Position numbers and translations under genes: made by a program. 60,284 nucleotides of DNA from Candidatus Omnitrophota bacterium. GTDB lineage: Bacteria; Omnitrophota; Gorgyraeia; Tantalellales; Tantalellaceae. The stretch covers positions 1 to 60,284 of the forward strand of contig JADGBR010000020.1 of NCBI GenBank assembly GCA_015231405.1, given 5' to 3'. Shown here piece after piece: positions 1 through 60,284 of this stretch (the stretch's first letter is position 1; every line of letters starts with the position of its first letter). The notes under the pieces are model-generated. The model was not told the DNA's origin. It ran no database searches and saw only the letters and a program-made list of their open reading frames with translations.

Positions 1-2
1 AT

Positions 3-3000
3 GGTGAAGGGGCGCCGGAGTTCATTGACGAGCCTCAGGAAGAGGGGTGGGGGGAAGGCGGCGAGGGTGAGGGTGAGGAGGTCGAAGGTGGAGAGTCGAA
101 GGGGGAAGAGGGAGAGGAGGAGGGTCAAGGGGAGGAAGAGAGGGATGATGGGAGTCAGTCAGAAACGCCTAAGCCCGTTCAAACAAGGGAGCCGAAGATC
201 GGGAAGGTTATAGTTAAAAAGGCCGATATTACGGGCACTTTAGCCTCTCTTGACAAGGTCACGAGAACCCAGGCCGAGAAGTGGCTCGAGGTGTTCAGCG
301 GCCGGCCTACGATAGTGCCGATAGCTTCCGAGGAAGGCGACGAGCCTATAATAGAGAAAGTGGCCGAGCAGGACCCGGAATGTTTTAAAAGAGAGGTTAT
401 GGTAAGGCCTAAGGCTTCATTGAGCTGCGGTATAACGGTCGATATTAGCGGCAGTACCAGTTTCAAGGACGCGGATGGGAGGTCACTCCTCGACAAATTC
501 ATGGACATGACGAAATTCTATACGAGCCTTTTCTACTCAGCGGCCAAGGCCAATAAGGAGGTAGAGTTCTCGCTCGGGGCGATAGGGATGAATTATCACC
601 ATATACTTGATTTCAAGGAATCCAGGTCCGAAAAGCATGTCAGGGCCGCCGTGAACGAAGTAAAGGCCAAAAGCAAGATAGACACCGACGGCATAAACAC
701 GCTTTCCGTACTGGACGGCATACGGAAGAAATACGCTTCCCAGAAATCGAAGAAGAACAAGCTCGAGATCATATTTACCGACGGCGGTGAGCGTTCCGGG
801 TCGGGTTTCGATGCCTTGAGGAAAAAGATAAGGGAGCTCGAGAAGGAGATAGGGATAAGCGTGGTCTTTGTCGGTATAGGCGCTTCGGCCGTGAACGTAA
901 AAGAATATCCGACATTTCTCCATATTAAAGAGACCCCCGGCCCTGCGGAGATGCTCCGGATCGTTATGGAGATATCGAGGCTGAAGGTGAGAGGAAAGCT
1001 CGCCAAAGAAACCGACCTCGCGCCGCTCCTCGGTTACGCCAAGTATGAGCCGAAGACGAAGGAAGTGACAAACCGCGTCAGGGCGGCGTACACCGCGTAC
1101 ATGACCTCCCTTTCGACCCTCATGGATAAGAGTGTCACCGATCTTCTCCGGATAAAGAAAAAATACATGCTCGGAGCCTGGAGGGTATTGAACCTTTCAC
1201 AGCTCGTATTTCACGAGCCCGGGCATTTGTTTATCGGGTTTATTGAGAACATGATACGAAGAACCGGGGGTAATGAAAAATTCAGCGTAAAGGCCGCGGC
1301 CTGGAATACCTTAAAGGCCGTATGGCAAGGCAAAGTCGATAAACCCTTGCCCTCGTTCGCCGGGAAATACGGCGGGATCCTGGGCAATATTACCGGCCTA
1401 TTGATCGGAGCGGGCGTACTGGCAGGTCTATCATATCTAGGCCCGGGGGTTCTTTCGGCGTTTATAGCAAAAGCCATAGCGTATTGGATCCTGGGAATGA
1501 ACGCCCTGGAACTCGCCGCCCAGCTTATTTTCCCGAATTCGGATATAAAACATAAACGAACCACGCCTGCCCACCGAAGCCCTGCCTTGTCGTCAGGCTT
1601 GGCGAAGGCGGGAGCCACAAACTCTACCTTAATTTCGTTAGCAACAGAAACTGCCTCTCTGGACGTTAAATTCGCGGGATTTATCTCTACCTGTGAAGAG
1701 AGAATAAAAGCGACCGGCCGGTTCTCCGACGCCGAAATAAAAGGCATGATGGAAAGAATGAGCCGTTTGCACCGCGGGTTAAAAGAGTTCCCGCTCTCCA
1801 TGGATAAAGGAATGAGGTTCATAAACGACCAGCCCCTATCCCCTGATATCGTTATGTTATTACAGGCGTCGCCGACATTACTGGGTACTAGAGCCGTCTC
1901 GGAGATAAGGAGGTTGTCCCTTCTAGCGGGGCATTATGGGCAATGGTTCCGCGCTCTCGAGGGAAAAGGGTATTTTGATCTTGTGTTGTCCGGAAATAAC
2001 TTAGTTGACAGGGATTTGGCGCTGGAAATGTTAAAAAACCCCGGTGATAAAGAAGTCCTCGAGCATTTTAAGGCGAGAGGTCTTTCGGCGATCGCGGACA
2101 GAGTGGAAAAAGAAAAGTTCATGGAGATCTACGCGGCGAACGGGGATACGTTGACGAGGGGAATTCTGTTCGGATATCCCGCGAACGTGGCTAAGAAATT
2201 TGACAGGATAAGCAAAAATCCGACCAAAAGATCGGACAATAGCCGTTACCTGGCTGTACATATAGTATGTGAAAAAGCCGATACGGATCATGTGAAAGAC
2301 GCCATAGCGCGTTTTGATATTTCCTGCGAAGTGATGATGGGATATTTGCATCTTATGCACGGGATCAATATCGATACGGAGGAGTTGTTTAGGTATGTGG
2401 ATGGATCCGCGATCCGAACGCGATACACGGAGGCGGTGGCCCTCGCGGTCCCGATCACGGACCCCGCCCAGAAAAGAATATCCAGGACTAGTGACATACA
2501 GTTCGGTAAAACAATTGATGAAAAAACGCCCGAAGAATTGGTCATGACGGTTCTTTTATATCCGGATACATTGGGATCAGACGGGTTACTCGCGATCCGT
2601 AAGCTGGGGGCGTTAAAAAAGAAATGCCCTCCCCAGGCTATCAATGCTTTTAGAAGCGCGTTGAACGAGTATTTGCTGAATGTCTTTGCCGATCAGACGC
2701 GGGAGAAGAAGGAACCCTTTATCGAGAATATTATTTCCGCGCTGGAGGAGATAGGGACATATGACGCCGTATCGATGTTATTGACGGATTTTTATGAAGA
2801 CGATCTTTTTAAAGAGGAAGCCCTAGAAGCGATGGAGAGGATGGCGAAAAATGGCAATCCTTACGCGATAGAGAGAATGCCCGGGAAAACCTCGGTGCCG
2901 GGTTCAAACAAGCCTGACGCGATGCCTGCGACTAAAAATGGGAAAGATATTACCGATAAAGCGGCAGCTATCATGAATAACCTCTTCTCTCAGTCGAGGT

Positions 3001-3623
3001 TCCCGGCCGAGAAAACGGTCATCTATCTTCCTTCCGTGAAAGAAGGAACTTTCGGCGAAAAAGGAGATATGAATAAAAGACTTATGGGAGTCTACAAGAA
3101 ACTAAGGGACAAGGCCAGGGACGGGTACGATATGCGCAATATCACCGTTAGGTTCTATGATGACGGGTACTTTGAGACATCAAGGAAGGGGGAAGGCCTT
3201 GTTCTTGCCGAGAAGATCCGGGAAGATACGCGTGATCCGGGTTCAAGGGTGTTCATCTATTCACGGGAGGAGCGGTATGACGCCGTTAAGGGCGCTATCC
3301 CCGAAGCTCTTACGGAAAGAGTAACGGCCGTCAGGGAAAAAGTGACGAACGAGCTCTCGCTCACTATGGTCCATACCCGCGTGGCGCTCGCGATGGCGCT
3401 GCTAACGATAAAACGGAATGAAAAAGATACGGGGGACCTCACGAACAACATCCTTAGCTTGTTCGAACTGCTCGGCGGCGAGGATATCGCGAGGGCGATC
3501 AGGGGAGACAAGGACGCCTTAAAGAAGATCCTCTCGGGAGAACTCCTTATCGAACTGAAACCGTTCTCCGAAGAGATCGGTGAACAGATGGAAGCGATAG
3601 AGGCGGTGGCGACTTCGCTGTAA
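3..3623 (+). CDS. Large VWA-domain protein with HExxH (M50-like) region, 5' partial
   Basis: The reading frame is open at the left edge of the window, so this is the last 1,206 residues of a longer protein. Visible residues 1 to about 60 are a Glu/Gly-rich acidic stretch. A VWA domain follows, with the MIDAS motif DISGS starting at visible residue 147 and a later FTDGG strand. An acidic stretch before a VWA domain also occurs in the cobalto- and magnesium-chelatase subunits CobT and BchD. At residues 404-408 a hydrophobic segment carries HEPGH (HExxH). About 90 residues later, after Gly-rich hydrophobic segments, comes a block with NALE and PNSDIK, resembling the zinc-ligand region of M50 membrane proteases. 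The remaining 600 residues look helical and are unrecognised. A palindromic repeat at 1555-1620 is translated in frame. An internal ATG at 291 exists, but the acidic part upstream is in frame, so I do not use it. VWA is sure; protease activity is inference. Confidence 0.8.
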   Translation, partial: GEGAPEFIDEPQEEGWGEGGEGEGEEVEGGESKGEEGEEEGQGEEERDDGSQSETPKPVQTREPKIGKVIVKKADITGTLASLDKVTRTQAEKWLEVFSGRPTIVPIASEEGDEPIIEKVAEQDPECFKREVMVRPKASLSCGITVDISGSTSFKDADGRSLLDKFMDMTKFYTSLFYSAAKANKEVEFSLGAIGMNYHHILDFKESRSEKHVRAAVNEVKAKSKIDTDGINTLSVLDGIRKKYASQKSKKNKLEIIFTDGGERSGSGFDALRKKIRELEKEIGISVVFVGIGASAVNVKEYPTFLHIKETPGPAEMLRIVMEISRLKVRGKLAKETDLAPLLGYAKYEPKTKEVTNRVRAAYTAYMTSLSTLMDKSVTDLLRIKKKYMLGAWRVLNLSQLVFHEPGHLFIGFIENMIRRTGGNEKFSVKAAAWNTLKAVWQGKVDKPLPSFAGKYGGILGNITGLLIGAGVLAGLSYLGPGVLSAFIAKAIAYWILGMNALELAAQLIFPNSDIKHKRTTPAHRSPALSSGLAKAGATNSTLISLATETASLDVKFAGFISTCEERIKATGRFSDAEIKGMMERMSRLHRGLKEFPLSMDKGMRFINDQPLSPDIVMLLQASPTLLGTRAVSEIRRLSLLAGHYGQWFRALEGKGYFDLVLSGNNLVDRDLALEMLKNPGDKEVLEHFKARGLSAIADRVEKEKFMEIYAANGDTLTRGILFGYPANVAKKFDRISKNPTKRSDNSRYLAVHIVCEKADTDHVKDAIARFDISCEVMMGYLHLMHGINIDTEELFRYVDGSAIRTRYTEAVALAVPITDPAQKRISRTSDIQFGKTIDEKTPEELVMTVLLYPDTLGSDGLLAIRKLGALKKKCPPQAINAFRSALNEYLLNVFADQTREKKEPFIENIISALEEIGTYDAVSMLLTDFYEDDLFKEEALEAMERMAKNGNPYAIERMPGKTSVPGSNKPDAMPATKNGKDITDKAAAIMNNLFSQSRFPAEKTVIYLPSVKEGTFGEKGDMNKRLMGVYKKLRDKARDGYDMRNITVRFYDDGYFETSRKGEGLVLAEKIREDTRDPGSRVFIYSREERYDAVKGAIPEALTERVTAVREKVTNELSLTMVHTRVALAMALLTIKRNEKDTGDLTNNILSLFELLGGEDIARAIRGDKDALKKILSGELLIELKPFSEEIGEQMEAIEAVATSL
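1555..1620 (+). repeat. Family A palindromic repeat inside a coding sequence
   Basis: This GC-rich stretch shares the words CGAACCACGCCTGCC, CCGAAGCC and TTGGCGAAGGCGGG with copies at 3662-3730 (opposite orientation), around 4910-4942 and at 32930-33015. Its reading frame stays open and adds about 20 residues rich in Ala, Arg, Ser and Gly between the membrane-like segment and the helical C-terminal part of the VWA protein. Confidence 0.7.
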
Positions 3624-3661
3624 GTCAATAAGGGTTAACTTCTTTGTGCACGGGTTTAGTT

Positions 3662-3730
3662 GAGTGCACCCTCCTTCGCCAAACCTGCCTGCTGGCAAGG
3701 CAGGGCTTCGGAGGGCAGGCGGGTGCACTC
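3662..3730. terminator. Family A palindromic repeat acting as a shared terminator candidate
   Basis: The outer arms GAGTGCACCC (3662-3671) and GGGTGCACTC (3721-3730) are perfect inverted repeats enclosing a further GC-rich palindrome. It lies between the convergent VWA gene and the outer-membrane barrel gene, so it could end transcription from both sides. There is no clear U-tract. Confidence 0.55.
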
Positions 3731-3764
3731 GCGCACTCAACAATTGATACGGTGAGAGCCTGTT

Positions 3765-4460
3765 CTAAAAACGCAGACGTAACCCGCCGCCGATATATAG
3801 CGAGCTCGGGTCGAAGTCGATAGTGCGTCTGTTAGCGCTGTAATAGGCCTGCCAGTCGGCCATGGACCACTGGTAGCTCGTCTCGAACACTACCGCGAGA
3901 TTATCCGTCACGTAAACGTCGACGCCGCCCCCCAGCTTGAAGAGAAAGCCTCCGTCGGCGCTGAAGGTGGAGTTAGTGGTCGTTACGATGCTTCCGTCCT
4001 CGATATGCGTGAAGAGACCACCGAAGCCGAGTATGAGGTTCGGAACGATCTCATATTCTTTGTATTCGAAGGGGTATTTAAGTATAGCGTCGCCCATTAC
4101 GGGTATGCAATGGACTTTCCCCCAATCCACGCCAAGGCCGTGCACGTCAAAATATGTGTAGCCGACCTCAAGCCCCAGGGCCAGGCATTTAACAAGGTCA
4201 TATTGGGCCATGACCTGGGTGCTCACGCCTACGTCTATATTATCGTCGCTGGGCAATACCGCCGATACGACGGACGAGATCTTGAACCTGTTCGGGAGGT
4301 CGGGGTCGGTCGGCCACTGCTGAGGCGTCGGTGCCGCGCTGCCCGAACCGGGGCCGTGGTCTTCCTCGTCGGCATCAAAAGTAGGACCGGCCGCGAAAAC
4401 GGACGAACACGCGATCATCGCGAAAGTGACGCATAAGACTGCGATCAATAGTTTCCTCAT
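3765..4460 (-). CDS. Outer-membrane beta-barrel protein (OmpW/porin-like)
   Basis: This 231-aa protein begins with a clear Sec signal peptide (charged MRK, hydrophobic core, cleavage after SVFAA near residue 24). After an acidic, Pro-rich linker come alternating hydrophobic/aromatic strands, and the chain ends in LRLRF. A C-terminal Phe preceded by alternating residues is the usual BAM recognition signal of outer-membrane barrels. The length suggests about eight strands, as in OmpW or OmpA barrels. The start has a strong ribosome binding site (GGGGAGGAG) and a candidate promoter upstream. It stands alone and converges on the VWA gene. Its role, as channel or structural protein, cannot be told from sequence. 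Confidence 0.82.
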   Translation of the reverse strand: MRKLLIAVLCVTFAMIACSSVFAAGPTFDADEEDHGPGSGSAAPTPQQWPTDPDLPNRFKISSVVSAVLPSDDNIDVGVSTQVMAQYDLVKCLALGLEVGYTYFDVHGLGVDWGKVHCIPVMGDAILKYPFEYKEYEIVPNLILGFGGLFTHIEDGSIVTTTNSTFSADGGFLFKLGGGVDVYVTDNLAVVFETSYQWSMADWQAYYSANRRTIDFDPSSLYIGGGLRLRF

Positions 4461-4499
4461 CTCTCTCCTCCCCGGTTTGTGGTGAAAAGTGTTGCGGGT

Positions 4500-4528
4500 A
4501 TTATAACGTAAAGATCAGGTTTTTGGAA
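4500..4528 (-). promoter_or_regulatory. Promoter candidate for the outer-membrane barrel gene
   Basis: Read on the minus strand: TTCCAA, 17-nt spacer, perfect TATAAT, about 40 nt upstream of the ATG. The -35 match is weak. Confidence 0.45.
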
Positions 4529-4599
4529 TAGGGTATTTTTCGTCGATAGTGTAACAATTTATGCTGACTTTTAAAGAGTTCCTTGCTTCTCGTCGCGAT

Positions 4600-4753
4600 G
4601 GCGTGAAGAAGATGGGAACCTTCTACCGGCACTTTGCAAACTTCTAGTTCGGCTTGTGGTCTTCATTGTAATAGTTGCAAGGTCCACCGACAAGGCTACT
4701 TTGGATGTTGGGACGGCAAAGTGCCGTACGAAGAACCCCATCTCCTTCACGCC
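4600..4753. repeat. 154-nt inverted-repeat element, copy 1 (possible structured RNA)
   Basis: Left end GGCGTGAAGAAGATGGG pairs with right end CCCATCTCCTTCACGCC, leaving one mismatch. Inner segments GGCACTTTGC and GCAAAGTGCC pair again. A conserved core (TGTAATA, then TTGCAAGGTCCAC and ACAAGGCTA) is shared with copy 2 at 54579-54731. It could be a miniature transposable element or a long-hairpin RNA gene. Confidence 0.65.
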
Positions 4754-4812
4754 TTCACCCCTCGCGCAATAACCTGAAAATTAAGGGGCTGATCCATGAC
4801 GGGTACGGGTCA

Positions 4813-5012
4813 AGGTGTGGATATCCTCTTTAAGCAAAGGGGCCCCTTGGGGAATTTAGCCTTTAACATGCCGTTTTTATGGCAACCTCCTTGCTTGCGG
4901 CTCGCCCTCCGAAGCCGGAGGCGGAGGAGGGTGAATGCGCAAGGTCTAAAAACGGCATGTTAAAGGCGTTGTTAAATTCCCCGGGGAAGGCTTGAAGAGG
5001 ATGTCCACACCT
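4813..5012. repeat. Long hairpin with ~67-nt arms
   Basis: Left arm 4813-4879 and right arm 4946-5012 are imperfect inverted repeats: AGGTGTGGATATCCTCTT against AAGAGGATGTCCACACCT, then GGGGAATTTA against TTAAATTCCCC, then CCTTTAACATGCCGTTTTTA against its complement. The loop 4880-4945 carries a family A GC-rich palindrome. It is part of the larger element at 4544-5056. Confidence 0.7.
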
Positions 5013-5071
5013 CGCCACTAGCATGATGAAAGTCAGCATAAATTGTTACATTATCGTTGACAGAACGCTTC

Positions 5072-5101
5072 TTGCCCCTTACCCCCTGCCCCTGCTATAA
5101 T
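5072..5101 (+). promoter_or_regulatory. Promoter candidate for the 2H-phosphoesterase/glycosyltransferase pair
   Basis: TTGCCC, 18-nt spacer, TATAAT (5096-5101), about 35 nt before the start codon at 5136 and just outside the right end of the MITE-like element. Confidence 0.5.
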
Positions 5102-5135
5102 AGCCCCGGCCGGAAGATACGGCGAAGGAAATGAT

Positions 5136-5699
5136 ATGATCGCATGCGATATAGCTATTCTGCCACCTGACGAAATAATGGACCTCGCGATAGGGATCAG
5201 TAAGGGCATCGGTCCGGACCGCGGGAACGGGATAGCGCTGAATAAGAAAGACATCCTGCCGCATATTACACTCGCGATGGGCTCGGTTGAGGAGGAAGAT
5301 ATCCCGAAAATTAAAATTATCCTGATCAATCTCGCTTCTATCGCTATGCCCATAGATCTTGAGATGATCCCGGATCCCCGGGGAAGGCATTATTTAGGTA
5401 TAGCTTGCTCGGCGATGCTCAGAGGCCTTCACGAAGCCGTCATTGAAAGTACGTCGCAGTTCTTTAAGGGTCGTGTGGATATGAAGATGTTCCATGACCC
5501 GGATGGGTCCGGGATAAGCGATAATTCCGTTTCCTATGTTTCGAAATTCATGGAAAACTCCAGTTACGCGAATTTTGAGCCTCACATAACCGTTCAAAGT
5601 TCCGGGGATCCGATAGCGCAAGTGACCGCGCGTTTTACCGCCGACAGGCTCGTCCTGGGACATTTAGGCAACCATTGCACCGTGAGAAGGATATTATGA
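5136..5699 (+). CDS. 2H phosphoesterase superfamily protein (LigT-like)
   Basis: The protein is 187 aa, in the usual range for 2H phosphoesterases. Both signature motifs are present: PHITL (His43) in the first half and PHITV (His150) in the second. In this family the two His-x-Thr motifs hydrolyse 2',3'-cyclic phosphodiesters or related RNA ends; the substrate here is unknown. The start is supported by GAAGGAA five bases upstream. It overlaps the next gene by ATGA, so the two are translationally coupled, although a membrane glycosyltransferase is an unexpected partner. There is no signal peptide, so it acts in the cytoplasm. Confidence 0.75.
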   Translation: MIACDIAILPPDEIMDLAIGISKGIGPDRGNGIALNKKDILPHITLAMGSVEEEDIPKIKIILINLASIAMPIDLEMIPDPRGRHYLGIACSAMLRGLHEAVIESTSQFFKGRVDMKMFHDPDGSGISDNSVSYVSKFMENSSYANFEPHITVQSSGDPIAQVTARFTADRLVLGHLGNHCTVRRIL

Positions 5700-7051
5700 G
5701 GACGGTCAGGGCTGAGCTCGTATTCATCGGGATAATAGCCGCGGTCGTCTTTATGGCGAACCTGGGTTCCGGAAGCCTTAATTCCTGGGACGAGGGGTTT
5801 TACGCCGGGGTTTCCCGTGAGATCGTGAAGACCGGCGACTGGATACATCTCCGTTGGTCCGGTTCGCCGTGGTCGGACAAGCCGCCGTTATACATGTGGA
5901 TCACAGCGGCGCTATTTAAAACCGCGGGGATAAACGAATTCTCGGTGCGTTTTTTTTCAGCTCTTTCCGGTATCGGGACCGTGATCCTGGTCTATTTATT
6001 GGGGCTCCGGCTGTACGGGAGGAAAGAGGCGTTCGCGGCAGGCCTAGTCCTTTTATCGACATGGCATTTTATCCTCATAGGCCGCCAGGGCATGCTGGAC
6101 GTCCCTTTGACGTTCTTCGCGGCGCTGTCGGTATATCTTTTTGTTATCCGTGAAAGATGGCCGAAGGCATTGTTTTTCCTGCCCGTCGCTATCGCGCTCG
6201 CTTTTATGACCAAAAGCATCGCGGCATTTTTCATCCCGATAGTGATAATATTGTACATGGCGGCAGCCAAAGATATTAGCGTCCTCAAAGACAGAAAGTT
6301 TATCCTGGGTTTAGCGGTTGCCGCGGCTTTAGTTTTATGGTGGCATGTCATGGTCTATATGAAATACGGGCAAAGTTTCATCGACGGTTATTTCCTTAAA
6401 CATTTCGTGACCAGGACGCGCGAGGCCGTCGACGGCCATAGCGGGGGACTCATGACGTATTTTAATGTCATCTCGAATAAGGGTAGGCCCTGGGGTACGG
6501 CCGGGCTCGTCATGATACCGATAATGATCTACAGGGTCTTCGTAAAGAAAGAGAAGGCGCATCTTATTCCTCTTCTCTGGGCCGCGGCGCTTCTCGTTCT
6601 TTACTCTCCCCAAAAGACGAAGCTCCACTGGTACATCATGCCTGTTTACCCGGCCCTCGCGCTCATGGCGGGATGGGGCCTCGCAAGGCTTTCGGGCCGC
6701 TACGCTAAGATCACGGCCGTAGCTCTCGCCGCCGTCGCTATTTTATACCTCGCGGGTTCAAAACATATTTTTGCGGGGGACTATTCCCCCCAGGTAAAAA
6801 ACCTGTCACGGGATATCCGCGAAAAGATATTACCCGGAGAGAAACTACATCTCTGGGGCATAGGTGACCCAGGCTTACAGTTCTATCTTGGAGATATCGG
6901 TGATAACGTGAACGATGACAACATAATAAAGAAGGAACTCAATTCGGGAAAGTATTACATACTGACAGTTATTAATGACCCCCTTTTTAAAAACACAGGC
7001 GCCCGCCCCATAATGGAAAAGAACGGCTATACCCTCTACTCAAATCAGTAA
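5696..7051 (+). CDS. ArnT/PMT-family membrane glycosyltransferase
   Basis: This 451-aa protein has about ten hydrophobic segments and the features of the GT-C ArnT (GT83)/PMT group: an N-terminal membrane helix, a periplasmic loop with WDEGFYAG (the Asp-Glu pair of the active site), and KPPLYMWI soon after. Such enzymes move a sugar from a polyprenyl-phosphate carrier to lipid A, protein or another glycan on the periplasmic side. I chose the ATG at 5696 over one at 5675 because it overlaps the upstream stop (ATGA) and follows AGAAGG with good spacing. The sugar and acceptor cannot be read from sequence. A second member of the superfamily lies at 23104. Confidence 0.82.
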   Translation: MRTVRAELVFIGIIAAVVFMANLGSGSLNSWDEGFYAGVSREIVKTGDWIHLRWSGSPWSDKPPLYMWITAALFKTAGINEFSVRFFSALSGIGTVILVYLLGLRLYGRKEAFAAGLVLLSTWHFILIGRQGMLDVPLTFFAALSVYLFVIRERWPKALFFLPVAIALAFMTKSIAAFFIPIVIILYMAAAKDISVLKDRKFILGLAVAAALVLWWHVMVYMKYGQSFIDGYFLKHFVTRTREAVDGHSGGLMTYFNVISNKGRPWGTAGLVMIPIMIYRVFVKKEKAHLIPLLWAAALLVLYSPQKTKLHWYIMPVYPALALMAGWGLARLSGRYAKITAVALAAVAILYLAGSKHIFAGDYSPQVKNLSRDIREKILPGEKLHLWGIGDPGLQFYLGDIGDNVNDDNIIKKELNSGKYYILTVINDPLFKNTGARPIMEKNGYTLYSNQ

Positions 7052-7288
7052 ATAAACATTTTGAATGATCTTTTCCCCGACAGTATAACAATAACAAGCT
7101 AAGTAGCCTAAAATATTGTATTTGTATAAAAGTTAAAGATTAAAAATTAAGATATACTGATTTGATATTTCGCAAAAATATAGCATACTTTATAGTACAT
7201 TAACGTTGCTTATCGAATTAGAATAAATACCAGCTGGCACAAGACCGGCGGATTTTGTCCATTTATTATACAACTTCATTAAGAGGTT
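7052..7288 (+). promoter_or_regulatory. AT-rich leader before the 2,065-aa gene
   Basis: This 237-nt stretch has no gene. It is much more AT-rich than its surroundings and contains several possible -10 boxes, so a promoter is likely here, but no single -35/-10 pair stands out. AAGAGG at 7281-7286 is the ribosome binding site of the next gene. Confidence 0.35.
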
Positions 7289-10200
7289 ATGGATGTGAAA
7301 AATAAAATAATTTCAATAGTTACACTAGTATCTTTTCTCACCGCCGGGATTTCGGATCTTGCCGTTCTCCCGGTCAAGGGCGAGGAAGCTCTTTCTATTG
7401 ATACTTCTGCCGCTGTTTTAAAACCGTTCGATCGCGAAAATTTTATTCTTCCTCAAGATCTGGGCTCGGTAAAAGACAGGCATTTTATAGAGGGCATGCT
7501 GGATGGGGAAAAGAAAATTAAGATCGTCCACATACAGGACGCACATTGTAATTACTGGGCCCAGATAAAGATATCGAAGATACTGGAATATCTCGATAAT
7601 GAATACGGGATCGGCGTCATCAATATGGAAGGCGGTTCGGGAGAGTACGACCTGTCGATATTCAAAAATATCGGTGATAATGGCCTCCGGGGTAAGGTCA
7701 CGGACCGTTTTCTAAAGGAAGGCGCTCTAAACGCCGCGGAATATTACGTTCTGAATAACGGGAGGGGCCATGAATTATGGGGTGTTGAGGATAGAGACTT
7801 ATATAAAAAGAACCTGGAAGTATACAGGAACAGCCTGGCATACAAAGGTAAGATCGATAACGCGCTCGGGGCCATCGATAACGTTCTATTAAGGCTCAAG
7901 GCCGCCATATATAACGCCGGCCTCATAGAGTTCGATACCGTTTACGCGCGTTACAAGAAAGGGACGATCGATCTCAGGGAATATCTCATTTATCTCGTGA
8001 GAAAAGCAGGGGAAAAGGGTGTCGGGACAAAAGACATGGGGAATGTCATTCTTTTGAACCGGATCATCGCGGAAGAAGCCTCGATAGACTTTAAGAAAGC
8101 CAATGCCGAAAGGGATGAGCTCATAGGCCTTTTATCGAAAAAGCTTCCCGTAAAAAAAGTGAAAACGCTTACCGCCAATTCGCTCCGTTTAAGGTCCGGG
8201 GAGCTGGGCCCAAAGGATTTCCACGAATATCTCATGAAAGAAGCGGTTTCCGTAGGCATAGAGAGCGGACCGGCCGAATTGCGGAAATATATGGACTATA
8301 TATCGCTGTACGGGTCCCTCGACAGGGCGAAAATGATGGATGAGTTAGAGACCCTCGAAGGGCGTTTAAGGGAGGGCCTTACGGAGAACGAAGCCCAGAA
8401 AGAGCTCTCCGGGCTATCAAAAGCGAGAGCGCTTCTGGGGAATATTTTCGATTACAGGCTGACGAAGGACGATTATGACCGCTATGTGAAAAACCCTTCC
8501 GCGCTGGATGTCGGAAGATTCACGGATTATTTCAAGGCTCATGCCGGCTCTTACGGGATCGCCTGGGCTCTTCCGGAAAGCGCCGAAATAATGGACGCGG
8601 CCCGTGAGAAGACGGCGATGTTCTTCAAATACTCTTTTGAAAGGGACGACGCGTTCATTAAAGGGCTGAAACTCCCGGCGGATAAGAACAGGCTAGCCGT
8701 TATTATCACCGGAGGTTTCCATTCGGATAATATCTGCCGGCTGTTCCGGTCTAAGGGAATGGATCATGTTTCGATAATGCCGGCTTTCACGTCTCCCGAG
8801 GGATATTCGAACCCTTATTTCGATATCCTCGCGGGTAAGCCCAGCGGTTTTATGGCCCAGATAAGCGCCGCCGTGAGCGGTATGCAGGCGGCTAGCCTCT
8901 GGAACGCGCTCGGGAGGGAGATAGACCCTTGGCGCACCGCGCTTACCGAGGCGGGGGTGAAAGCGTTCGCGAGGATGGCCGTAACGGGAAAGGGCTTTCT
9001 CATAAGGCTGGAAGCAGGAAGCGGCCTCCCTAAAGAAGGGTGGATAGTTTTTAAGGTAGTTTCGGGCGAGCCGCGATGTTATTTTTCGGAAGAGCCGGAC
9101 GCGGATGAAGGAGGAGAGCTTGAAACGTACAGCGCAGCCGATGCGGATGAAATACTGAGAATATTAAACGGCGAGAAGGCCTCCAGGCCCGTACAGGCTG
9201 AAAAGTCCTTTCCGTCACTAATAGGCAAAGTGACGGATCGGACGGGGAATGTGGTCACGAAGTTCTCCATAAATGAAACGCACAAAGAGGTGGTTTTCGA
9301 GTATGAGTATGGCGGGCCGGAGGAGAAACGGCAGGTAGCTGTCCCGAAGGCGGAAGGCGCGGGAGAGAAGACGGACGGTATCGATAGCTTCATAGCGGAT
9401 GTTCTGGCGCGCGGCAATTACCTTTCAGAGGATGAAAAAAGGATGCTGGAAAAATTGCGGGGTGAGATAAACGGATACAAAATAGTGGCGTTAAAGGATA
9501 TCGAAGGCGAACACGGTGAGAGGATACGGGGGGCCGTGGACCCCGGGAAGAAAATAATATATTTGGCCCAAAGCGTGCTGGAAGCGCCTTTAAGCTATAT
9601 ACACGAGTACGGCGAAGGCGAGAGGAGTCCGGAAGGGATGCCGGAGACCATAACCAGGCATACGGCCATGAGGGGCGCGGGTAAGGATGTCCGGAACGCT
9701 TTCCGTGTGATATCGCCTGAACTCCTGAAAGAAGCTGACGCCGAGACAGTTATTAAGCTGATAGAAGACAAAATGAAAGAGAACGCGTTCCTTATCAGCG
9801 CCGCGAGGGATAAAGCCAGCCCCATGACGGAGAGCGAAAAGGCACTCTTAAGATATAACCTCGAAATGGTACGGCGCGGCGCCAAAGGATATGCCGAAAG
9901 TTTCAAACGGTTCGGGTTCGAAGCAGCTCTCTTCGGCATGCAGGACAGGCTCGATCTGTTCAGTAACCTCGTGTTCAGCCGGGGATTATCCGGAGTAAAA
10001 AGCTCGGAAGCAGAGATGAAGGAGAGGACAAAAACCGTTTTCGGAGCGTATCTGAACAGGCCTATCCTGGAAGCCGAGCCGCGTCTGATAGATGAGCTCA
10101 AATTCCTTTTCGAGATCTACGGCAGGGTAAAACTCACTTTCGCGGACGCCTCCGAGTTCAGGAATGGCGACATGATGATAGTCGGTTACGGTAAGACCGG

Positions 10201-13200
10201 ACGCATAAAGGAGGTCAAATGCTCGGGCGACATGACTTATGAGGATATCATAAGCCTTATCGCTTTATTTAAAAGGGACAGAAAGGATCTCAGGGAGGGT
10301 GTCCGGACATTTATGAAGTCGATGACGGGTTATTTCGCGGGATGGTCGGCTTATCTCGAAAATATTCCGGATAAAGAAAGTCTTACGAAGGAAACAAGTC
10401 GCGATCTTACTGACCTAAAAGAGTATTTCGGCCGTCTTGAGGCGAGAGGGCTCGAGGAATTCGGGCTTGATAAAGGCGAGATCGAAGCCATCCCGCTGGA
10501 TGAAAAGACGAGAAGGTCAGTGGAGGAGCATTTACGCGGAGTTGCGGACGGGAACATTTTCGGGGATATGGCCGGTACTTTTGTCGAATACATGAGCGAT
10601 ATCGTCGAGGCGGCGTTGTTGGAGAGCATATATTCCGATTTCCTGTCCATGGCCGAAAATTGGGACAACGACGAGATAAGGGACGGTATGCTATCGAAAG
10701 TCGCTGGGAAAGAAGGGGCCGACAGGCTCATGAGCTGGATCACCGCGACAAAAGAACAGTATCTCCGGCTAAAGGAAGAGATAGGTAATAAAGACAAACC
10801 CGGCTATGATCCCGATAAATTCCAGGCCCAGACGGTCGACCTCGTGAAAAGGATAGGGGCGGTTATCAGAAAAGAGATACCCGATTATCACATAGACAAT
10901 TTTAACCTCACAGACATAGTCGATAAGAACAAGGCGAATTGCGTCGGTTACGCGACGATGTTCTGTCTTATAGCCTCCCAGATAGGCCTCGATGTCATGA
11001 AAACAAGCTTGAAAAGGCAGAATCTCAAGGATGGGACGACCGTTGACTGTCCTCACGCGGCGGCCCTGGCTTATCTGCCCGATGGCGCCGACGGCAAAAA
11101 GAAATTCATGGTAGTAGACGTGACATGGAGGTATTACAGCGACCCTATAGGAGAAGATGTTAAAAGGGTCGTAAGGGCCTATGACGGTATTTCGGAGGAG
11201 TTCGATCTTCCGGTGGAAGCGTCCAAGCACGGCAGGATCGACGCTTTCAGAAATATCAGCGACGGGGTGAGGGATTCTTATTACAGCTGGTCGACATCGG
11301 TGAACGAATACCTGACCAACCCGGAACTTAAAAGGAGGCTGGCGGAAAGGGGCCTCCGGAGGAACCCTCTGAGTGAATATGCCAATTATTTAATGGGTTC
11401 TTACTATGCCGAACAGGTGCCGGTCGGCGATAGCAAATTAAATACTGGGCCCAGGAACGCCGAACTGGCGTTGAGTTATCTCAGAAAGTCAGTGGACATA
11501 AAATTCACTCCCGGCGCTTTTCGGTTGCTGAGAGGTGTCGCTTATCATGTTGATCACGCCAAGGGCAAAGAAGTGGACGCGATGCTCGATGAGGCGCTTA
11601 AAGCTGAAATGCCAAAAAAGGAATACCTGGAACTGTTCGGCGCTTTTCAGCGTCCCTTCGGGGGAAAGGCTCCGGAAGATCATGATAACCAGGCTAAGGT
11701 CCTTGAAAAGGCGCATCAGGTCTTTCCTAAGGATATGGAGATCATAAAATGGCTGGTGCAGACTTACTACGGTGCCTATCGTGAGCTATTTAACTATACA
11801 GAGGACGACAGGCGAAGGAAACAGGAATACAAGGAAAAGATGATCGCTGTCCTGGAAGATTCTCTCAATGTCGATCCGGACTCTTTTGAAGTGTTCACTG
11901 ACTACTATAAGCGGATGGTATCGATATCTCGCGAGGAACGCGATAAAAGTATTATGGACCGTTTCGAGAAAAAATGCCGCGAAATGAAGGCCGATATGCC
12001 TTTCGCCTCGGGGCCGGTGCTGGCACTAATGGATTATTATATCAAGATGGAAACGGCCGAAAGCTATCGGGTAGCTGAAAGACTCGGCAAGGATTATATC
12101 GAACAGGTCCCTCCGGAAGGAGCGGGTGTTCATCGCCAGAACGTGTATATTTTATTGGATGATCTATACGGCGATATAACTGAAGAGGGCCTCAGTAGGA
12201 TGCCTGGGATACTACAGGAAGAAGAAAGGCAAAAAAAGGACAGGCTGGTAGGGACTTACGATGATCTCATAGACTATCTGACGGGTATACTCGCGAAATT
12301 CCCTGAGTCGAACGCCACTATCGAAAGGCTGGCCAGGATACGTACGGATCGGGGAAATTGGGAAAAAGCGGCCGAACTCTGGGAAACGTGGAAAGAAAAG
12401 ACGAAATCCGCGGATAGAAATCTTGTCCTTATGGATTGTTGTTTAAACCTCGGGAAATGGCAGAGGGTAATAGAGCTTGGCGAAGAGTACAGATACGAGA
12501 AAGTCGACGCGCATAACGTTACGGTCATGCAGTATACGGGTATGGCTTACGAGGGCTTAGGCGATATGGCCAGAGCTGTATGGTATTATGAAAGGTATCT
12601 CGCGCTCGCCGCTAACGGCAGGGGAAGCGCCTTCATTAACGAGGATATACAAAAGCGGCTGGATGTGTGCCGGGAGAAACTTGTCGGGGATGTGTTCGCG
12701 CCGGAGGCGGAAGAAGTGGCGAAGCCGGCAGCGGCAGTGAAAGAGAACCCTATCGCGTATTCCCGGGGAATAGGAGGTTACACGGAAGAGCTTGTAAGGG
12801 GCTGCCAGAACATAATCATCGCGAGGACATCAGCGTTCCAGCGCGCGAACCAGGAGAACTGGGGGCGTAAAGCCGCTAGGAAATTCACGAAGGTAGGCGT
12901 AGATACCATGTTCAGGGGTTACGGCGATATAGCGAGCCTTAAAGAGTCGGTTCTCGCGGCGGTCGAGATATTATCGAAATATCCCGATAAGGATATCATG
13001 ATAGACATCAACTATCTGATGGAAAGCGATGACGATAAAGGTTTCGATGAAATGAAGGGATTCATAGAGGGCCTCAAGATACCCCGTGAGATGAAAGACA
13101 GGATACTTCTTCAGAAGGACGTATCGGCGAAGAATTGCGGCTGGAAAATGGACGATTTCAATGTCGACATACTTAAGGTGGTCTCTTTCGGCACGATAAT

Positions 13201-13486
13201 GCTCAATGACAGGAGGCTCGCCAGGTACGCGGATCACCGTGACGAATTCCTCGTCAAGACGAGGCGTGACCTCATAGAGTTCATCGGTAACTGCGGCCTA
13301 GTCTCGGATTTTGACAGGATAGCCGACGAATATTTCGGAGCTGACAGAAAAATGGACCCGGATTCCGTGAAAAAGTTCATGGACGACCTTATTGCCGGAG
13401 CCATATCGCTCCGTCTTACCCCGGTCAATTACGAGGAGATAACCGAATACAACGATTCCATGGAACAGGTCTACCGTTCGTTGTAA
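7289..13486 (+). CDS. Giant exported multidomain protein: ChaN/TraB-like, transglutaminase-like, TPR-like
   Basis: The product is 2,065 aa with an N-terminal signal peptide (hydrophobic core at residues 8-27). Residues about 70-500 contain HIQDAH near 82, NMEGG near 113 and GGFH near 475, a pattern resembling the ChaN/EreA/TraB-TIKI group. Near residue 772 comes HEYGEGE followed by TRHTAM, a possible metal-binding patch. Residues 1210-1280 hold a transglutaminase-like triad: Cys1218 (NCVGYA), His1256 (CPHAAA), Asp1277 (VVDVTW). Residues about 1370-1830 look like TPR-type helical pairs. The last 200 residues form an unrecognised domain ending in VYRSL. GTG at 7295 is an alternative start and sits better relative to AAGAGG. 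I infer periplasmic or surface location; the substrate is unknown. The triad is fairly convincing, the ChaN/TraB assignment less so. Confidence 0.72.
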   Translation: MDVKNKIISIVTLVSFLTAGISDLAVLPVKGEEALSIDTSAAVLKPFDRENFILPQDLGSVKDRHFIEGMLDGEKKIKIVHIQDAHCNYWAQIKISKILEYLDNEYGIGVINMEGGSGEYDLSIFKNIGDNGLRGKVTDRFLKEGALNAAEYYVLNNGRGHELWGVEDRDLYKKNLEVYRNSLAYKGKIDNALGAIDNVLLRLKAAIYNAGLIEFDTVYARYKKGTIDLREYLIYLVRKAGEKGVGTKDMGNVILLNRIIAEEASIDFKKANAERDELIGLLSKKLPVKKVKTLTANSLRLRSGELGPKDFHEYLMKEAVSVGIESGPAELRKYMDYISLYGSLDRAKMMDELETLEGRLREGLTENEAQKELSGLSKARALLGNIFDYRLTKDDYDRYVKNPSALDVGRFTDYFKAHAGSYGIAWALPESAEIMDAAREKTAMFFKYSFERDDAFIKGLKLPADKNRLAVIITGGFHSDNICRLFRSKGMDHVSIMPAFTSPEGYSNPYFDILAGKPSGFMAQISAAVSGMQAASLWNALGREIDPWRTALTEAGVKAFARMAVTGKGFLIRLEAGSGLPKEGWIVFKVVSGEPRCYFSEEPDADEGGELETYSAADADEILRILNGEKASRPVQAEKSFPSLIGKVTDRTGNVVTKFSINETHKEVVFEYEYGGPEEKRQVAVPKAEGAGEKTDGIDSFIADVLARGNYLSEDEKRMLEKLRGEINGYKIVALKDIEGEHGERIRGAVDPGKKIIYLAQSVLEAPLSYIHEYGEGERSPEGMPETITRHTAMRGAGKDVRNAFRVISPELLKEADAETVIKLIEDKMKENAFLISAARDKASPMTESEKALLRYNLEMVRRGAKGYAESFKRFGFEAALFGMQDRLDLFSNLVFSRGLSGVKSSEAEMKERTKTVFGAYLNRPILEAEPRLIDELKFLFEIYGRVKLTFADASEFRNGDMMIVGYGKTGRIKEVKCSGDMTYEDIISLIALFKRDRKDLREGVRTFMKSMTGYFAGWSAYLENIPDKESLTKETSRDLTDLKEYFGRLEARGLEEFGLDKGEIEAIPLDEKTRRSVEEHLRGVADGNIFGDMAGTFVEYMSDIVEAALLESIYSDFLSMAENWDNDEIRDGMLSKVAGKEGADRLMSWITATKEQYLRLKEEIGNKDKPGYDPDKFQAQTVDLVKRIGAVIRKEIPDYHIDNFNLTDIVDKNKANCVGYATMFCLIASQIGLDVMKTSLKRQNLKDGTTVDCPHAAALAYLPDGADGKKKFMVVDVTWRYYSDPIGEDVKRVVRAYDGISEEFDLPVEASKHGRIDAFRNISDGVRDSYYSWSTSVNEYLTNPELKRRLAERGLRRNPLSEYANYLMGSYYAEQVPVGDSKLNTGPRNAELALSYLRKSVDIKFTPGAFRLLRGVAYHVDHAKGKEVDAMLDEALKAEMPKKEYLELFGAFQRPFGGKAPEDHDNQAKVLEKAHQVFPKDMEIIKWLVQTYYGAYRELFNYTEDDRRRKQEYKEKMIAVLEDSLNVDPDSFEVFTDYYKRMVSISREERDKSIMDRFEKKCREMKADMPFASGPVLALMDYYIKMETAESYRVAERLGKDYIEQVPPEGAGVHRQNVYILLDDLYGDITEEGLSRMPGILQEEERQKKDRLVGTYDDLIDYLTGILAKFPESNATIERLARIRTDRGNWEKAAELWETWKEKTKSADRNLVLMDCCLNLGKWQRVIELGEEYRYEKVDAHNVTVMQYTGMAYEGLGDMARAVWYYERYLALAANGRGSAFINEDIQKRLDVCREKLVGDVFAPEAEEVAKPAAAVKENPIAYSRGIGGYTEELVRGCQNIIIARTSAFQRANQENWGRKAARKFTKVGVDTMFRGYGDIASLKESVLAAVEILSKYPDKDIMIDINYLMESDDDKGFDEMKGFIEGLKIPREMKDRILLQKDVSAKNCGWKMDDFNVDILKVVSFGTIMLNDRRLARYADHRDEFLVKTRRDLIEFIGNCGLVSDFDRIADEYFGADRKMDPDSVKKFMDDLIAGAISLRLTPVNYEEITEYNDSMEQVYRSL

Positions 13487-13519
13487 TTCGCGCGAAACGT
13501 GCACAATCAAGTCGACTGA

Positions 13520-14794
13520 CTACGCTTTTACAACTGGAAGTTCGTCCCACCGCGTCGTGACCCTTCCCGACAGGAACCCGCGCCGCATCACCCATTTACG
13601 TTCCCTGCCGTTCGAGGCGAAAGACACCGTGTCCCTCTCCCATTTTTTATTGATGCTGTCCATGGCGCGTGAGAGGTCCTCTTTTTTGCTGTTCCTGTAA
13701 TTCCCGGCGAAGAGGTCAGTTTCCGCGCCTTGAGCGGATGTTATATCCGATATTATGACCCCGCATTTTTTATATGAAAGCCCTTTTCGGAATATGCCTT
13801 CCATGAGGGCCTTTGATATCCTGATGAACGACGATGTGTCCGCGGAAGGCGCCGGTAATCTGCCGGAGGCCATGTTGAAATACGCGTCCTTCCCGAAACT
13901 GCCCGTCGTGATAAAAACTTGGACGGCTGAGGCCACCGAGCCCTCCCTCCTCAGCCTTTCGGAGGCCCTGGTCACGTAGTAGGACAGCGCTTCGTTCATT
14001 TCGGTGAGCGTCGAAACGGGTTTGCCGAAAGACCTGGACGAGACTATCTGTTTCTTCGGCGCGGGCGCTTTTTCAAGAGATAGGCAGGAGATGCCGTTAA
14101 GTTCCATCGCTGTCCTCTCCCCGACGACCGTCATGTGCCTGCGCACCCAGCTCGTATCGGCTTTTTTCAGAGCGTACGCGGTATCTATCCGGTGCTTTCT
14201 CAGGAAATTGGCCCAGCGGAACCCTATGCCCCAGACGTCTTCGATATCTGTCGAGCGAAGTAGCTCATCTATCGTAGCTCCGTCCATTTGTGTGATATCG
14301 AGGACGCCGTTAAGGGATGCGTCATGTTTCGCGCGTTCGTTGGCTATTTTGGCGAGGGTCTTGGTCCCGGCGATACCCAAGGATACGGGGATCCCGGTCC
14401 ATTTTTTTACCGTGTCCCTGATCAAATGCGCGTAGCCCCGGTCCGGGCCCTGGTCGATGCCGTCGAGGAGCAGGAATGCCTCGTCGATCGAGTATATTTC
14501 AATATCCGGGGAAAATTGTCTTAGCGTGTCAATGACCCTTCGTGAAATGTCGCCGTAAAGCGCGTAATTGGAGGAGAATACTTTAACGCCATGCTCTTTC
14601 AACGTTCTTTCGCATTTAAAAAATGGTTCGCCCATTTTTATGCCGAGAGCCTTGGCCTCCTTTGATCGCGAGATGATACATCCGTCGTTATTAGATAATA
14701 CCACTACGGGCCTGTTCTCGAAGGCCGGCGCGAATACCCTTTCGCAGGATACGTAGAAGTTATTACAGTCTACCAGCGCGAAAATATTCTTCAT
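13520..14794 (-). CDS. umuC: DNA polymerase V catalytic subunit (Y family)
   Basis: UmuC-type translesion polymerase of 424 aa (E. coli UmuC is 422). The N-terminus FALVDCNNFYVSCERVF carries the first metal-binding Asp (Asp9), followed by VVLSNNDGCIISRS and the palm motif YSIDEAF (Asp104, Glu105). The C-terminal third contains the little-finger domain and the UmuC-specific tail. With cleaved UmuD it copies past DNA lesions during the damage response. The start codon overlaps the umuD stop (ATGA), so the two are co-translated. The gene converges on the 2,065-aa gene with only 33 nt between the stops and no clear terminator. Confidence 0.95.
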   Translation of the reverse strand: MKNIFALVDCNNFYVSCERVFAPAFENRPVVVLSNNDGCIISRSKEAKALGIKMGEPFFKCERTLKEHGVKVFSSNYALYGDISRRVIDTLRQFSPDIEIYSIDEAFLLLDGIDQGPDRGYAHLIRDTVKKWTGIPVSLGIAGTKTLAKIANERAKHDASLNGVLDITQMDGATIDELLRSTDIEDVWGIGFRWANFLRKHRIDTAYALKKADTSWVRRHMTVVGERTAMELNGISCLSLEKAPAPKKQIVSSRSFGKPVSTLTEMNEALSYYVTRASERLRREGSVASAVQVFITTGSFGKDAYFNMASGRLPAPSADTSSFIRISKALMEGIFRKGLSYKKCGVIISDITSAQGAETDLFAGNYRNSKKEDLSRAMDSINKKWERDTVSFASNGRERKWVMRRGFLSGRVTTRWDELPVVKA

Positions 14795-15237
14795 TTAAGG
14801 CGGTGTATGACGGCCGTTACCACGCCCCATACGATGAGATCCATTTCGGGCGTTATTTTTATGGGTTCGAATTCGGGGTTTTCAGGGACCAGGAACAGGT
14901 CCTTCCGCGATCGTTTCACCCGCTTGACCGTCAATTCGCCGTTAAGAACGGCGATGACTATGTCGTTGTCGACCGCTGAGAGCGACTTATCCACTACCAG
15001 AACGTCCCCGTCGTTTATACCGGAATTTTTCATTGAGTCGCCCGTCACCTTGACAAAATAGGAGGCGGAAGGATGTTTAATGACCAGCTCATTAAGGTCC
15101 AGCTTCTTTTCGATGTGGTCCTCGGCCGGCGAAGGAAAACCCGCGGATATCCTGTCGGTGTAGAAAGGCAACTCTTTTTTTTGAGTCGCGTCTCCGGGTT
15201 TGAACATGGCCAGTTTGATCTGCTCTTTTTTTGGCAT
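14791..15237 (-). CDS. umuD: UmuD-type self-cleaving S24 peptidase
   Basis: The 148-aa protein matches UmuD in length and layout. The cleavage site Ala32-Gly33 sits in RISAGFPSPAED, the catalytic Ser68 in TGDSMK and the catalytic Lys105 in LTVKRVK. There is no DNA-binding domain, which separates it from LexA. RecA-stimulated self-cleavage is expected to produce UmuD', the partner of UmuC. The ribosome binding site AAGGAG lies upstream. A TATAAT box and a perfect inverted repeat, probably an SOS-type operator, lie in front of it. Confidence 0.93.
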   Translation of the reverse strand: MPKKEQIKLAMFKPGDATQKKELPFYTDRISAGFPSPAEDHIEKKLDLNELVIKHPSASYFVKVTGDSMKNSGINDGDVLVVDKSLSAVDNDIVIAVLNGELTVKRVKRSRKDLFLVPENPEFEPIKITPEMDLIVWGVVTAVIHRLK

Positions 15238-15264
15238 GCGTACGCTCCTTTAGTAACTGATCGT

Positions 15265-15304
15265 ATTATACCATATAGTTCCGGGCTGATACCTGTCAGT
15301 ATCA
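15265..15304 (-). promoter_or_regulatory. umuDC promoter with palindromic operator candidate
   Basis: On the minus strand TATAAT (15265-15270) lies 28 nt before the umuD ATG. A perfect inverted repeat, TGATAC-N6-GTATCA (15287-15304), covers the expected -35 position, where a repressor would block polymerase. It differs from the E. coli (CTGT-N8-ACAG) and Bacillus LexA boxes. The assignment rests on position and symmetry only. Confidence 0.6.
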
Positions 15305-15548
15305 CCGGGAAGAAGATAATGAACGGATCGCAGACGCCATAAAACCCCTGGCCCATGCCATGTGTTTGGTCTCGAATAATATGGACAGGCTAAATGAGCT
15401 GGACGCTTTTCTTAAAGGGCAATCCGCTAAGGACATAAATTTTTATAAGAAGATTTTCGAGGTAGCTTTGCCGCCGATCGCCAAATTGAATTACGAAGTA
15501 ATAAAAGAATGTTTTGAGGCTGAAGTTGAGGTGTTAAGGTCCTTGTGA
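15279..15548 (+). pseudogene. Short open frame, possibly a gene remnant or a 62-aa protein
   Basis: The frame is open from 15279 to 15548, but the first ATG is at 15360, giving 62 aa (ends VEVLRSL). The sequence before this ATG also looks protein-like (YHREEDNERIADAIK) but has no usable start codon, and no ribosome binding site precedes 15360. It overlaps the umuDC operator region on the opposite strand. The product looks helical and is not recognised. It may be the tail of a gene broken when umuDC arrived, or a chance frame. The stretch 15549-15688 holds only the AAGGAG of the next gene. Confidence 0.3.
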
Positions 15549-15688
15549 TCTCGGAAAACGCGGTTAAGGGAGCCTGATAATCCGGAAACGCCATCTTATG
15601 TATGGTATTCTCCTAACGCTATTGTAATCTCGTATCGCATTATGTAAACTTAATAATACCCGCATGTGAACCTAAGGAGATAACCCTA

Positions 15689-16051
15689 ATGACTAAGAAG
15701 ATACTGGTTGTCGATGACGAGATAGAAACTACTGATTGCCTGAAAAGCCTTTTTGGCGAGAGGGATTTCGAGGTCATAACCGCTCATAACGGGGAAGAGG
15801 CTGTATTTAAGGCCCAGAAAGAAAGGCCTGACCTCATAATTCTGGATGTTATGATGCCTTCCAGCGATGGTTGTATTATCTGCGGCAGGATAAAAGACGA
15901 TAACAGGCTTCACTCTATACCTATAATAATGCTCACCGCCATGTACTCAATGGAAGATTATTCCCGGGGCCTCGAATCCGGCGCGGACCTTTACATGACC
16001 AAGCCGTATTCCGCAGAAGACCTTCTTAAAAAAGTGAATTCCTTGGTATAG
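15689..16051 (+). CDS. Stand-alone response regulator receiver domain
   Basis: A single 120-aa CheY-like receiver domain with no output domain. The acidic pocket (Asp9, Asp10), phosphorylated Asp53 (LDVMMP), Thr83 (LTAM) and Lys105 (TKPYS) are all present. A good ribosome binding site (AAGGAG) precedes the ATG. No histidine kinase is nearby, so the partner must be encoded elsewhere. It probably relays phosphate or binds a target protein directly. Family identification is firm; the pathway is unknown. Confidence 0.9.
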   Translation: MTKKILVVDDEIETTDCLKSLFGERDFEVITAHNGEEAVFKAQKERPDLIILDVMMPSSDGCIICGRIKDDNRLHSIPIIMLTAMYSMEDYSRGLESGADLYMTKPYSAEDLLKKVNSLV

Positions 16052-16079
16052 GAACTCAATAACGAGAATCCAGAAGATT

Positions 16080-16140
16080 TAAAATTTATCATATCTGGAA
16101 CAACCCTATTCTGAATTCTGGCTTCTGAATTCTGAATTCC
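16080..16140. repeat. Short direct/inverted repeats (GAATTCTG, TTCTGAATTC)
   Basis: The gap 16052-16249 holds overlapping words CTGAATTCTGGCTTCTGAATTC and an upstream complementary CCAGAAG. This could fold into a weak hairpin after the receiver gene. Nothing else is seen before the promoter at 16167. Confidence 0.35.
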
Positions 16141-16166
16141 GTTGCTTAAATTTATTTCCTTTTTTC

Positions 16167-16195
16167 TTGACTTTCTTTTTTGCCGATGTTAAGAT
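16167..16195 (+). promoter_or_regulatory. Promoter for the 68-aa gene
   Basis: TTGACT (16167-16172), 17-nt spacer, TAAGAT (16190-16195), 55 nt before the start codon at 16250. Confidence 0.6.
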
Positions 16196-16249
16196 ATGAC
16201 AAGCTAGGAATTAAAGAAATAAAAAGGCGTGTTAAAAAAGGAGCGGAAA

Positions 16250-16456
16250 ATGCAGATCTTAAGCGCGGGAAAAGATGAGTCGAAGGTCCAGTACAAAACA
16301 ACATTTACGACGTCGGAAGGGATAATTCACAGAGTCGATTTCGACAATAAAGGTCGGATCGAAAATCTTTGTGAATATACCAAGTTCAGTCCGAACCTTA
16401 GCGTAAAGGACCTCGAGACGCTGGTAGTGAGCATTAAAGAAATTATCGGGAATTAA
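16250..16456 (+). CDS. Small uncharacterised protein (68 aa)
   Basis: I start at the ATG at 16250, which is preceded by GGAG with a 6-nt spacer; an upstream in-frame non-ATG start at 16229 would place that site inside the gene. The 68-aa product is soluble, with predicted strands (VQYKTTFTT, GIIHRVDFDN) followed by a helix (VKDLETLVVSIKEII). It has its own good promoter, which supports a real gene. I do not recognise the family. A small regulator or adaptor is possible, but nothing shows this directly. Confidence 0.6.
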   Translation: MQILSAGKDESKVQYKTTFTTSEGIIHRVDFDNKGRIENLCEYTKFSPNLSVKDLETLVVSIKEIIGN

Positions 16457-16566
16457 TATTTCTCGGGCCAAAAGGGCATTGTTTAAAGCCATTTGACCGG
16501 AAGAAAAAGGGATTAGGATAGCCAAATACTTAAGAAGATAAAAAAAGAGTGTAAGACCCGCCAAAG

Positions 16567-18813
16567 ATGGATCCAATAAAAAAAAATTCAACTTGGATGT
16601 TGTTGATAGCTCTTCTTGTCATTACTTCAGACAGAACGGCGTCAGGAGAAGTAAAACTACATACCATATCGGCGAAACAAAAAATAATAGATCTTTACGA
16701 AAAGTTCGAGATCGATCTGAAACTCGACCCCGGCAGGGACAACCCTTTTGACCCCAAAAAGATCTCGATCTTGGGTTATTTTTATCTCGCTGACGGAAAT
16801 ATCGTGGAGGTTCCCGCTTTCTACTGCCAGGATAAAGATAAGTGGAAGATAAGATACACGCCTGTCGATACCGGTAAAATATCTTATGAAGTGAGAATAA
16901 CCAGGGAGGGGAGCGACGGCGGACCGTCAAAAAGATCCTCTTTCGAGGTCGTTCACTCTTTCAAACATGACGGCTTCATAAGGAAAAGCAGGAACAACCC
17001 TTATTATATGGTTTTTGATTCCGGCAGGCCTTTTTACGGCATCGGGCATAATATCGGCTGGGTCACGGATAACGACGTTTCAATTTTCGAGTCATATTTC
17101 GCCGATATGCGAAAGGCCGGGTGTAATCTCACGAGGATATGGATAAATTGCCCGTGGACGCCGAAGGTGGAGAACGAGAAGATCGGCAGATATGACCTCG
17201 TGGATTGCGCTAAAATTGACAGGATCATAGAGCTTGCCCAGAAGTACGGGATATACGTTATTTTGGTCCTGGACTCGTACAGCTCTCTCAAGGCCTCAGG
17301 CGGGGTATGGAACGAGGCGTCGTGGGATGAGAACCCCTATAACAGTAAGAACGGCGGGTTTTGTAGTGAGCCTTGGGATTTTTTTCGGGATAAGAACGCG
17401 AAGGGCGCGTACAGGAACAGGCTGAGGTATATAGTGTCTCGCTGGGGCTATTCGCCCAACATCATGGCCTTCGAGCTTTGGAATGAGGTCAATATCCCGG
17501 AGGACTGGGCCAGTGAGATGATGGCGTACATGAAATCCATAAATCCGCACGGACAGCTTATGACCACAAGTCTCGAGACCCTGTCGCGTTCGGAGGGCGG
17601 TTCTTCTCCGGCCTCCGTCTGGGAAACCCCGGGGAACGACCTTATACAGCTCCATGTGTACGGCAATACTACCGACGACCTGTCCGGCTTTCTTTTGTCG
17701 ACGGGGAAAGAGCTCGCAGAAAAATATAAGAAGGCAATTTTTATCGGCGAATTCGGGATGAATTCGTTCAAACACGATAAGGTCTGTGACATTAAAGGTA
17801 CCGGGGTGGAGCTCCACAACAGCCTTTGGGCTTCGGTGGTCTCGGGGTCGTTCTCCGGGTCGCTTAACTGGTGGTGGGCGGGCTATATAAGGGGCAAAGA
17901 CCTTTATCATAACTATACGGCCCTCAGGAATTTCGTGAGCGGGGTCGACTGGAATTCACACTCGGTGAAGCTCTTCGGCATGTACCCGGTCAAAAAGAGC
18001 GCGGTCAGGAATAGGAGAGAGTATAGCGACGTCGTCATCGGGACAGCGAAGAACTGGGGGGATACCCGGTTCGGCGAATTCATCGTCCACAATAACGGCG
18101 ATCTCGAGGGCGGGGTAGTGAACTATTATCTTCAGGGATCGTCGAAAGAGGATTATAAGATCGATCCGGTATTTAAAGTTGATCTTCCGGCCAGAGGAAA
18201 GCTTGTCATAGACGTGGAAAAAGTATCGCTGGCGGCGCGTCTCACCGTGGATGTCGACGGGAAAAACATTCTTGCCAGGGAGTTCGTGACCGGCCCGGGG
18301 AAAGGGCCGTGGAAAAAAAGTGAATATCTCCCGGAATACAATATGTATCAGTGTGAATATGACGCCGCGGTCTCGGTAGATGTTCCAGCGGGAAAACACG
18401 AGATAAAACTCGGCAATACCGGGGTCGACTGGATAGGCATAAAGAAACTGACATTTACCGGATATATGACCGACGAATTCGCCAACGCCCGGGCGACGGG
18501 TATAGCGGTGGGAAAGGACATGATATTTTGGATACAGAACAGGGATTATAACTGGAAGAACCTTAATTCCGGGAATAAGCTCTCTACCGTCACGGGGAGC
18601 TATTTCGACATAAAGGACGTCGACCCCGGCATTTACGAACTCGAGTGGTGGGACACGTCCTGGGGAAAGGTAATGAATAGCGCCGTCCTTGTCTCAAAAG
18701 CAGACCGACTGACCGTGCCCATCCCGGATTTTTCGAGCGATATAGCCTGCAAGATACGCAGATCCGATAATTTTGCCAGCACCGAGCCGTCAAAAGGGGT
18801 CGTTCAACAGTAG
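16567..18813 (+). CDS. Exported glycoside hydrolase, DUF5060 plus GH5-like barrel
   Basis: The 748-aa protein begins with a hydrophobic signal sequence. Residues about 30-140 form a beta-sandwich of the DUF5060 type, often found before cellulase-like barrels. Residues about 150-480 form a TIM barrel with the clan A signatures: acid/base Glu307 in ELWNEV and nucleophile Glu395 in FIGEFG. The C-terminal 260 residues look like beta-sandwich, carbohydrate-binding-type modules. It should cut beta-linked plant or microbial polysaccharides outside the cytoplasm, but the exact substrate cannot be given. It converges on an SGNH esterase-like gene with a shared hairpin between. Barrel assignment is confident; the DUF5060 label rests on memory of the family. 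Confidence 0.82.
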   Translation: MDPIKKNSTWMLLIALLVITSDRTASGEVKLHTISAKQKIIDLYEKFEIDLKLDPGRDNPFDPKKISILGYFYLADGNIVEVPAFYCQDKDKWKIRYTPVDTGKISYEVRITREGSDGGPSKRSSFEVVHSFKHDGFIRKSRNNPYYMVFDSGRPFYGIGHNIGWVTDNDVSIFESYFADMRKAGCNLTRIWINCPWTPKVENEKIGRYDLVDCAKIDRIIELAQKYGIYVILVLDSYSSLKASGGVWNEASWDENPYNSKNGGFCSEPWDFFRDKNAKGAYRNRLRYIVSRWGYSPNIMAFELWNEVNIPEDWASEMMAYMKSINPHGQLMTTSLETLSRSEGGSSPASVWETPGNDLIQLHVYGNTTDDLSGFLLSTGKELAEKYKKAIFIGEFGMNSFKHDKVCDIKGTGVELHNSLWASVVSGSFSGSLNWWWAGYIRGKDLYHNYTALRNFVSGVDWNSHSVKLFGMYPVKKSAVRNRREYSDVVIGTAKNWGDTRFGEFIVHNNGDLEGGVVNYYLQGSSKEDYKIDPVFKVDLPARGKLVIDVEKVSLAARLTVDVDGKNILAREFVTGPGKGPWKKSEYLPEYNMYQCEYDAAVSVDVPAGKHEIKLGNTGVDWIGIKKLTFTGYMTDEFANARATGIAVGKDMIFWIQNRDYNWKNLNSGNKLSTVTGSYFDIKDVDPGIYELEWWDTSWGKVMNSAVLVSKADRLTVPIPDFSSDIACKIRRSDNFASTEPSKGVVQQ

Positions 18814-18833
18814 GGGCGCGATCTATCGCGCCC
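18814..18833. terminator. Hairpin between convergent genes
   Basis: A perfect 8-bp stem, GGGCGCGA and TCGCGCCC, with a 4-nt loop directly after the glycosidase stop and 9 nt from the stop of the minus-strand SGNH gene. There is no U-tract, but its position suits a bidirectional terminator. Confidence 0.55.
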
Positions 18834-18841
18834 GGATAGAA

Positions 18842-19882
18842 CTACCTGACGACCCAAGGCTCCTTGTCCTTCACGTACTTGAAGATGTTTTCCGCGAAGA
18901 CCTTACTTCCCTCGTCCGAAAAATGGCAGATATCGCTGAAATTGTCGTCTTTTTGGCTGAGATATTTCCACTGGTCGACAAAGAACGAGTTGAATTCTCC
19001 GGCCAGGGACCGGATGATCCCGTTGTGAACTTCTATGCCAAGGACGACGTTGTCGGGGTCGCCGAAAATGTCGATGAATGACTTTTCGCGTCCGGCGGAG
19101 GCGTTAAGATATCTTGTTACAGAGTAGGCGAACGTCATGAGGATCAAGGGCTCTTTCTTGCGATCGGCTACTTCGACGATATTCCTGTAATTTTTCTCGA
19201 AGCTCACGCGCGTTTTAACGTCCTTACCGAATGTCAGCCATTCTTTTTTAGGGGAATGCTGGGGAACATAATTATTCCTGAAAAGCACTTCTCTTTTCAG
19301 CTGTTCGAAAAGGTGCTTGGTGAAATAAGGGAAAAGGAAAAATGACTTTCTCAGGGTAGGATGCTTGAAATACCAGTTTATCTCTTCGTACCAGGCATAG
19401 TGGGAGTAATCGCTGCGGAAAAGCTCCGGAGGGACGTTGTTGGCCCTTGTTTCGTTAATGGCGTGGTAGATGACCACCATGTCGAAACGTTTGTCGAGGG
19501 TCTCCCTGTATTTGTAAAAACTGTCAAGCGAGCTGTGGGCCGCCGCGGCGAGATTCACGACCCGGATCTCTTTACCCATCGCCTTCTGGCCGACGGAGGA
19601 TATATATTCTGGAATTTTGCCCCATTGGGAGGTCAGCGCCGAGCCGCCCATGAGCAGAACGTTGAACTTGTCGGGGTCATATTCATACCTGTCGGAATTT
19701 TTAAGCTCCGGGTACCACATATACACGAGGTCGCCGGGTTTAGCGAAGAAGTTGGCGTTCCTCGATATGGAGTAATAGCTTCTCGCCCATATCTCCAGGA
19801 CCGCGACAATGAAGAGTACGTATACAACCGCGACGTAGACGCTGATCGATCTTTTTTTGACAAGTGGAGTTTCTTTGGACAT
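18842..19882 (-). CDS. Membrane-anchored SGNH-hydrolase-like protein
   Basis: The protein is 346 aa with one N-terminal membrane helix (about residues 15-34) and the rest predicted outside. SGNH blocks are recognisable: LLMGGSALT (block I Ser), an HAINETRAN segment (Asn block) and DICHFSDEG near the C-terminus (Asp-x-x-His). Such proteins remove or transfer acetyl or other acyl groups on surface polysaccharides. Its convergence with an exported glycosidase fits a role in glycan modification, but co-regulation is not shown. The blocks are in the right order, so family membership is likely, although sequence around block II is less clear. Confidence 0.7.
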   Translation of the reverse strand: MSKETPLVKKRSISVYVAVVYVLFIVAVLEIWARSYYSISRNANFFAKPGDLVYMWYPELKNSDRYEYDPDKFNVLLMGGSALTSQWGKIPEYISSVGQKAMGKEIRVVNLAAAAHSSLDSFYKYRETLDKRFDMVVIYHAINETRANNVPPELFRSDYSHYAWYEEINWYFKHPTLRKSFFLFPYFTKHLFEQLKREVLFRNNYVPQHSPKKEWLTFGKDVKTRVSFEKNYRNIVEVADRKKEPLILMTFAYSVTRYLNASAGREKSFIDIFGDPDNVVLGIEVHNGIIRSLAGEFNSFFVDQWKYLSQKDDNFSDICHFSDEGSKVFAENIFKYVKDKEPWVVR

Positions 19883-20052
19883 GGTGGTAATTATCCATCA
19901 TAAATCGTCAGGATGCAACTAAAAAGGGCCTCGGGATCGTGCGAAAGAGTGAAGTATTACTCCGTCTCGTGCCGTTGGCGTGATCAGAGTCAGTCCAATA
20001 TCCTGGGGAGGATTTCGCTTCTATGTACACAAAGCCTATGATAAACTAATAA

Positions 20053-20931
20053 ATGATGGATCCCGGAAAACACTTCACTCTCATATTCACATTTCTCTTG
20101 GCCGCGTTTTGCGCGCAAAGCACTGCTTGGGCGGCGCAGGCTATCCCGGAGAACAATCTGAGGTACCCGGTGCTCCTTACGCTTGACGACGGTTCCACCG
20201 CCAGCGGGTTCTATTTCAACTACGAGGCTAAAGACCTTTTTTTCGTGACCGCTAAGCATGTTCTTTTCAGAAAGGATGAAACCGGGGTTCTCAAGGCGAA
20301 GAGCGCCCGGCTCCTTTCATATCCTCTGCCCGTTACGCTCACCGAACCCGTAAGCATAACTTTAGATCTTGAGCTTTTGAACAGGAACGGGCTCATTAGC
20401 GTCGACCCCGAGAAAGACGTCGCGGTGATCAGACTGACGAACGGCGAGAAGATCATGCAAACTGTCGACCTTGTGGACGGGGTAGTTAAGGACAAAGGGT
20501 TCCAGGGTAGCCTCGGCTCGGCCGGCATGGAAACCGTAAAAAAGTTCGACGATATACTACCCTCTAACGAAGTTTTCATATTCGGATATCCCACATCCCT
20601 GGGAATATCCGCCAAAAAACAGCTCGACGTAACGAAACCGCTCCTCCGGAAGGGAATAATAGCGGGCAAGAACGAGCGGAATAAGACCCTCATACTCGAC
20701 TGCCCGGTATATTACGGCAATAGCGGCGGGCCCTGCGTCGAGGTCGAAGAGATAGACCCCGGCTCCAGAAAATTCAACCTGATAGGCGTTGTCTCCGAAT
20801 TTGTACCATTCGAAAAAAAATGGATCAACATCCGGCAGGGGCTTGTCAACACGGAGATCGAGAACTCCGGCTACTCGATAGTCGAACCGATGGACGCGGT
20901 ACTTGATCTAGTGCGTAATCAGGAAAAGTAG
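20053..20931 (+). CDS. Exported trypsin-like serine protease (S1 fold)
   Basis: The 292-aa protein has a signal peptide (cleavage after AWAA, about residue 28). The catalytic triad of the trypsin/HtrA fold is intact: His69 (VTAKHVL), Asp122 (EKDVAVIRL) and Ser224 (GNSGGPC). No PDZ domain follows, so it is not a classical DegP; the C-terminal part only completes the second barrel. It probably works in the periplasm or outside the cell. The gene stands alone. Two adjacent Met codons open the frame, and no good ribosome binding site is seen before either. Confidence 0.85.
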   Translation: MMDPGKHFTLIFTFLLAAFCAQSTAWAAQAIPENNLRYPVLLTLDDGSTASGFYFNYEAKDLFFVTAKHVLFRKDETGVLKAKSARLLSYPLPVTLTEPVSITLDLELLNRNGLISVDPEKDVAVIRLTNGEKIMQTVDLVDGVVKDKGFQGSLGSAGMETVKKFDDILPSNEVFIFGYPTSLGISAKKQLDVTKPLLRKGIIAGKNERNKTLILDCPVYYGNSGGPCVEVEEIDPGSRKFNLIGVVSEFVPFEKKWINIRQGLVNTEIENSGYSIVEPMDAVLDLVRNQEK

Positions 20932-20939
20932 AACTGATA

Positions 20940-21058
20940 CCGTAGGACGTGGGATGTAGGACGTTGGACGTGAGTTATACAGTCCTTCAGGTCTTGAGTG
21001 TTTACCGTGATTTGCGATCGCCCTGTTAAATACGTCTCACGTCCCACATCCTACGGAA
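20940..21058. repeat. Family B intergenic repeat (CGTAGGACGTGGGA type), copy 1
   Basis: The left arm CGTAGGACGTGGGATGTAGG and the right arm ACGTCCCACATCCTACGG are near-perfect inverted copies about 60 nt apart. It lies between the convergent protease and radical SAM genes. Related copies occur at 49641-49700, 56229-56276 and 58647-58677. Confidence 0.7.
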
Positions 21059-21063
21059 CCTAA

Positions 21064-22269
21064 TTACCGCGTATAATCGTTTAATTCGAGCTGCTTGAAG
21101 AAATCCCCCCGCGCATGCCCGTTCTTTACAAGCAACGCGATCCTGTTCTTGACGCTGTCCTCGACCGGTTCCGGGCGGGATCCGTATAAGGGTGTGCCGG
21201 GTAAGGGCATGAAGTAATGCATGTTGACGCGTATCCGGTATTTCAGGACGAGGGATTCCATTACGCTCATTGTCAGTTCACGGTCTTTTTTTTCCTCGCC
21301 TGGCACGCCGAGAAGTATGTCGATTATCGGAGTAAAACCCGTCTCCCTTAATATTTTTGCCGAGGTCGTGATATCATCGGCATTGTGCGCCCTGCCCATT
21401 ATCCCGAGAACTCTGTCGCTGGCGCTTTGCCCACCGACCAGTATCTTGGTGTTCTCTGTGTATTTTTTCATGATGAGGGCGGTTTCGGGGTAACGGGCCA
21501 GGCTCGAGGGGGAAACTTCCGAAGGGAAATTCCCGAAATGTATCTTTATCCCGGTTCCCGAGAGTTCCGAAAGAAGTTTTTCTATAGCCCGCGGGTCTAC
21601 TGGGTTTAGAGCGTCAGAGCCGTAGCTCAAAGCGTCCGTTATCAGGAAAAAGATCGAATCCCGCCCATGCTCCAGTATTTTTATGGCGGTGTCCCTGACA
21701 TACCCCACGCTGCGTTCCCTTATTTCGGGGAATATTCCCGGGGTCTGGCAGAACGCGCACCTGTTGGCGCAGCCGCGCCGGATCTCTACAGGCGCGAAAA
21801 AATCAAGCTTATAGGCGAAAGGCGGATACGCGTCGAAATGTTCAAGGGGAAGGGGGGCGATGATCCGGTCTTTGACCGTGCCGGGCGAATTGTGGAAAAG
21901 GCGCAAAAAACGCGGGAGGGATTCCTCTGCTTCGCCGGTGAAAACGTGGTCCGCTCCGGCATCAAGGAGGTCCTCGGGTAGCGCCGTGGGATGAGGCCCG
22001 CCGCATATGACGGTGATATTCTGTCCGAGATCTTTTTTCAGGGAAAGTATCTCGTTTTTCGCCCATTCCGCTTGAGGGGTCACGAGCGTATAAGCAACTA
22101 TGGTGGAATAAGGATCTCCGCTGTCCGTGGCGTATATCTCGCTAAGCGTTTCGGCCGTACCTATTGTGAAATTTTCGGGGTCCAGCGTCTCCGTTAGGAG
22201 CGCCATCAGGTAAGAGACGGTGTAAGCGTTGTTTCCCGTCCATCTGAAAATTATACGGGTTTTTTTCAT
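21064..22269 (-). CDS. B12-binding domain radical SAM protein (MJ_1487-like)
   Basis: The protein is 401 aa. The N-terminal 150 residues look like a cobalamin-binding Rossmann domain (VICGGPHPTALPEDLL, then TGEAEESL). The radical SAM cluster CxxxCxxC is at Cys167, Cys171 and Cys174 in RRGCANRCAFCQTP. The layout fits the TIGR04013 (MJ_1487) group, whose reaction is not known. There is no partner gene on this strand. Family placement at superfamily level is firm, the subfamily likely. Confidence 0.82.
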   Translation of the reverse strand: MKKTRIIFRWTGNNAYTVSYLMALLTETLDPENFTIGTAETLSEIYATDSGDPYSTIVAYTLVTPQAEWAKNEILSLKKDLGQNITVICGGPHPTALPEDLLDAGADHVFTGEAEESLPRFLRLFHNSPGTVKDRIIAPLPLEHFDAYPPFAYKLDFFAPVEIRRGCANRCAFCQTPGIFPEIRERSVGYVRDTAIKILEHGRDSIFFLITDALSYGSDALNPVDPRAIEKLLSELSGTGIKIHFGNFPSEVSPSSLARYPETALIMKKYTENTKILVGGQSASDRVLGIMGRAHNADDITTSAKILRETGFTPIIDILLGVPGEEKKDRELTMSVMESLVLKYRIRVNMHYFMPLPGTPLYGSRPEPVEDSVKNRIALLVKNGHARGDFFKQLELNDYTR

Positions 22270-22295
22270 GCAATGATTGTATCATGGAATGCGCC

Positions 22296-22324
22296 TTGAT
22301 TATGAATAGTTATGAATGTATAAT
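22296..22324 (+). promoter_or_regulatory. Strong promoter for the Spy-like gene and its operon
   Basis: TTGATT (22296-22301), 17-nt spacer, TATAAT (22319-22324). It probably drives the tightly spaced set from 22364 to 27486. Confidence 0.75.
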
Positions 22325-22363
22325 AAATTTAAATTGCGTCGGTAATCGGCAAAAGGAGGAATA

Positions 22364-23101
22364 ATGAAGATCAGGATAATAGCATTAATGGCCGTGGCTT
22401 ACGTTCAATTCCACGTTCCAGCGGGTTATTCCCAGTCGTCCGGTGGGGGGACAAACCTGGATTCGCGGGAGAACCAGATGATAAGCGAGATCGTACAGGA
22501 CATAGATCTTACGGAAGAACAGGATAAAAAAATGACAGAGCTCCGTGAATCCTATGTCAAAGGGTCCAAGGACATGACAGCCAAGATCGAATCGAAGGAA
22601 AAAGAGCTGAAAATAGAGCTGAATAAGCTTGTTTCGGATGATAGTAAGATAGACCAGCTCGTGAAGGACCTGACTGAGCTCTACAAGGATAATCTGACCC
22701 ACAAGGTAAAAGGAGTAAAAGACGTTAAGGGCGTTCTGACTTCCGAACAGTTCGAGTTCCTATATGAAAAAATGAAAATACAGAAAGAAGTCTATGAAGA
22801 GTTACTGAACCGCGGGCCGGTCGGTATGCAGGGTCAGGGCGGCATGCAGGGCCAGGGAGGCATGCAGGGTCAGGGCGGTATGATGGGCCAGGGCGGTATG
22901 ATGGGGCCTGGGGGTATGCAGGGCCAGGGGCCTGGGGGTATGCAGGGCCAGGGGCCAGGCGGCATGCAGGGCCAGGGGCCAGGCGGTATGCAAGGCCAGG
23001 GGCCGGGCGGTATGCAGGGCCAGGGGCCGGGCGGTATGCAGGGCCAGGGGCCAGGCGGTATGCAAGGCCAGGGGCCAGGGAAGGCCGGCGCTGGCAAATA
23101 G
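22364..23101 (+). CDS. Exported Spy/CpxP-like protein with Gly-Met-Gln repeat tail
   Basis: This 245-aa protein has a signal peptide and a charged helical region with two LTxxQ-type motifs (LTEEQDKKM near residue 47, LTSEQFEFL near residue 126), the mark of the Spy/CpxP/CnrX group of periplasmic stress and metal-sensing proteins. From about residue 155 it becomes a low-complexity tail of GMQGQG units and then GPGGMQGQ units. Met- and Gln-rich tails can bind metals or stay disordered; which applies here is unknown. AAAGGAGG precedes the ATG. It starts an operon, with the next gene only 2 nt downstream. Confidence 0.75.
   Translation: MKIRIIALMAVAYVQFHVPAGYSQSSGGGTNLDSRENQMISEIVQDIDLTEEQDKKMTELRESYVKGSKDMTAKIESKEKELKIELNKLVSDDSKIDQLVKDLTELYKDNLTHKVKGVKDVKGVLTSEQFEFLYEKMKIQKEVYEELLNRGPVGMQGQGGMQGQGGMQGQGGMMGQGGMMGPGGMQGQGPGGMQGQGPGGMQGQGPGGMQGQGPGGMQGQGPGGMQGQGPGGMQGQGPGKAGAGK
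22826..23085 (+). repeat. Tandem repeats, 15-bp then 24-bp units
   Basis: Inside the Spy-like gene the DNA repeats a 15-bp unit about five times (GGCATGCAGGGCCAG type) and then a 24-bp unit about seven times (the GPGGMQGQ codons). Units are nearly identical at DNA level, so copy number probably changes by slippage. Confidence 0.85.
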
Positions 23102-23103
23102 CG

Positions 23104-24726
23104 ATGAAAATAACAAATATCCGTGCCGGACACATAGCGGTTCTGTCGGTATCGATCTTTACAGCCGCGTATTTTATCTGGGTACTTTCATTCTATAAGC
23201 CCACCTATGCGACTATGGGTGATGAGCACGGTTATTTTCTTCAGGCCAGGATTATCGCCGAAGAAGGAAAGACTTATCGCGAACCGGCGTCCATTCTCCA
23301 GTATGCCGGGAAAGACTGGGTGCGCGGGGAAGGGAACCGGTATTACTCTATTTACCCTCCGGGGGTTCCGTTATTACTTGCCGTTCTTTTCAAGTTCTTC
23401 GGTCCGGACGCGCCCATGGCGCTGAATCCGGTTTTAGCCGCGCTTGTCCTGGTCGGCGTCTTCTTCGTATGCCGTTCTTTGGCCGGAGCGGGATGGGCGG
23501 CTCTGGCAGTGGTATTGCTAGAGGTCAATCCGCTTTTTACCAGACATTTTATTTACGCGCTCGACGCTCATATCCCGGTCTGTTTTTTTCTGATATGGTC
23601 GGTATATTTTCTTTTTCGTTGGGAGAGGTCCAGGGCTTATAGCCATGCCTTTCTGGCCGGTCTTTTAGCCGGGTGCGTCCCTTCTCTCCATTACGGAGAC
23701 AGTGTGATCCTGATAGCTTTCGCCGCTTTTATGGCGGTTAACACTGGGAACGATAAGGTGTCGCGCTTGTCGTTCTTTTCCGCGATGGGCGGATTTCTGA
23801 TCCCGGCAGGGGCTCTCATGGTCTATAACCTACGGAGTTTCGGGAACGCCTTATCTACCGGATATTCCCTTCAGTATGAGATCGCGAATATCTTCAGCTT
23901 GAGTTATTTGAGGGATAACGCCATGGCTTATCTGTCCAGCTTGTTGGAGAACGGGGGAATATTCTGGTTCCCCATGGGGATGATCGGTATACTTCTCTTT
24001 CTGTCAAGGAAAGGGACATGGAAGAAAGGGCTCTTTTATTTTCTGGCGGTTGGGCCGCTTACTCTCCTGTACATGTCCTATTTTGTCCCCGCGGGGAATG
24101 ACCTGATGACGATACGTTATCTGCTCGCGGCAATATTAGTCTACGTTGTCGTTACCGTGCAGGTCCTCCGTGAGATGGCAGGGACGAGCCGTGTCCGGGC
24201 TTTGGGACTTTCGGTCCTGGTTGTCCTTTTCACCGCCCTAATGGGTATCCCGACATCGTTATATTACCTGGAAAAAACGGAACAGGCAAAAGGGTTTATC
24301 GTTAAGGTCCGGGATATGGCAAGGGAGAAGGTCCCCGCGGGAAGCGTCCTTGTTGCGGATAATATGACAAGCGATTATCTTGATTATCTCGGCGAATGGA
24401 AACTGGCGACCACTATCGTTCTTGAGGCGAAAAGCGGTCCTAAGTTCATCTCATACATAAACTCCGCGGCCGTTAATAAATATCAGGTTGTCGGGAAGAA
24501 CCTGTCTGCCGGTGAGAGGGTGTATCTTTTCTCGAAAGACCTCTGGAAATGGGCCGGAAGCGGCCGTGTGTTCATACTCGTGAACGAACGGGAGCTCAAG
24601 TATTTCCAGGATAACCTGCCCAGGGGGGATACGATAACCGAATGCGGGGACATCCCTCTATCCGGGATGCTTTATGAGGACCATTTATCCCTGGCGGAAT
24701 GGACGAGAGGAAAGGGGATCTCATGA
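23104..24726 (+). CDS. GT-C membrane glycosyltransferase (ArnT/PMT-like)
   Basis: The protein is 540 aa with about eleven hydrophobic segments. The first periplasmic loop carries the acidic motif GDEHGYFLQARI, followed by YPPGVPLLLAV, as in GT39/GT83-type enzymes that use polyprenyl-phosphate sugars. A soluble C-terminal part of about 140 residues follows. It lies 2 nt after the Spy-like gene and overlaps the next gene by ATGA, so it is a true operon member. Donor and acceptor are unknown. It differs clearly from the enzyme at 5696. Confidence 0.78.
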   Translation: MKITNIRAGHIAVLSVSIFTAAYFIWVLSFYKPTYATMGDEHGYFLQARIIAEEGKTYREPASILQYAGKDWVRGEGNRYYSIYPPGVPLLLAVLFKFFGPDAPMALNPVLAALVLVGVFFVCRSLAGAGWAALAVVLLEVNPLFTRHFIYALDAHIPVCFFLIWSVYFLFRWERSRAYSHAFLAGLLAGCVPSLHYGDSVILIAFAAFMAVNTGNDKVSRLSFFSAMGGFLIPAGALMVYNLRSFGNALSTGYSLQYEIANIFSLSYLRDNAMAYLSSLLENGGIFWFPMGMIGILLFLSRKGTWKKGLFYFLAVGPLTLLYMSYFVPAGNDLMTIRYLLAAILVYVVVTVQVLREMAGTSRVRALGLSVLVVLFTALMGIPTSLYYLEKTEQAKGFIVKVRDMAREKVPAGSVLVADNMTSDYLDYLGEWKLATTIVLEAKSGPKFISYINSAAVNKYQVVGKNLSAGERVYLFSKDLWKWAGSGRVFILVNERELKYFQDNLPRGDTITECGDIPLSGMLYEDHLSLAEWTRGKGIS

Positions 24727-25598
24727 GATTTGCGCCGTTCAGGTTCTATTTGTTGTGTATCTTTATCAGCCTGCTCTCGTCTCCGGCTTTCCCGGACGAG
24801 TCAAGGCCTTCGCTCATCGGGACGGACCCTTCCGATACGGATAGGTTCCGGGGGTGGGAGTTGATGGTATTGCCCGAAAGGGATATTGTGTTCCGGCCCT
24901 ACGATGTTATGAGGCTCGCCGGGATAAAAGAAGGGGATATTGTCGGCGACATCGGATGCGGCGGGGGGTATTTCACCTTCAAGCTGGCGCGGCGTGTCGG
25001 GTCTTCGGGGTGGGTCCTGGCGGTTGACAGCTCGATCCCACAAGACCTTGAGGAATATCTCGCCGGCATGGTTAACGATCGCAAGGAAAATGTTTTTCAG
25101 AACGTAACGGTGATACGTTCGAGGAAAGACGATGTTATGCTTCCGGCGAAGACCCTTGACGTGGCGTTCCTGTGTAATGTCGCGCTGCTTCTTAGAAAGA
25201 CGGACGCGGGAACTGCCGAGGGCGGGAAAAATTCTGCGGATCCCGAAGATAACGTGAAAATGGTAAAAAGCGTTTTCAGGGCCATTAAGCCGGGCGGCAG
25301 GCTTATATTGATAGAATACCTCGCCGACGAGGGTGAAGATGTTTCTTCCGACAAGGTCAAGGGCGGGCTGGTAGCGACCGATCCGGAGGCCGTGAAGGCC
25401 AATTACGGCCGGATAGGTTTCGAGTTCCGCGAGGGATTCGAGATCTTTACGGGGGAAGAGTATCTTAAGAACGTTAAATATTTCATGGAGCTCCCGCAAT
25501 ATGCCCTGTACGGGCCGATCCAAAAATATTTTTATCCGAAGAGGATGATTTTTTACATATTCGAGAAACCGTCTTCCGGGAAAGCCAAGGTGGAATGA
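24723..25598 (+). CDS. Exported class I SAM methyltransferase-like protein
   Basis: I use the ATG at 24723, which overlaps the previous stop (ATGA) and follows AAGGGG; an earlier in-frame ATG at 24699 lies inside the upstream gene. The 291-aa product starts with a convincing signal peptide (cleavage near AFPDES). A Rossmann methyltransferase domain follows with motif I VGDIGCGGGYFTF and a typical GGRLILIEY strand. SAM is made and kept in the cytoplasm, so an exported methyltransferase is odd: either the hydrophobic start is a membrane anchor facing inward, or the domain has another use. The same layout recurs at 38260. Confidence 0.78.
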   Translation: MRFAPFRFYLLCIFISLLSSPAFPDESRPSLIGTDPSDTDRFRGWELMVLPERDIVFRPYDVMRLAGIKEGDIVGDIGCGGGYFTFKLARRVGSSGWVLAVDSSIPQDLEEYLAGMVNDRKENVFQNVTVIRSRKDDVMLPAKTLDVAFLCNVALLLRKTDAGTAEGGKNSADPEDNVKMVKSVFRAIKPGGRLILIEYLADEGEDVSSDKVKGGLVATDPEAVKANYGRIGFEFREGFEIFTGEEYLKNVKYFMELPQYALYGPIQKYFYPKRMIFYIFEKPSSGKAKVE

Positions 25599-26602
25599 AC
25601 GCCGACAAGAACACAGATAAGGTGTTAGGCCGGATTGAGTCCGGGATTTTCGGGAAAGACGATCTTGTCGCGGCTCTCTCTTTGAAAGGGGCTCACCAGG
25701 GGCGACTTTTCGCTTTCGCAAGGTCGAAAAGGTCCGAATTCTTTCCCGGCCGGGCCGTCGAGGTAAGGAGCGTAATAGAGGTATCCAATATCTGCGAAAG
25801 AAAATGCGCCTACTGCGGTATACACAGCCAGACCAGCAGGTTCACTATCGGCGAAGACCGGCTCGTCGATATAGCCAGGCACATATATTCTTTCGGGAGG
25901 AGGGTGCTCCTTATACAGTCCGGAGAGAATACCGGCGACGGTTATATCGGTCTGGTTTCAAGCGGGATCATGGCCGTCAAAAAAGAGTTCCCGGACCTTG
26001 TCATAATCCTGTGTCTGGGGGACCTTTCGGTGGACCAATACAAGAGGCTTAAAGCCTCCGGGGCAGAACGGTATATCCTTAAGTTCGAAACGTCAAATCC
26101 GGACCTTTATTCAAGGATAAAACCCGGCGATACCCTTATGCAGAGGGTGAGGTCCCTGGAAAATATTATAGAACTTGGTTTCGAAACTGGGACCGGCAAT
26201 ATCGTCGGTCTTCCGGGGCAGACGAAAGAGGACCTGGCCGGCGACCTTTTATTTATTGGCGGGTTCAAACTTGCCATGGCATCATGCTCCGTCTTTATAC
26301 CCGGAAAAGGTTCGGAGATGGAGGCAGAGGTCCCGGGGGATATCGATACGGCCCTTAATTACATGGCCCTTCAGAGGATAATGTATCCGCATCTTCTTAT
26401 TCCTACCACCAGCTCCCTCGAAAAAGCCGGAGCCGGTGGACAGTATCTGGGCCTCATGGCCGGGGCAAATACCGTGACGATCCATGACGGTACGCCTAAG
26501 GACCTCGAGGGTTATTTCCCGATCTATTCAAGCGATCGTTTCAGGCCTGACCGGGAACATATAGCTTCCATAGTGCAACGCGCGGGGCTTAGCCTGCCAT
26601 GA
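25595..26602 (+). CDS. Radical SAM protein of the BioB/HydE/PylB group
   Basis: The 335-aa protein has the cluster motif CxxxCxxC at Cys67, Cys71 and Cys74 (ICERKCAYCGI) and the overall pattern of the BioB/HydE/PylB group. The CxxxCxxCGI form and the later GLPGQTKEDL resemble HydE, the FeFe-hydrogenase maturase. No hydF, hydG or hydrogenase genes are present in the window, and the neighbours (an exported methyltransferase and an EamA transporter) do not point to hydrogenase. It overlaps both neighbours by 4 nt. HydE-like is my best guess, but a related enzyme with a different product is possible. Confidence 0.75.
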   Translation: MNADKNTDKVLGRIESGIFGKDDLVAALSLKGAHQGRLFAFARSKRSEFFPGRAVEVRSVIEVSNICERKCAYCGIHSQTSRFTIGEDRLVDIARHIYSFGRRVLLIQSGENTGDGYIGLVSSGIMAVKKEFPDLVIILCLGDLSVDQYKRLKASGAERYILKFETSNPDLYSRIKPGDTLMQRVRSLENIIELGFETGTGNIVGLPGQTKEDLAGDLLFIGGFKLAMASCSVFIPGKGSEMEAEVPGDIDTALNYMALQRIMYPHLLIPTTSSLEKAGAGGQYLGLMAGANTVTIHDGTPKDLEGYFPIYSSDRFRPDREHIASIVQRAGLSLP

Positions 26603-27486
26603 GCTATTCCCATTCTGTTCTGGGTTATTCCGCTGCGCTCCTTTCCGGTTTCGCCTGGGCTCTCGGGTCCATACTTTTCAGGAACCTGGGAGAAAAAATA
26701 ACGCCCTTAGGTCTTGCCCTAGGGAAGAGTCTGATAGGTGTCGTTTATCTCGGCGCGGTAATGCTTGTCGTAGGCCTGGAGCCCGTCGACCCGGCGAGCC
26801 TCGTTATGCTTTCGGTAAGCGGTGTTATAGGTATAGCTATAGGCGATACTCTATTCTTCCGTGCGCTGAATACTCTCGGGCCCAGGCTTACCGTCATGAT
26901 AGGGACGCTGGGGCCGGTAGTTACGGTAGCGATGGCTGTGATCCTTCTAGGGGAAAGGCCTTCATTGTTATCATGGTCGGGGATATGCATGGTGATAGCG
27001 GGCGTCACATGGGTCGTACTGGAAAGCCTGCCGGAAGACGGTTCAGCGGTTGATAAACGCCGCGGGGTCAAATACGCTTTGCTCGCGACGGTATGCATGT
27101 CGTCGGGCATAATTTTCGCGAAGCTCGGCCTCACGGAAGGAAGCCCCTTACAGGCGGCCTTTATAAGGCTCGCGGCGGGTATTGCCGGGTTGACCATACT
27201 TGGCATCTTTAGAGGGTCTCTGGGGGCCTGGCTCAAACCGTTCACAGAACCGGGGGTCCTTAAGTCCGCTTTTTTTTCGGTATTCGTCGTCATCTTCGGC
27301 GGTTTCTGGTTGTTTCTCGTTTCTCTGAAATATGTCGACGCTTCGATAGCCGGCGTCCTTAATTCCACCGAACCTCTTTTCGTCCTCCCGCTCGTATCTC
27401 TTTTCCTCCGTGAGAAAATAAGTATCAGGTCGATCGTAGGTTCCGTTGTAGCGGTCGCAGGCGTCGTTCTTATCTTCCTTGCGTAA
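26599..27486 (+). CDS. EamA/DMT-family transporter
   Basis: The protein is 295 aa with ten hydrophobic segments in two repeated halves, as in EamA drug/metabolite transporters. Each half has the usual Gly/Ala-rich helices, and the second half ends each helix near LNSTEPLFV and FLREK, a classic EamA pattern. It sits in the inner membrane and moves an unknown small molecule, possibly a product of the operon's radical SAM enzyme. It is the last gene of the 22364-27486 set and starts inside the previous stop. Confidence 0.88.
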   Translation: MSYSHSVLGYSAALLSGFAWALGSILFRNLGEKITPLGLALGKSLIGVVYLGAVMLVVGLEPVDPASLVMLSVSGVIGIAIGDTLFFRALNTLGPRLTVMIGTLGPVVTVAMAVILLGERPSLLSWSGICMVIAGVTWVVLESLPEDGSAVDKRRGVKYALLATVCMSSGIIFAKLGLTEGSPLQAAFIRLAAGIAGLTILGIFRGSLGAWLKPFTEPGVLKSAFFSVFVVIFGGFWLFLVSLKYVDASIAGVLNSTEPLFVLPLVSLFLREKISIRSIVGSVVAVAGVVLIFLA

Positions 27487-27526
27487 CCAAATAGTGCACT
27501 TACGCGATTATCCCGGTTGGAAATAC

Positions 27527-27555
27527 TTGACTTTTTGTAGTGTTAATGTTAGTAT
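27527..27555 (+). promoter_or_regulatory. Promoter for the 3,010-aa gene
   Basis: TTGACT (27527-27532), 17-nt spacer, TAGTAT (27550-27555), 44 nt before the ATG, which is itself preceded by AGGAGAG. Confidence 0.65.
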
Positions 27556-27598
27556 AACTAAAATTTGAATATAGAATCGCAAAATTTCAGGAGAGTTT

Positions 27599-30500
27599 AT
27601 GAAAAAAATTATTTCTTTGCTGATAATATCCAGTTTTCTTCTTCAGAAAATCACCTTTGCCGATACCCTGGGGCAAGTAGGACCCGGGGGTGACAACCTC
27701 CAGGTCGGGTCGATGTTCAATCCTATCGGCGATCACGCGGTGATACAGGATACGCTGGTCAGAATGCTCCTTGAATACGCTAAAGGGGAAACATTAATAG
27801 ATAAATTTGAAGAGAGGCTTACTCTTAAGCCTTTTAGCGGCCTTCAGCCTGTACTTGATTTCAGCGGGAAATATTCTGAAGAAGGGGACGGAGCCGATGG
27901 AAAGTCCGATAGAAGGCTGATCGTGCCTTGTCATGTCATCGATACCGGGACGGGGGAATGTTACAGCACCGAAGCTGTTTTTGTTGACGGGGGTTTCAGT
28001 GAACTCAGGACGCCGAGGGCCATTAACATAGACGGTTTGGATGGGAACCGTTCGATAGTTCTGGAAAGATCGGCTGACGCATGGCGGGAACGGGCCATAA
28101 CAAGAGAAGAGCACTCCGTAATGAGAGCGGCTTTTTCAGGATTCAGGGATAAGGGATATGAGATCGGCGCTTCTGACGAAGTACTGGTCGATGTCAGGGA
28201 AAGCCTTAAGGCGCTGAGTAAGGAAGGGATCGCCGAGATCGTGAGCCCGCCCGGAGAAGCCGTGTATAGAGAGATCTCGAGGATAGCAAATGACCAGGGA
28301 GTCGTAAGCCTTCCCGGTAAGGAAAGTTTCGCCCTCGTAACTTATCCGGCAATCTATCAGGACGAAGTGACTTCTAAAAGGTCATATGAGCTTCTTATCC
28401 CACAGGAGTGTTTGGCTTATGTCCGGTATTTGAGGGCCGAAAGGCCGGAGCTTTACAAAGAGTGGCTTCTCCGACAGACGGCTCTCCTTTCGGCGGCCGC
28501 TTATCGCACGGATAAGAAGTACCCGGAGGCCATGGAGGCGCTCGCGGGTTATCCTATAAAGACTTTCATGGAAGCTTATAACGGGAAACGAGAGCTTTCT
28601 TCTGGTATTATCTGGAGATCCGGAGCCTGGGGGGTATCTTGCGATGGTAAAGAATACTATCCCGGAGAAAAACTTAGAGGAAAAGAATTGAGGGCGGCGC
28701 TTTTGACAAAAGCCCGATATTTCGCAGGCGAGAAATGCTCGAGAAGTCTCTGGGAAATGGTTAAAAAAGGCAGGGAAGAAGAGGAATCCCCCGATATACG
28801 GCCGAAGAGCACCGGACGCGGGGGCGCGACTGGAGAGTTGGCTAAATATCTCTTCCCCGAAGGGAAGGAGATACCGTACGACGATCTTGTGGCGGGCACC
28901 AGGTCAACGCTCGCGTTCATGAGCCTCTCGGACAGGAAACCCATTTTCAACGCCGCCATACTCGCGGGCGACGAATTGTTCGCCACTATCGACGTTCTAA
29001 AACCGGCCGGCGACGAAGGATGGGATATCATCGGCGTGACAAGTTCAACGAGCGCGAAGGAAGACTCGATAGCCGGGATAGCTTTCCAGCGTTACGTCGC
29101 GGAAAAAGCGGGCATAAAGATAAGGAACTCGTATGTCCTCCACATAAACAAAGATTACAGGCAGAAAGGCCAGATGGACCTCGCGGAGTATTTCATTATG
29201 GACGATGTCACCGAAAAAACCGGGGAGAGTATAGCCGGCGTCCGGGAAAAGGTCCCGCCTATGCTCGAGATCGTAAGGGCTGACAATTACAGCGCGGTAT
29301 CGCAGATAGGCTCGCATTGTTCCGATCCGGAAGTGTGTCCCCTGAAAGAAATATGCTGGGGGGCTCTCCCCGCGGGGAACGTTTACGAGCTTTATAGGGG
29401 CGGAAAAACATCAAAGAAACTGCATGAACAAGGTATATCCATGATCGCGGATATCCCGGATAATGTGAAGCTGACTTATCGCCAGGTAATACAAAGAGAT
29501 TGCGCTTTGTCCAAAGAGCCGCATATCGACCGCAAAAACCTGATAAAGTTCCTGAATACATTAGAGGGTCCGGTCAGCTACCTGGATTTCGAGACTTTCG
29601 CCGAGCCGGCGCCAAGGTTCAAAAATACGAACCCTTATCAAAGGATAGCGTTCCAGTTCTCGCTGCATGTGGCTGATAAAGGGAATGAGGTCGAACATTA
29701 CTCATACCTGGCCGAAGGCGCCGACGATCCCCGTCCTGGGTTCCTTGCCGCTCTTAAGGGCTACCTCGGAGACAAAGGAAGCATAGTTGTCTACAACAAA
29801 TCGTTCGAGCTATCCGTCTTGAAAGAGCTCTCGGAGGATTTTCCGGAATATAAGGAGTGGATAGAAAGCCTTACGCCCAGGGTGGTCGACCTTCTGGATC
29901 CTTTTCGCGAGTTCTACTACTATCACTCCGACCAGCACGGCAGCTGTTCGATAAAAAAAGTCCTTCCGGTACTGACGGGTGAGAGCTATCAGTCCCTCGA
30001 TATAGGGAAAGGCGACGTAGCCAGCGACTCTTTTGTAAGGGTTACTTATGGCGATGTGCCCGAGGAAGAGCGCTTGAAAGTTCGAGACGACCTCCTCGTA
30101 TATTGCGGACTCGACACCAGGGGCATGATATTGATCATGGATAAGCTTAAGGAAATAACGGGATACGACAATGTCTCCAATCTCGACAGGCATCCGACCG
30201 GAGACGTGGTGAGGGATCTCGATGAGAGCAAGGTGAGCCTTACGGGTATCACTCTCGGAAAGGGCGGGTATGAGGCCGCGCGTAAAGGAGATGGCGGCAT
30301 ATCAGGTGAAAAGATCCAGGCTATCGTGAGGCTCATGAATGACGCGGATAGTTTTAAACCGTCCGGGTTCATCGCTCGGAGCGTGTTATCTTTCAGGTAT
30401 TTTATTTACCGCTACTTATCCCGTTTGAGGTCGCCCCCAGAGATGGCTCTTTACAGGGACCTTTCCCCCAACGCCGCGCGTTACAAAATGCCTTCACATA

Positions 30501-33500
30501 ACAGGCGCCTTATCCTTTTCGACGAATATTTTATCGACTCCCTGCTGGAACTTAAAGACAGGGAACTGGCGTCATATCTCCTGCATGAAAGGCTGTCCCA
30601 CGAGCTTATGCATACGGGAATAAGATGGCCTTCCAGAATGCTCCGTGAAATAGAGGAGTTCTTTGTCATCCTGTTCTGCGATATAAGCAACTACGAGGGG
30701 CTTGTTACGGGTAAGGTCGGCGGGGAGAGCCTTAATCAAAGGATAGACCGGTTCTTTATAGATAGGGAAGATACCACTTCCCTGAGGCCTTCGGGATTCG
30801 CTTCAAACAATTATTACGGCGAGGCTACGGCGTTTCTCAGGAATGTCGCCGGCAAGCCTTTCATTGAAAAGATAAAGCGCACATGGGCGTTCGTCAGGGA
30901 GCGGTTCTCCGGGAGGGACGGTACGGCCGGGACATCCGAATATGTCAGGGCGGAGGAGGCCGGGGCTGAACCTGTCACGGGTATGTATGCCGAATTCACA
31001 CCGGCTTCCGCGATAGGGCTTCTCGACAGCACTCTTCTTACGCGTGAAGAATACCATGAAGGAATACATCTTCGCGCCGCTGTGGAGAATCTCGCGGTCG
31101 ATGCCGTCAAGTACGGTGCCGGAGGCATATGCGTTTACCCTGACCAGCTGGCATGGGTAAAGGGCCTTGTGAAAGGTAGCGGCATAAAGCTTTCCGCCGT
31201 CATTGCTTTTCCCGGAGGGTTGGGAGAAGAGAACGGCTATACGACCGAAAAAGCGCTCCGCGAGGCTAGAGTGGCCGTGGCCAACGGCGCGATGGAGCTT
31301 GACGTGGTCATCAATTATAAAGCCATTCTTGACGGCAGGGCCGAACAAACGGAGGAAGAGCTCAAGGCTTTTTCGAGAGGGGTGCTGCATGAATTCAGGG
31401 GCAGGATAAAGATCAAAGCTATACTAGAGACGGCCGCTCTGGGGTCTGAGGAAAATATAAGGCGCGCGGCCAGGATAGCGCTTCCGTATTCCGATTTTAT
31501 CAAAACATCCACCGGCAAACATGAAAAAGGCGGGGCCACTCTAACGGCTTCAAAATTCATTCTAGAGGAGATAAAGGAATACCATGCGAAGACCGGGTCG
31601 CTTGTGGGGCATAAGCCTTCCGGAGGCATTAAGGTCTGGGAAGACGAACAAAACCCCGATGCGGCGATGAAAAAATACCTTATTCTGGCAGAGTCCATAA
31701 TGGGTATGGAATATGCCAGGGATAAAAACCTTATGCGTATCGGCGCGGGTGGACTACTCGGGGATATGCTTAAAAGAAGCCCGCGCGTGTATCTTTGCGG
31801 CGCCATCGAATCGCTCGCGGATAAAGACGCCGGCGCGCTCTGGAGGCAACGGATAGCGCCTAAACTGCGAGAAACGGGCTTTATCCCTCTCGATCCTCTT
31901 TTGTCGGCGAGGAGCCCCGAGGACAGGAACGCGCTCCAGGCCAGGCACCGGCTGAAGCGTGAAGGGAATTGGCGCGAGCACGGAAGGATCATGGGCCGGG
32001 TCATAGAGGATGACCTGGAGATGGTCCAGGAGACCGGAAATACCGGGGGTTTCACCCTTGTCTACCTTGACGCCGAAGTGAACGCGTTCGGGACTTTTTG
32101 CGAAATGATGGAGTCATACGCGCGGGGCATACCCGTATACGTTGTCGCTCCGAACAACCCGCCGTCGGACCTCCATAACATGACCCTGCTTTTAGCTACA
32201 AGAGTTTTCCGGAGCTTCGAGGAATTCAACGAATTCGCTCGGAGCTCATATGATAAAGGGGAAAAGACAGAGGATAAGATCTTCGACGGTCTTATCCCCA
32301 AAGCGTTGTGGAATAAGAAGGTCGCCCCGATAACGCCCGAAAATGATCCCCGCGGCGCTCGCGGCCGGAGATTTTATGTCACTTCGCAGATGGAAACCCC
32401 TGTCGATTCCGGTGTAGGCACAAGGAAGAGCCTGGCCGATAAACTCAGAAAACTGGGCGCTGACGTAAGGGACCCCGGCGAGAGCTTCCATAGAGAAGGG
32501 CCTCTCGAGGGGAAATTATTAAAGCATTTAAAAAGGACAGGGGATTGGGAAAGGTTCAGGGAAGAGGGCTATAAGGTCATACGCCAGAACATGGCTTTGA
32601 TCACGAGCGCCTCCGGACAGGAACCCGAGGATCGCGGCGCCATGGTTGTCTTTGTGGACGAGGCGCAAAAACCTTCCGGTACCGCGATAGACATGTGGAA
32701 CGCTTATGTCCGTGGTATCCCCATATACCTTATACTCGATCCTGCCAAACCCGTAGCCGAATACAACAGCTGGATGATCAACATGGCTACCGTCGTATTC
32801 ACTTGCGAAGACGACCTCCTCATCTACCTGGAAAGATCCCCGATAAAACGAGCACTGCTAAAAGCCCGCAAATCCCTCTCGAACCTATTCATCCCGGCCT
32901 CGCGACAAATATCCAAAGAAAAATCTACTATCACGAACCACGAACCACGCCTCGCCGCCGTAGCCTTGGCGAAGGCGGGCACCACGCCTGCCCTCCGAAG
33001 CCTTGGCGAAGGAGGGAATCACGAGATATACTGGGACGCCATATCCCGGCGCATGGAACTGAAATACGACGGCATCGAGAGCCCCGAAAAATTCTTCAAG
33101 CGCGTCATAGATAACGGGATAAAGAAAATAGCCGTCCCGGCGGATAAGATCGCTGCGATAAAGGGACTGGTGGAAAAAAGAGAAGCCCTGACGGGCAGAA
33201 AGTCCTATATCAATATAACCGCCCTGGCCGGCAGCTCGAAAGAAATGAACGCGGAGAAGCTCGGTGTCGGAAAAGTGGAGGCGCCCCTTGACGTGTCGCT
33301 GTTCAGGAAAGGTAACATAAGCGGGTTCAGGGACGAGCTCGAAAAACTTTACTGGAAATCCGGAAAGAAGAAAAACCTTGTCGCGGCTATAGACCTTAGA
33401 GATTTCACAAAAAGCGAGATCCGTGGCCTCGCCGATTTCCTCATGGCCAATCTTCCCGGGAATTATGACAGGTTGAACATTAATCTGAAGAACTCTTCCC

Positions 33501-36500
33501 CGGAAGAAGCGGCCCTCCTCAAATCCATCCTGGGATGGAAATGCGGCTTGGTCATGGAAGGAGTAGACGGCTTTTCGTTCGCGCGGGAACTTATCGAGGC
33601 AGGTACGGACGTTTTAAGGGTGAGCGACCCCGGTCGGATATTATCGGAATACAGGGAATGGCAAAGTGCCGATCCCGCTAGAAAGGATATACGCGACGTG
33701 GAAAAGATATTCGAAGAGGAGCTTTCGTTCATTCACGACCCAAAAATACGGGCGTTCGCGCTCGAAGGACTGAAAATGATGCCGGATTATATTTGGGAAG
33801 TGCCTTCATCCTCTACGGGTAAATACCATCCCCAGGACGAGATATCCTTCGGAGGGCAGGTGCTGCATGTCCGGAGGGTGGCGCGTAACGCTTTAAGGAT
33901 AGCCGGCGCGTATGAGTTGCCCCAGCGGGGAACCGACATCATGGTCGCCGCGGCGCTCTTACACGACGCCGCCAAATACGGCCTTAACGATGACGAGTAC
34001 TACAACCTGGACGAGACCGACGGCGGGAAGCCCAGCAGGTGGGAACAATACAGGAAACATCCCCAGCTCGTAAGGGAACTGATAGGCCATTTAAAGAGTA
34101 GATATGCTTTTACCGATGAAGTCATCGGCCTCATAGAGACACATGAGGGAGTGTGGTCCAGCGAAGGCTACAAGCCCCGAAGCCTGGACGAGTGGTTACT
34201 GCATCTCGCAGATTACTCGGCAGGTAAAAGGTATTCGCTCGACCTCGGGGATTTCATCGCGTGTCACAAGGCGCTTATCGCCGCGGGCTGCGGCGTCGAA
34301 AGAGCGATGGTTATCACGCAGAAGGCCCAGGACGGCTCTTATGGGCTCCTCAAGGAACTGGAGAAGCCTACGGATATAGAGAAGAACCCCGAAAACATAG
34401 TGAAGATAAGGGAATTCAAACGCGCCATATACAGGAAAGGGCTGGAGCGGATATACGGGGAAGTCCTGGAAGCGGGCGATCCGGAAGAAGCTAAAAAAGA
34501 GGTTTCCGCGGTAGTATCCGCCTTTATTAAGAAATACAGGATAAAGGTTTACCTCGCGGGCTATATAGAGGCGGATTTCGGCGGGGCTGGGACCTGGCGC
34601 AATATGATGAAGCCGTATCTCGAGGATATGCTCGTCGAAGTCAGGGACCCGATGGATAAGGATTTCAATTCCGAGGACCTCGCCATGGAACAGAGAAAGA
34701 ACTGGCTCCGGGTAAGCGAGCTTTGGGACGATTTCCGGGAACAGCTCGGGGATATCATAGACGGAGACCTGGCGTGGGTAGTCGGCGGCAAAAAAGAGGA
34801 CAAAGGCGTGCAGATCGTTGTGGCGAATCTTGTCCCGAAAAAGCAGACCCAGTATCTTGACGCGGGCGTGCAGACTTACGGCACTCCCGACGAAATGAAA
34901 GAAGCTCGTAAACAGGGCGGGCGCGTGCTGATCTTCACGCCGAACGACAGGAAAGAACTTTATAATTTCGAATTGGGATTCGGGCATGATGTCTTCCATC
35001 AGCAGGCGGCGGTACTCGAATACATAAAGGAACACGCGGACGAACTAAGGGATTACGCGAATGACGACATACACGAAGGCACGCCGCTTGAGGACGCATA
35101 CTGGGTAAAAGGAATGCGCCCGGTGCCGGAAGGCGAAGACAAAAAAGGCATTAAAGGCAGGAAATTCTATATCAGCGTTCCGGTAGAGCCATCGGCGGAT
35201 ATGGGGGCAGGAGAGCGGGCCAGGATAAGGAAAGAGATAGAAAAGCGCGGGGGGCAAGTCATAGATCCGCTGGATGATCCTCTCGAGAACGACCGGCTCA
35301 CTAAACTCAGGCAGGAAGGGAGATGGCCGGAATTCGAGGCTTATTTCAAGGAGATATACAAACGAAATCTCGCGAAGATAAACGAGGCGGACGCTATGAT
35401 AGTGGCAGTGGATCCCTCTAAGCGATATGTAGAGACGACCACAGACACATGGCCGGCTTTTGTCCTGGGTAAACCCATTTACGTGATCTCGCCGACGTCG
35501 TGGAGAAAGCTGAGCGACTGGCTGACGGGCCTATATACAAAAAAATTCACGAATATCGGGAACCTTGTGACATATCTTACGACGTCAAAGGACCCGGAAA
35601 AGCCGGCTCTCGCGGATTTCGGGGAAAGGCTCGCTAATCTGAAAGAGATGGAAAAGAACGCCGCGAAGGCCGACGCGCCAGTGGCGGAGGAGCTGAACCT
35701 TCTCATAGTGAGGGGCATAACGAAGCTCCTCAATATCCAACGCGCCTATCGCGCGGATACGGACGAAGAGATAGCGATCGGGATCGAGTCGGCGGCGCGT
35801 TCGGCCGCCAGGCTGGATAAGGATAAACATAAGGACGCGATTGAAAAGCTCCGTGACGAATTTATCTGGTGGATAGAAAAAAAGAATGTTTTCAAACATG
35901 ATGAGTATTCCGTGCGGTCGAGGCGGATAAGAGCGGCGCTGGAAAGCGTGGGGTATGAGGGCCCCGGTGCGGCGCCGGGTTTTAAAAAGTCGCCGTATAT
36001 CAAAAGAGGGGATGTTCTTTTCAGAGACCTTACGGTTCTTTCCGAAAGGGCGCGGAATTTTGTCGAACTGGTGCTGTCCGCGAAAGTGACCGCTGATAAA
36101 CTGGTTTTCGCTTTCGACAATGGTATTGGCGGCGAGCATTCAAAGGACATAATTTCCGTAATATCCGCCATTGAGGAGCTTAAGAAAGAGCCCGAGTTCA
36201 AGTCTCTCCTGGAAAATGTCGTGATACTCGCGCCATCGAAGCCCGGGGCGTTGCCGCGTAAATTAAGGCAATATATGAAAGATAAAGACGCCGAAGTGTT
36301 TGTTTTTTCAAGGGAATCGTCGAGGAAAAAGTTTAGGGGGATCGAGAATAAAGTCCATATGAGCTACATAAGGGAAGAGGCCGATAGCGATATCTCGACC
36401 GACGCGCCGTACTACCCTCTTCTCGAGGTAGTGATAGTCTCGCTCGCCAGGCACCTTGACAGCTCAATCCTCGATATCGTGAACGAAAAGCTTAAAGGCA

Positions 36501-36631
36501 CGAATATCCGTTCGGTGGAAGAGGAAGGCGACGCGCTTATTTTCAACCTTTTACCGAACGCCGAATATTATCCGGCGGAGCAGCTGAGGGATATTTACAA
36601 CAGCCTGAAACGGTTCATAAAATCCGCATAG
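27599..36631 (+). CDS. Giant exported protein: DUF2779 nuclease, DeoC, NDT-like modules, HD domain
   Basis: The product is 3,010 aa with a signal peptide (about residues 1-21). Domains in order: residues about 370-590, a PD-(D/E)XK (Cas4/RecB-like) part with DVLK, GQMDLAEYF and clustered Cys574, Cys580, Cys586; 655-860, DUF2779 RNase H-like exonuclease (YLDFET, VVYNKSFE, YCGLDT); 1001-1005, HELMH; 1130-1380, a complete DeoC aldolase (Asp1235, Schiff-base Lys1302 in IKTSTGK, Lys1339 in HKPSGG); 1395-1545 and 1590-1760, two nucleoside 2-deoxyribosyltransferase-like (NDT) modules; 1810-2040, a second aldolase-like barrel lacking the lysines; 2085-2210, an HD domain (His2090, His2122-Asp2123, His2182, Asp2205); 2315-2460 and 2520-2660, two more NDT-like modules; then an unrecognised tail. 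DUF2779 and DeoC are confident, the NDT-like calls likely. A palindromic repeat is translated near residue 1780. The joint function, breakdown of deoxynucleotides, is inference. Confidence 0.82.
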   Translation: MKKIISLLIISSFLLQKITFADTLGQVGPGGDNLQVGSMFNPIGDHAVIQDTLVRMLLEYAKGETLIDKFEERLTLKPFSGLQPVLDFSGKYSEEGDGADGKSDRRLIVPCHVIDTGTGECYSTEAVFVDGGFSELRTPRAINIDGLDGNRSIVLERSADAWRERAITREEHSVMRAAFSGFRDKGYEIGASDEVLVDVRESLKALSKEGIAEIVSPPGEAVYREISRIANDQGVVSLPGKESFALVTYPAIYQDEVTSKRSYELLIPQECLAYVRYLRAERPELYKEWLLRQTALLSAAAYRTDKKYPEAMEALAGYPIKTFMEAYNGKRELSSGIIWRSGAWGVSCDGKEYYPGEKLRGKELRAALLTKARYFAGEKCSRSLWEMVKKGREEEESPDIRPKSTGRGGATGELAKYLFPEGKEIPYDDLVAGTRSTLAFMSLSDRKPIFNAAILAGDELFATIDVLKPAGDEGWDIIGVTSSTSAKEDSIAGIAFQRYVAEKAGIKIRNSYVLHINKDYRQKGQMDLAEYFIMDDVTEKTGESIAGVREKVPPMLEIVRADNYSAVSQIGSHCSDPEVCPLKEICWGALPAGNVYELYRGGKTSKKLHEQGISMIADIPDNVKLTYRQVIQRDCALSKEPHIDRKNLIKFLNTLEGPVSYLDFETFAEPAPRFKNTNPYQRIAFQFSLHVADKGNEVEHYSYLAEGADDPRPGFLAALKGYLGDKGSIVVYNKSFELSVLKELSEDFPEYKEWIESLTPRVVDLLDPFREFYYYHSDQHGSCSIKKVLPVLTGESYQSLDIGKGDVASDSFVRVTYGDVPEEERLKVRDDLLVYCGLDTRGMILIMDKLKEITGYDNVSNLDRHPTGDVVRDLDESKVSLTGITLGKGGYEAARKGDGGISGEKIQAIVRLMNDADSFKPSGFIARSVLSFRYFIYRYLSRLRSPPEMALYRDLSPNAARYKMPSHNRRLILFDEYFIDSLLELKDRELASYLLHERLSHELMHTGIRWPSRMLREIEEFFVILFCDISNYEGLVTGKVGGESLNQRIDRFFIDREDTTSLRPSGFASNNYYGEATAFLRNVAGKPFIEKIKRTWAFVRERFSGRDGTAGTSEYVRAEEAGAEPVTGMYAEFTPASAIGLLDSTLLTREEYHEGIHLRAAVENLAVDAVKYGAGGICVYPDQLAWVKGLVKGSGIKLSAVIAFPGGLGEENGYTTEKALREARVAVANGAMELDVVINYKAILDGRAEQTEEELKAFSRGVLHEFRGRIKIKAILETAALGSEENIRRAARIALPYSDFIKTSTGKHEKGGATLTASKFILEEIKEYHAKTGSLVGHKPSGGIKVWEDEQNPDAAMKKYLILAESIMGMEYARDKNLMRIGAGGLLGDMLKRSPRVYLCGAIESLADKDAGALWRQRIAPKLRETGFIPLDPLLSARSPEDRNALQARHRLKREGNWREHGRIMGRVIEDDLEMVQETGNTGGFTLVYLDAEVNAFGTFCEMMESYARGIPVYVVAPNNPPSDLHNMTLLLATRVFRSFEEFNEFARSSYDKGEKTEDKIFDGLIPKALWNKKVAPITPENDPRGARGRRFYVTSQMETPVDSGVGTRKSLADKLRKLGADVRDPGESFHREGPLEGKLLKHLKRTGDWERFREEGYKVIRQNMALITSASGQEPEDRGAMVVFVDEAQKPSGTAIDMWNAYVRGIPIYLILDPAKPVAEYNSWMINMATVVFTCEDDLLIYLERSPIKRALLKARKSLSNLFIPASRQISKEKSTITNHEPRLAAVALAKAGTTPALRSLGEGGNHEIYWDAISRRMELKYDGIESPEKFFKRVIDNGIKKIAVPADKIAAIKGLVEKREALTGRKSYINITALAGSSKEMNAEKLGVGKVEAPLDVSLFRKGNISGFRDELEKLYWKSGKKKNLVAAIDLRDFTKSEIRGLADFLMANLPGNYDRLNINLKNSSPEEAALLKSILGWKCGLVMEGVDGFSFARELIEAGTDVLRVSDPGRILSEYREWQSADPARKDIRDVEKIFEEELSFIHDPKIRAFALEGLKMMPDYIWEVPSSSTGKYHPQDEISFGGQVLHVRRVARNALRIAGAYELPQRGTDIMVAAALLHDAAKYGLNDDEYYNLDETDGGKPSRWEQYRKHPQLVRELIGHLKSRYAFTDEVIGLIETHEGVWSSEGYKPRSLDEWLLHLADYSAGKRYSLDLGDFIACHKALIAAGCGVERAMVITQKAQDGSYGLLKELEKPTDIEKNPENIVKIREFKRAIYRKGLERIYGEVLEAGDPEEAKKEVSAVVSAFIKKYRIKVYLAGYIEADFGGAGTWRNMMKPYLEDMLVEVRDPMDKDFNSEDLAMEQRKNWLRVSELWDDFREQLGDIIDGDLAWVVGGKKEDKGVQIVVANLVPKKQTQYLDAGVQTYGTPDEMKEARKQGGRVLIFTPNDRKELYNFELGFGHDVFHQQAAVLEYIKEHADELRDYANDDIHEGTPLEDAYWVKGMRPVPEGEDKKGIKGRKFYISVPVEPSADMGAGERARIRKEIEKRGGQVIDPLDDPLENDRLTKLRQEGRWPEFEAYFKEIYKRNLAKINEADAMIVAVDPSKRYVETTTDTWPAFVLGKPIYVISPTSWRKLSDWLTGLYTKKFTNIGNLVTYLTTSKDPEKPALADFGERLANLKEMEKNAAKADAPVAEELNLLIVRGITKLLNIQRAYRADTDEEIAIGIESAARSAARLDKDKHKDAIEKLRDEFIWWIEKKNVFKHDEYSVRSRRIRAALESVGYEGPGAAPGFKKSPYIKRGDVLFRDLTVLSERARNFVELVLSAKVTADKLVFAFDNGIGGEHSKDIISVISAIEELKKEPEFKSLLENVVILAPSKPGALPRKLRQYMKDKDAEVFVFSRESSRKKFRGIENKVHMSYIREEADSDISTDAPYYPLLEVVIVSLARHLDSSILDIVNEKLKGTNIRSVEEEGDALIFNLLPNAEYYPAEQLRDIYNSLKRFIKSA
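32930..33015 (+). repeat. Family A palindromic repeat translated in frame in the 3,010-aa gene
   Basis: CACGAACCACGCCT, GCCTTGGCGAAGGCGGG, TGCCCTCCGAAGCC and TTGGCGAAGGAGGG follow one another here, and the frame stays open. The words match the copies at 1555-1620 and, reversed, at 3662-3730. The stretch encodes an Ala/Gly-rich insert between the second NDT-like module and the degenerate aldolase barrel, a linker position. Confidence 0.75.
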
Positions 36632-36667
36632 TCAGATTGTGTCGCAATACGAATATTAGCTTAATCC

Positions 36668-36793
36668 GTCATTGCGAGGAGGGAGCGACGAAGGAGCGAA
36701 CGACGAAGCAATCCATACAATTATGTTTTTATAGGGATTGCTTCGTCGCTGCCGCTCCTCGCAATGACGGCGTCGCCCGCTCTTCGCAATGAC
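36668..36793. repeat. Family C repeat (CGTCATTGCGAG ... GCAATCC), copy 1
   Basis: CGTCATTGCGAGGAG with GACGAAGCAATCC is mirrored by GGATTGCTTCGTCG and CTCCTCGCAATGACGG. A third partial CTTCGCAATGAC follows. It fills the space between the convergent 3,010-aa gene and the HemW-like gene, where its strong hairpin could stop transcription. Copy 2 is at 59203-59291. Confidence 0.8.
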
Positions 36794-36836
36794 AACCAAT
36801 TTGTCTTAAACTGTTATTATGACACAGTCTGAGTCA

Positions 36837-38249
36837 TCAGTCATTATACGGATTCAGCGGCCCTTCCCTGAATGCCGACCGTGGGAAGGGGATGTATTTC
36901 GGATCGTGGAACGATTGGCATACCTCGTCGGCGAAGAATTTGCCGAGGTCCGTGAGAGACAGCTTTTTTTCAGTTTCGAGCAATAGCCCGTGTTCTTTGA
37001 GGGCGTCTATTTTTTTCCGGAAGATCCTGTTGAGGGACTCCCCTGTTTGGAGCTCGAACATCTTTTTGATAACTTCGCGGTTCTTTAGCGGAAGTATTAT
37101 GCCCCATCTGATCTGGTCGTCTTTTGTCCTGACAAGCCCGCGGTTGGCGGGCAGCCTGTCACTTCCGACCATCGAATAATACTCGTCGAAGCTGAAAGTG
37201 TTCAGGGCGAAGCGGTCGCGTAAACTGCTGAAAGCGGTAAGGCCGAAGCCGATCTGGTCAAAAAGTTTACAGCACTGGTTATCCGCGTAATGCGAAAAAT
37301 CACCGCGTTTTTTCGAGAAGACCCTCCTGAGGTTCTCGGTATAGCCGTGGGAGGCGAGTACGGAATGGGCGATATCTTTCATCATTATGGCCGTTTCCGG
37401 CGAGGGGAAAGAGCCCGGGTCCCTGAGATATTTTTCCTTTATAGATCCCGGAAAATCGCCGTACGGTATGATCTTCAGCCGGTACAGCTGTATTTCCTCC
37501 GTGCCGAGCTCCGCTGCCTTTTCCACGTTCTCTATCCAGTTATCGATCGTCTGCCCCGGGTAACCGAAAATGAACTCTATGTTCACCTTGAAGCCGGCTT
37601 CCTTTGACTGACGTACCGACTTAATGGCGTCTTCCGCCGAATGCGGCCGGTTCATTTCTTTTAAGAGAGAGGGAAGGAGCGACTGTACCCCGATGGTCAG
37701 CCTGTCGACGCCGTATTTACGGAGGAGCTCGGATCTCAGTGCCCCGTTAGAACCCAGTAGGGTAGCCGGGTCCAGGTCATAGTTGAACTGGGTGCAGGTC
37801 GACATATCGAGCCTCTCCGTGAAGAACTTAAGGAAACGTTCGAGCTGGCTCACCGAAAGATGTGTCGGCGTTCCTCCGCCGATAAGTATGGATTTCGGCT
37901 TTATTTTATCAACTCCGAGCCTTCTCATATAGAGGTCCATTTCATGTTCCAGGGCCGAGAGGTATTTATCTTTCTCTTTTTCCTCCGGTCCGGTCTTTAC
38001 CGGGTAATGGCAGAAGGCGCAGTGGTTTATGCAGAAAGGAATATGCGCGTAAATATCGAATTTCCCGTCAGGGGGAAGTGAGTATCCTTTGAATATATCC
38101 GCTTCCGTCGCGGGAGGGTACATGGTTATTGGGGGGTAATGGACGGAAGGAAAAAAATCACCGTCGGAGCATATAAGGCCGCTTTCGATGAGCCGCCTGA
38201 AATCCCTGACCCTTTCATCGGCGTGTTCAATTATTTTTCTTCTGTCCAT
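36837..38249 (-). CDS. HemW-like radical SAM protein
   Basis: I start at the ATG at 38249, 10 nt after the stop of the methyltransferase gene upstream; longer in-frame starts run back into that gene. The 470-aa product has Cys73, Cys77 and Cys80 in PFCINHCAFCHY, followed by SILIGGGTPTHLS and a C-terminal winged-helix-like region (LTDLGKFFADEV). This is the layout of the HemN/HemW group. HemW proteins insert or carry haem; HemN oxidises coproporphyrinogen III. Which applies here is not clear, and neighbouring genes do not help. No strong ribosome binding site is seen, so translation may be coupled to the upstream gene. Confidence 0.8.
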   Translation of the reverse strand: MDRRKIIEHADERVRDFRRLIESGLICSDGDFFPSVHYPPITMYPPATEADIFKGYSLPPDGKFDIYAHIPFCINHCAFCHYPVKTGPEEKEKDKYLSALEHEMDLYMRRLGVDKIKPKSILIGGGTPTHLSVSQLERFLKFFTERLDMSTCTQFNYDLDPATLLGSNGALRSELLRKYGVDRLTIGVQSLLPSLLKEMNRPHSAEDAIKSVRQSKEAGFKVNIEFIFGYPGQTIDNWIENVEKAAELGTEEIQLYRLKIIPYGDFPGSIKEKYLRDPGSFPSPETAIMMKDIAHSVLASHGYTENLRRVFSKKRGDFSHYADNQCCKLFDQIGFGLTAFSSLRDRFALNTFSFDEYYSMVGSDRLPANRGLVRTKDDQIRWGIILPLKNREVIKKMFELQTGESLNRIFRKKIDALKEHGLLLETEKKLSLTDLGKFFADEVCQSFHDPKYIPFPRSAFREGPLNPYND

Positions 38250-38259
38250 TTCTGTCCAT

Positions 38260-39144
38260 TTAAGTAGTGACCTCGAAGACCTGCACTCCCATGAGAGCGG
38301 CCTTTGCCGGCGCTTTTCGACCGGCCAAAGGGTCGTCGAAGAAGAATTTATTTCCCTTGAGGTCCGGGTCATCTGTCGCGCTGTACAATATCCTGTATTT
38401 CAAGCGGTTGGTTTTGACGAGCGAAAAAAAAGTCTCTTTGCCGGGCGGGTTCCTGAGCGAAATGATCAGTTTCCCTTCGGGCAAGAGGTGTCTCCTCAGT
38501 CCGTTGATCAGCGAACTCAAAAGAGCGAAGCCGCTGTCCGCGGCGAAATAGGCGGCTTTGGCGTTCCCGGCGGCGGAGGAGTCAGAATAAAAATGAAACC
38601 CTGTTTCCGGCAGGTCATTAACGTCGTCATAGTACTGAGGCAGGTCGGCGATAATGATATCGAACTTTTCGTCTTCACGGATGATGGAGAAGGCGCCTCT
38701 GGCGTTCCCGGGTACAAGTCTCGCCTCGAAACGGGATCCGAAGCCAAGCTTGGTAGCGTTGAATTGCGCGTTCTTGACCGCTATCGGATCCGTGTCGGTA
38801 GCCACGGCCTTTTCGGCTCCGAGCTTGAGCGCGAGTAAACCAAGGATGCCGGTGCCTGTTCCTATGTCAAGAGCGTTCCCGGCGCTTTTGAAGGGATTTT
38901 CTTTACGGAAAACCTTAATGAACACTGCCAGTGAATAAGGGTCGAACAATATTGAGTCGAAACGCGCGACAGAATCACCAAGGTCGTCCACATAATATTC
39001 TCCGATGATGGTCGATACCGTTTCCGGGTAAACGCCTTCATATGGTGAGGTGGGACTATTGCCCTCGGCGGAAAGAACGCCTGGATCATTGGACAGGATA
39101 AGACAGAAAAGTAGCGATATTTTAATAAGTGAAGATAAATTCAT
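38260..39144 (-). CDS. Exported class I SAM methyltransferase-like protein (second)
   Basis: The 294-aa protein starts with a clear signal peptide (cleavage near GVLSAEG) and then has motif I ALDIGTGTGILGLLAL, motif II ATDTDP and DIIIADLPQYYDD, the (D/N)PPY-like catalytic strand. This resembles the PrmA/HemK/UPF0020 type of N-methyltransferase, which acts on proteins or nucleic acids. As at 24723, export of a SAM enzyme is unexpected. The gene has its own good promoter and is followed at 10 nt by the HemW-like gene. Confidence 0.8.
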   Translation of the reverse strand: MNLSSLIKISLLFCLILSNDPGVLSAEGNSPTSPYEGVYPETVSTIIGEYYVDDLGDSVARFDSILFDPYSLAVFIKVFRKENPFKSAGNALDIGTGTGILGLLALKLGAEKAVATDTDPIAVKNAQFNATKLGFGSRFEARLVPGNARGAFSIIREDEKFDIIIADLPQYYDDVNDLPETGFHFYSDSSAAGNAKAAYFAADSGFALLSSLINGLRRHLLPEGKLIISLRNPPGKETFFSLVKTNRLKYRILYSATDDPDLKGNKFFFDDPLAGRKAPAKAALMGVQVFEVTT

Positions 39145-39173
39145 TTTTTTTAGCCGGGTGCCGATAATGCTAG

Positions 39174-39202
39174 ATACTATATTATTCTTTAGAGAAAATC
39201 AA
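39174..39202 (-). promoter_or_regulatory. Promoter for the exported methyltransferase
   Basis: On the minus strand: TTGATT (39197-39202), 17-nt spacer, TAGTAT (39174-39179), about 30 nt before the ATG. Confidence 0.65.
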
Positions 39203-39301
39203 CATGATAATAATAATACAATTCACAATATTCATGGCGGAAGGTGAAAAAAGGAGAATCTAAAATTGGACAAAACGTATTAGCGAATAATAATTTGCCT
39301 T

Positions 39302-39330
39302 TTGGTTCTATATAGTGTATTTTGTATAAA
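39302..39330 (+). promoter_or_regulatory. Promoter for the type II secretion operon
   Basis: TTGGTT (39302-39307), 17-nt spacer, TATAAA (39325-39330), 60 nt before the first pseudopilin. It is divergent from the methyltransferase promoter in the 242-nt AT-rich gap. Confidence 0.6.
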
Positions 39331-39389
39331 AAGTTTGATATTGTAGCTGGTTGTGTAAAAAAGCGGATAGTTCGTAGTCTGATCTATTG

Positions 39390-41756
39390 ATGGATATCAA
39401 GACCGGAAAGGGATTTACTTTGTTGGAACTTTTAGTCGCCATGGTAATGTTCTCCATGGTCGTCCTGGCGGCATCTTCGCTTTACTCAAATATGCTTAAG
39501 CTCCAGAAAATAAGCGTGAGGAGCAGTTTCAATCCCCAGAAGATCCAGGCTGTCCTGAACAAAATGGAAAAGGACGTGAATAATTCCGCCTGGATAAAGG
39601 TAGTGAGCTCAAACGAGATAGACCTTTACACCCAGAGCGAGGACCTGATCAAAAAGTACATATACGACCCGTCGGCCGGAACCCTTTCATTCGCTGACAG
39701 TTCCGGGACTACGGCCCTTCTTTTGAGCCATATCTCCTTGTTCACCGATACCGGTGTTTTTTTTACCGCTGTCGGGGATCATAAACCATGCCCTGACAGT
39801 TCGTCCGCCCTCAGGTATAGGACCGTGAAAGTCAGTTTCTGGGATTCTACCGACGACACCAGGTTCGAGGACGCGGACTGTTTTGTCATTAAGGACCGTT
39901 ATTTCACCGCCAAACAGGACTGGGATATAACTTATGTCGACGCGGACTCTGCCGCCGGGACGGTTGGGCATATCGGGACGATGACTAACCCGTCAACAGC
40001 GTTCACGGACACTATCAATAACCTCGAGTCCATTACGGGTGAGGAGTGCGTGTATTTCGTTGACGGGTCTTATTCACTTTCCGGCACCGTGAGCGTCCTC
40101 TCCGAAGGGGAGAGGAATATCCTTACGGGTTCCAACGCCTCGGTGACGTTCGCCTCGGGAACGACCCTGGTCCTGGAGAAAGCGACGGATCTTTATTTCA
40201 GGGGGGACGCGACGTTCTCGACGTATTTATCCATATACGGCACTGAGGAGACAAGGACGGAAACAATAGGCGGCGTGGCTTATACCGGGACCGCATACAG
40301 GAAGGACTGGAACGTTTATTTCGGGAATAAGGGTAACTATCAGTCCTCCGATTACGACTACTTCTATTTTAATTACTGCTATTTTTACGGACCGGAGCAC
40401 GGGATATTGATAAACTCCCCGAGGTTCCCGAGAACGTCGACCAATCCCTTCTTCGTGTATATCTATTACAGCGAAGCTAGCTGCGCGAAGAACTCGATGT
40501 TCGATATCACGAACCCGTTTATGTGCTACGTCTACAGCAATATATTTAAGTACAGCCAGGAGTACATGATAAAGTACACCTCCGACCAGGATACCAGGCT
40601 TTACTCCAGCTACGGCAATTATATATATTTCTACGCGACCGATAACGAGTTCTATGACGGAAGAAAAGCTCTCGATGTGTATACGGATACGCTGTCAACG
40701 GTAACGGCTGAGATGTATATCCAGTCGAACGATTTTAACAAAACGAACGGCGCCGATTCGCCGCTTCTCGGCGGGGAGACGGACAACTCGTATCTGGCGC
40801 GGCTTAGGATATACGGCGGGAACGCCGGCCAGACGACCATCTCCGGCAATTCGGTCAAAGGTTATCCGAACCTGGATAAAAGCGACGGGGGATATGTGAG
40901 GGCTTTCTGGATAGAACATGTCGATGAGGCCGATCCGGGGTACATCAAAAAGATATCGATATTCGATAACACCGTGTACGGGAATTATTACATGAGGAAT
41001 TACGCGGTTTCGGATACGAGCGCGGATCATAAGGATAACAGGTTATTTACCGACGGAGTGTTGCTCGGGGATGCTGATGAGACAAAAACAGAGGATGTCA
41101 AAGTCTCCAGCCTCAAGATATACGGCAATATCTTCTGCGATATCTCTTCCGCCAATCTGGATAGCGGGAAGAACGCGGCGTTGTACCTGGACGGCGTGTA
41201 CATGGCGCCATATAGCTATGAGGACGGCTGGTCGACCCAGACAATAGTCGAACCCTCTTACATATACGGCAACTATTTCGTTAACAACTGCGAGGGGATA
41301 CATATCGAGCGGCCGAATGACACGGAGCTTTCCGACTCGTATATCTACCACAACATTTTGTGCCGTAAAGGCGATGTTACGGTGAACGACGGGAAGAATT
41401 ACCAGGGTATACGGTTCTACAGTAATACTCTCGACGGCGTCAACCTTTTCGAGAATTACGCCCCTGAAAAATGGTTCATTTACAGCGTCATAATCTGGGG
41501 CGCGGACGCCGGCCTGGATACAGCTCTCGAGCCATACACATACTATTCCGATATAATGAGCATGGCCGCGCCGATATCGCCTAATATCAGGCAGGACCCG
41601 ATGTTCGCCGGCACGGCCGCCTATGATTACCGTTTGCTCCCGGGGTCGCCCTGTGACATGACCGGATATAACTATAGCGAAGACATGGGAGCGTACAATA
41701 ACTGGAACGGCGCGTCGGATGACACCGAGAACCCGGACGCCAAGCCCTATCTTTAA
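39390..41756 (+). CDS. GspJ-like pseudopilin fused to a beta-helix domain
   Basis: The product is 788 aa from the ATG at 39390; the TTG just before it is less likely. The N-terminus MDIKTGKG followed by FTLLELLVAM is a type III signal for prepilin peptidase, with Glu at +5. The sequence is closest to GspJ, normally about 200 aa. After a pilin-like first 190 residues comes a long region with repeating strands (DNEFYDG, IYGNIF, IYGNYFVNN, IYHNILC, FYSNTLDG), typical of right-handed parallel beta-helices as in pectate lyase-like folds. It is the first gene of the secretion operon. A tip pseudopilin carrying a polysaccharide-binding or -cutting helix would be unusual. No catalytic residues can be named. 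Confidence 0.82.
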   Translation: MDIKTGKGFTLLELLVAMVMFSMVVLAASSLYSNMLKLQKISVRSSFNPQKIQAVLNKMEKDVNNSAWIKVVSSNEIDLYTQSEDLIKKYIYDPSAGTLSFADSSGTTALLLSHISLFTDTGVFFTAVGDHKPCPDSSSALRYRTVKVSFWDSTDDTRFEDADCFVIKDRYFTAKQDWDITYVDADSAAGTVGHIGTMTNPSTAFTDTINNLESITGEECVYFVDGSYSLSGTVSVLSEGERNILTGSNASVTFASGTTLVLEKATDLYFRGDATFSTYLSIYGTEETRTETIGGVAYTGTAYRKDWNVYFGNKGNYQSSDYDYFYFNYCYFYGPEHGILINSPRFPRTSTNPFFVYIYYSEASCAKNSMFDITNPFMCYVYSNIFKYSQEYMIKYTSDQDTRLYSSYGNYIYFYATDNEFYDGRKALDVYTDTLSTVTAEMYIQSNDFNKTNGADSPLLGGETDNSYLARLRIYGGNAGQTTISGNSVKGYPNLDKSDGGYVRAFWIEHVDEADPGYIKKISIFDNTVYGNYYMRNYAVSDTSADHKDNRLFTDGVLLGDADETKTEDVKVSSLKIYGNIFCDISSANLDSGKNAALYLDGVYMAPYSYEDGWSTQTIVEPSYIYGNYFVNNCEGIHIERPNDTELSDSYIYHNILCRKGDVTVNDGKNYQGIRFYSNTLDGVNLFENYAPEKWFIYSVIIWGADAGLDTALEPYTYYSDIMSMAAPISPNIRQDPMFAGTAAYDYRLLPGSPCDMTGYNYSEDMGAYNNWNGASDDTENPDAKPYL

Positions 41757-41763
41757 GGAAAAC

Positions 41764-42255
41764 ATGGCGGGAACAACGAAAATGGATCTAGAGGGGAAGA
41801 AAGGCATGGCGCTCATGTCGGTAATGCTTTTTATGGTATCGCTCCTGGCGATCACCGGGGTGTACATGGCGTCCATAGTCTATAGGAACGAGGTCACGAC
41901 GGGGTACTGCTATTCCGCCCAGCTCCATTATCTGGCCGAGAGCGGGATGATCTACTTTCGGGGCAAATACTCGCTGGACCAGTCCAGAGAGCTTTATCCC
42001 TCGATGCCGGGTTCGACGGAGATGCTGAAGGACCTCACTCCAGCCGGAGATAAGACCACGCTCACTTACAGGATAGTTTCGGGAGACAGCCTGACGATAA
42101 CCGCGTCCGCCGACTATAAGGGGAAGAGGAAGACCTTGAAATGCACGCTGGACACCGACGACGATCTTGTCGATATGTACCTGGCGGAATCCGCGTACGA
42201 CCCGCCGGACCTCAAGGTCTCATTAAGGGAACTGCCATGCATAAAATGGGAATAA
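41764..42255 (+). CDS. GspK/PilX-like pseudopilin
   Basis: I use the ATG at 41764, preceded by AAGGA with a 5-nt gap. The 163-aa product has a charged leader ending KKG before MALMSVMLFMVSLLAI. It lacks Glu at +5, as GspK proteins do, and contains the LAESG motif seen in PilX/GspK N-terminal regions. It is shorter than most GspK (about 300 aa). It lies between the J-like and I-like genes, fitting a tip complex of J, I and K. It overlaps the next gene by 19 nt. Confidence 0.72.
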   Translation: MAGTTKMDLEGKKGMALMSVMLFMVSLLAITGVYMASIVYRNEVTTGYCYSAQLHYLAESGMIYFRGKYSLDQSRELYPSMPGSTEMLKDLTPAGDKTTLTYRIVSGDSLTITASADYKGKRKTLKCTLDTDDDLVDMYLAESAYDPPDLKVSLRELPCIKWE

Positions 42256-42737
42256 AGTTATTTTTTGGATGCTCCCGGGGAATGACGCTCATGGAGGTGC
42301 TGGTGGCGATGATACTCATCTCCATCCTGAGCCTTGAAGTCTCTACCGCAGTGGTTTACGAGCGGAAATTCTCGCATGCCATAGAGCATAAGGTGATGGC
42401 GCTCAATCTGGCCCAGAGCGCGGCCGAAAAGCTCATCATCCTCGCAGAGGAATATGTGAACGGTACCATATCCTCGACCGAGAACGCGCTCAAGGTCGGC
42501 ACGCACGAGAATATTTCCACCGCCGAATGGTACACGCCAGGCATATGCGAACTGCCGTCGGTCTGGATGAAAGAAGAACTGGAAGGCACCATCGAATATA
42601 AAGTGACGGACCTTGACCACGGCTCAGACCTCCATTCCCTGAAGGTGGAGCTTAAGGTGAAGTGGAAAGAGAAACTGATGAACGATCTGGAAAAGGAACT
42701 CGAACTGGACTTTCTGGCGTGTACGTATTATGTGTAG
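42237..42737 (+). CDS. GspI/PilV-like pseudopilin
   Basis: The ATG at 42237 follows AAGGGA with 6-nt spacing and lies inside the end of the K-like gene; this gives 166 aa. The leader ends SRG before MTLMEVLVAMILISIL, with Glu at +5, as in GspI and PilV. The rest has alternating strands of the usual minor pseudopilin size. It should be processed by a prepilin peptidase, which is not encoded in this window. Confidence 0.78.
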   Translation: MHKMGIKLFFGCSRGMTLMEVLVAMILISILSLEVSTAVVYERKFSHAIEHKVMALNLAQSAAEKLIILAEEYVNGTISSTENALKVGTHENISTAEWYTPGICELPSVWMKEELEGTIEYKVTDLDHGSDLHSLKVELKVKWKEKLMNDLEKELELDFLACTYYV

Positions 42738-42754
42738 GGTCGGCCTTTACCTGT

Positions 42755-42796
42755 CCTCCGAAGCTGAATGATGTAAAATGATTCAGCGAAAGAGGA
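42755..42796 (+). other. Hairpin between pseudopilin genes and the rest of the operon
   Basis: GCTGAAT (42763-42769) pairs with ATTCAGC (42781-42787), and outer CCTC pairs with GAGG. It lies in a 122-nt gap inside an otherwise tight operon. It could be an RNA processing site or a partial terminator that sets gene dosage. No U-tract follows. Confidence 0.4.
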
Positions 42797-42859
42797 TGGC
42801 CGCCATTAACCGTTTGTCAGGGCCGCGATTCACCGCGGCCGATATGGAGGGAAAAACAT

Positions 42860-43585
42860 ATGAGTAAATGGAGCATATCGATGACAACACTCTCGGCTCT
42901 TCTTATCTCAACGACGTTGCTGTTCTGGCGGTCCAACATGGATCTAGCCGAAAAATGCCGCCTCGTGGAACGGACGAGGGACGCCCTCACCGATGAGCTG
43001 AACACTCTCATAAGGGAAAAAGACCTGCTTTCGGGCCAGATAGCTACTCTCAAGGCCGATCATGCTGATCTGTCGAGCGCGGTGGACATGTACCTTGACC
43101 ATACGAAAACGATGAATATAGAGATGGACGGGTTCAACCGGAACCTGCACGAGCTGGATCTGAGGCTTGTCAAAAAGGACATGGAGCTCCGGGAGCTCGG
43201 CGGAGCGATAAAGAAATACGAATCGAGGCTTACCCAATGCGATAAGGAGATCAGCGGCCTTAAGGAAAAGCTCGAAGAGGCCGGAAAAAAAGCCGCCGGA
43301 GGTTCGGGAGTCCTTGAACTCGCGCCGATAGAGGTCCCGGTGGAAGGGGCCTCTTCCCTGGCGAACGGTAGCATCCTCGAGGTTAACACGGCCCAGGATT
43401 TTATCGTTATAGACGCCGGACGAGCCCAGGGGCTTAAAGAGGGAGACAGCCTCATGGTCCAAAGAGGCGCGGAGCTTCTCGGGAGGGTAGTTCTGGAGAA
43501 GGTCGATATCGATCTATCGACCGCGAGGCCGTTGTATAAATCGTTGAGGGATATAGTCCGCAAGGGCGATATGGTGGTTCTGTAA
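42860..43585 (+). CDS. Membrane-anchored coiled-coil protein of the secretion operon
   Basis: The product is 241 aa with one N-terminal membrane helix (about residues 6-22), a long coiled coil (about 28-150), a short Gly/Ala linker and a C-terminal beta-rich part (from about 175) with VIDAGRAQGLKEGD and LGRVVLEKV. This last pattern resembles small SH3-like barrels. The layout recalls MreC or periplasmic linker proteins. It is not a standard type II secretion gene, but its position between the pseudopilins and GspL suggests a structural part of the machine, perhaps a spacer between the inner membrane and the secretin. Its function is not known. Confidence 0.62.
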   Translation: MSKWSISMTTLSALLISTTLLFWRSNMDLAEKCRLVERTRDALTDELNTLIREKDLLSGQIATLKADHADLSSAVDMYLDHTKTMNIEMDGFNRNLHELDLRLVKKDMELRELGGAIKKYESRLTQCDKEISGLKEKLEEAGKKAAGGSGVLELAPIEVPVEGASSLANGSILEVNTAQDFIVIDAGRAQGLKEGDSLMVQRGAELLGRVVLEKVDIDLSTARPLYKSLRDIVRKGDMVVL

Positions 43586-43598
43586 CGAACATAAAGTT

Positions 43599-45197
43599 AT
43601 GAAGAGAGAAAAACTTAAAACCCTCTTTTTAAAGGCCGCGGATTACCTGAAAAGGTCTTACCGCGGGGCCGTGGTCTATGTGAGCGACGATTACGTGGAC
43701 CTGGCCGTGGCGGAGCCTTCTTTCTCCGGGATGAAGATAACCCGCCTCGAGAGGATACCCTTCGGGATGAATTCGAGGAACCTTTCCGAGGAAGAGCTTT
43801 TCTCGTTCCTGGGCACGCTCCTCAATGAGTTCTTCGAGAACGAGGGGAAGGCCCTCCTCCGGATCGCGACGAACATAAGGAACGATTATTTCATAGTGCG
43901 CCGTTTTTCCTTTCCCGAAGTTCCCGACACGGAGGCCGAGAAAGTCGCCGTTTTTGAGGCCCAGAAATACCTGCCTTGCGCCCTTGGGAGCCTTTCCTAC
44001 AGGATAAGGAAACTGGACAGGAATAAAGGGACCCAGTCCGTGGTCCTTGCCGGAGCGGAGAACAAGGACATAGCGAAAATAATAAAGGTATTCGGGGAGA
44101 GGGGGCTTTTCGCGTCAGTTATCGAGGCTGAGCCTCTTCTGGTCGCCAGGGGGATGGAACTTTCCGAGACGATACGCCCGAGCAGCAATTATCTTTCCAT
44201 ACATTTCGAGCCGATCAGTAAGGTCGTGATAACGGCGATGAGGGGCTCGCAGCCTTTTTTCATGAGGGAGATAATACTTGCCAAGGACAATGTGAGCGCG
44301 AAGGGCATGAGGGACCTCAAGGAGTATAGCCTCGAACTCAGGGACGTGTGGGGGGCCATCGAGATGGACGTGGCGAATACTTACGAGTTCCTGAAAAAAG
44401 ATACGGGCAAGGACGTGGAAAAGATATTCATATCGGGTTTCGCGCGCTCTGACGGTGACGAAGAGGTGCTCTCGAGATTCCAGAAGCCTGTAAAGAGGAT
44501 AGACCTGAAAAAGGTGAAAGGGGTTTCCGATGAGGACAAGGACAGGTTCATCCCGGCTATAGCGCTTCTCTACGACACTTTCAATACGCCGCTTTTCAAC
44601 CTTTCGTTCCCCGCCACTTCGTATAACGACCCCTGGACCTACAAGCCGGTCGCCGTAATGGGGGTGTGGCTCGCTTCCATCATCCTCGTCGCGCATCTGG
44701 GTCTGGGCTTTTACAACGGGGCTATAATCCGCGAAACGGCCGGGATGAACTCCGCGAGCGACGGCTTCAGGCTCATCCCCGGAATATCGGCCAGCAGAGT
44801 TTCCAAAAAGGCCGTGGAGGACATGCGCGACGCCAGAAAAAAAACGGCGTCGTTCCTAAGCGAGACTTTCGCCGGTAAGTATTTTCTTGCGGAGAAAATA
44901 TCCAGGCTCAGCCCGAATATGTCAGGGGCCATGTGGATAGGAGGCGTATCCTTTTCTGTGGATATGATAAAGGGGAAGACCGAAGTGGAGCTTATCTTTG
45001 CCGGGAACATATTTACCCCCCGGGAGAAAGACATAGAGCAGTTAAACGATTTCGTGGGCCGCCTGAAGAGCGACCCTAAGTTCATGGCGGGCTTTAAGTC
45101 CATAAGGTTGTCTTCCGTCAAGAAGGAAAAGGCGGTAGGGGATAAGGCCATATGGAGCTTTCAGCTTATTTTGGGGACAGGTAACACGGTTAAGTGA
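43599..45197 (+). CDS. GspL-like (PilM/PilN-type) inner-membrane platform protein
   Basis: The protein is 532 aa. Residues about 20-340 resemble the actin-like cytoplasmic domain of PilM and GspL. A single membrane helix follows at about 350-372 and then a periplasmic region of about 150 residues with a coiled coil and a ferredoxin-like end. GspL is the fused equivalent of PilM plus PilN, so this order points to type II secretion rather than type IV pili. It links the ATPase GspE to the inner-membrane ring. It starts 13 nt after the coiled-coil gene. Confidence 0.75.
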   Translation: MKREKLKTLFLKAADYLKRSYRGAVVYVSDDYVDLAVAEPSFSGMKITRLERIPFGMNSRNLSEEELFSFLGTLLNEFFENEGKALLRIATNIRNDYFIVRRFSFPEVPDTEAEKVAVFEAQKYLPCALGSLSYRIRKLDRNKGTQSVVLAGAENKDIAKIIKVFGERGLFASVIEAEPLLVARGMELSETIRPSSNYLSIHFEPISKVVITAMRGSQPFFMREIILAKDNVSAKGMRDLKEYSLELRDVWGAIEMDVANTYEFLKKDTGKDVEKIFISGFARSDGDEEVLSRFQKPVKRIDLKKVKGVSDEDKDRFIPAIALLYDTFNTPLFNLSFPATSYNDPWTYKPVAVMGVWLASIILVAHLGLGFYNGAIIRETAGMNSASDGFRLIPGISASRVSKKAVEDMRDARKKTASFLSETFAGKYFLAEKISRLSPNMSGAMWIGGVSFSVDMIKGKTEVELIFAGNIFTPREKDIEQLNDFVGRLKSDPKFMAGFKSIRLSSVKKEKAVGDKAIWSFQLILGTGNTVK

Positions 45198-45210
45198 CGA
45201 GGGGCGCAAA

Positions 45211-45846
45211 ATGATAGATGTTCTGCAGTTGAACGTGAAGGATATAGGCCTTCTCCTTAAGGATAAATTGAAGGCGGCTTACATATTCACGTTCGCGGTC
45301 ATCTTTTTCGCCGGGCTATTTCTCCTGACCATCGTCGATTCCGGGAAGATAAATATGTCCAGGCAGAAGCTCAAGGAAGCGGGGGTCATTTATAAGCTGT
45401 CCAAGGAAACGTCGGATCTTAACGCTTATATCGATAAATTCAACGTCCGTTTCCTGGTCAAGGAGAACGTAATATCGATGATGGAATATGTCCTCGGCTT
45501 CACTAAGGGAAAGAAGATGAACATCAAGCAGATGACCCCCGGGAACGAGGAGATATTCTCGCGCTATCTTGTGGAAAGGCTTCTGGTGGACGGGACGGCG
45601 TCTTACGACGACCTGTGGGTCTTTATCGAAGAGCTCGAGAATTCCGATAAATTCCTCGTCGTCGAGAAAATGGAAGTGAAGGCAGTCGAGGAAAGTTACG
45701 CGTCGATCTCCAAGTTCATTCCTTACGCCAGGGAGAACGCTGAGCTTACTCCCGAAGAGGACCTGGCAAGAAAGGCCGAGATGGCGAGGCTTAAGCCGTT
45801 GCTGAATTTCAGTCTGGTCATAAAGTTCATGAACATGGGGCAATAA
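45211..45846 (+). CDS. GspM/PilO-like inner-membrane protein
   Basis: The 211-aa protein has a short cytoplasmic tail, one membrane helix (about residues 23-45), a coiled-coil stretch and a periplasmic ferredoxin-like region ending in LLNFSLVIKFMN. GspM and PilO have this layout and pair with GspL/PilN. Position after the L-like gene supports the call. Primary sequence is weakly conserved in this family, so the name rests mainly on layout and order. Its stop is immediately followed by the next start. Confidence 0.68.
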   Translation: MIDVLQLNVKDIGLLLKDKLKAAYIFTFAVIFFAGLFLLTIVDSGKINMSRQKLKEAGVIYKLSKETSDLNAYIDKFNVRFLVKENVISMMEYVLGFTKGKKMNIKQMTPGNEEIFSRYLVERLLVDGTASYDDLWVFIEELENSDKFLVVEKMEVKAVEESYASISKFIPYARENAELTPEEDLARKAEMARLKPLLNFSLVIKFMNMGQ

Positions 45847-46305
45847 ATGCGGATGAAGCTGGTAATTTTTATAATTATGGTTATACTTAATGTTAATAAT
45901 CAGTCGAAAGATTGTTTTTCGGAGGAGAAGGTCCCTTCTCCGGCCTTTACGAGCAGGGACGTTAAGATAGGCGATGCGGTATACAGGGACCTGGCAGCCG
46001 AAAAGGGTGAAAAGTTCACCGGGGATAAATACCGTAACCCCTTCAGGAAGCCGGTGGAGCTCATAGTCGAGCCTGAAAAAAAATCCGTGAAAAAAGAGGA
46101 GCCGAAGTCCGAAGCGGAGGTCGTACAGGTCAAGCCCGAGCTTGAGGGCATAGTGTGGTCAAACGGCAAGGATTACGCCATACTTAACGGCGAGGTCGTG
46201 GGGGAAGGCGACAAGACGAAGTACGGTGAAGTAACGGCCATAAGCGAGTACATGGTAAAGATCAGGGACCAGAGCGGTAACGAGATAAAAATACTTCGTA
46301 AGTGA
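45847..46305 (+). CDS. GspC/PilP-like periplasmic connector
   Basis: The 152-aa protein has an N-terminal hydrophobic helix, a Lys/Glu/Pro-rich linker (about residues 75-100) and a small beta domain with LEGIVWSNGKDYAILNG and EVTAISEYMVKI. This is the homology-region layout of PilP and GspC, which connect the inner-membrane platform to the secretin N-domains. The secretin gene follows after 3 nt. The family is expected from order and fold pattern; exact identity as C or P is uncertain. Confidence 0.7.
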   Translation: MRMKLVIFIIMVILNVNNQSKDCFSEEKVPSPAFTSRDVKIGDAVYRDLAAEKGEKFTGDKYRNPFRKPVELIVEPEKKSVKKEEPKSEAEVVQVKPELEGIVWSNGKDYAILNGEVVGEGDKTKYGEVTAISEYMVKIRDQSGNEIKILRK

Positions 46306-46308
46306 ATT

Positions 46309-47985
46309 ATGACGAGATACGCGTGCGGGAAAAAAATATTTTACGCTTTGTCCCTCCTTGCTGGATTGCTGTTTCTGGCATGGGGTGGTGCCCGGGCCTC
46401 CGGCCAGGATTTTGCCGCCGACAAGGCGGATAAGATAAGTATGGATTTTGAGAATGTTTCGCTAAAGAACGTACTTAAGATCTTTTCCAGGCAGACCGGG
46501 ATAAATTTTATCGCCTCAAATATCATCGAGAATAAGATGGTGACGATATATTTTAAGGACGTTTCGTTCGAAGAAGCACTTAATTCCATACTCTCCTCGA
46601 ATAAACTATCCTACCAGAAGAGGGGTGAAAAAACATATCTCATAATACAAGCCCCGGACAGGAAGTTGGGCCTAGTCACCCGCATTTACAAGCTTAAATA
46701 TCTCCAGGTCTATGATATAACCGATGCCGAAGGGAACACGTCGGAAGCGTCTCCGTCCCAAAGCACCGGGGGCGGCGGCGGGTTGGTGTCCGGAAAAGGC
46801 GGCGGAGGAGGCGGGGGCGGCGGAATGGGTGATCAATCTCAGGGTGGGATGGCCGGCCTTTCGAACGCGGTTACGGAAGGGATCAATAACGCCGCCTCGA
46901 GCGTCATTGAGGGATCCGGCGGAGGCGGCGGAAAGTCCGGCGGGGAAGGCATACTAAAAATATTGCAGAGCCTTATGTCTTCGAGCGGACAGATACTGAC
47001 CGACAGAAGGTCCAACAGCCTTGTTATAACGGATGTCTCGGACGTTTTCGAGCCGATAGAAAAAGTGATCCATGATCTCGATGTTCCGCCTATCCAGGTG
47101 ATGATACAGGCCGAAATAATCGAGACCACGACGGACGCGCTGAAAAGGATAGGGATAGAATACGGTTCGGAAACGAAGACTTTAGGGGCCACTTTTGCCG
47201 ATCAGGCGACGTCGGTCGGATATCCTTACACCGAAAATTTCATTAAAGACACTTTCGGGACCAGCCTCCTGGATTCCGGCACTTTTACTTACGGGACTCT
47301 TACCCAGGACGAGGTCGCCGTGGTGATAAAACTTCTCATGACGGACAGCAATACAAAATATCTCTCAAAACCCAGGATAATGACGATCAATAACGAACCC
47401 GCGGAGGTCAATACTTCCGCGAAGACGGCCGTCGGGGTCACTCAGACGACCGTGAGCGGCAATAACGGGAACGTCCTTTCCCAGGCGGAAAGATACGATA
47501 CGGGCGTAACCCTCAAGGTCGTGCCGAACGTTAACGAGAACGGCGACATCTTCATGTACATAGAGCCTTCCATTTCAAGGGCCCAGACATCCAGTTTCTC
47601 GAACGACTACATGGACCCGCTGAAAAGGAGCTCGACGTCAACCGTCATGATAAAGGAAGGTGATTCCGTAGTTATAGCCGGGCTCATACAGACCAACAAG
47701 ATAGAGACGAAGCGGAAAGTCCCGTTCCTGGGCGATATCCCTTTTCTCGGCCAGGCGTTCAAGTCCGACTATAACAAGGTAGAGGAGACGGAATTAATAA
47801 TTTTCGTCACGCCCTATATCGTCAAAAAAGGCGAGGACCGTTATGTTACCCCCAGGGGCGCGTCCCTTAGGGATGAGGTCATGGAAAAGACCCTGATGGA
47901 ATATAGGAATAAAAAGAAAAGATCCGCGAAGGAAAAGGACCATGTCGGACCCAAGGCTGAAAAAACTGGGGGAAATACTCCTTGA
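46309..47985 (+). CDS. Type II secretion secretin (GspD-like)
   Basis: The 558-aa protein has a signal peptide and then an N0/N1-like region (ISMDFENVSLKNVLKIFS, residues about 43-115). A Gly-rich insert (about 145-215) precedes DRRSNSLVITD, an N-domain hallmark, and the secretin core follows with VPFLGDIPFLGQAF and ELIIFVTPYIV near the end. It forms the outer-membrane channel. It is shorter than typical GspD (about 650 aa) and has fewer N-domains. Its last 44 nt overlap the GspE-like gene. Confidence 0.9.
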   Translation: MTRYACGKKIFYALSLLAGLLFLAWGGARASGQDFAADKADKISMDFENVSLKNVLKIFSRQTGINFIASNIIENKMVTIYFKDVSFEEALNSILSSNKLSYQKRGEKTYLIIQAPDRKLGLVTRIYKLKYLQVYDITDAEGNTSEASPSQSTGGGGGLVSGKGGGGGGGGGMGDQSQGGMAGLSNAVTEGINNAASSVIEGSGGGGGKSGGEGILKILQSLMSSSGQILTDRRSNSLVITDVSDVFEPIEKVIHDLDVPPIQVMIQAEIIETTTDALKRIGIEYGSETKTLGATFADQATSVGYPYTENFIKDTFGTSLLDSGTFTYGTLTQDEVAVVIKLLMTDSNTKYLSKPRIMTINNEPAEVNTSAKTAVGVTQTTVSGNNGNVLSQAERYDTGVTLKVVPNVNENGDIFMYIEPSISRAQTSSFSNDYMDPLKRSSTSTVMIKEGDSVVIAGLIQTNKIETKRKVPFLGDIPFLGQAFKSDYNKVEETELIIFVTPYIVKKGEDRYVTPRGASLRDEVMEKTLMEYRNKKKRSAKEKDHVGPKAEKTGGNTP

Positions 47986-49636
47986 AGACGGGGTCATAAA
48001 TCAGGACCAGCTTGAAGAGGCGCTGAAGTTACAGCAGAAAAGCGCCGTGAAAAAGCCGCTGGGGGAGACCCTGATAGACCTCGGCTATCTTTCTGAGGAA
48101 AGCCTCGCCCTCGCTCTCAGCAAAAAACTGGGGCTGCGTTTCCTTTCCCTCGCCGACGGATCGCTCAAAATATTTTACGAGCATGACCTCAGCAAGCTCG
48201 TTTTCAGGAAATTCGCCGAGGACAATCTGGTTCTCCCCATCGAAAAAACTCCCGAAGGCCTGAAGATAGCCATGTGGGACCCGTTAAACTTCATATGCAT
48301 CGATAACCTTAAAAAGATGCTCAGGATGAACCTCATCCTTTCCGTAGCGACTAAATCCGACATTCTGGACGGGTTGAAGCTCCTCTACGAGAAAAAAATA
48401 GGCGGCTCTCCGGAGCATGCCGAGAAGCGCGGCCACGGCGCTACGGTCACGGAGGAGGAGGTCGACAAACTGAAAAGCGACGCGGCTGACGCTCCGGTCG
48501 TCAGGATAGTCAACGCGCTGATCGAAAAAGCAGTTATAGACAAGGTCAGCGATATCCACATAGATCCGGGCGAGGAGCAGGTGTATCTCAGGTACAGGGT
48601 GGACGGTAAGCTGAGGGAAATGGACCCTCCCGATAAAAGCCTCATAGCCGGGATACTCTCGAGGATAAAGATACTGTCGAAGTTAGATATAGCCGAGAAA
48701 AGGCTGCCCCAGGACGGCGGCTTCACGATGAGGATAAATAACAGGAACATAGATTTCCGCGTCGCTACCGTGCCCACGGTATACGGGGAGAAAGTAACGA
48801 TAAGGATACTCGACAAGGGGAACGTAAAGCCCACGCTCGAGCTTCTCGGGCTCGAGGAATATAACCTGAAGAAAATGAAGGACTGCATTTTCAAGCCTCA
48901 CGGCCTCATTTTCGTTACCGGTCCGACGGGAAGCGGTAAGACGACCACGCTGAACTGCATACTCAATACGATAAAGTCGCCCGAAAAGAATATAATGACG
49001 ATAGAGGACCCTGTCGAGTACAAGATAGACGGCATAAACCAGGTGCAGGCCGAATCCCATATAGGGCTTGATTTCGCGCGAGGCCTTAAGACCTTTCTCA
49101 GGCAGGACCCCGATGTCATGATGGTCGGGGAGGTCCGTGACCTCGAGACGGCTGAGATCTGCGTGAGGGCGTCTCTCGTCGGAAGGCTCGTCCTCAGCAC
49201 ACTCCATACCAACGATTCGGTGAGCGCCCTTGTCAGGCTCATAGACCTCGGGATAGAGCCGTTCCTTATCGGCGCCACTATCAACATGATAATCGCCCAG
49301 AGGCTTATCCGGAAGCTATGCCCGAAATGCAAGGTCCCGGCTTCGCTCACACCGGAGACATTGAGGAAATTCGGGCTCGAGGGGTTCCATCTATACACTC
49401 ACAAGGGATGTCCCGAATGCGGTGAACGCGGTTACGCCGGGAGGGCGGCCATATACGAAATGTTCACGATGGATCCGGTGACCCGCGAAATGGTCGAAAA
49501 GAAGGCGGATCTCGGTGATATCAAGCGCCATGTCACCTCTTGCGGTTTTAAAACACTTCGCGACGACGGATTAGAGAAGGTCAAGAAGGGGATCACGTCT
49601 CTGGATGAGGTGCTTACGATAACGATGGAGATATAA
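47942..49636 (+). CDS. gspE: Type II secretion ATPase (GspE/PilB)
   Basis: The 564-aa protein begins with a GspE N-terminal domain (LGEILLEDGVINQDQLEEAL). The ATPase core has Walker A GPTGSGKT (Lys333), the Asp box IEDPVEY and Walker B VMMVGEVRD. A zinc-binding tetracysteine module (Cys460, Cys463, Cys490, Cys493) is present, as in GspE. It sits on the cytoplasmic face and drives pseudopilus assembly. The start overlaps the secretin end by 44 nt, preceded by AAGGAAAAGGA. No retraction ATPase (PilT) is seen nearby, which favours secretion over twitching pili. Confidence 0.93.
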   Translation: MSDPRLKKLGEILLEDGVINQDQLEEALKLQQKSAVKKPLGETLIDLGYLSEESLALALSKKLGLRFLSLADGSLKIFYEHDLSKLVFRKFAEDNLVLPIEKTPEGLKIAMWDPLNFICIDNLKKMLRMNLILSVATKSDILDGLKLLYEKKIGGSPEHAEKRGHGATVTEEEVDKLKSDAADAPVVRIVNALIEKAVIDKVSDIHIDPGEEQVYLRYRVDGKLREMDPPDKSLIAGILSRIKILSKLDIAEKRLPQDGGFTMRINNRNIDFRVATVPTVYGEKVTIRILDKGNVKPTLELLGLEEYNLKKMKDCIFKPHGLIFVTGPTGSGKTTTLNCILNTIKSPEKNIMTIEDPVEYKIDGINQVQAESHIGLDFARGLKTFLRQDPDVMMVGEVRDLETAEICVRASLVGRLVLSTLHTNDSVSALVRLIDLGIEPFLIGATINMIIAQRLIRKLCPKCKVPASLTPETLRKFGLEGFHLYTHKGCPECGERGYAGRAAIYEMFTMDPVTREMVEKKADLGDIKRHVTSCGFKTLRDDGLEKVKKGITSLDEVLTITMEI

Positions 49637-49640
49637 CGGC

Positions 49641-49700
49641 CGTAGGGCGTGGGACGTGGTACGTGGGACGTCCAAGGTCCTACATCCCACGTCCTACGTT
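49641..49700. repeat. Family B intergenic repeat, copy 2
   Basis: GTAGGGCGTGGGACGTGG and GTACGTGGGACGT are mirrored by CCTACATCCCACGTCCTACG. It lies between the E-like and F-like genes inside the operon and is probably transcribed as a hairpin. Confidence 0.75.
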
Positions 49701-49722
49701 AATCTGTTACCGGCGGATAACT

Positions 49723-50931
49723 ATGCCTTACTACAAATACGAGATACGCGACGCCAAGGGCGTTTTCCAGACCAGCCAGACTTACGCGGATAATAAGACC
49801 GAGCTTATCAAGACTTTCCAGAACACCGGTTGTCTCATTATATCGATCACGGAGTTAGGCACTACGCGAAAAGCCCGTAAGCGAAAGATGCACAAAAAGG
49901 CCAAGACCGAGGACCTTCTGGTCTTCGCTAAACAGCTCGCGCTCCTTCTCGACAGCGGTATACCGCTTCTCGACACACTGGGTACCGTCACCAAGCAGAT
50001 ACAGAGCGTGCGGCTTCTTGAGGCGGCCGAAGCCGTAAAGAAGGACGTCGAGGGCGGCAACCCTTTGAGCGAATCTTTCGGCAAGTGGCCTAAAATATTC
50101 GAGAGTTTCTGGCGCGACGTCCTTAGAGCGGGCGAGATATCGGGCCAGATGGCGCTCGTAATAAGGAAAGTGTCCGACTACATAAGAGCGCGTGAGGAGA
50201 TAAAGAAAAAGATAATCAACGCTTTCATCTACCCATGTATCCTTTTAGTGTTCGCCGTGATCGCTGTCCTGATATTTCTCTACAGGATCATCCCGGTGTT
50301 CGAGAAACTATTCGAGAGTTTTAACCTGAAGCTTCCCGAATTCACCCAGGCGCTTATCGACCTAAGCCATTTTCTGAGGGAGAGATTCTTTATCAGCGTT
50401 TTCATTATAGGGTTCGTCGTTTTCATCACGAAGGCTTTCCTTAAGACTCCGGCCGGTCAGAAGGCCCTCACGTTCATATTTATGCGCCTGCCGGTCGTAG
50501 GTGATTTTTTCATGGCCATGACGATAAAGAATTTCTCGTCGATACTCGGGATGCTCCTGACGAGCGGCGTCCCTATAATTCAAGCCCTGGAGATAGCCGC
50601 CGATACCTCGGGTAATTTATACTTCCAGCAGAAACTGCACGCCGCCAAGACGAAGATAACCAACGGCACAAATGTTACGGATTCTTTCGAGGAAACGGAA
50701 CTGTTCCCCGCCATCGCAATGCAGCTGATAACCGTTGGTGAAAAGACGGGTAATATCGGCGGGATGATGGATGAAATAAACGATTATTACAGCGACATAC
50801 TTGATACCCTTACGGGAAGGCTCGCGGCGCTTTTAGAGCCGATCATGCTTATCTTTATCGCGATCATCATAGGCTCACTCGTAATAGCTATGTTCCTTCC
50901 GATATTAAAAATGGCGAATATAGGAATGTAG
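49723..50931 (+). CDS. gspF: Type II secretion inner-membrane protein (GspF/PilC)
   Basis: I start at the ATG at 49723 (product MPYYKYEIRDAKG, 402 aa), the usual GspF beginning; an upstream ATG at 49663 would translate the family B repeat. Two copies of the T2SSF helical domain are visible, with membrane segments near residues 160-185, 210-230 and 375-400. It forms the inner-membrane platform that GspE acts on. It ends the first block of the operon; the pilin genes after it have a separate promoter. Confidence 0.92.
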   Translation: MPYYKYEIRDAKGVFQTSQTYADNKTELIKTFQNTGCLIISITELGTTRKARKRKMHKKAKTEDLLVFAKQLALLLDSGIPLLDTLGTVTKQIQSVRLLEAAEAVKKDVEGGNPLSESFGKWPKIFESFWRDVLRAGEISGQMALVIRKVSDYIRAREEIKKKIINAFIYPCILLVFAVIAVLIFLYRIIPVFEKLFESFNLKLPEFTQALIDLSHFLRERFFISVFIIGFVVFITKAFLKTPAGQKALTFIFMRLPVVGDFFMAMTIKNFSSILGMLLTSGVPIIQALEIAADTSGNLYFQQKLHAAKTKITNGTNVTDSFEETELFPAIAMQLITVGEKTGNIGGMMDEINDYYSDILDTLTGRLAALLEPIMLIFIAIIIGSLVIAMFLPILKMANIGM

Positions 50932-51119
50932 ACGTAAGAAATAAAAAAGTGAGTACTAAGATATTGTATGTTCTAACAAAGTTAGGTATACTTAGGTATG
51001 AAACGCCAGTATAAATACATCAGAACGGAATTTTTCGAAGGGGTTTTTTCGCTTAGTTATTAAGTTCTTTTAGCTTAAGTGAAAAGAAGCGGGGAGGTGA
51101 AAATAATAGGGTAAAATTT

Positions 51120-51148
51120 TTGACTATGGGATTTTGGTCAGGCATAAT
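51120..51148 (+). promoter_or_regulatory. Promoter for the major pseudopilin
   Basis: TTGACT (51120-51125), 17-nt spacer, CATAAT (51143-51148), about 60 nt before the ATG. The whole gap 50932-51207 is AT-rich and otherwise empty. Confidence 0.65.
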
Positions 51149-51207
51149 TAGGTGTAAATTATGCTGCGGACATAACTTTAATATATCGCAAAATAAAAGG
51201 AGGAGAT

Positions 51208-51624
51208 ATGAATAGTCCGAGGAGAAAAAGCGCGGGTTTTACTTTGATCGAGCTTCTTATTGTGTTCGTAATTATAGGAGTTCTGGCCGGTCTGGCGGTT
51301 CCCCAGTACCAGAAAATAGTGGAACGCGCGAAAGTACAGGGTGTTATAGCTTGCATGGGAGCGTTAAAGACAGGGGCAATGGCGTATTATACCGAGAAAG
51401 GGGCAACGAATGGATTTGCGGGTATAACCGTGGCGTATTTAGATACATTTGGATTGGACGCCGCTCACAAGTATGGGGGCTGGACATGTAGTGTGGATGG
51501 GGATACTGACGAGACGGAGTGTGTAATAACCATGACATCCGGCGCAGATACGATCGTATTGACACTAGTCGGAGCGACTGGAGTTGCGACATGGAGTGGC
51601 ACTTCACCGTACAAACCTAATTAA
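51208..51624 (+). CDS. Major pseudopilin (GspG/type IV pilin-like)
   Basis: The 138-aa protein has a short charged leader ending KSAG, then FTLIELLIVFVIIGVLAGLAVPQYQ, with Glu at +5 and Pro at +22, as in GspG and type IVa pilins. The globular part contains two Cys residues (GGWTCSVDG, ETECVIT) that could form a disulfide near the C-terminus. A very strong ribosome binding site (AAAAGGAGGAGAT) and its own promoter fit high expression as the main subunit of the pseudopilus. Confidence 0.9.
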   Translation: MNSPRRKSAGFTLIELLIVFVIIGVLAGLAVPQYQKIVERAKVQGVIACMGALKTGAMAYYTEKGATNGFAGITVAYLDTFGLDAAHKYGGWTCSVDGDTDETECVITMTSGADTIVLTLVGATGVATWSGTSPYKPN

Positions 51625-51669
51625 TATTTGTGAAGTAACAACATTTTGCCGTTGGGCGGGTTTATCGGA

Positions 51670-51714
51670 AAGGGATATCGCTGATGAGAATACGTTTCAC
51701 CGGCGGTATCCCTT
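51670..51714 (+). terminator. Attenuator-like hairpin between two pilin genes
   Basis: AAGGGATATCGC (51670-51681) pairs with GCGGTATCCCTT (51703-51714) with one G-U, followed by GTCTTTTG. It would lower expression of the second pilin relative to the first. Confidence 0.6.
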
Positions 51715-51744
51715 GTCTTTTGCGGACAAGGAGCTATTTGATCC

Positions 51745-52221
51745 ATGGCTGATCCGGAACGAACATATCTGAAGAATGAAAACGGGTTTACCGTTATTGA
51801 ACTGCTTATCGTGATAATTGTCATTGGTGTGCTCGCGGGTTTAGCGTTATACAGCACTACCGGGACCATAGAAAAAGTCCGTTCCAAGGACGCTTACTAC
51901 GTTATCCGATCCATAAAGTCCGCCGAGGAATTGTATCTATCAGAGAACGGCAGTTTCGACGACTTTACCGGCCCTTCCGACTGCGACCTGTCCCTGACCA
52001 TACCTGCCGACAATTCGACATGGTATAACTACTCCGCTTCCGGCGTATACGATACTCTGAATAAATACAATGAGATACTGATAACCGCCTCGAGATCGTC
52101 CAAGAACTGCCCCTCCGGCAAACAGGGCCTCACCATCTCTCTCACTTTCAAGCTATACGACGACGGCCATTCCCAGGAAACCTGGAGCGGCACCTACACC
52201 GAGTTCATCCCTGCCGAGTAA
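51745..52221 (+). CDS. Second pseudopilin (GspG/GspH-like)
   Basis: The 158-aa protein has a leader ending KNENG followed by FTVIELLIVIIVIGVLAGLALYST (Glu at +5). The globular part has two Cys residues (PSDCDL, SKNCPSG) and aromatic-rich strands. It lies behind the attenuator-like hairpin, preceded by GGAG. It is probably a lower-abundance pseudopilin. The next 136 nt hold short GGGACAGTCCC-type inverted words but no gene. Confidence 0.85.
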   Translation: MADPERTYLKNENGFTVIELLIVIIVIGVLAGLALYSTTGTIEKVRSKDAYYVIRSIKSAEELYLSENGSFDDFTGPSDCDLSLTIPADNSTWYNYSASGVYDTLNKYNEILITASRSSKNCPSGKQGLTISLTFKLYDDGHSQETWSGTYTEFIPAE

Positions 52222-52328
52222 AGGGGACAGTCCCAAAAGGGACACCCTTCTGCACAAATTCGACCTAATAATATTAAATTCTTGAAATAATTGCGTGCAA
52301 TAAACCCGTACACATACATAAAATGTGC

Positions 52329-52334
52329 TATAAT
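52329..52334 (+). promoter_or_regulatory. -10 box candidate before the repeat protein
   Basis: A perfect TATAAT 28 nt before the ATG. No convincing -35 box is found at the right distance. Confidence 0.35.
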
Positions 52335-52356
52335 TAAAACACTTAGCGGTATGTAT

Positions 52357-54372
52357 ATGAAAAAAATAAAGGCAATTCGCGCGGGTTTGATTTTCCTGGC
52401 GGTGACAGTCATACAAGGTCCGGTCTTCTCAGACGAAGACGGGTCAGGTGTGACCCGGGGTGTCAAGTTGGAAAACCCCTATGAGTTGGATATCGAGTCC
52501 ATATATCTCCAAAAAGCCGACCAACCTTTCTACGATTCGCGTTTGAACCTGGAAAAGATATTCCTTTCGGAGAGCGCCTCCGGATGGGTCCCGTCATCTT
52601 CGTCCGAACCCGCGCTTGATATCGAAAAGGATCTTCTCGGTGAGGGGCGCGCGGTTCCGGGAAAGAACGTTAGGGTCACCCAGGCTGAGCGGAAGGCGAT
52701 GAAAAGTTTTATCGAAAGCTCCGAGGACCCCATCGGCAGCGTTTTTCTGGAAGATGGGCGGAAAAAGAAAGATGTCCGCTACGCCCAAAGTGCCGATCCG
52801 ACTTTCGAGAAAGTGCTTCTCGCCGCGCCGTCTTTCGGTTCCGCCGTTACGGCCGGAGGCGCCGATAGATCAAATGTTGATCCGGGAAAGGACCTGGTTC
52901 CCGACGCGGCCCGCGTATTTTTGGGAGTTACATGGGCGGATGATCCCGAAACTATTTCCGGGGATAAAGAGCCTGACCTGGGGAAGATATTCTTCGCTAA
53001 TAAAGCCGCGGTCTCGGCCGGGTCCGGTGCCGCCGCATGGACGCGGACCGACGGGGAAAATATACTCAAAGAGCCTGATCTTGTCGAGGCCTTTCTTTCG
53101 GCAGAATATACTTCGGGGGTCCGGGCCAAGAGCTTCGACAGGGAGCCTGACCTGGGTAAGATGCTGTTAGCCGAAAAGGCCGCTTCGCCCGCTGGAGATT
53201 TCACTAACGCGCCTGTGATGCCAAGGATAGAGGGCGAGGATCTTCTTAAAGATCCTGACCTTCTTGAGGCCTTTCTCGGGGCGCAATACACTACAACTGT
53301 CGGAGTCTCCGTATCCGACAGAGAGCCCGACCTCGGAAAAATGCTTCTGGCCGAAAAAACAGCGGCGCCTTCGGGTGTATTCACTAGTGGTCCGCCCCCC
53401 GTAAAGACCCGGAGGTCTTCACGCTTTATCGAGCCCGACCCGGCGCGTGTATTTCTGGAAGCTTTAGGGGAGGAGAAGCCCGCGAGCGTGAAAAACGACA
53501 AGGAGCCGGATATAGGGAAAATATTTTTCGCGGACGGATCGGTCTTTTTGCCCGGAGGCTTGAATGTTCCTGGCCAGACGGGACAAAAGCCCATCGGGTC
53601 GGTCGCGGCGAGCCGGCCCATCAATGAGGGGGCGGGGGTTAAAAAGAGATCAGTCGGGGTGGTGATGGACCTGGAGCAGGTCCTTCTCAGTGGGCCCTAT
53701 CCGGGAAAAAAGAGGTCCGGTATGGACCTGGAACATTTATTCCTTTCGGACAATGGCGGGGATAAGCCCGGCGTGGACATCGAGAAACTGTTTCTGGATA
53801 AGCATGTAAGCCCGGAGGGATCAGGTAAAGTAACGGGAACAGTCCGTTCGTCCGGGCTTTCTCATCCGGTCCAGCCGGGGATGTCCAGGTCAAGTTCCGG
53901 CGGCGGGATACCCCAGGCCGTGCCACGCCCTCGATCTTCCGCGCCGGCGTCTTCGGGTAAACCGGACATTTCGGCCCTTATCGGAGATGATATCCCTGCC
54001 GGGGCGAATCCTAATACCGGAGTCATCATATCGTCCGGGGTCGCGGCTGAAGCGAGACCGGCGGATAATGGCGTGGCCAGGAAGGAGCCCGAACAGCCGA
54101 AACAGGGATTCGTGAGGGGTTCAGTCACCGAAATAACGGATTCGTCGATCACGATCGAAGAATCGGTCTTTGATAAGACTATCGGGAAATTCGTGGCGAT
54201 GGAGAACACCTATTTCCTCTCGGACGATACGGAACTGTCAAACGTCGAGTCATTCAGGGACATAGATCTGAAAAGCTCAGCCGGCATACAGTATTCAGAG
54301 CTATCCGGCCGGAAATGCGCCAAAACCGTGGTCATCCTGCCTAAAAAACAAATAGGGACGTCACCCATTTAA
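52357..54372 (+). CDS. Exported protein with about 16 short DLxKxFLA-type repeats
   Basis: I start at the ATG at 52357 (MKKIKA); an ATG two codons earlier and one at 52291 are possible. The 671-aa product has a signal peptide (cleavage near VFSDE). From about residue 40 to 485 a motif of acidic residue, Pro/Leu/Ile, Asp, Leu/Ile, then KxFL(A/S) recurs about 16 times: LNLEKIFLSES, PDLGKIFFANK, PDLGKMLLAEK (twice), PDLLEAFLGAQ, MDLEHLFLSDN, VDIEKLFLDKH. Spacing varies and the linkers are Pro/Ser/Gly-rich and probably disordered. A Ser/Pro-rich stretch follows, then a small C-terminal beta domain (about 575-671). It closes the secretion gene cluster. I do not recognise the family. A periplasmic scaffold with many identical docking sites is possible, but this is inference. 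Confidence 0.7.
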   Translation: MKKIKAIRAGLIFLAVTVIQGPVFSDEDGSGVTRGVKLENPYELDIESIYLQKADQPFYDSRLNLEKIFLSESASGWVPSSSSEPALDIEKDLLGEGRAVPGKNVRVTQAERKAMKSFIESSEDPIGSVFLEDGRKKKDVRYAQSADPTFEKVLLAAPSFGSAVTAGGADRSNVDPGKDLVPDAARVFLGVTWADDPETISGDKEPDLGKIFFANKAAVSAGSGAAAWTRTDGENILKEPDLVEAFLSAEYTSGVRAKSFDREPDLGKMLLAEKAASPAGDFTNAPVMPRIEGEDLLKDPDLLEAFLGAQYTTTVGVSVSDREPDLGKMLLAEKTAAPSGVFTSGPPPVKTRRSSRFIEPDPARVFLEALGEEKPASVKNDKEPDIGKIFFADGSVFLPGGLNVPGQTGQKPIGSVAASRPINEGAGVKKRSVGVVMDLEQVLLSGPYPGKKRSGMDLEHLFLSDNGGDKPGVDIEKLFLDKHVSPEGSGKVTGTVRSSGLSHPVQPGMSRSSSGGGIPQAVPRPRSSAPASSGKPDISALIGDDIPAGANPNTGVIISSGVAAEARPADNGVARKEPEQPKQGFVRGSVTEITDSSITIEESVFDKTIGKFVAMENTYFLSDDTELSNVESFRDIDLKSSAGIQYSELSGRKCAKTVVILPKKQIGTSPI

Positions 54373-54410
54373 ACCGCAAAACGGAAAATTGAGTGACGTC
54401 CCTATTTGTT
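54347..54410. terminator. 18-bp perfect inverted repeat overlapping a stop codon
   Basis: AACAAATAGGGACGTCAC (54347-54364) and its exact complement (54393-54410). The left arm encodes the last residues of the repeat protein, just ahead of the stop. It lies between convergent transcription units (the repeat protein and the minus-strand tRNA) and can stop both. The right arm ends in TTGTT. Confidence 0.65.
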
Positions 54411-54416
54411 TAAGTA

Positions 54417-54491
54417 TGGTTGCGGGGGAGGGAATCGAACCCTCGACCTTGAGGTTATGAGCCTCACGAGCTACCTCTGCTCCACCCCGCG
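54417..54491 (-). tRNA. Initiator tRNA-fMet (CAU)
   Basis: On the minus strand a full cloverleaf folds, with encoded 3' CCA. The anticodon loop is CUCAUAA (anticodon CAU). The acceptor stem CGCGGGG/CCCCGCA leaves a C1-A72 mismatch, and the D-stem has A11-U24: both mark the initiator. The anticodon stem is UGAGG/CCUCA, so the usual three G-C pairs are reduced to two, with A29-U41. The T-arm is GAGGG UUCGAUU CCCUC. Confidence 0.93.
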
Positions 54492-54511
54492 CCGTTATTC
54501 AAACCGACTGG

Positions 54512-54540
54512 ATTATAACAGATATAAAAAACTTCCGCAA
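54512..54540 (-). promoter_or_regulatory. Promoter of the initiator tRNA
   Basis: On the minus strand: TTGCGG, 17-nt spacer, TATAAT (54512-54517), about 20 nt before the tRNA 5' end. Confidence 0.7.
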
Positions 54541-54578
54541 GTTAAATAGCAGGTTACCGTCTCGGAGCTTTCGCCGAT

Positions 54579-54731
54579 GGCGTGAAGGAGATGGGAACCT
54601 TCTACCAGCACTTTGTAATTTCTGTTCGGCATATGGCCTTCAGTGTAATATTTGCAAGGTCCACGCACAAGGCTATTTTGAGCGGTGGGACAAACAAAGT
54701 GCCGTACGAAGAACCCCATCTCCTTCACGCC
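54579..54731. repeat. 153-nt inverted-repeat element, copy 2 (possible structured RNA)
   Basis: The ends GGCGTGAAGGAGATGGG and CCCATCTCCTTCACGCC are perfect 17-bp inverted repeats. CACTTTGT and ACAAAGTG pair further in. It shares the core TGTAATA, TTGCAAGGTCCAC and ACAAGGCTA with copy 1 (4600-4753), but the outer 19-bp terminal repeats of that element are not recognisable here. At the inner stem end, C-G in copy 1 is T-A in copy 2, a paired change. It lies between the tRNA and purB in the gene-free stretch 54493-54923. A 6S-like RNA upstream of purine genes, or a small mobile repeat, are both possible. Confidence 0.6.
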
Positions 54732-54838
54732 CACACCTCTATTGCAAAGGTCCGGAAGGCATCAGAGATATCCATATCTCGACGATCGAGTGATGAAAGC
54801 CGGAATAAACAGCTGCACTATCATTTTACTCGTTACGA

Positions 54839-54867
54839 TTGACACTTTTTATCATATAAGTTATTAT
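54839..54867 (+). promoter_or_regulatory. Strong promoter for the purine operon
   Basis: A perfect TTGACA (54839-54844), 17-nt spacer, TATTAT (54862-54867), 57 nt before the purB ATG. AAGGAG precedes the start codon. No purine riboswitch core was recognised in the leader. Confidence 0.75.
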
Positions 54868-54923
54868 TACATTACGAATTACGCTCTGCATATTACACAA
54901 TTCGGATCGATTAAGGAGTTGTT

Positions 54924-56237
54924 ATGATCGACAGATATACACGGCCCGAAATGGGGCGGATATGGACCGAGGAGAACAGGTTCAGGAAAATGCTTGAGGT
55001 CGAGATCCTCTCATGCGAAGCTTTGGCGGAGTTGGGGGAGATACCTCACGAGTCGGCCAGGGTCATCAGGAAGAAAGCCGATATAAACGTCGAAAGGATA
55101 AACGAGATAGAGAAGACGACCAACCACGACGTCGTGGCGTTCGTTAAATGTATTTCCGAGTTCGTCCCGGAAGAGGCTAAATATCTGCATTACGGGCTTA
55201 CGTCAAGCGACGTCCTCGATACTGGCTTGTCCGTCATGATGGTGGAAGCCGTAGACCTTCTGATCAAAGGGTCCGAGGCTCTTATGGCCGCCCTGAAGAA
55301 GAAGGCCCTCCGGTATAAAAAGACGCCTATAATGGGGAGATCACACGGCGTACACGCTGAGCCTACAACCTTTGGGCTCAAGATGGCACTTTTTTACAGG
55401 GAGATGGAGCGGAACAGGGACCGGCTCATTATGGCCCGCGAGACCATCGCCGTGGGCAAGATATCGGGGTCGGTCGGAACTTTCGCGAATATCGATCCGT
55501 CCGTGGAAAAGTATGTTTGCGAAAAACTTGGGCTTAAACCAGCCGTAGTTTCAAGCCAGGTCCTCCAGAGGGACAGGCACGCCTTCTACCTCAACATGAT
55601 CGCCATTTGCGCCGCCACGCTCGAGAAGTTAGCCATCGAGGTGAGGGGCCTGCAGAAGACCGAGATAGGCGAGGTCGAGGAGTATTTCGCCAAGGGGCAG
55701 ACGGGGTCGTCCAGCATGCCGCATAAAAAGAACCCGATAATTTCGGAACGCATAACGGGGCTAGCGAGGCTGCTCCGCGGTAACGCGATGACGGCGATAG
55801 AGAATGTGGCTCTCTGGCATGAGCGGGATATCTCCCACTCGTCGGTGGAAAGGATAATAATCCCGGATTCGACGATAGCTCTGGATTATATTTTGAACAA
55901 GGCCTCGGAGCTTGTCGAGAAGCTGGTCGTCAACGAGGAAAAGATGCTTTCCAATATGGGCATTACGGGCGGGCTTGTCTTTTCCCAGCATATCATGCTC
56001 GAGCTTATAAAAAAAGGCGCGACCCGCCTTGAGGCTTACGACATAGTTCAGGCCGCGTCGCTCAGCTCTTACGAGACCGGTAAAAAATTTAGGGATAGCA
56101 TTTTCGAGAACGGCAAAGTGAAGAAGTACATGTCCCGGGAAGAGATCGAGAAATGTTTCAGCCTCGATTATCATCTTAGACATGTTGATCGTGTGTTTCA
56201 AGAAATAGGTTTTGAGGACTCGGATCGTAGGACGTAG
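54924..56237 (+). CDS. purB: Adenylosuccinate lyase
   Basis: The 437-aa enzyme has the fumarase/aspartase superfamily signature SSSMPHKKNP, the TSSDVLDTG motif and the GRSHGVHAEP active-site segment. It cleaves SAICAR to AICAR and adenylosuccinate to AMP. It is the first gene of a cytoplasmic purine set (purB, purM, purD, purE). The last codons (SDRRT) and the stop codon lie in a family B repeat that runs on to 56276, so the C-terminus has been rewritten by the insertion. Confidence 0.96.
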   Translation: MIDRYTRPEMGRIWTEENRFRKMLEVEILSCEALAELGEIPHESARVIRKKADINVERINEIEKTTNHDVVAFVKCISEFVPEEAKYLHYGLTSSDVLDTGLSVMMVEAVDLLIKGSEALMAALKKKALRYKKTPIMGRSHGVHAEPTTFGLKMALFYREMERNRDRLIMARETIAVGKISGSVGTFANIDPSVEKYVCEKLGLKPAVVSSQVLQRDRHAFYLNMIAICAATLEKLAIEVRGLQKTEIGEVEEYFAKGQTGSSSMPHKKNPIISERITGLARLLRGNAMTAIENVALWHERDISHSSVERIIIPDSTIALDYILNKASELVEKLVVNEEKMLSNMGITGGLVFSQHIMLELIKKGATRLEAYDIVQAASLSSYETGKKFRDSIFENGKVKKYMSREEIEKCFSLDYHLRHVDRVFQEIGFEDSDRRT

Positions 56238-56276
56238 GACGGTGGACGTGAGACGTCCTACATCCCACGTCCTATG
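56229..56276. repeat. Family B repeat, copy 3, overlapping the purB stop
   Basis: CGTAGGACGTAGGACGG and GTGAGACGTCC are mirrored by CATCCCACGTCCTATG. The TAG in CGTAGGACGTAGG is the purB stop codon. Confidence 0.75.
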
Positions 56277-56306
56277 TTAAAGATCATGATATCGAAGAGG
56301 ATGCGC

Positions 56307-57317
56307 ATGAAGAAGATCACATACAAGAGCGCCGGTGTCGATATAGAGAAGGCTAATAACCTGATAACCGATATCAGGAAACTTGTCAATACAACAAGGG
56401 TCCGGGGAAGTATGGACTCGATAGGCGGGTTCGGCGGGTTCTTCGACCCGATGAAATACGGAATAAAGGACCCCCTTATCGTGGCGTCGACTGACGGCGT
56501 GGGGACAAAGCTCAAGCTGGCTATCGATTCCGGAAAGCACGATACGGTCGGGATAGATCTTGTGGCGATGAGCGTCAACGATGTGATCTGCACCGGGGCG
56601 AGGCCTCTCTTTTTTCTGGATTATTTCGCCTCGGGGAAGCTCGACGGGAAGATATGGACCGGAGTTCTCAAGGGAATCATTAAGGGATGCAGGGAGTCAG
56701 GCTGTGCCCTTTTAGGAGGGGAGACGGCCGAGATGCCTGGGATGTACATGAAAGGGGATTATGATCTGGCCGGTTTTGCGGTGGGCGTGGTCGACAGGAA
56801 AAAGGTCGTCGACGGGAAAGGGACAACGCCCGGGGACGTTATCGTGGGAATATCTTCGAGCGGGCTCCATTCCAACGGCTATTCGCTTATCAGAAAATTA
56901 TTCAGTAAAAAAGAGCTGAACGCTAACATAGATCTGTTCCTTGAACCCACAAAATTGTACGTAAAGCCAGTGCTCGAGGTCCTCTCGAAGGCCAGAGTGC
57001 GAGGAATAGCGCATATTACCGGAGGAGGATTCATCGATAATATTCCCAGGGTCCTTCCTGACGAGAGAGGGGTCGAGATATATAAAGGCACATGGCGCAT
57101 GCCGAAGGTCTTTGAGCTTGTAATAAAGAAGTCGGGACTTCCGGATGGAGAGCTTTACAGGACTTTGAACATGGGGATAGGGATGGTGCTCGTTATGCCG
57201 GCCTCCGACGCCGAAAAGGCGATGAAGGTCCTCTCTAAGCACAGGCTTGAGAGCCGGGTCATAGGTAAAGTCGTTAAAGGCAGGAGAGAGGTCAGGATAG
57301 TCGATAAGGAGCTCTGA
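56307..57317 (+). CDS. purM: Phosphoribosylformylglycinamidine cyclo-ligase (AIR synthetase)
   Basis: I use the ATG at 56307, which follows GAAGAGG with 6-nt spacing and gives the usual start KKITYKSAGVDIEKAN; upstream ATGs at 56274-56301 fall in or next to the repeat. The 336-aa product has DGVGTKLKLA, the GARPLFFLDYFA and GGETAEMPGMY motifs and GISSSGLHSNGYSL, all standard for PurM. It closes the AIR ring from FGAM with ATP. Confidence 0.96.
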   Translation: MKKITYKSAGVDIEKANNLITDIRKLVNTTRVRGSMDSIGGFGGFFDPMKYGIKDPLIVASTDGVGTKLKLAIDSGKHDTVGIDLVAMSVNDVICTGARPLFFLDYFASGKLDGKIWTGVLKGIIKGCRESGCALLGGETAEMPGMYMKGDYDLAGFAVGVVDRKKVVDGKGTTPGDVIVGISSSGLHSNGYSLIRKLFSKKELNANIDLFLEPTKLYVKPVLEVLSKARVRGIAHITGGGFIDNIPRVLPDERGVEIYKGTWRMPKVFELVIKKSGLPDGELYRTLNMGIGMVLVMPASDAEKAMKVLSKHRLESRVIGKVVKGRREVRIVDKEL

Positions 57318-57321
57318 AATT

Positions 57322-58644
57322 ATGAACGTTCTCTTACTGGGGTCGGGTGGGCGCGAGCATGCTCTGGCGTGGAAGATCAGTCATAGCAAAAGGGTTACTA
57401 AACTATATTGCGCTCCCGGCAACGCGGGTACGGCGACCTGCGCTGTCAGCCAGGACATAGATATCCTCGACAAAAAAGCGGTTCTCAAGCTCTGCCGCAA
57501 GAGGAAGATTGACCTTGTCGTTATCGGCCCGGAAGCCCCGCTGGCGCGCGGTATAACCGATGTCCTTGAAGCCGAGGGGATAAAGGTCTGCGGCCCTTCT
57601 TACGCGGCCAGCCGTATGGAATCCAGCAAGATCTTCGCTAAAGAGATGATGGGAAGATGCGGTATACCTACGGCCCGTTTCCGCATTTTCGATTCCATAG
57701 CGAAGGCCAAGGATTATATCCGTGGAACCGGCCTCCCGATAGTCATTAAGGCGGATGGTTTGGCTTCCGGTAAGGGAGTAGTGGTCGCTGACACCGAAGA
57801 ACAGGCTTTCGCCGCGGTAGAGACTATACTCGAGAAGAAAGAGTTCGGTTCGGCCGGTAACAAGATATTGATCGAGGAATGTCTTAAGGGAGAGGAAGTA
57901 TCGATACTCGTTTTGACCGACGGTACTAATTTCGTCCATCTCGCCTCGAGCCAGGACCATAAAAGGATATTCGACGGCGATAACGGGCCCAATACCGGGG
58001 GCATGGGAGCTTATTCTCCCGCTCCGATGGTGACGCCTAAACTCCTGAAAGAGATAGAGGATACAATACTCCGGCCTGCCATAGACGGGCTCAGGTCCGA
58101 AGGGATGGTCTACAAAGGCATATTGTACGCGGGGATAATGATAACCGATTCGGGACCGAAGGTCCTTGAGTTCAACGTGAGGTTCGGCGATCCTGAGGCT
58201 CAGGCGGTCCTTGTCAGGCTGAAATCGGATATAGTCGATCTTCTTTACGCCACGGCGTCTGGCGACCTTTCGTCTGTCGAGCCCGAATGGTACGACAACC
58301 ACGCGGTTTGCGTGGTCCTAGCTTCGGGCGGATATCCCGGGAGATTCGAGAAGGGGAAAGAAGTCCACGGCATAGCGAACGCCATAACGAACGAAGGCGT
58401 GGTCGTTTTTCATGCCGGCACAGAGCTGGATATGCGGGGGAGGATACGGACGACCGGAGGGCGCGCTCTCAGCGTGGTAGGGATAGGATCTAATATCAAG
58501 GAAGCCATATATAAGGCCTATCACGGCGTGAATATGATCCATTTCGAGAATATGTATTACAGGAAGGATATAGCCTACAGGGCGCTCAAGTTATACACAC
58601 AGAAGTCAGACGACCAGGGGAAGAAGTCGGGTGATAAAAAATAG
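57322..58644 (+). CDS. purD: Phosphoribosylamine-glycine ligase (GAR synthetase)
   Basis: This 440-aa ATP-grasp enzyme is of normal length. It starts MNVLLLGSGGREHALAWK, has the GLASGKGV ATP-binding loop, the DHKRIFDGDNGPNTGGMG segment and VRFGDPEAQ, all typical of PurD. It joins phosphoribosylamine to glycine. It starts 4 nt after purM. The last residues are Lys/Asp/Gly-rich and may be extended relative to homologues. Confidence 0.97.
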   Translation: MNVLLLGSGGREHALAWKISHSKRVTKLYCAPGNAGTATCAVSQDIDILDKKAVLKLCRKRKIDLVVIGPEAPLARGITDVLEAEGIKVCGPSYAASRMESSKIFAKEMMGRCGIPTARFRIFDSIAKAKDYIRGTGLPIVIKADGLASGKGVVVADTEEQAFAAVETILEKKEFGSAGNKILIEECLKGEEVSILVLTDGTNFVHLASSQDHKRIFDGDNGPNTGGMGAYSPAPMVTPKLLKEIEDTILRPAIDGLRSEGMVYKGILYAGIMITDSGPKVLEFNVRFGDPEAQAVLVRLKSDIVDLLYATASGDLSSVEPEWYDNHAVCVVLASGGYPGRFEKGKEVHGIANAITNEGVVVFHAGTELDMRGRIRTTGGRALSVVGIGSNIKEAIYKAYHGVNMIHFENMYYRKDIAYRALKLYTQKSDDQGKKSGDKK

Positions 58645-58646
58645 CC

Positions 58647-58677
58647 TGTGGGACGTAGGATGTTGGACGTGGGACGG
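58647..58677. repeat. Family B repeat, copy 4 (partial)
   Basis: GTGGGACGTAGGATGTTGG and ACGTGGGACG without a mirrored second half, between purD and purE. Confidence 0.65.
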
Positions 58678-58700
58678 CGTGATCATAAAGGAGGGGGTAT

Positions 58701-59198
58701 ATGGGGGCAAAAAATAAACCGGCGGTGGCTATTATAATGGGGAGCGATTCGGACCTTCCCGTCATGCAGAACTCGGCCGATACACTTAAGGAATTCGGCG
58801 TGTCTTTCGAGATAATGGTCCTCTCCGCGCACCGGACGCCGGAGCTTACCATGGAGTACGCGCACAACGCCATCAGGAAAGGGATCAAGGTCATCATCGC
58901 CGGGGCGGGCGGGGCCGCTCACCTCGCGGGCGTAATCGCGTCGCATACCACACTTCCGGTCATCGGCGTCCCGATGGAGTCCAAGCTTAACGGCCTGGAT
59001 TCTCTTTTATCCACGGTCCAGATGCCTTCGGGCGTGCCTGTGGCGACCGTGGCTATAGGAAAAGCGGGGGCCGTGAACGCCGCCATTCTAGCCGTACAGA
59101 TGATGGCCCTCGGCGATAACGATCTGGCCGCGAAGCTTGTCGATCACAAGAAAGATCTCGTTAAGAAGGTCTGGGAGAAGAACAAACAAGGGCAGTGA
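58701..59198 (+). CDS. purE: N5-carboxyaminoimidazole ribonucleotide mutase (class I)
   Basis: The 165-aa protein has [12 protein letters not shown] and VLSAHRTPE, the signature of class I PurE, and [11 protein letters not shown]. Class I PurE moves the carboxyl group of N5-CAIR and needs PurK, which is not in this window. AGGAGGGGGT precedes the ATG. It ends the purine block; a family C repeat follows. Confidence 0.96.
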
Positions 59199-59202
59199 AA
59201 TC

Positions 59203-59291
59203 GTCATTGCGAGGGCGCAAGAGCGCCCGAAGCAATCCCTGTAGAGATTGTTTCGATTCCTGCCTGCCGGCAGGCAGGCGCTCGCAATGAC
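59203..59291. repeat. Family C repeat, copy 2, with nested perfect palindrome
   Basis: GTCATTGCGAGGGCG and GAAGCAATCCC are mirrored by AGATTGTTTCG and CGCTCGCAATGAC. A perfect 20-bp palindrome, CCTGCCTGCCGGCAGGCAGG (59259-59278), is inserted in the right half. Confidence 0.8.
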
Positions 59292-59313
59292 TGACAGCGT
59301 TGGGATGTGAAAA

Positions 59314-59781
59314 ATGGGAAAAGAGGATATCAAGAATATACTGTTCGTATGTACGGGCAATAGCTGTCGCAGCGTAATGGCCGAGGCGTATTTCAGAAAA
59401 CGGATACATGAAGGCGATCTTCCATTTGAAGTAAGATCGGCCGGAACGATGGGGATAGACGGCATGCTGCCGCCCGAGAATACGATAAAGACTTTGGACA
59501 ATGAGGGGGTAGACTCCCGAGGTTATGCCTCAACCGGCTTCACGGATGATCTGGGCCACTGGGCGGATATCATCCTCGTCATGGAGCCTATGCATAAAAA
59601 GGCGATCGCCGAGATATCACCCGAGTCCGTTGAAAAGGTCTTTTTTCTCCGCCAATTTTCCGGAGACGCCGACATGTTCATGGTACCCGACCCGGTGGGC
59701 CGGTCGATGGGTTACTATAAAACTTCTTTCGATATCATAAAAAGGTCAATAGAAGGATTTCTCTCATGGCTGAAAAAATAG
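59314..59781 (+). CDS. Low-molecular-weight protein tyrosine phosphatase-like
   Basis: The 155-aa protein has the Cx5R signature at its N-terminus (FVCTGNSCRSVMAE, Cys13 and Arg19) and the general-acid Asp in VPDPVG. Length and fold match low-molecular-weight phosphotyrosine phosphatases, which often act on bacterial tyrosine kinases for capsule export; arsenate reductases share the fold. No kinase is nearby. It overlaps rpiB by 16 nt, so the two are translated together. Confidence 0.88.
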   Translation: MGKEDIKNILFVCTGNSCRSVMAEAYFRKRIHEGDLPFEVRSAGTMGIDGMLPPENTIKTLDNEGVDSRGYASTGFTDDLGHWADIILVMEPMHKKAIAEISPESVEKVFFLRQFSGDADMFMVPDPVGRSMGYYKTSFDIIKRSIEGFLSWLKK

Positions 59782-60236
59782 CTTTAGGGGCCGATCACGG
59801 CGGGTACAAGCTCAAGGAAACGATCAAAACCGTTCTGGCCGGGCTTGGATTCAAAGTAGAAGATTCCGGGACCGATTCCGAGGATCCCTGTGATTATCCC
59901 CGATATGGCTACGACGCTGCCGGGAAGGTTTCTAGCGGGAAGGCTAAGAAGGGGATACTTATCTGTAAATCCGGAATTGGCATGTCGATCATAGCCAATA
60001 AGCTCCCCGGAGTCCGGGCGGGGCTTTGTGCGAATGAGGCTGAAGCCGTTTCTTCGAGGGAGCATAATGACGCTAACGTGCTGGTTCTTTCGGCGAACAA
60101 ACTGACTCCTCGTAAAGCTGAGGCTATTGTCAGTGCCTGGCTTAAGACGCCGGCGCTGAAAGGAAGACACGCCAGGAGGGTAAGGCAGATACGGGAGATA
60201 GAGCGGAGGCTATATAAGATGCGGCGAGGAAAGTAA
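59766..60236 (+). CDS. rpiB: Ribose-5-phosphate isomerase B
   Basis: The 156-aa protein has the RpiB/LacAB signature: ALGADHGGYKLKE at the N-terminus (Asp and His of the active site), CKSGIGMSI with the catalytic Cys, and a C-terminal HARRVRQIREIE. It interconverts ribose-5-phosphate and ribulose-5-phosphate, feeding PRPP and purine synthesis, which fits its place after the pur genes. An allose-phosphate isomerase cannot be excluded. Confidence 0.94.
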   Translation: MAEKIALGADHGGYKLKETIKTVLAGLGFKVEDSGTDSEDPCDYPRYGYDAAGKVSSGKAKKGILICKSGIGMSIIANKLPGVRAGLCANEAEAVSSREHNDANVLVLSANKLTPRKAEAIVSAWLKTPALKGRHARRVRQIREIERRLYKMRRGK

Positions 60237-60245
60237 TAATAGTAG

Positions 60246-60267
60246 GCGCGGACCCCCGTGTCCGCGC
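60246..60267 (+). terminator. Hairpin after rpiB
   Basis: An 8-bp stem, GCGCGGAC and GTCCGCGC, with a 6-nt loop, 10 nt after the rpiB stop. There is no U-tract, and the window ends soon after. Confidence 0.5.
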
Positions 60268-60284
60268 GAACAATGGTTACGGTG

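Follow-up and report, generated by a model that had tools for sequence, protein, structure and literature searches.

We identified a chain of 3,010 amino acids, encoded by one open reading frame (ORF), that combines a predicted export signal, a set of enzyme domains pointing to deoxynucleotide breakdown, and a C-terminal domain (CTD) shared with other large Omnitrophota ORFs. The core of the chain is conserved and is a real unit, and its functional reading as an exported chain of such enzymes is plausible. The ORF lies in a 60,284-nucleotide stretch of DNA, which we call the window, from a Candidatus Omnitrophota genome of 3.66 Mb. The features of the chain and the secretion cluster described below are on the + strand.

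A single long ORF with a predicted export signal

The ORF (27599-36631; 9,033 bp) is a single frame that runs to a stop codon at 36629-36631. Codon-position GC contents of 0.56, 0.39 and 0.61 indicate a three-base periodicity along the ORF. The longest chance open frame in 20 Markov-1 sequences of 60 kb was 266 codons, compared to the 3,010 residues found here. A Shine-Dalgarno sequence (AGGAG, 27589..27593) is followed 5 nt further on by the ATG. There is also a promoter-like site, TTGACT-17-TAGTAT with TG preceding the second hexamer (27527..27555), that is a consensus match only; 18 such matches occur in the region versus 9.8 expected in shuffled sequences. By inspection of the sequence, residues 1-21 (MKKIISLLIISSFLLQKITFA followed by D; 27599..27661) form a predicted Sec-type signal peptide, and residues 3-22 are the sole transmembrane-like segment of the chain. 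The claim, made in an earlier note on this DNA, that there is one exported-type chain of 3,010 residues is supported by the single periodic ORF, the Shine-Dalgarno sequence and the predicted signal peptide.

A type II secretion/type IV pilus cluster (pseudopilin, secretin, GspE/PilB with an MshEN domain, and GspF; 39387..50931) begins 2.8 kb downstream of the ORF and is a candidate export route for the chain. Directly upstream is an EamA transporter gene (26599-27483) with a weak match to triose-phosphate transporters. Both transporter types belong to the DMT superfamily, so the match implies no specificity.

DeoC and HD domains retain their catalytic residues

The DeoC aldolase domain (30971..31780) matched TIGR00126 (E 4e-33) and the deoxyribose-phosphate aldolases (DERA) in the PDB (E 7e-22). 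Its catalytic residues D1235, K1302 and K1339 are intact and align to 1JCL, where they are the counterparts of E. coli D102, K167 and K201, the Asp/Lys/Lys set of class I DERA. The scores, 114.7 bits with the whole protein and 120.3 bits in a six-frame search, were close to the NCBIfam equivalog cut-off of 117.3 bits. Known DeoC enzymes are separate cytosolic proteins, whereas this one is a domain behind a signal peptide. The giant-chain copy was the only DeoC (TIGR00126) detected in the host genome and 38 relatives (1/39 genomes), which argues against its being a duplicated housekeeping enzyme.

The HD phosphohydrolase domain (33614..34498; H2090, H2122, D2123, H2154, H2182, D2205) matched PF01966 (E 6e-10; 39.8 bits versus a gathering score of 22). 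The metal residues of the H..HD..D pattern are all present, as the earlier note had indicated for HD and for DeoC when it called both intact. Its nearest relatives are SPO1-like phage phosphohydrolases (gp32.6, phrog_5889), with 30-32% identity by tblastn. The phage protein shares all of the HD residues and the motif P-x-S-S/T-x-G-x-YH; it is a stand-alone protein, in contrast to the HD domain of the chain, which is one among several.

The segment preceding the HD domain (32894..33613) is barrel-like. It had been taken for a degenerate aldolase, an assignment that we could not sustain: although in register, the comparison to DeoC gave an hhalign E of 0.33. The linker between N2 and this segment carries, within the coding sequence and in frame, a palindromic repeat, CCGAAGCCTTGGCGAAGGAGGG, in two copies (32958-33016). 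Genome-wide the repeat is present in 47 copies versus none for a reversed control. Its in-frame placement is similar to that of the palindromic elements of Rickettsia.

Four related modules resemble nucleoside deoxyribosyltransferases

Two pairs of modules flank the barrel-like and HD segments. N1 (31781..32317) and N2 (32318..32893) have Glu1502 and Asp1698, respectively, at the nucleophile position, and N3 (34499..35128) and N4 (35129..35758) have Glu2432 and Asp2616. The modules are mutually homologous (hhalign probability >94% for most pairs, with N3-N4 taken alone weaker) and make up one family arranged as two Glu/Asp pairs.

The relationship to nucleoside deoxyribosyltransferases (NDT) is more tenuous. 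PF15891 scored 24.8 bits on N3 versus a gathering score of 30, and PF05014 scored 20.8 on N4 versus 28.8. N1 and N2 matched no family when searched alone, and hhalign against 1F8X gave at most 27%. As yardsticks we used human DNPH1 and L. leichmannii NDT, whose sequences are essentially identical to their PDB entries (4P5E, 1F8X). The modules resemble these proteins in an N-terminal strand motif, in a G-T-x-x-E motif that has Glu in N1 and N3 but Asp in N2 and N4, and in the sub-threshold Pfam matches; they differ in falling below all cut-offs, in a long helical insertion, and in being present as four copies in Glu/Asp pairs. An AlphaFold2 model of N1 and N2 (pLDDT 43) was too poor to judge the fold. 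A PDB profile search with the modules gave TLR TIR domains only, at E 0.5-1, which we attribute to chance. Of the earlier proposal of four NDT-like modules in two pairs, the pairing and mutual homology hold, but NDT membership lies below the Pfam cut-offs, and we call the modules NDT-like only.

The N-terminal part contains one intact nuclease domain

Residues 152-333 (28052..28597) form a shared domain with 30-35% matches in genomes G006 and G018 and on another contig (C3) of the host genome. This is followed by a region resembling DUF2779 proteins, which the earlier note had described as a Cas4-like/DUF2779 nuclease. The DUF2779 (UU173-like) part of that description was confirmed. The RNase H-like DEDD exonuclease domain (29519..30178) matched PF11074 (E 1.4e-40; 138.9 bits over residues 661-784, versus a gathering score of 23.3) and PF13482 (E 1.7e-4). 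Its motifs, LDFET (662), YNKSFE and YCGLDT (835), are complete and agree with those of stand-alone homologues. The region matched at 36-41% entire stand-alone proteins of ~500 amino acids in relatives, one of them in the host genome.

In contrast, the Cas4-like PD-(D/E)XK core (28697..29518), defined by alignment with five stand-alone homologues and a copy on contig C33 of the host genome, has DIIGVTSS (residues 476-483) where the stand-alone homologues mostly have D[IL]IEVKS. Glycine and threonine thus replace the E and K of the D...(D/E)xK active site. Because ExK is replaced, this core is probably inactive. Its cysteine residues are retained.

The segment between the exonuclease and DeoC (30179..30970) contains HELMH (residue 1001). 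We considered a protease, but no Pfam or PHROG family matched, and the suggestion was dropped.

The block from DeoC to N4 is conserved in a distant genome

We found DeoC, N1, N2, the barrel-like segment, HD, N3 and N4 (residues ~1133-2758) in the same order in G094, a distant Omnitrophota genome of the same class but a different family, with 44-46% identity. The counterpart of residues 1133-1914 closes a 10,590-aa ORF on one contig (C49), and that of residues 1931-2758 opens an 8,420-aa ORF on a second contig (C59). Both ORFs reach the contig ends exactly at the break, with ~16 residues missing between them. Most likely they form one ORF of ~19,000 amino acids, and the homologue extends over >57 kb across the two contigs. 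The G094 block retains the catalytic residues, including those of DeoC and HD, and has the same Glu/Asp alternation. Because the arrangement is collinear and catalytically intact in another family, the linkage from DeoC to N4 is not a chance fusion. Linkage in relatives, which the earlier note had proposed as a check on itself, is therefore seen in G094, where the block is also preceded by a nuclease.

That nuclease, of the PD-(D/E)XK type with its motif intact, belongs to a different Pfam family, so nuclease and block seem to have been paired separately. Immediately before the G094 DeoC there is a different HE..H segment, which is insufficient evidence of homology to the HELMH segment. The two G094 ORFs (loci L033/L034 and L031/L032) also encode PFK, PPDK, methyltransferase, GGDEF, PHP, GH94, metallo-beta-lactamase and response-regulator domains.

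Searches for the NDT-pair module covered 384 genomes of the class and a sample of 384 from the phylum, two sets that overlap, and each gave 2 genomes with the module. There were no full-length homologues of the chain in 147 genomes. Scans with short peptide patterns, for which absence is weak evidence, detected no relative of the DeoC/NDT region in collections of genome contigs or viral contigs, and none of the HD-N3-N4 alignment in viral contigs. By tblastn against phages and plasmids, the matches listed were to single domains only (HD in phages, DeoC on plasmids).

A C-terminal domain shared by large Omnitrophota ORFs

The last ~200 residues (36005..36631) form the CTD, which is common to dozens of large ORFs with quite different cargo enzymes. 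In most strong matches it reaches to a few residues before the stop codon, and the family ends in LKRxLKAA. Most genomes of the host's family have the CTD, in as many as eight copies each, and it extends to a few other families. The named relatives are Omnitrophota metagenome-assembled genomes, including Candidatus Tantalella remota. The domain had no significant Pfam relative, and a structural model (pLDDT 68, pTM 0.70) had no PDB match at E <= 1e-3; the model suggests an alpha/beta fold with modest confidence. CTD-sharing ORFs with visible starts usually have signal peptides, with N-termini resembling that of the chain. Their middles vary, and include alpha-amylase with M23, AAA with VWA, and radical SAM domains, among others. 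The CTD family appears to be undescribed and the deoxynucleotide cassette appears likewise new, whereas giant Omnitrophota ORFs are already known.

Other large ORFs were seen nearby and elsewhere in the genome. In the window, an ORF of 1,206 aa that is open at its 5' end (3-3623) has a tail that resembles a diverged CTD by eye, an ORF of 2,065 aa (7289-13486) has a signal-peptide-like start and TPR, and a GH5 cellulase-family protein with DUF5060 (16567-18813) also has a signal-peptide-like start. Another contig of the host genome (C14, L036) carries a NAD synthase/CN-hydrolase ORF (893 aa), a signal-peptide ORF (619 aa) and a CTD-ended radical SAM/PHP ORF (2,373 aa). The last two are in different frames ~36 nt apart, possibly owing to a frameshift or a sequencing error within one gene.

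Discussion

We propose that the ORF encodes a Sec-exported multi-enzyme chain that dismantles DNA or deoxynucleotides outside the cytoplasm, a tentative reading to which we give somewhat less than an even chance. We infer all of the activities, their order, and the location and purpose of the chain from sequence. The DEDD exonuclease would produce 5'-dNMPs, from which the Glu modules N1 and N3, acting like DNPH1, would strip the base to leave deoxyribose-5-phosphate. DeoC would split this product into acetaldehyde and glyceraldehyde-3-phosphate. The HD domain might be a side branch that trims tri- or monophosphates (from dNTP or dNMP), the Asp modules N2 and N4 might complete or regulate intramolecular dimers, and the CTD might anchor or sort the chain on the envelope. 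The outcome would be bases, phosphate and small carbon compounds freed from environmental or prey DNA.

The substrate of DeoC is deoxyribose-5-phosphate. The earlier note had phosphate removed before the base; we rejected this order because it yields free deoxyribose, which is not the DeoC substrate, and a kinase would be needed. Most of what the note observed is right, but its reaction order and two of its parts, the Cas4-like nuclease and the degenerate aldolase, call for correction. The NDT family comprises hydrolases as well as transferases, and members of the DNPH1 type cut the base directly off dNMP to give deoxyribose-5-phosphate (PMC10483697; PMC12884076). Exonuclease, N modules and DeoC, in that order, would be chemically consistent and fit better than phosphate first.

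Support for an enzymatic role comes from the catalytic residues, which are intact in comparison to 1JCL, the phage HD protein and the DUF2779 homologues. The signal peptides on CTD-sharing ORFs count in favor of export. Several observations count against the proposal. The NDT assignment is sub-threshold, with N1 and N2 matchless on their own, and the Cas4-like core is probably dead. Glyceraldehyde-3-phosphate and acetaldehyde would be hard to retrieve outside the cell, and of the 384 class genomes no more than 2 had the block from DeoC to N4. Sister ORFs carry cytosolic-looking domains (radical SAM, AAA helicase, PFK, PPDK), indicating that export of metabolic domains would not be specific to feeding on DNA. 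A more elaborate form of the proposal, possible but doubtful, is that the chain is a conserved, exported and covalently linked catabolic pathway that takes DNA down to fragments of two and three carbons, and that it is one of the cargoes of a so far undescribed secretion-domain family in Omnitrophota. Such a family, with a signal peptide, swappable enzyme cargo and the CTD, could conceivably place whole metabolic modules outside the cytoplasm, although we have similar doubts about this.

It is unlikely that the chain is instead a weapon, delivered to or into neighboring prey or host cells to deplete their nucleotide pools, with food secondary. Omnitrophota are proposed predators or epibionts with giant proteins linked to predation (PMC10066038), the cargo targets DNA precursors, the HD domain resembles phage proteins, and the secretion/pilus cluster lies close to the ORF. 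However, we recognized no delivery apparatus, immunity gene or toxin-family domain, a Sec-signal chain of 3,010 residues would be an unusual delivered effector, and DeoC is no obvious toxin. Still less likely is a surface or coat protein that arose by gene fusion, its captured enzyme folds acting as bulk or as binding modules whose activity matters little. Such a protein would fit the sister proteins, which are alike at their ends only with widely different middles, the apparent decay of the Cas4-like core and the barrel-like segment, and the coat-forming role proposed for the giant protein of V. archaeovorus (PMC10066038). Bulk modules under relaxed constraint would lose their active sites, yet those of DeoC and HD are complete here and are kept in G094, where identity is just ~45%, and the DEDD motifs agree with those of stand-alone enzymes. 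Periplasmic or membrane-tethered salvage or cleaning of the cell's own nucleotide pool, neither feeding nor attack, is improbable: the HD, DNPH1-like and DeoC chemistry is like nucleotide sanitation and there is no second DeoC in the host genome, but pool sanitation is cytosolic whereas the signal peptide directs outward.

The proposed exported multi-enzyme chain has partial counterparts among known systems. Giant Omnitrophota ORFs (Seymour et al. 2023, PMC10066038), including one for a 39,678-aa protein of V. archaeovorus, come from the same phylum, are very large and are proposed to be extracellular, and the G094 homologue is in their size class. The chain ORF, at 9,033 bp, is below the 20-kb limit used to define them. 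The published examples have little domain annotation and often contain many transmembrane helices and adhesin domains; in contrast, our chain has one transmembrane-like segment, and most of its domains are enzymes with a single metabolic theme. A Ca. Menyafoubacter protein of ~6,000 aa (PMC12057145), also from the PVC superphylum, has a Sec signal and catabolic domains, but it acts on polysaccharides, with no nucleotide enzymes described. The DNA-foraging loci of Ca. Izemoplasmatales (PMC8289736) similarly combine an extracellular nuclease and a phosphohydrolase for DNA use, but in separate genes, with transporters and no exported aldolase described. In known DNA foragers the secreted enzymes are nucleases and nucleotidases, and the sugar is degraded after import (PMC8289736), so that exporting an aldolase would break with this pattern.

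What giant Omnitrophota proteins do has been named as an open question (PMC10066038). The chain described here is a protein of this type with readable, testable biochemistry and a core conserved in a second lineage, and the shared CTD makes a family of large Omnitrophota proteins searchable. If the chain is active outside the cytoplasm, it would represent an unusual shift of sugar-phosphate breakdown from the cytosol onto one polypeptide.
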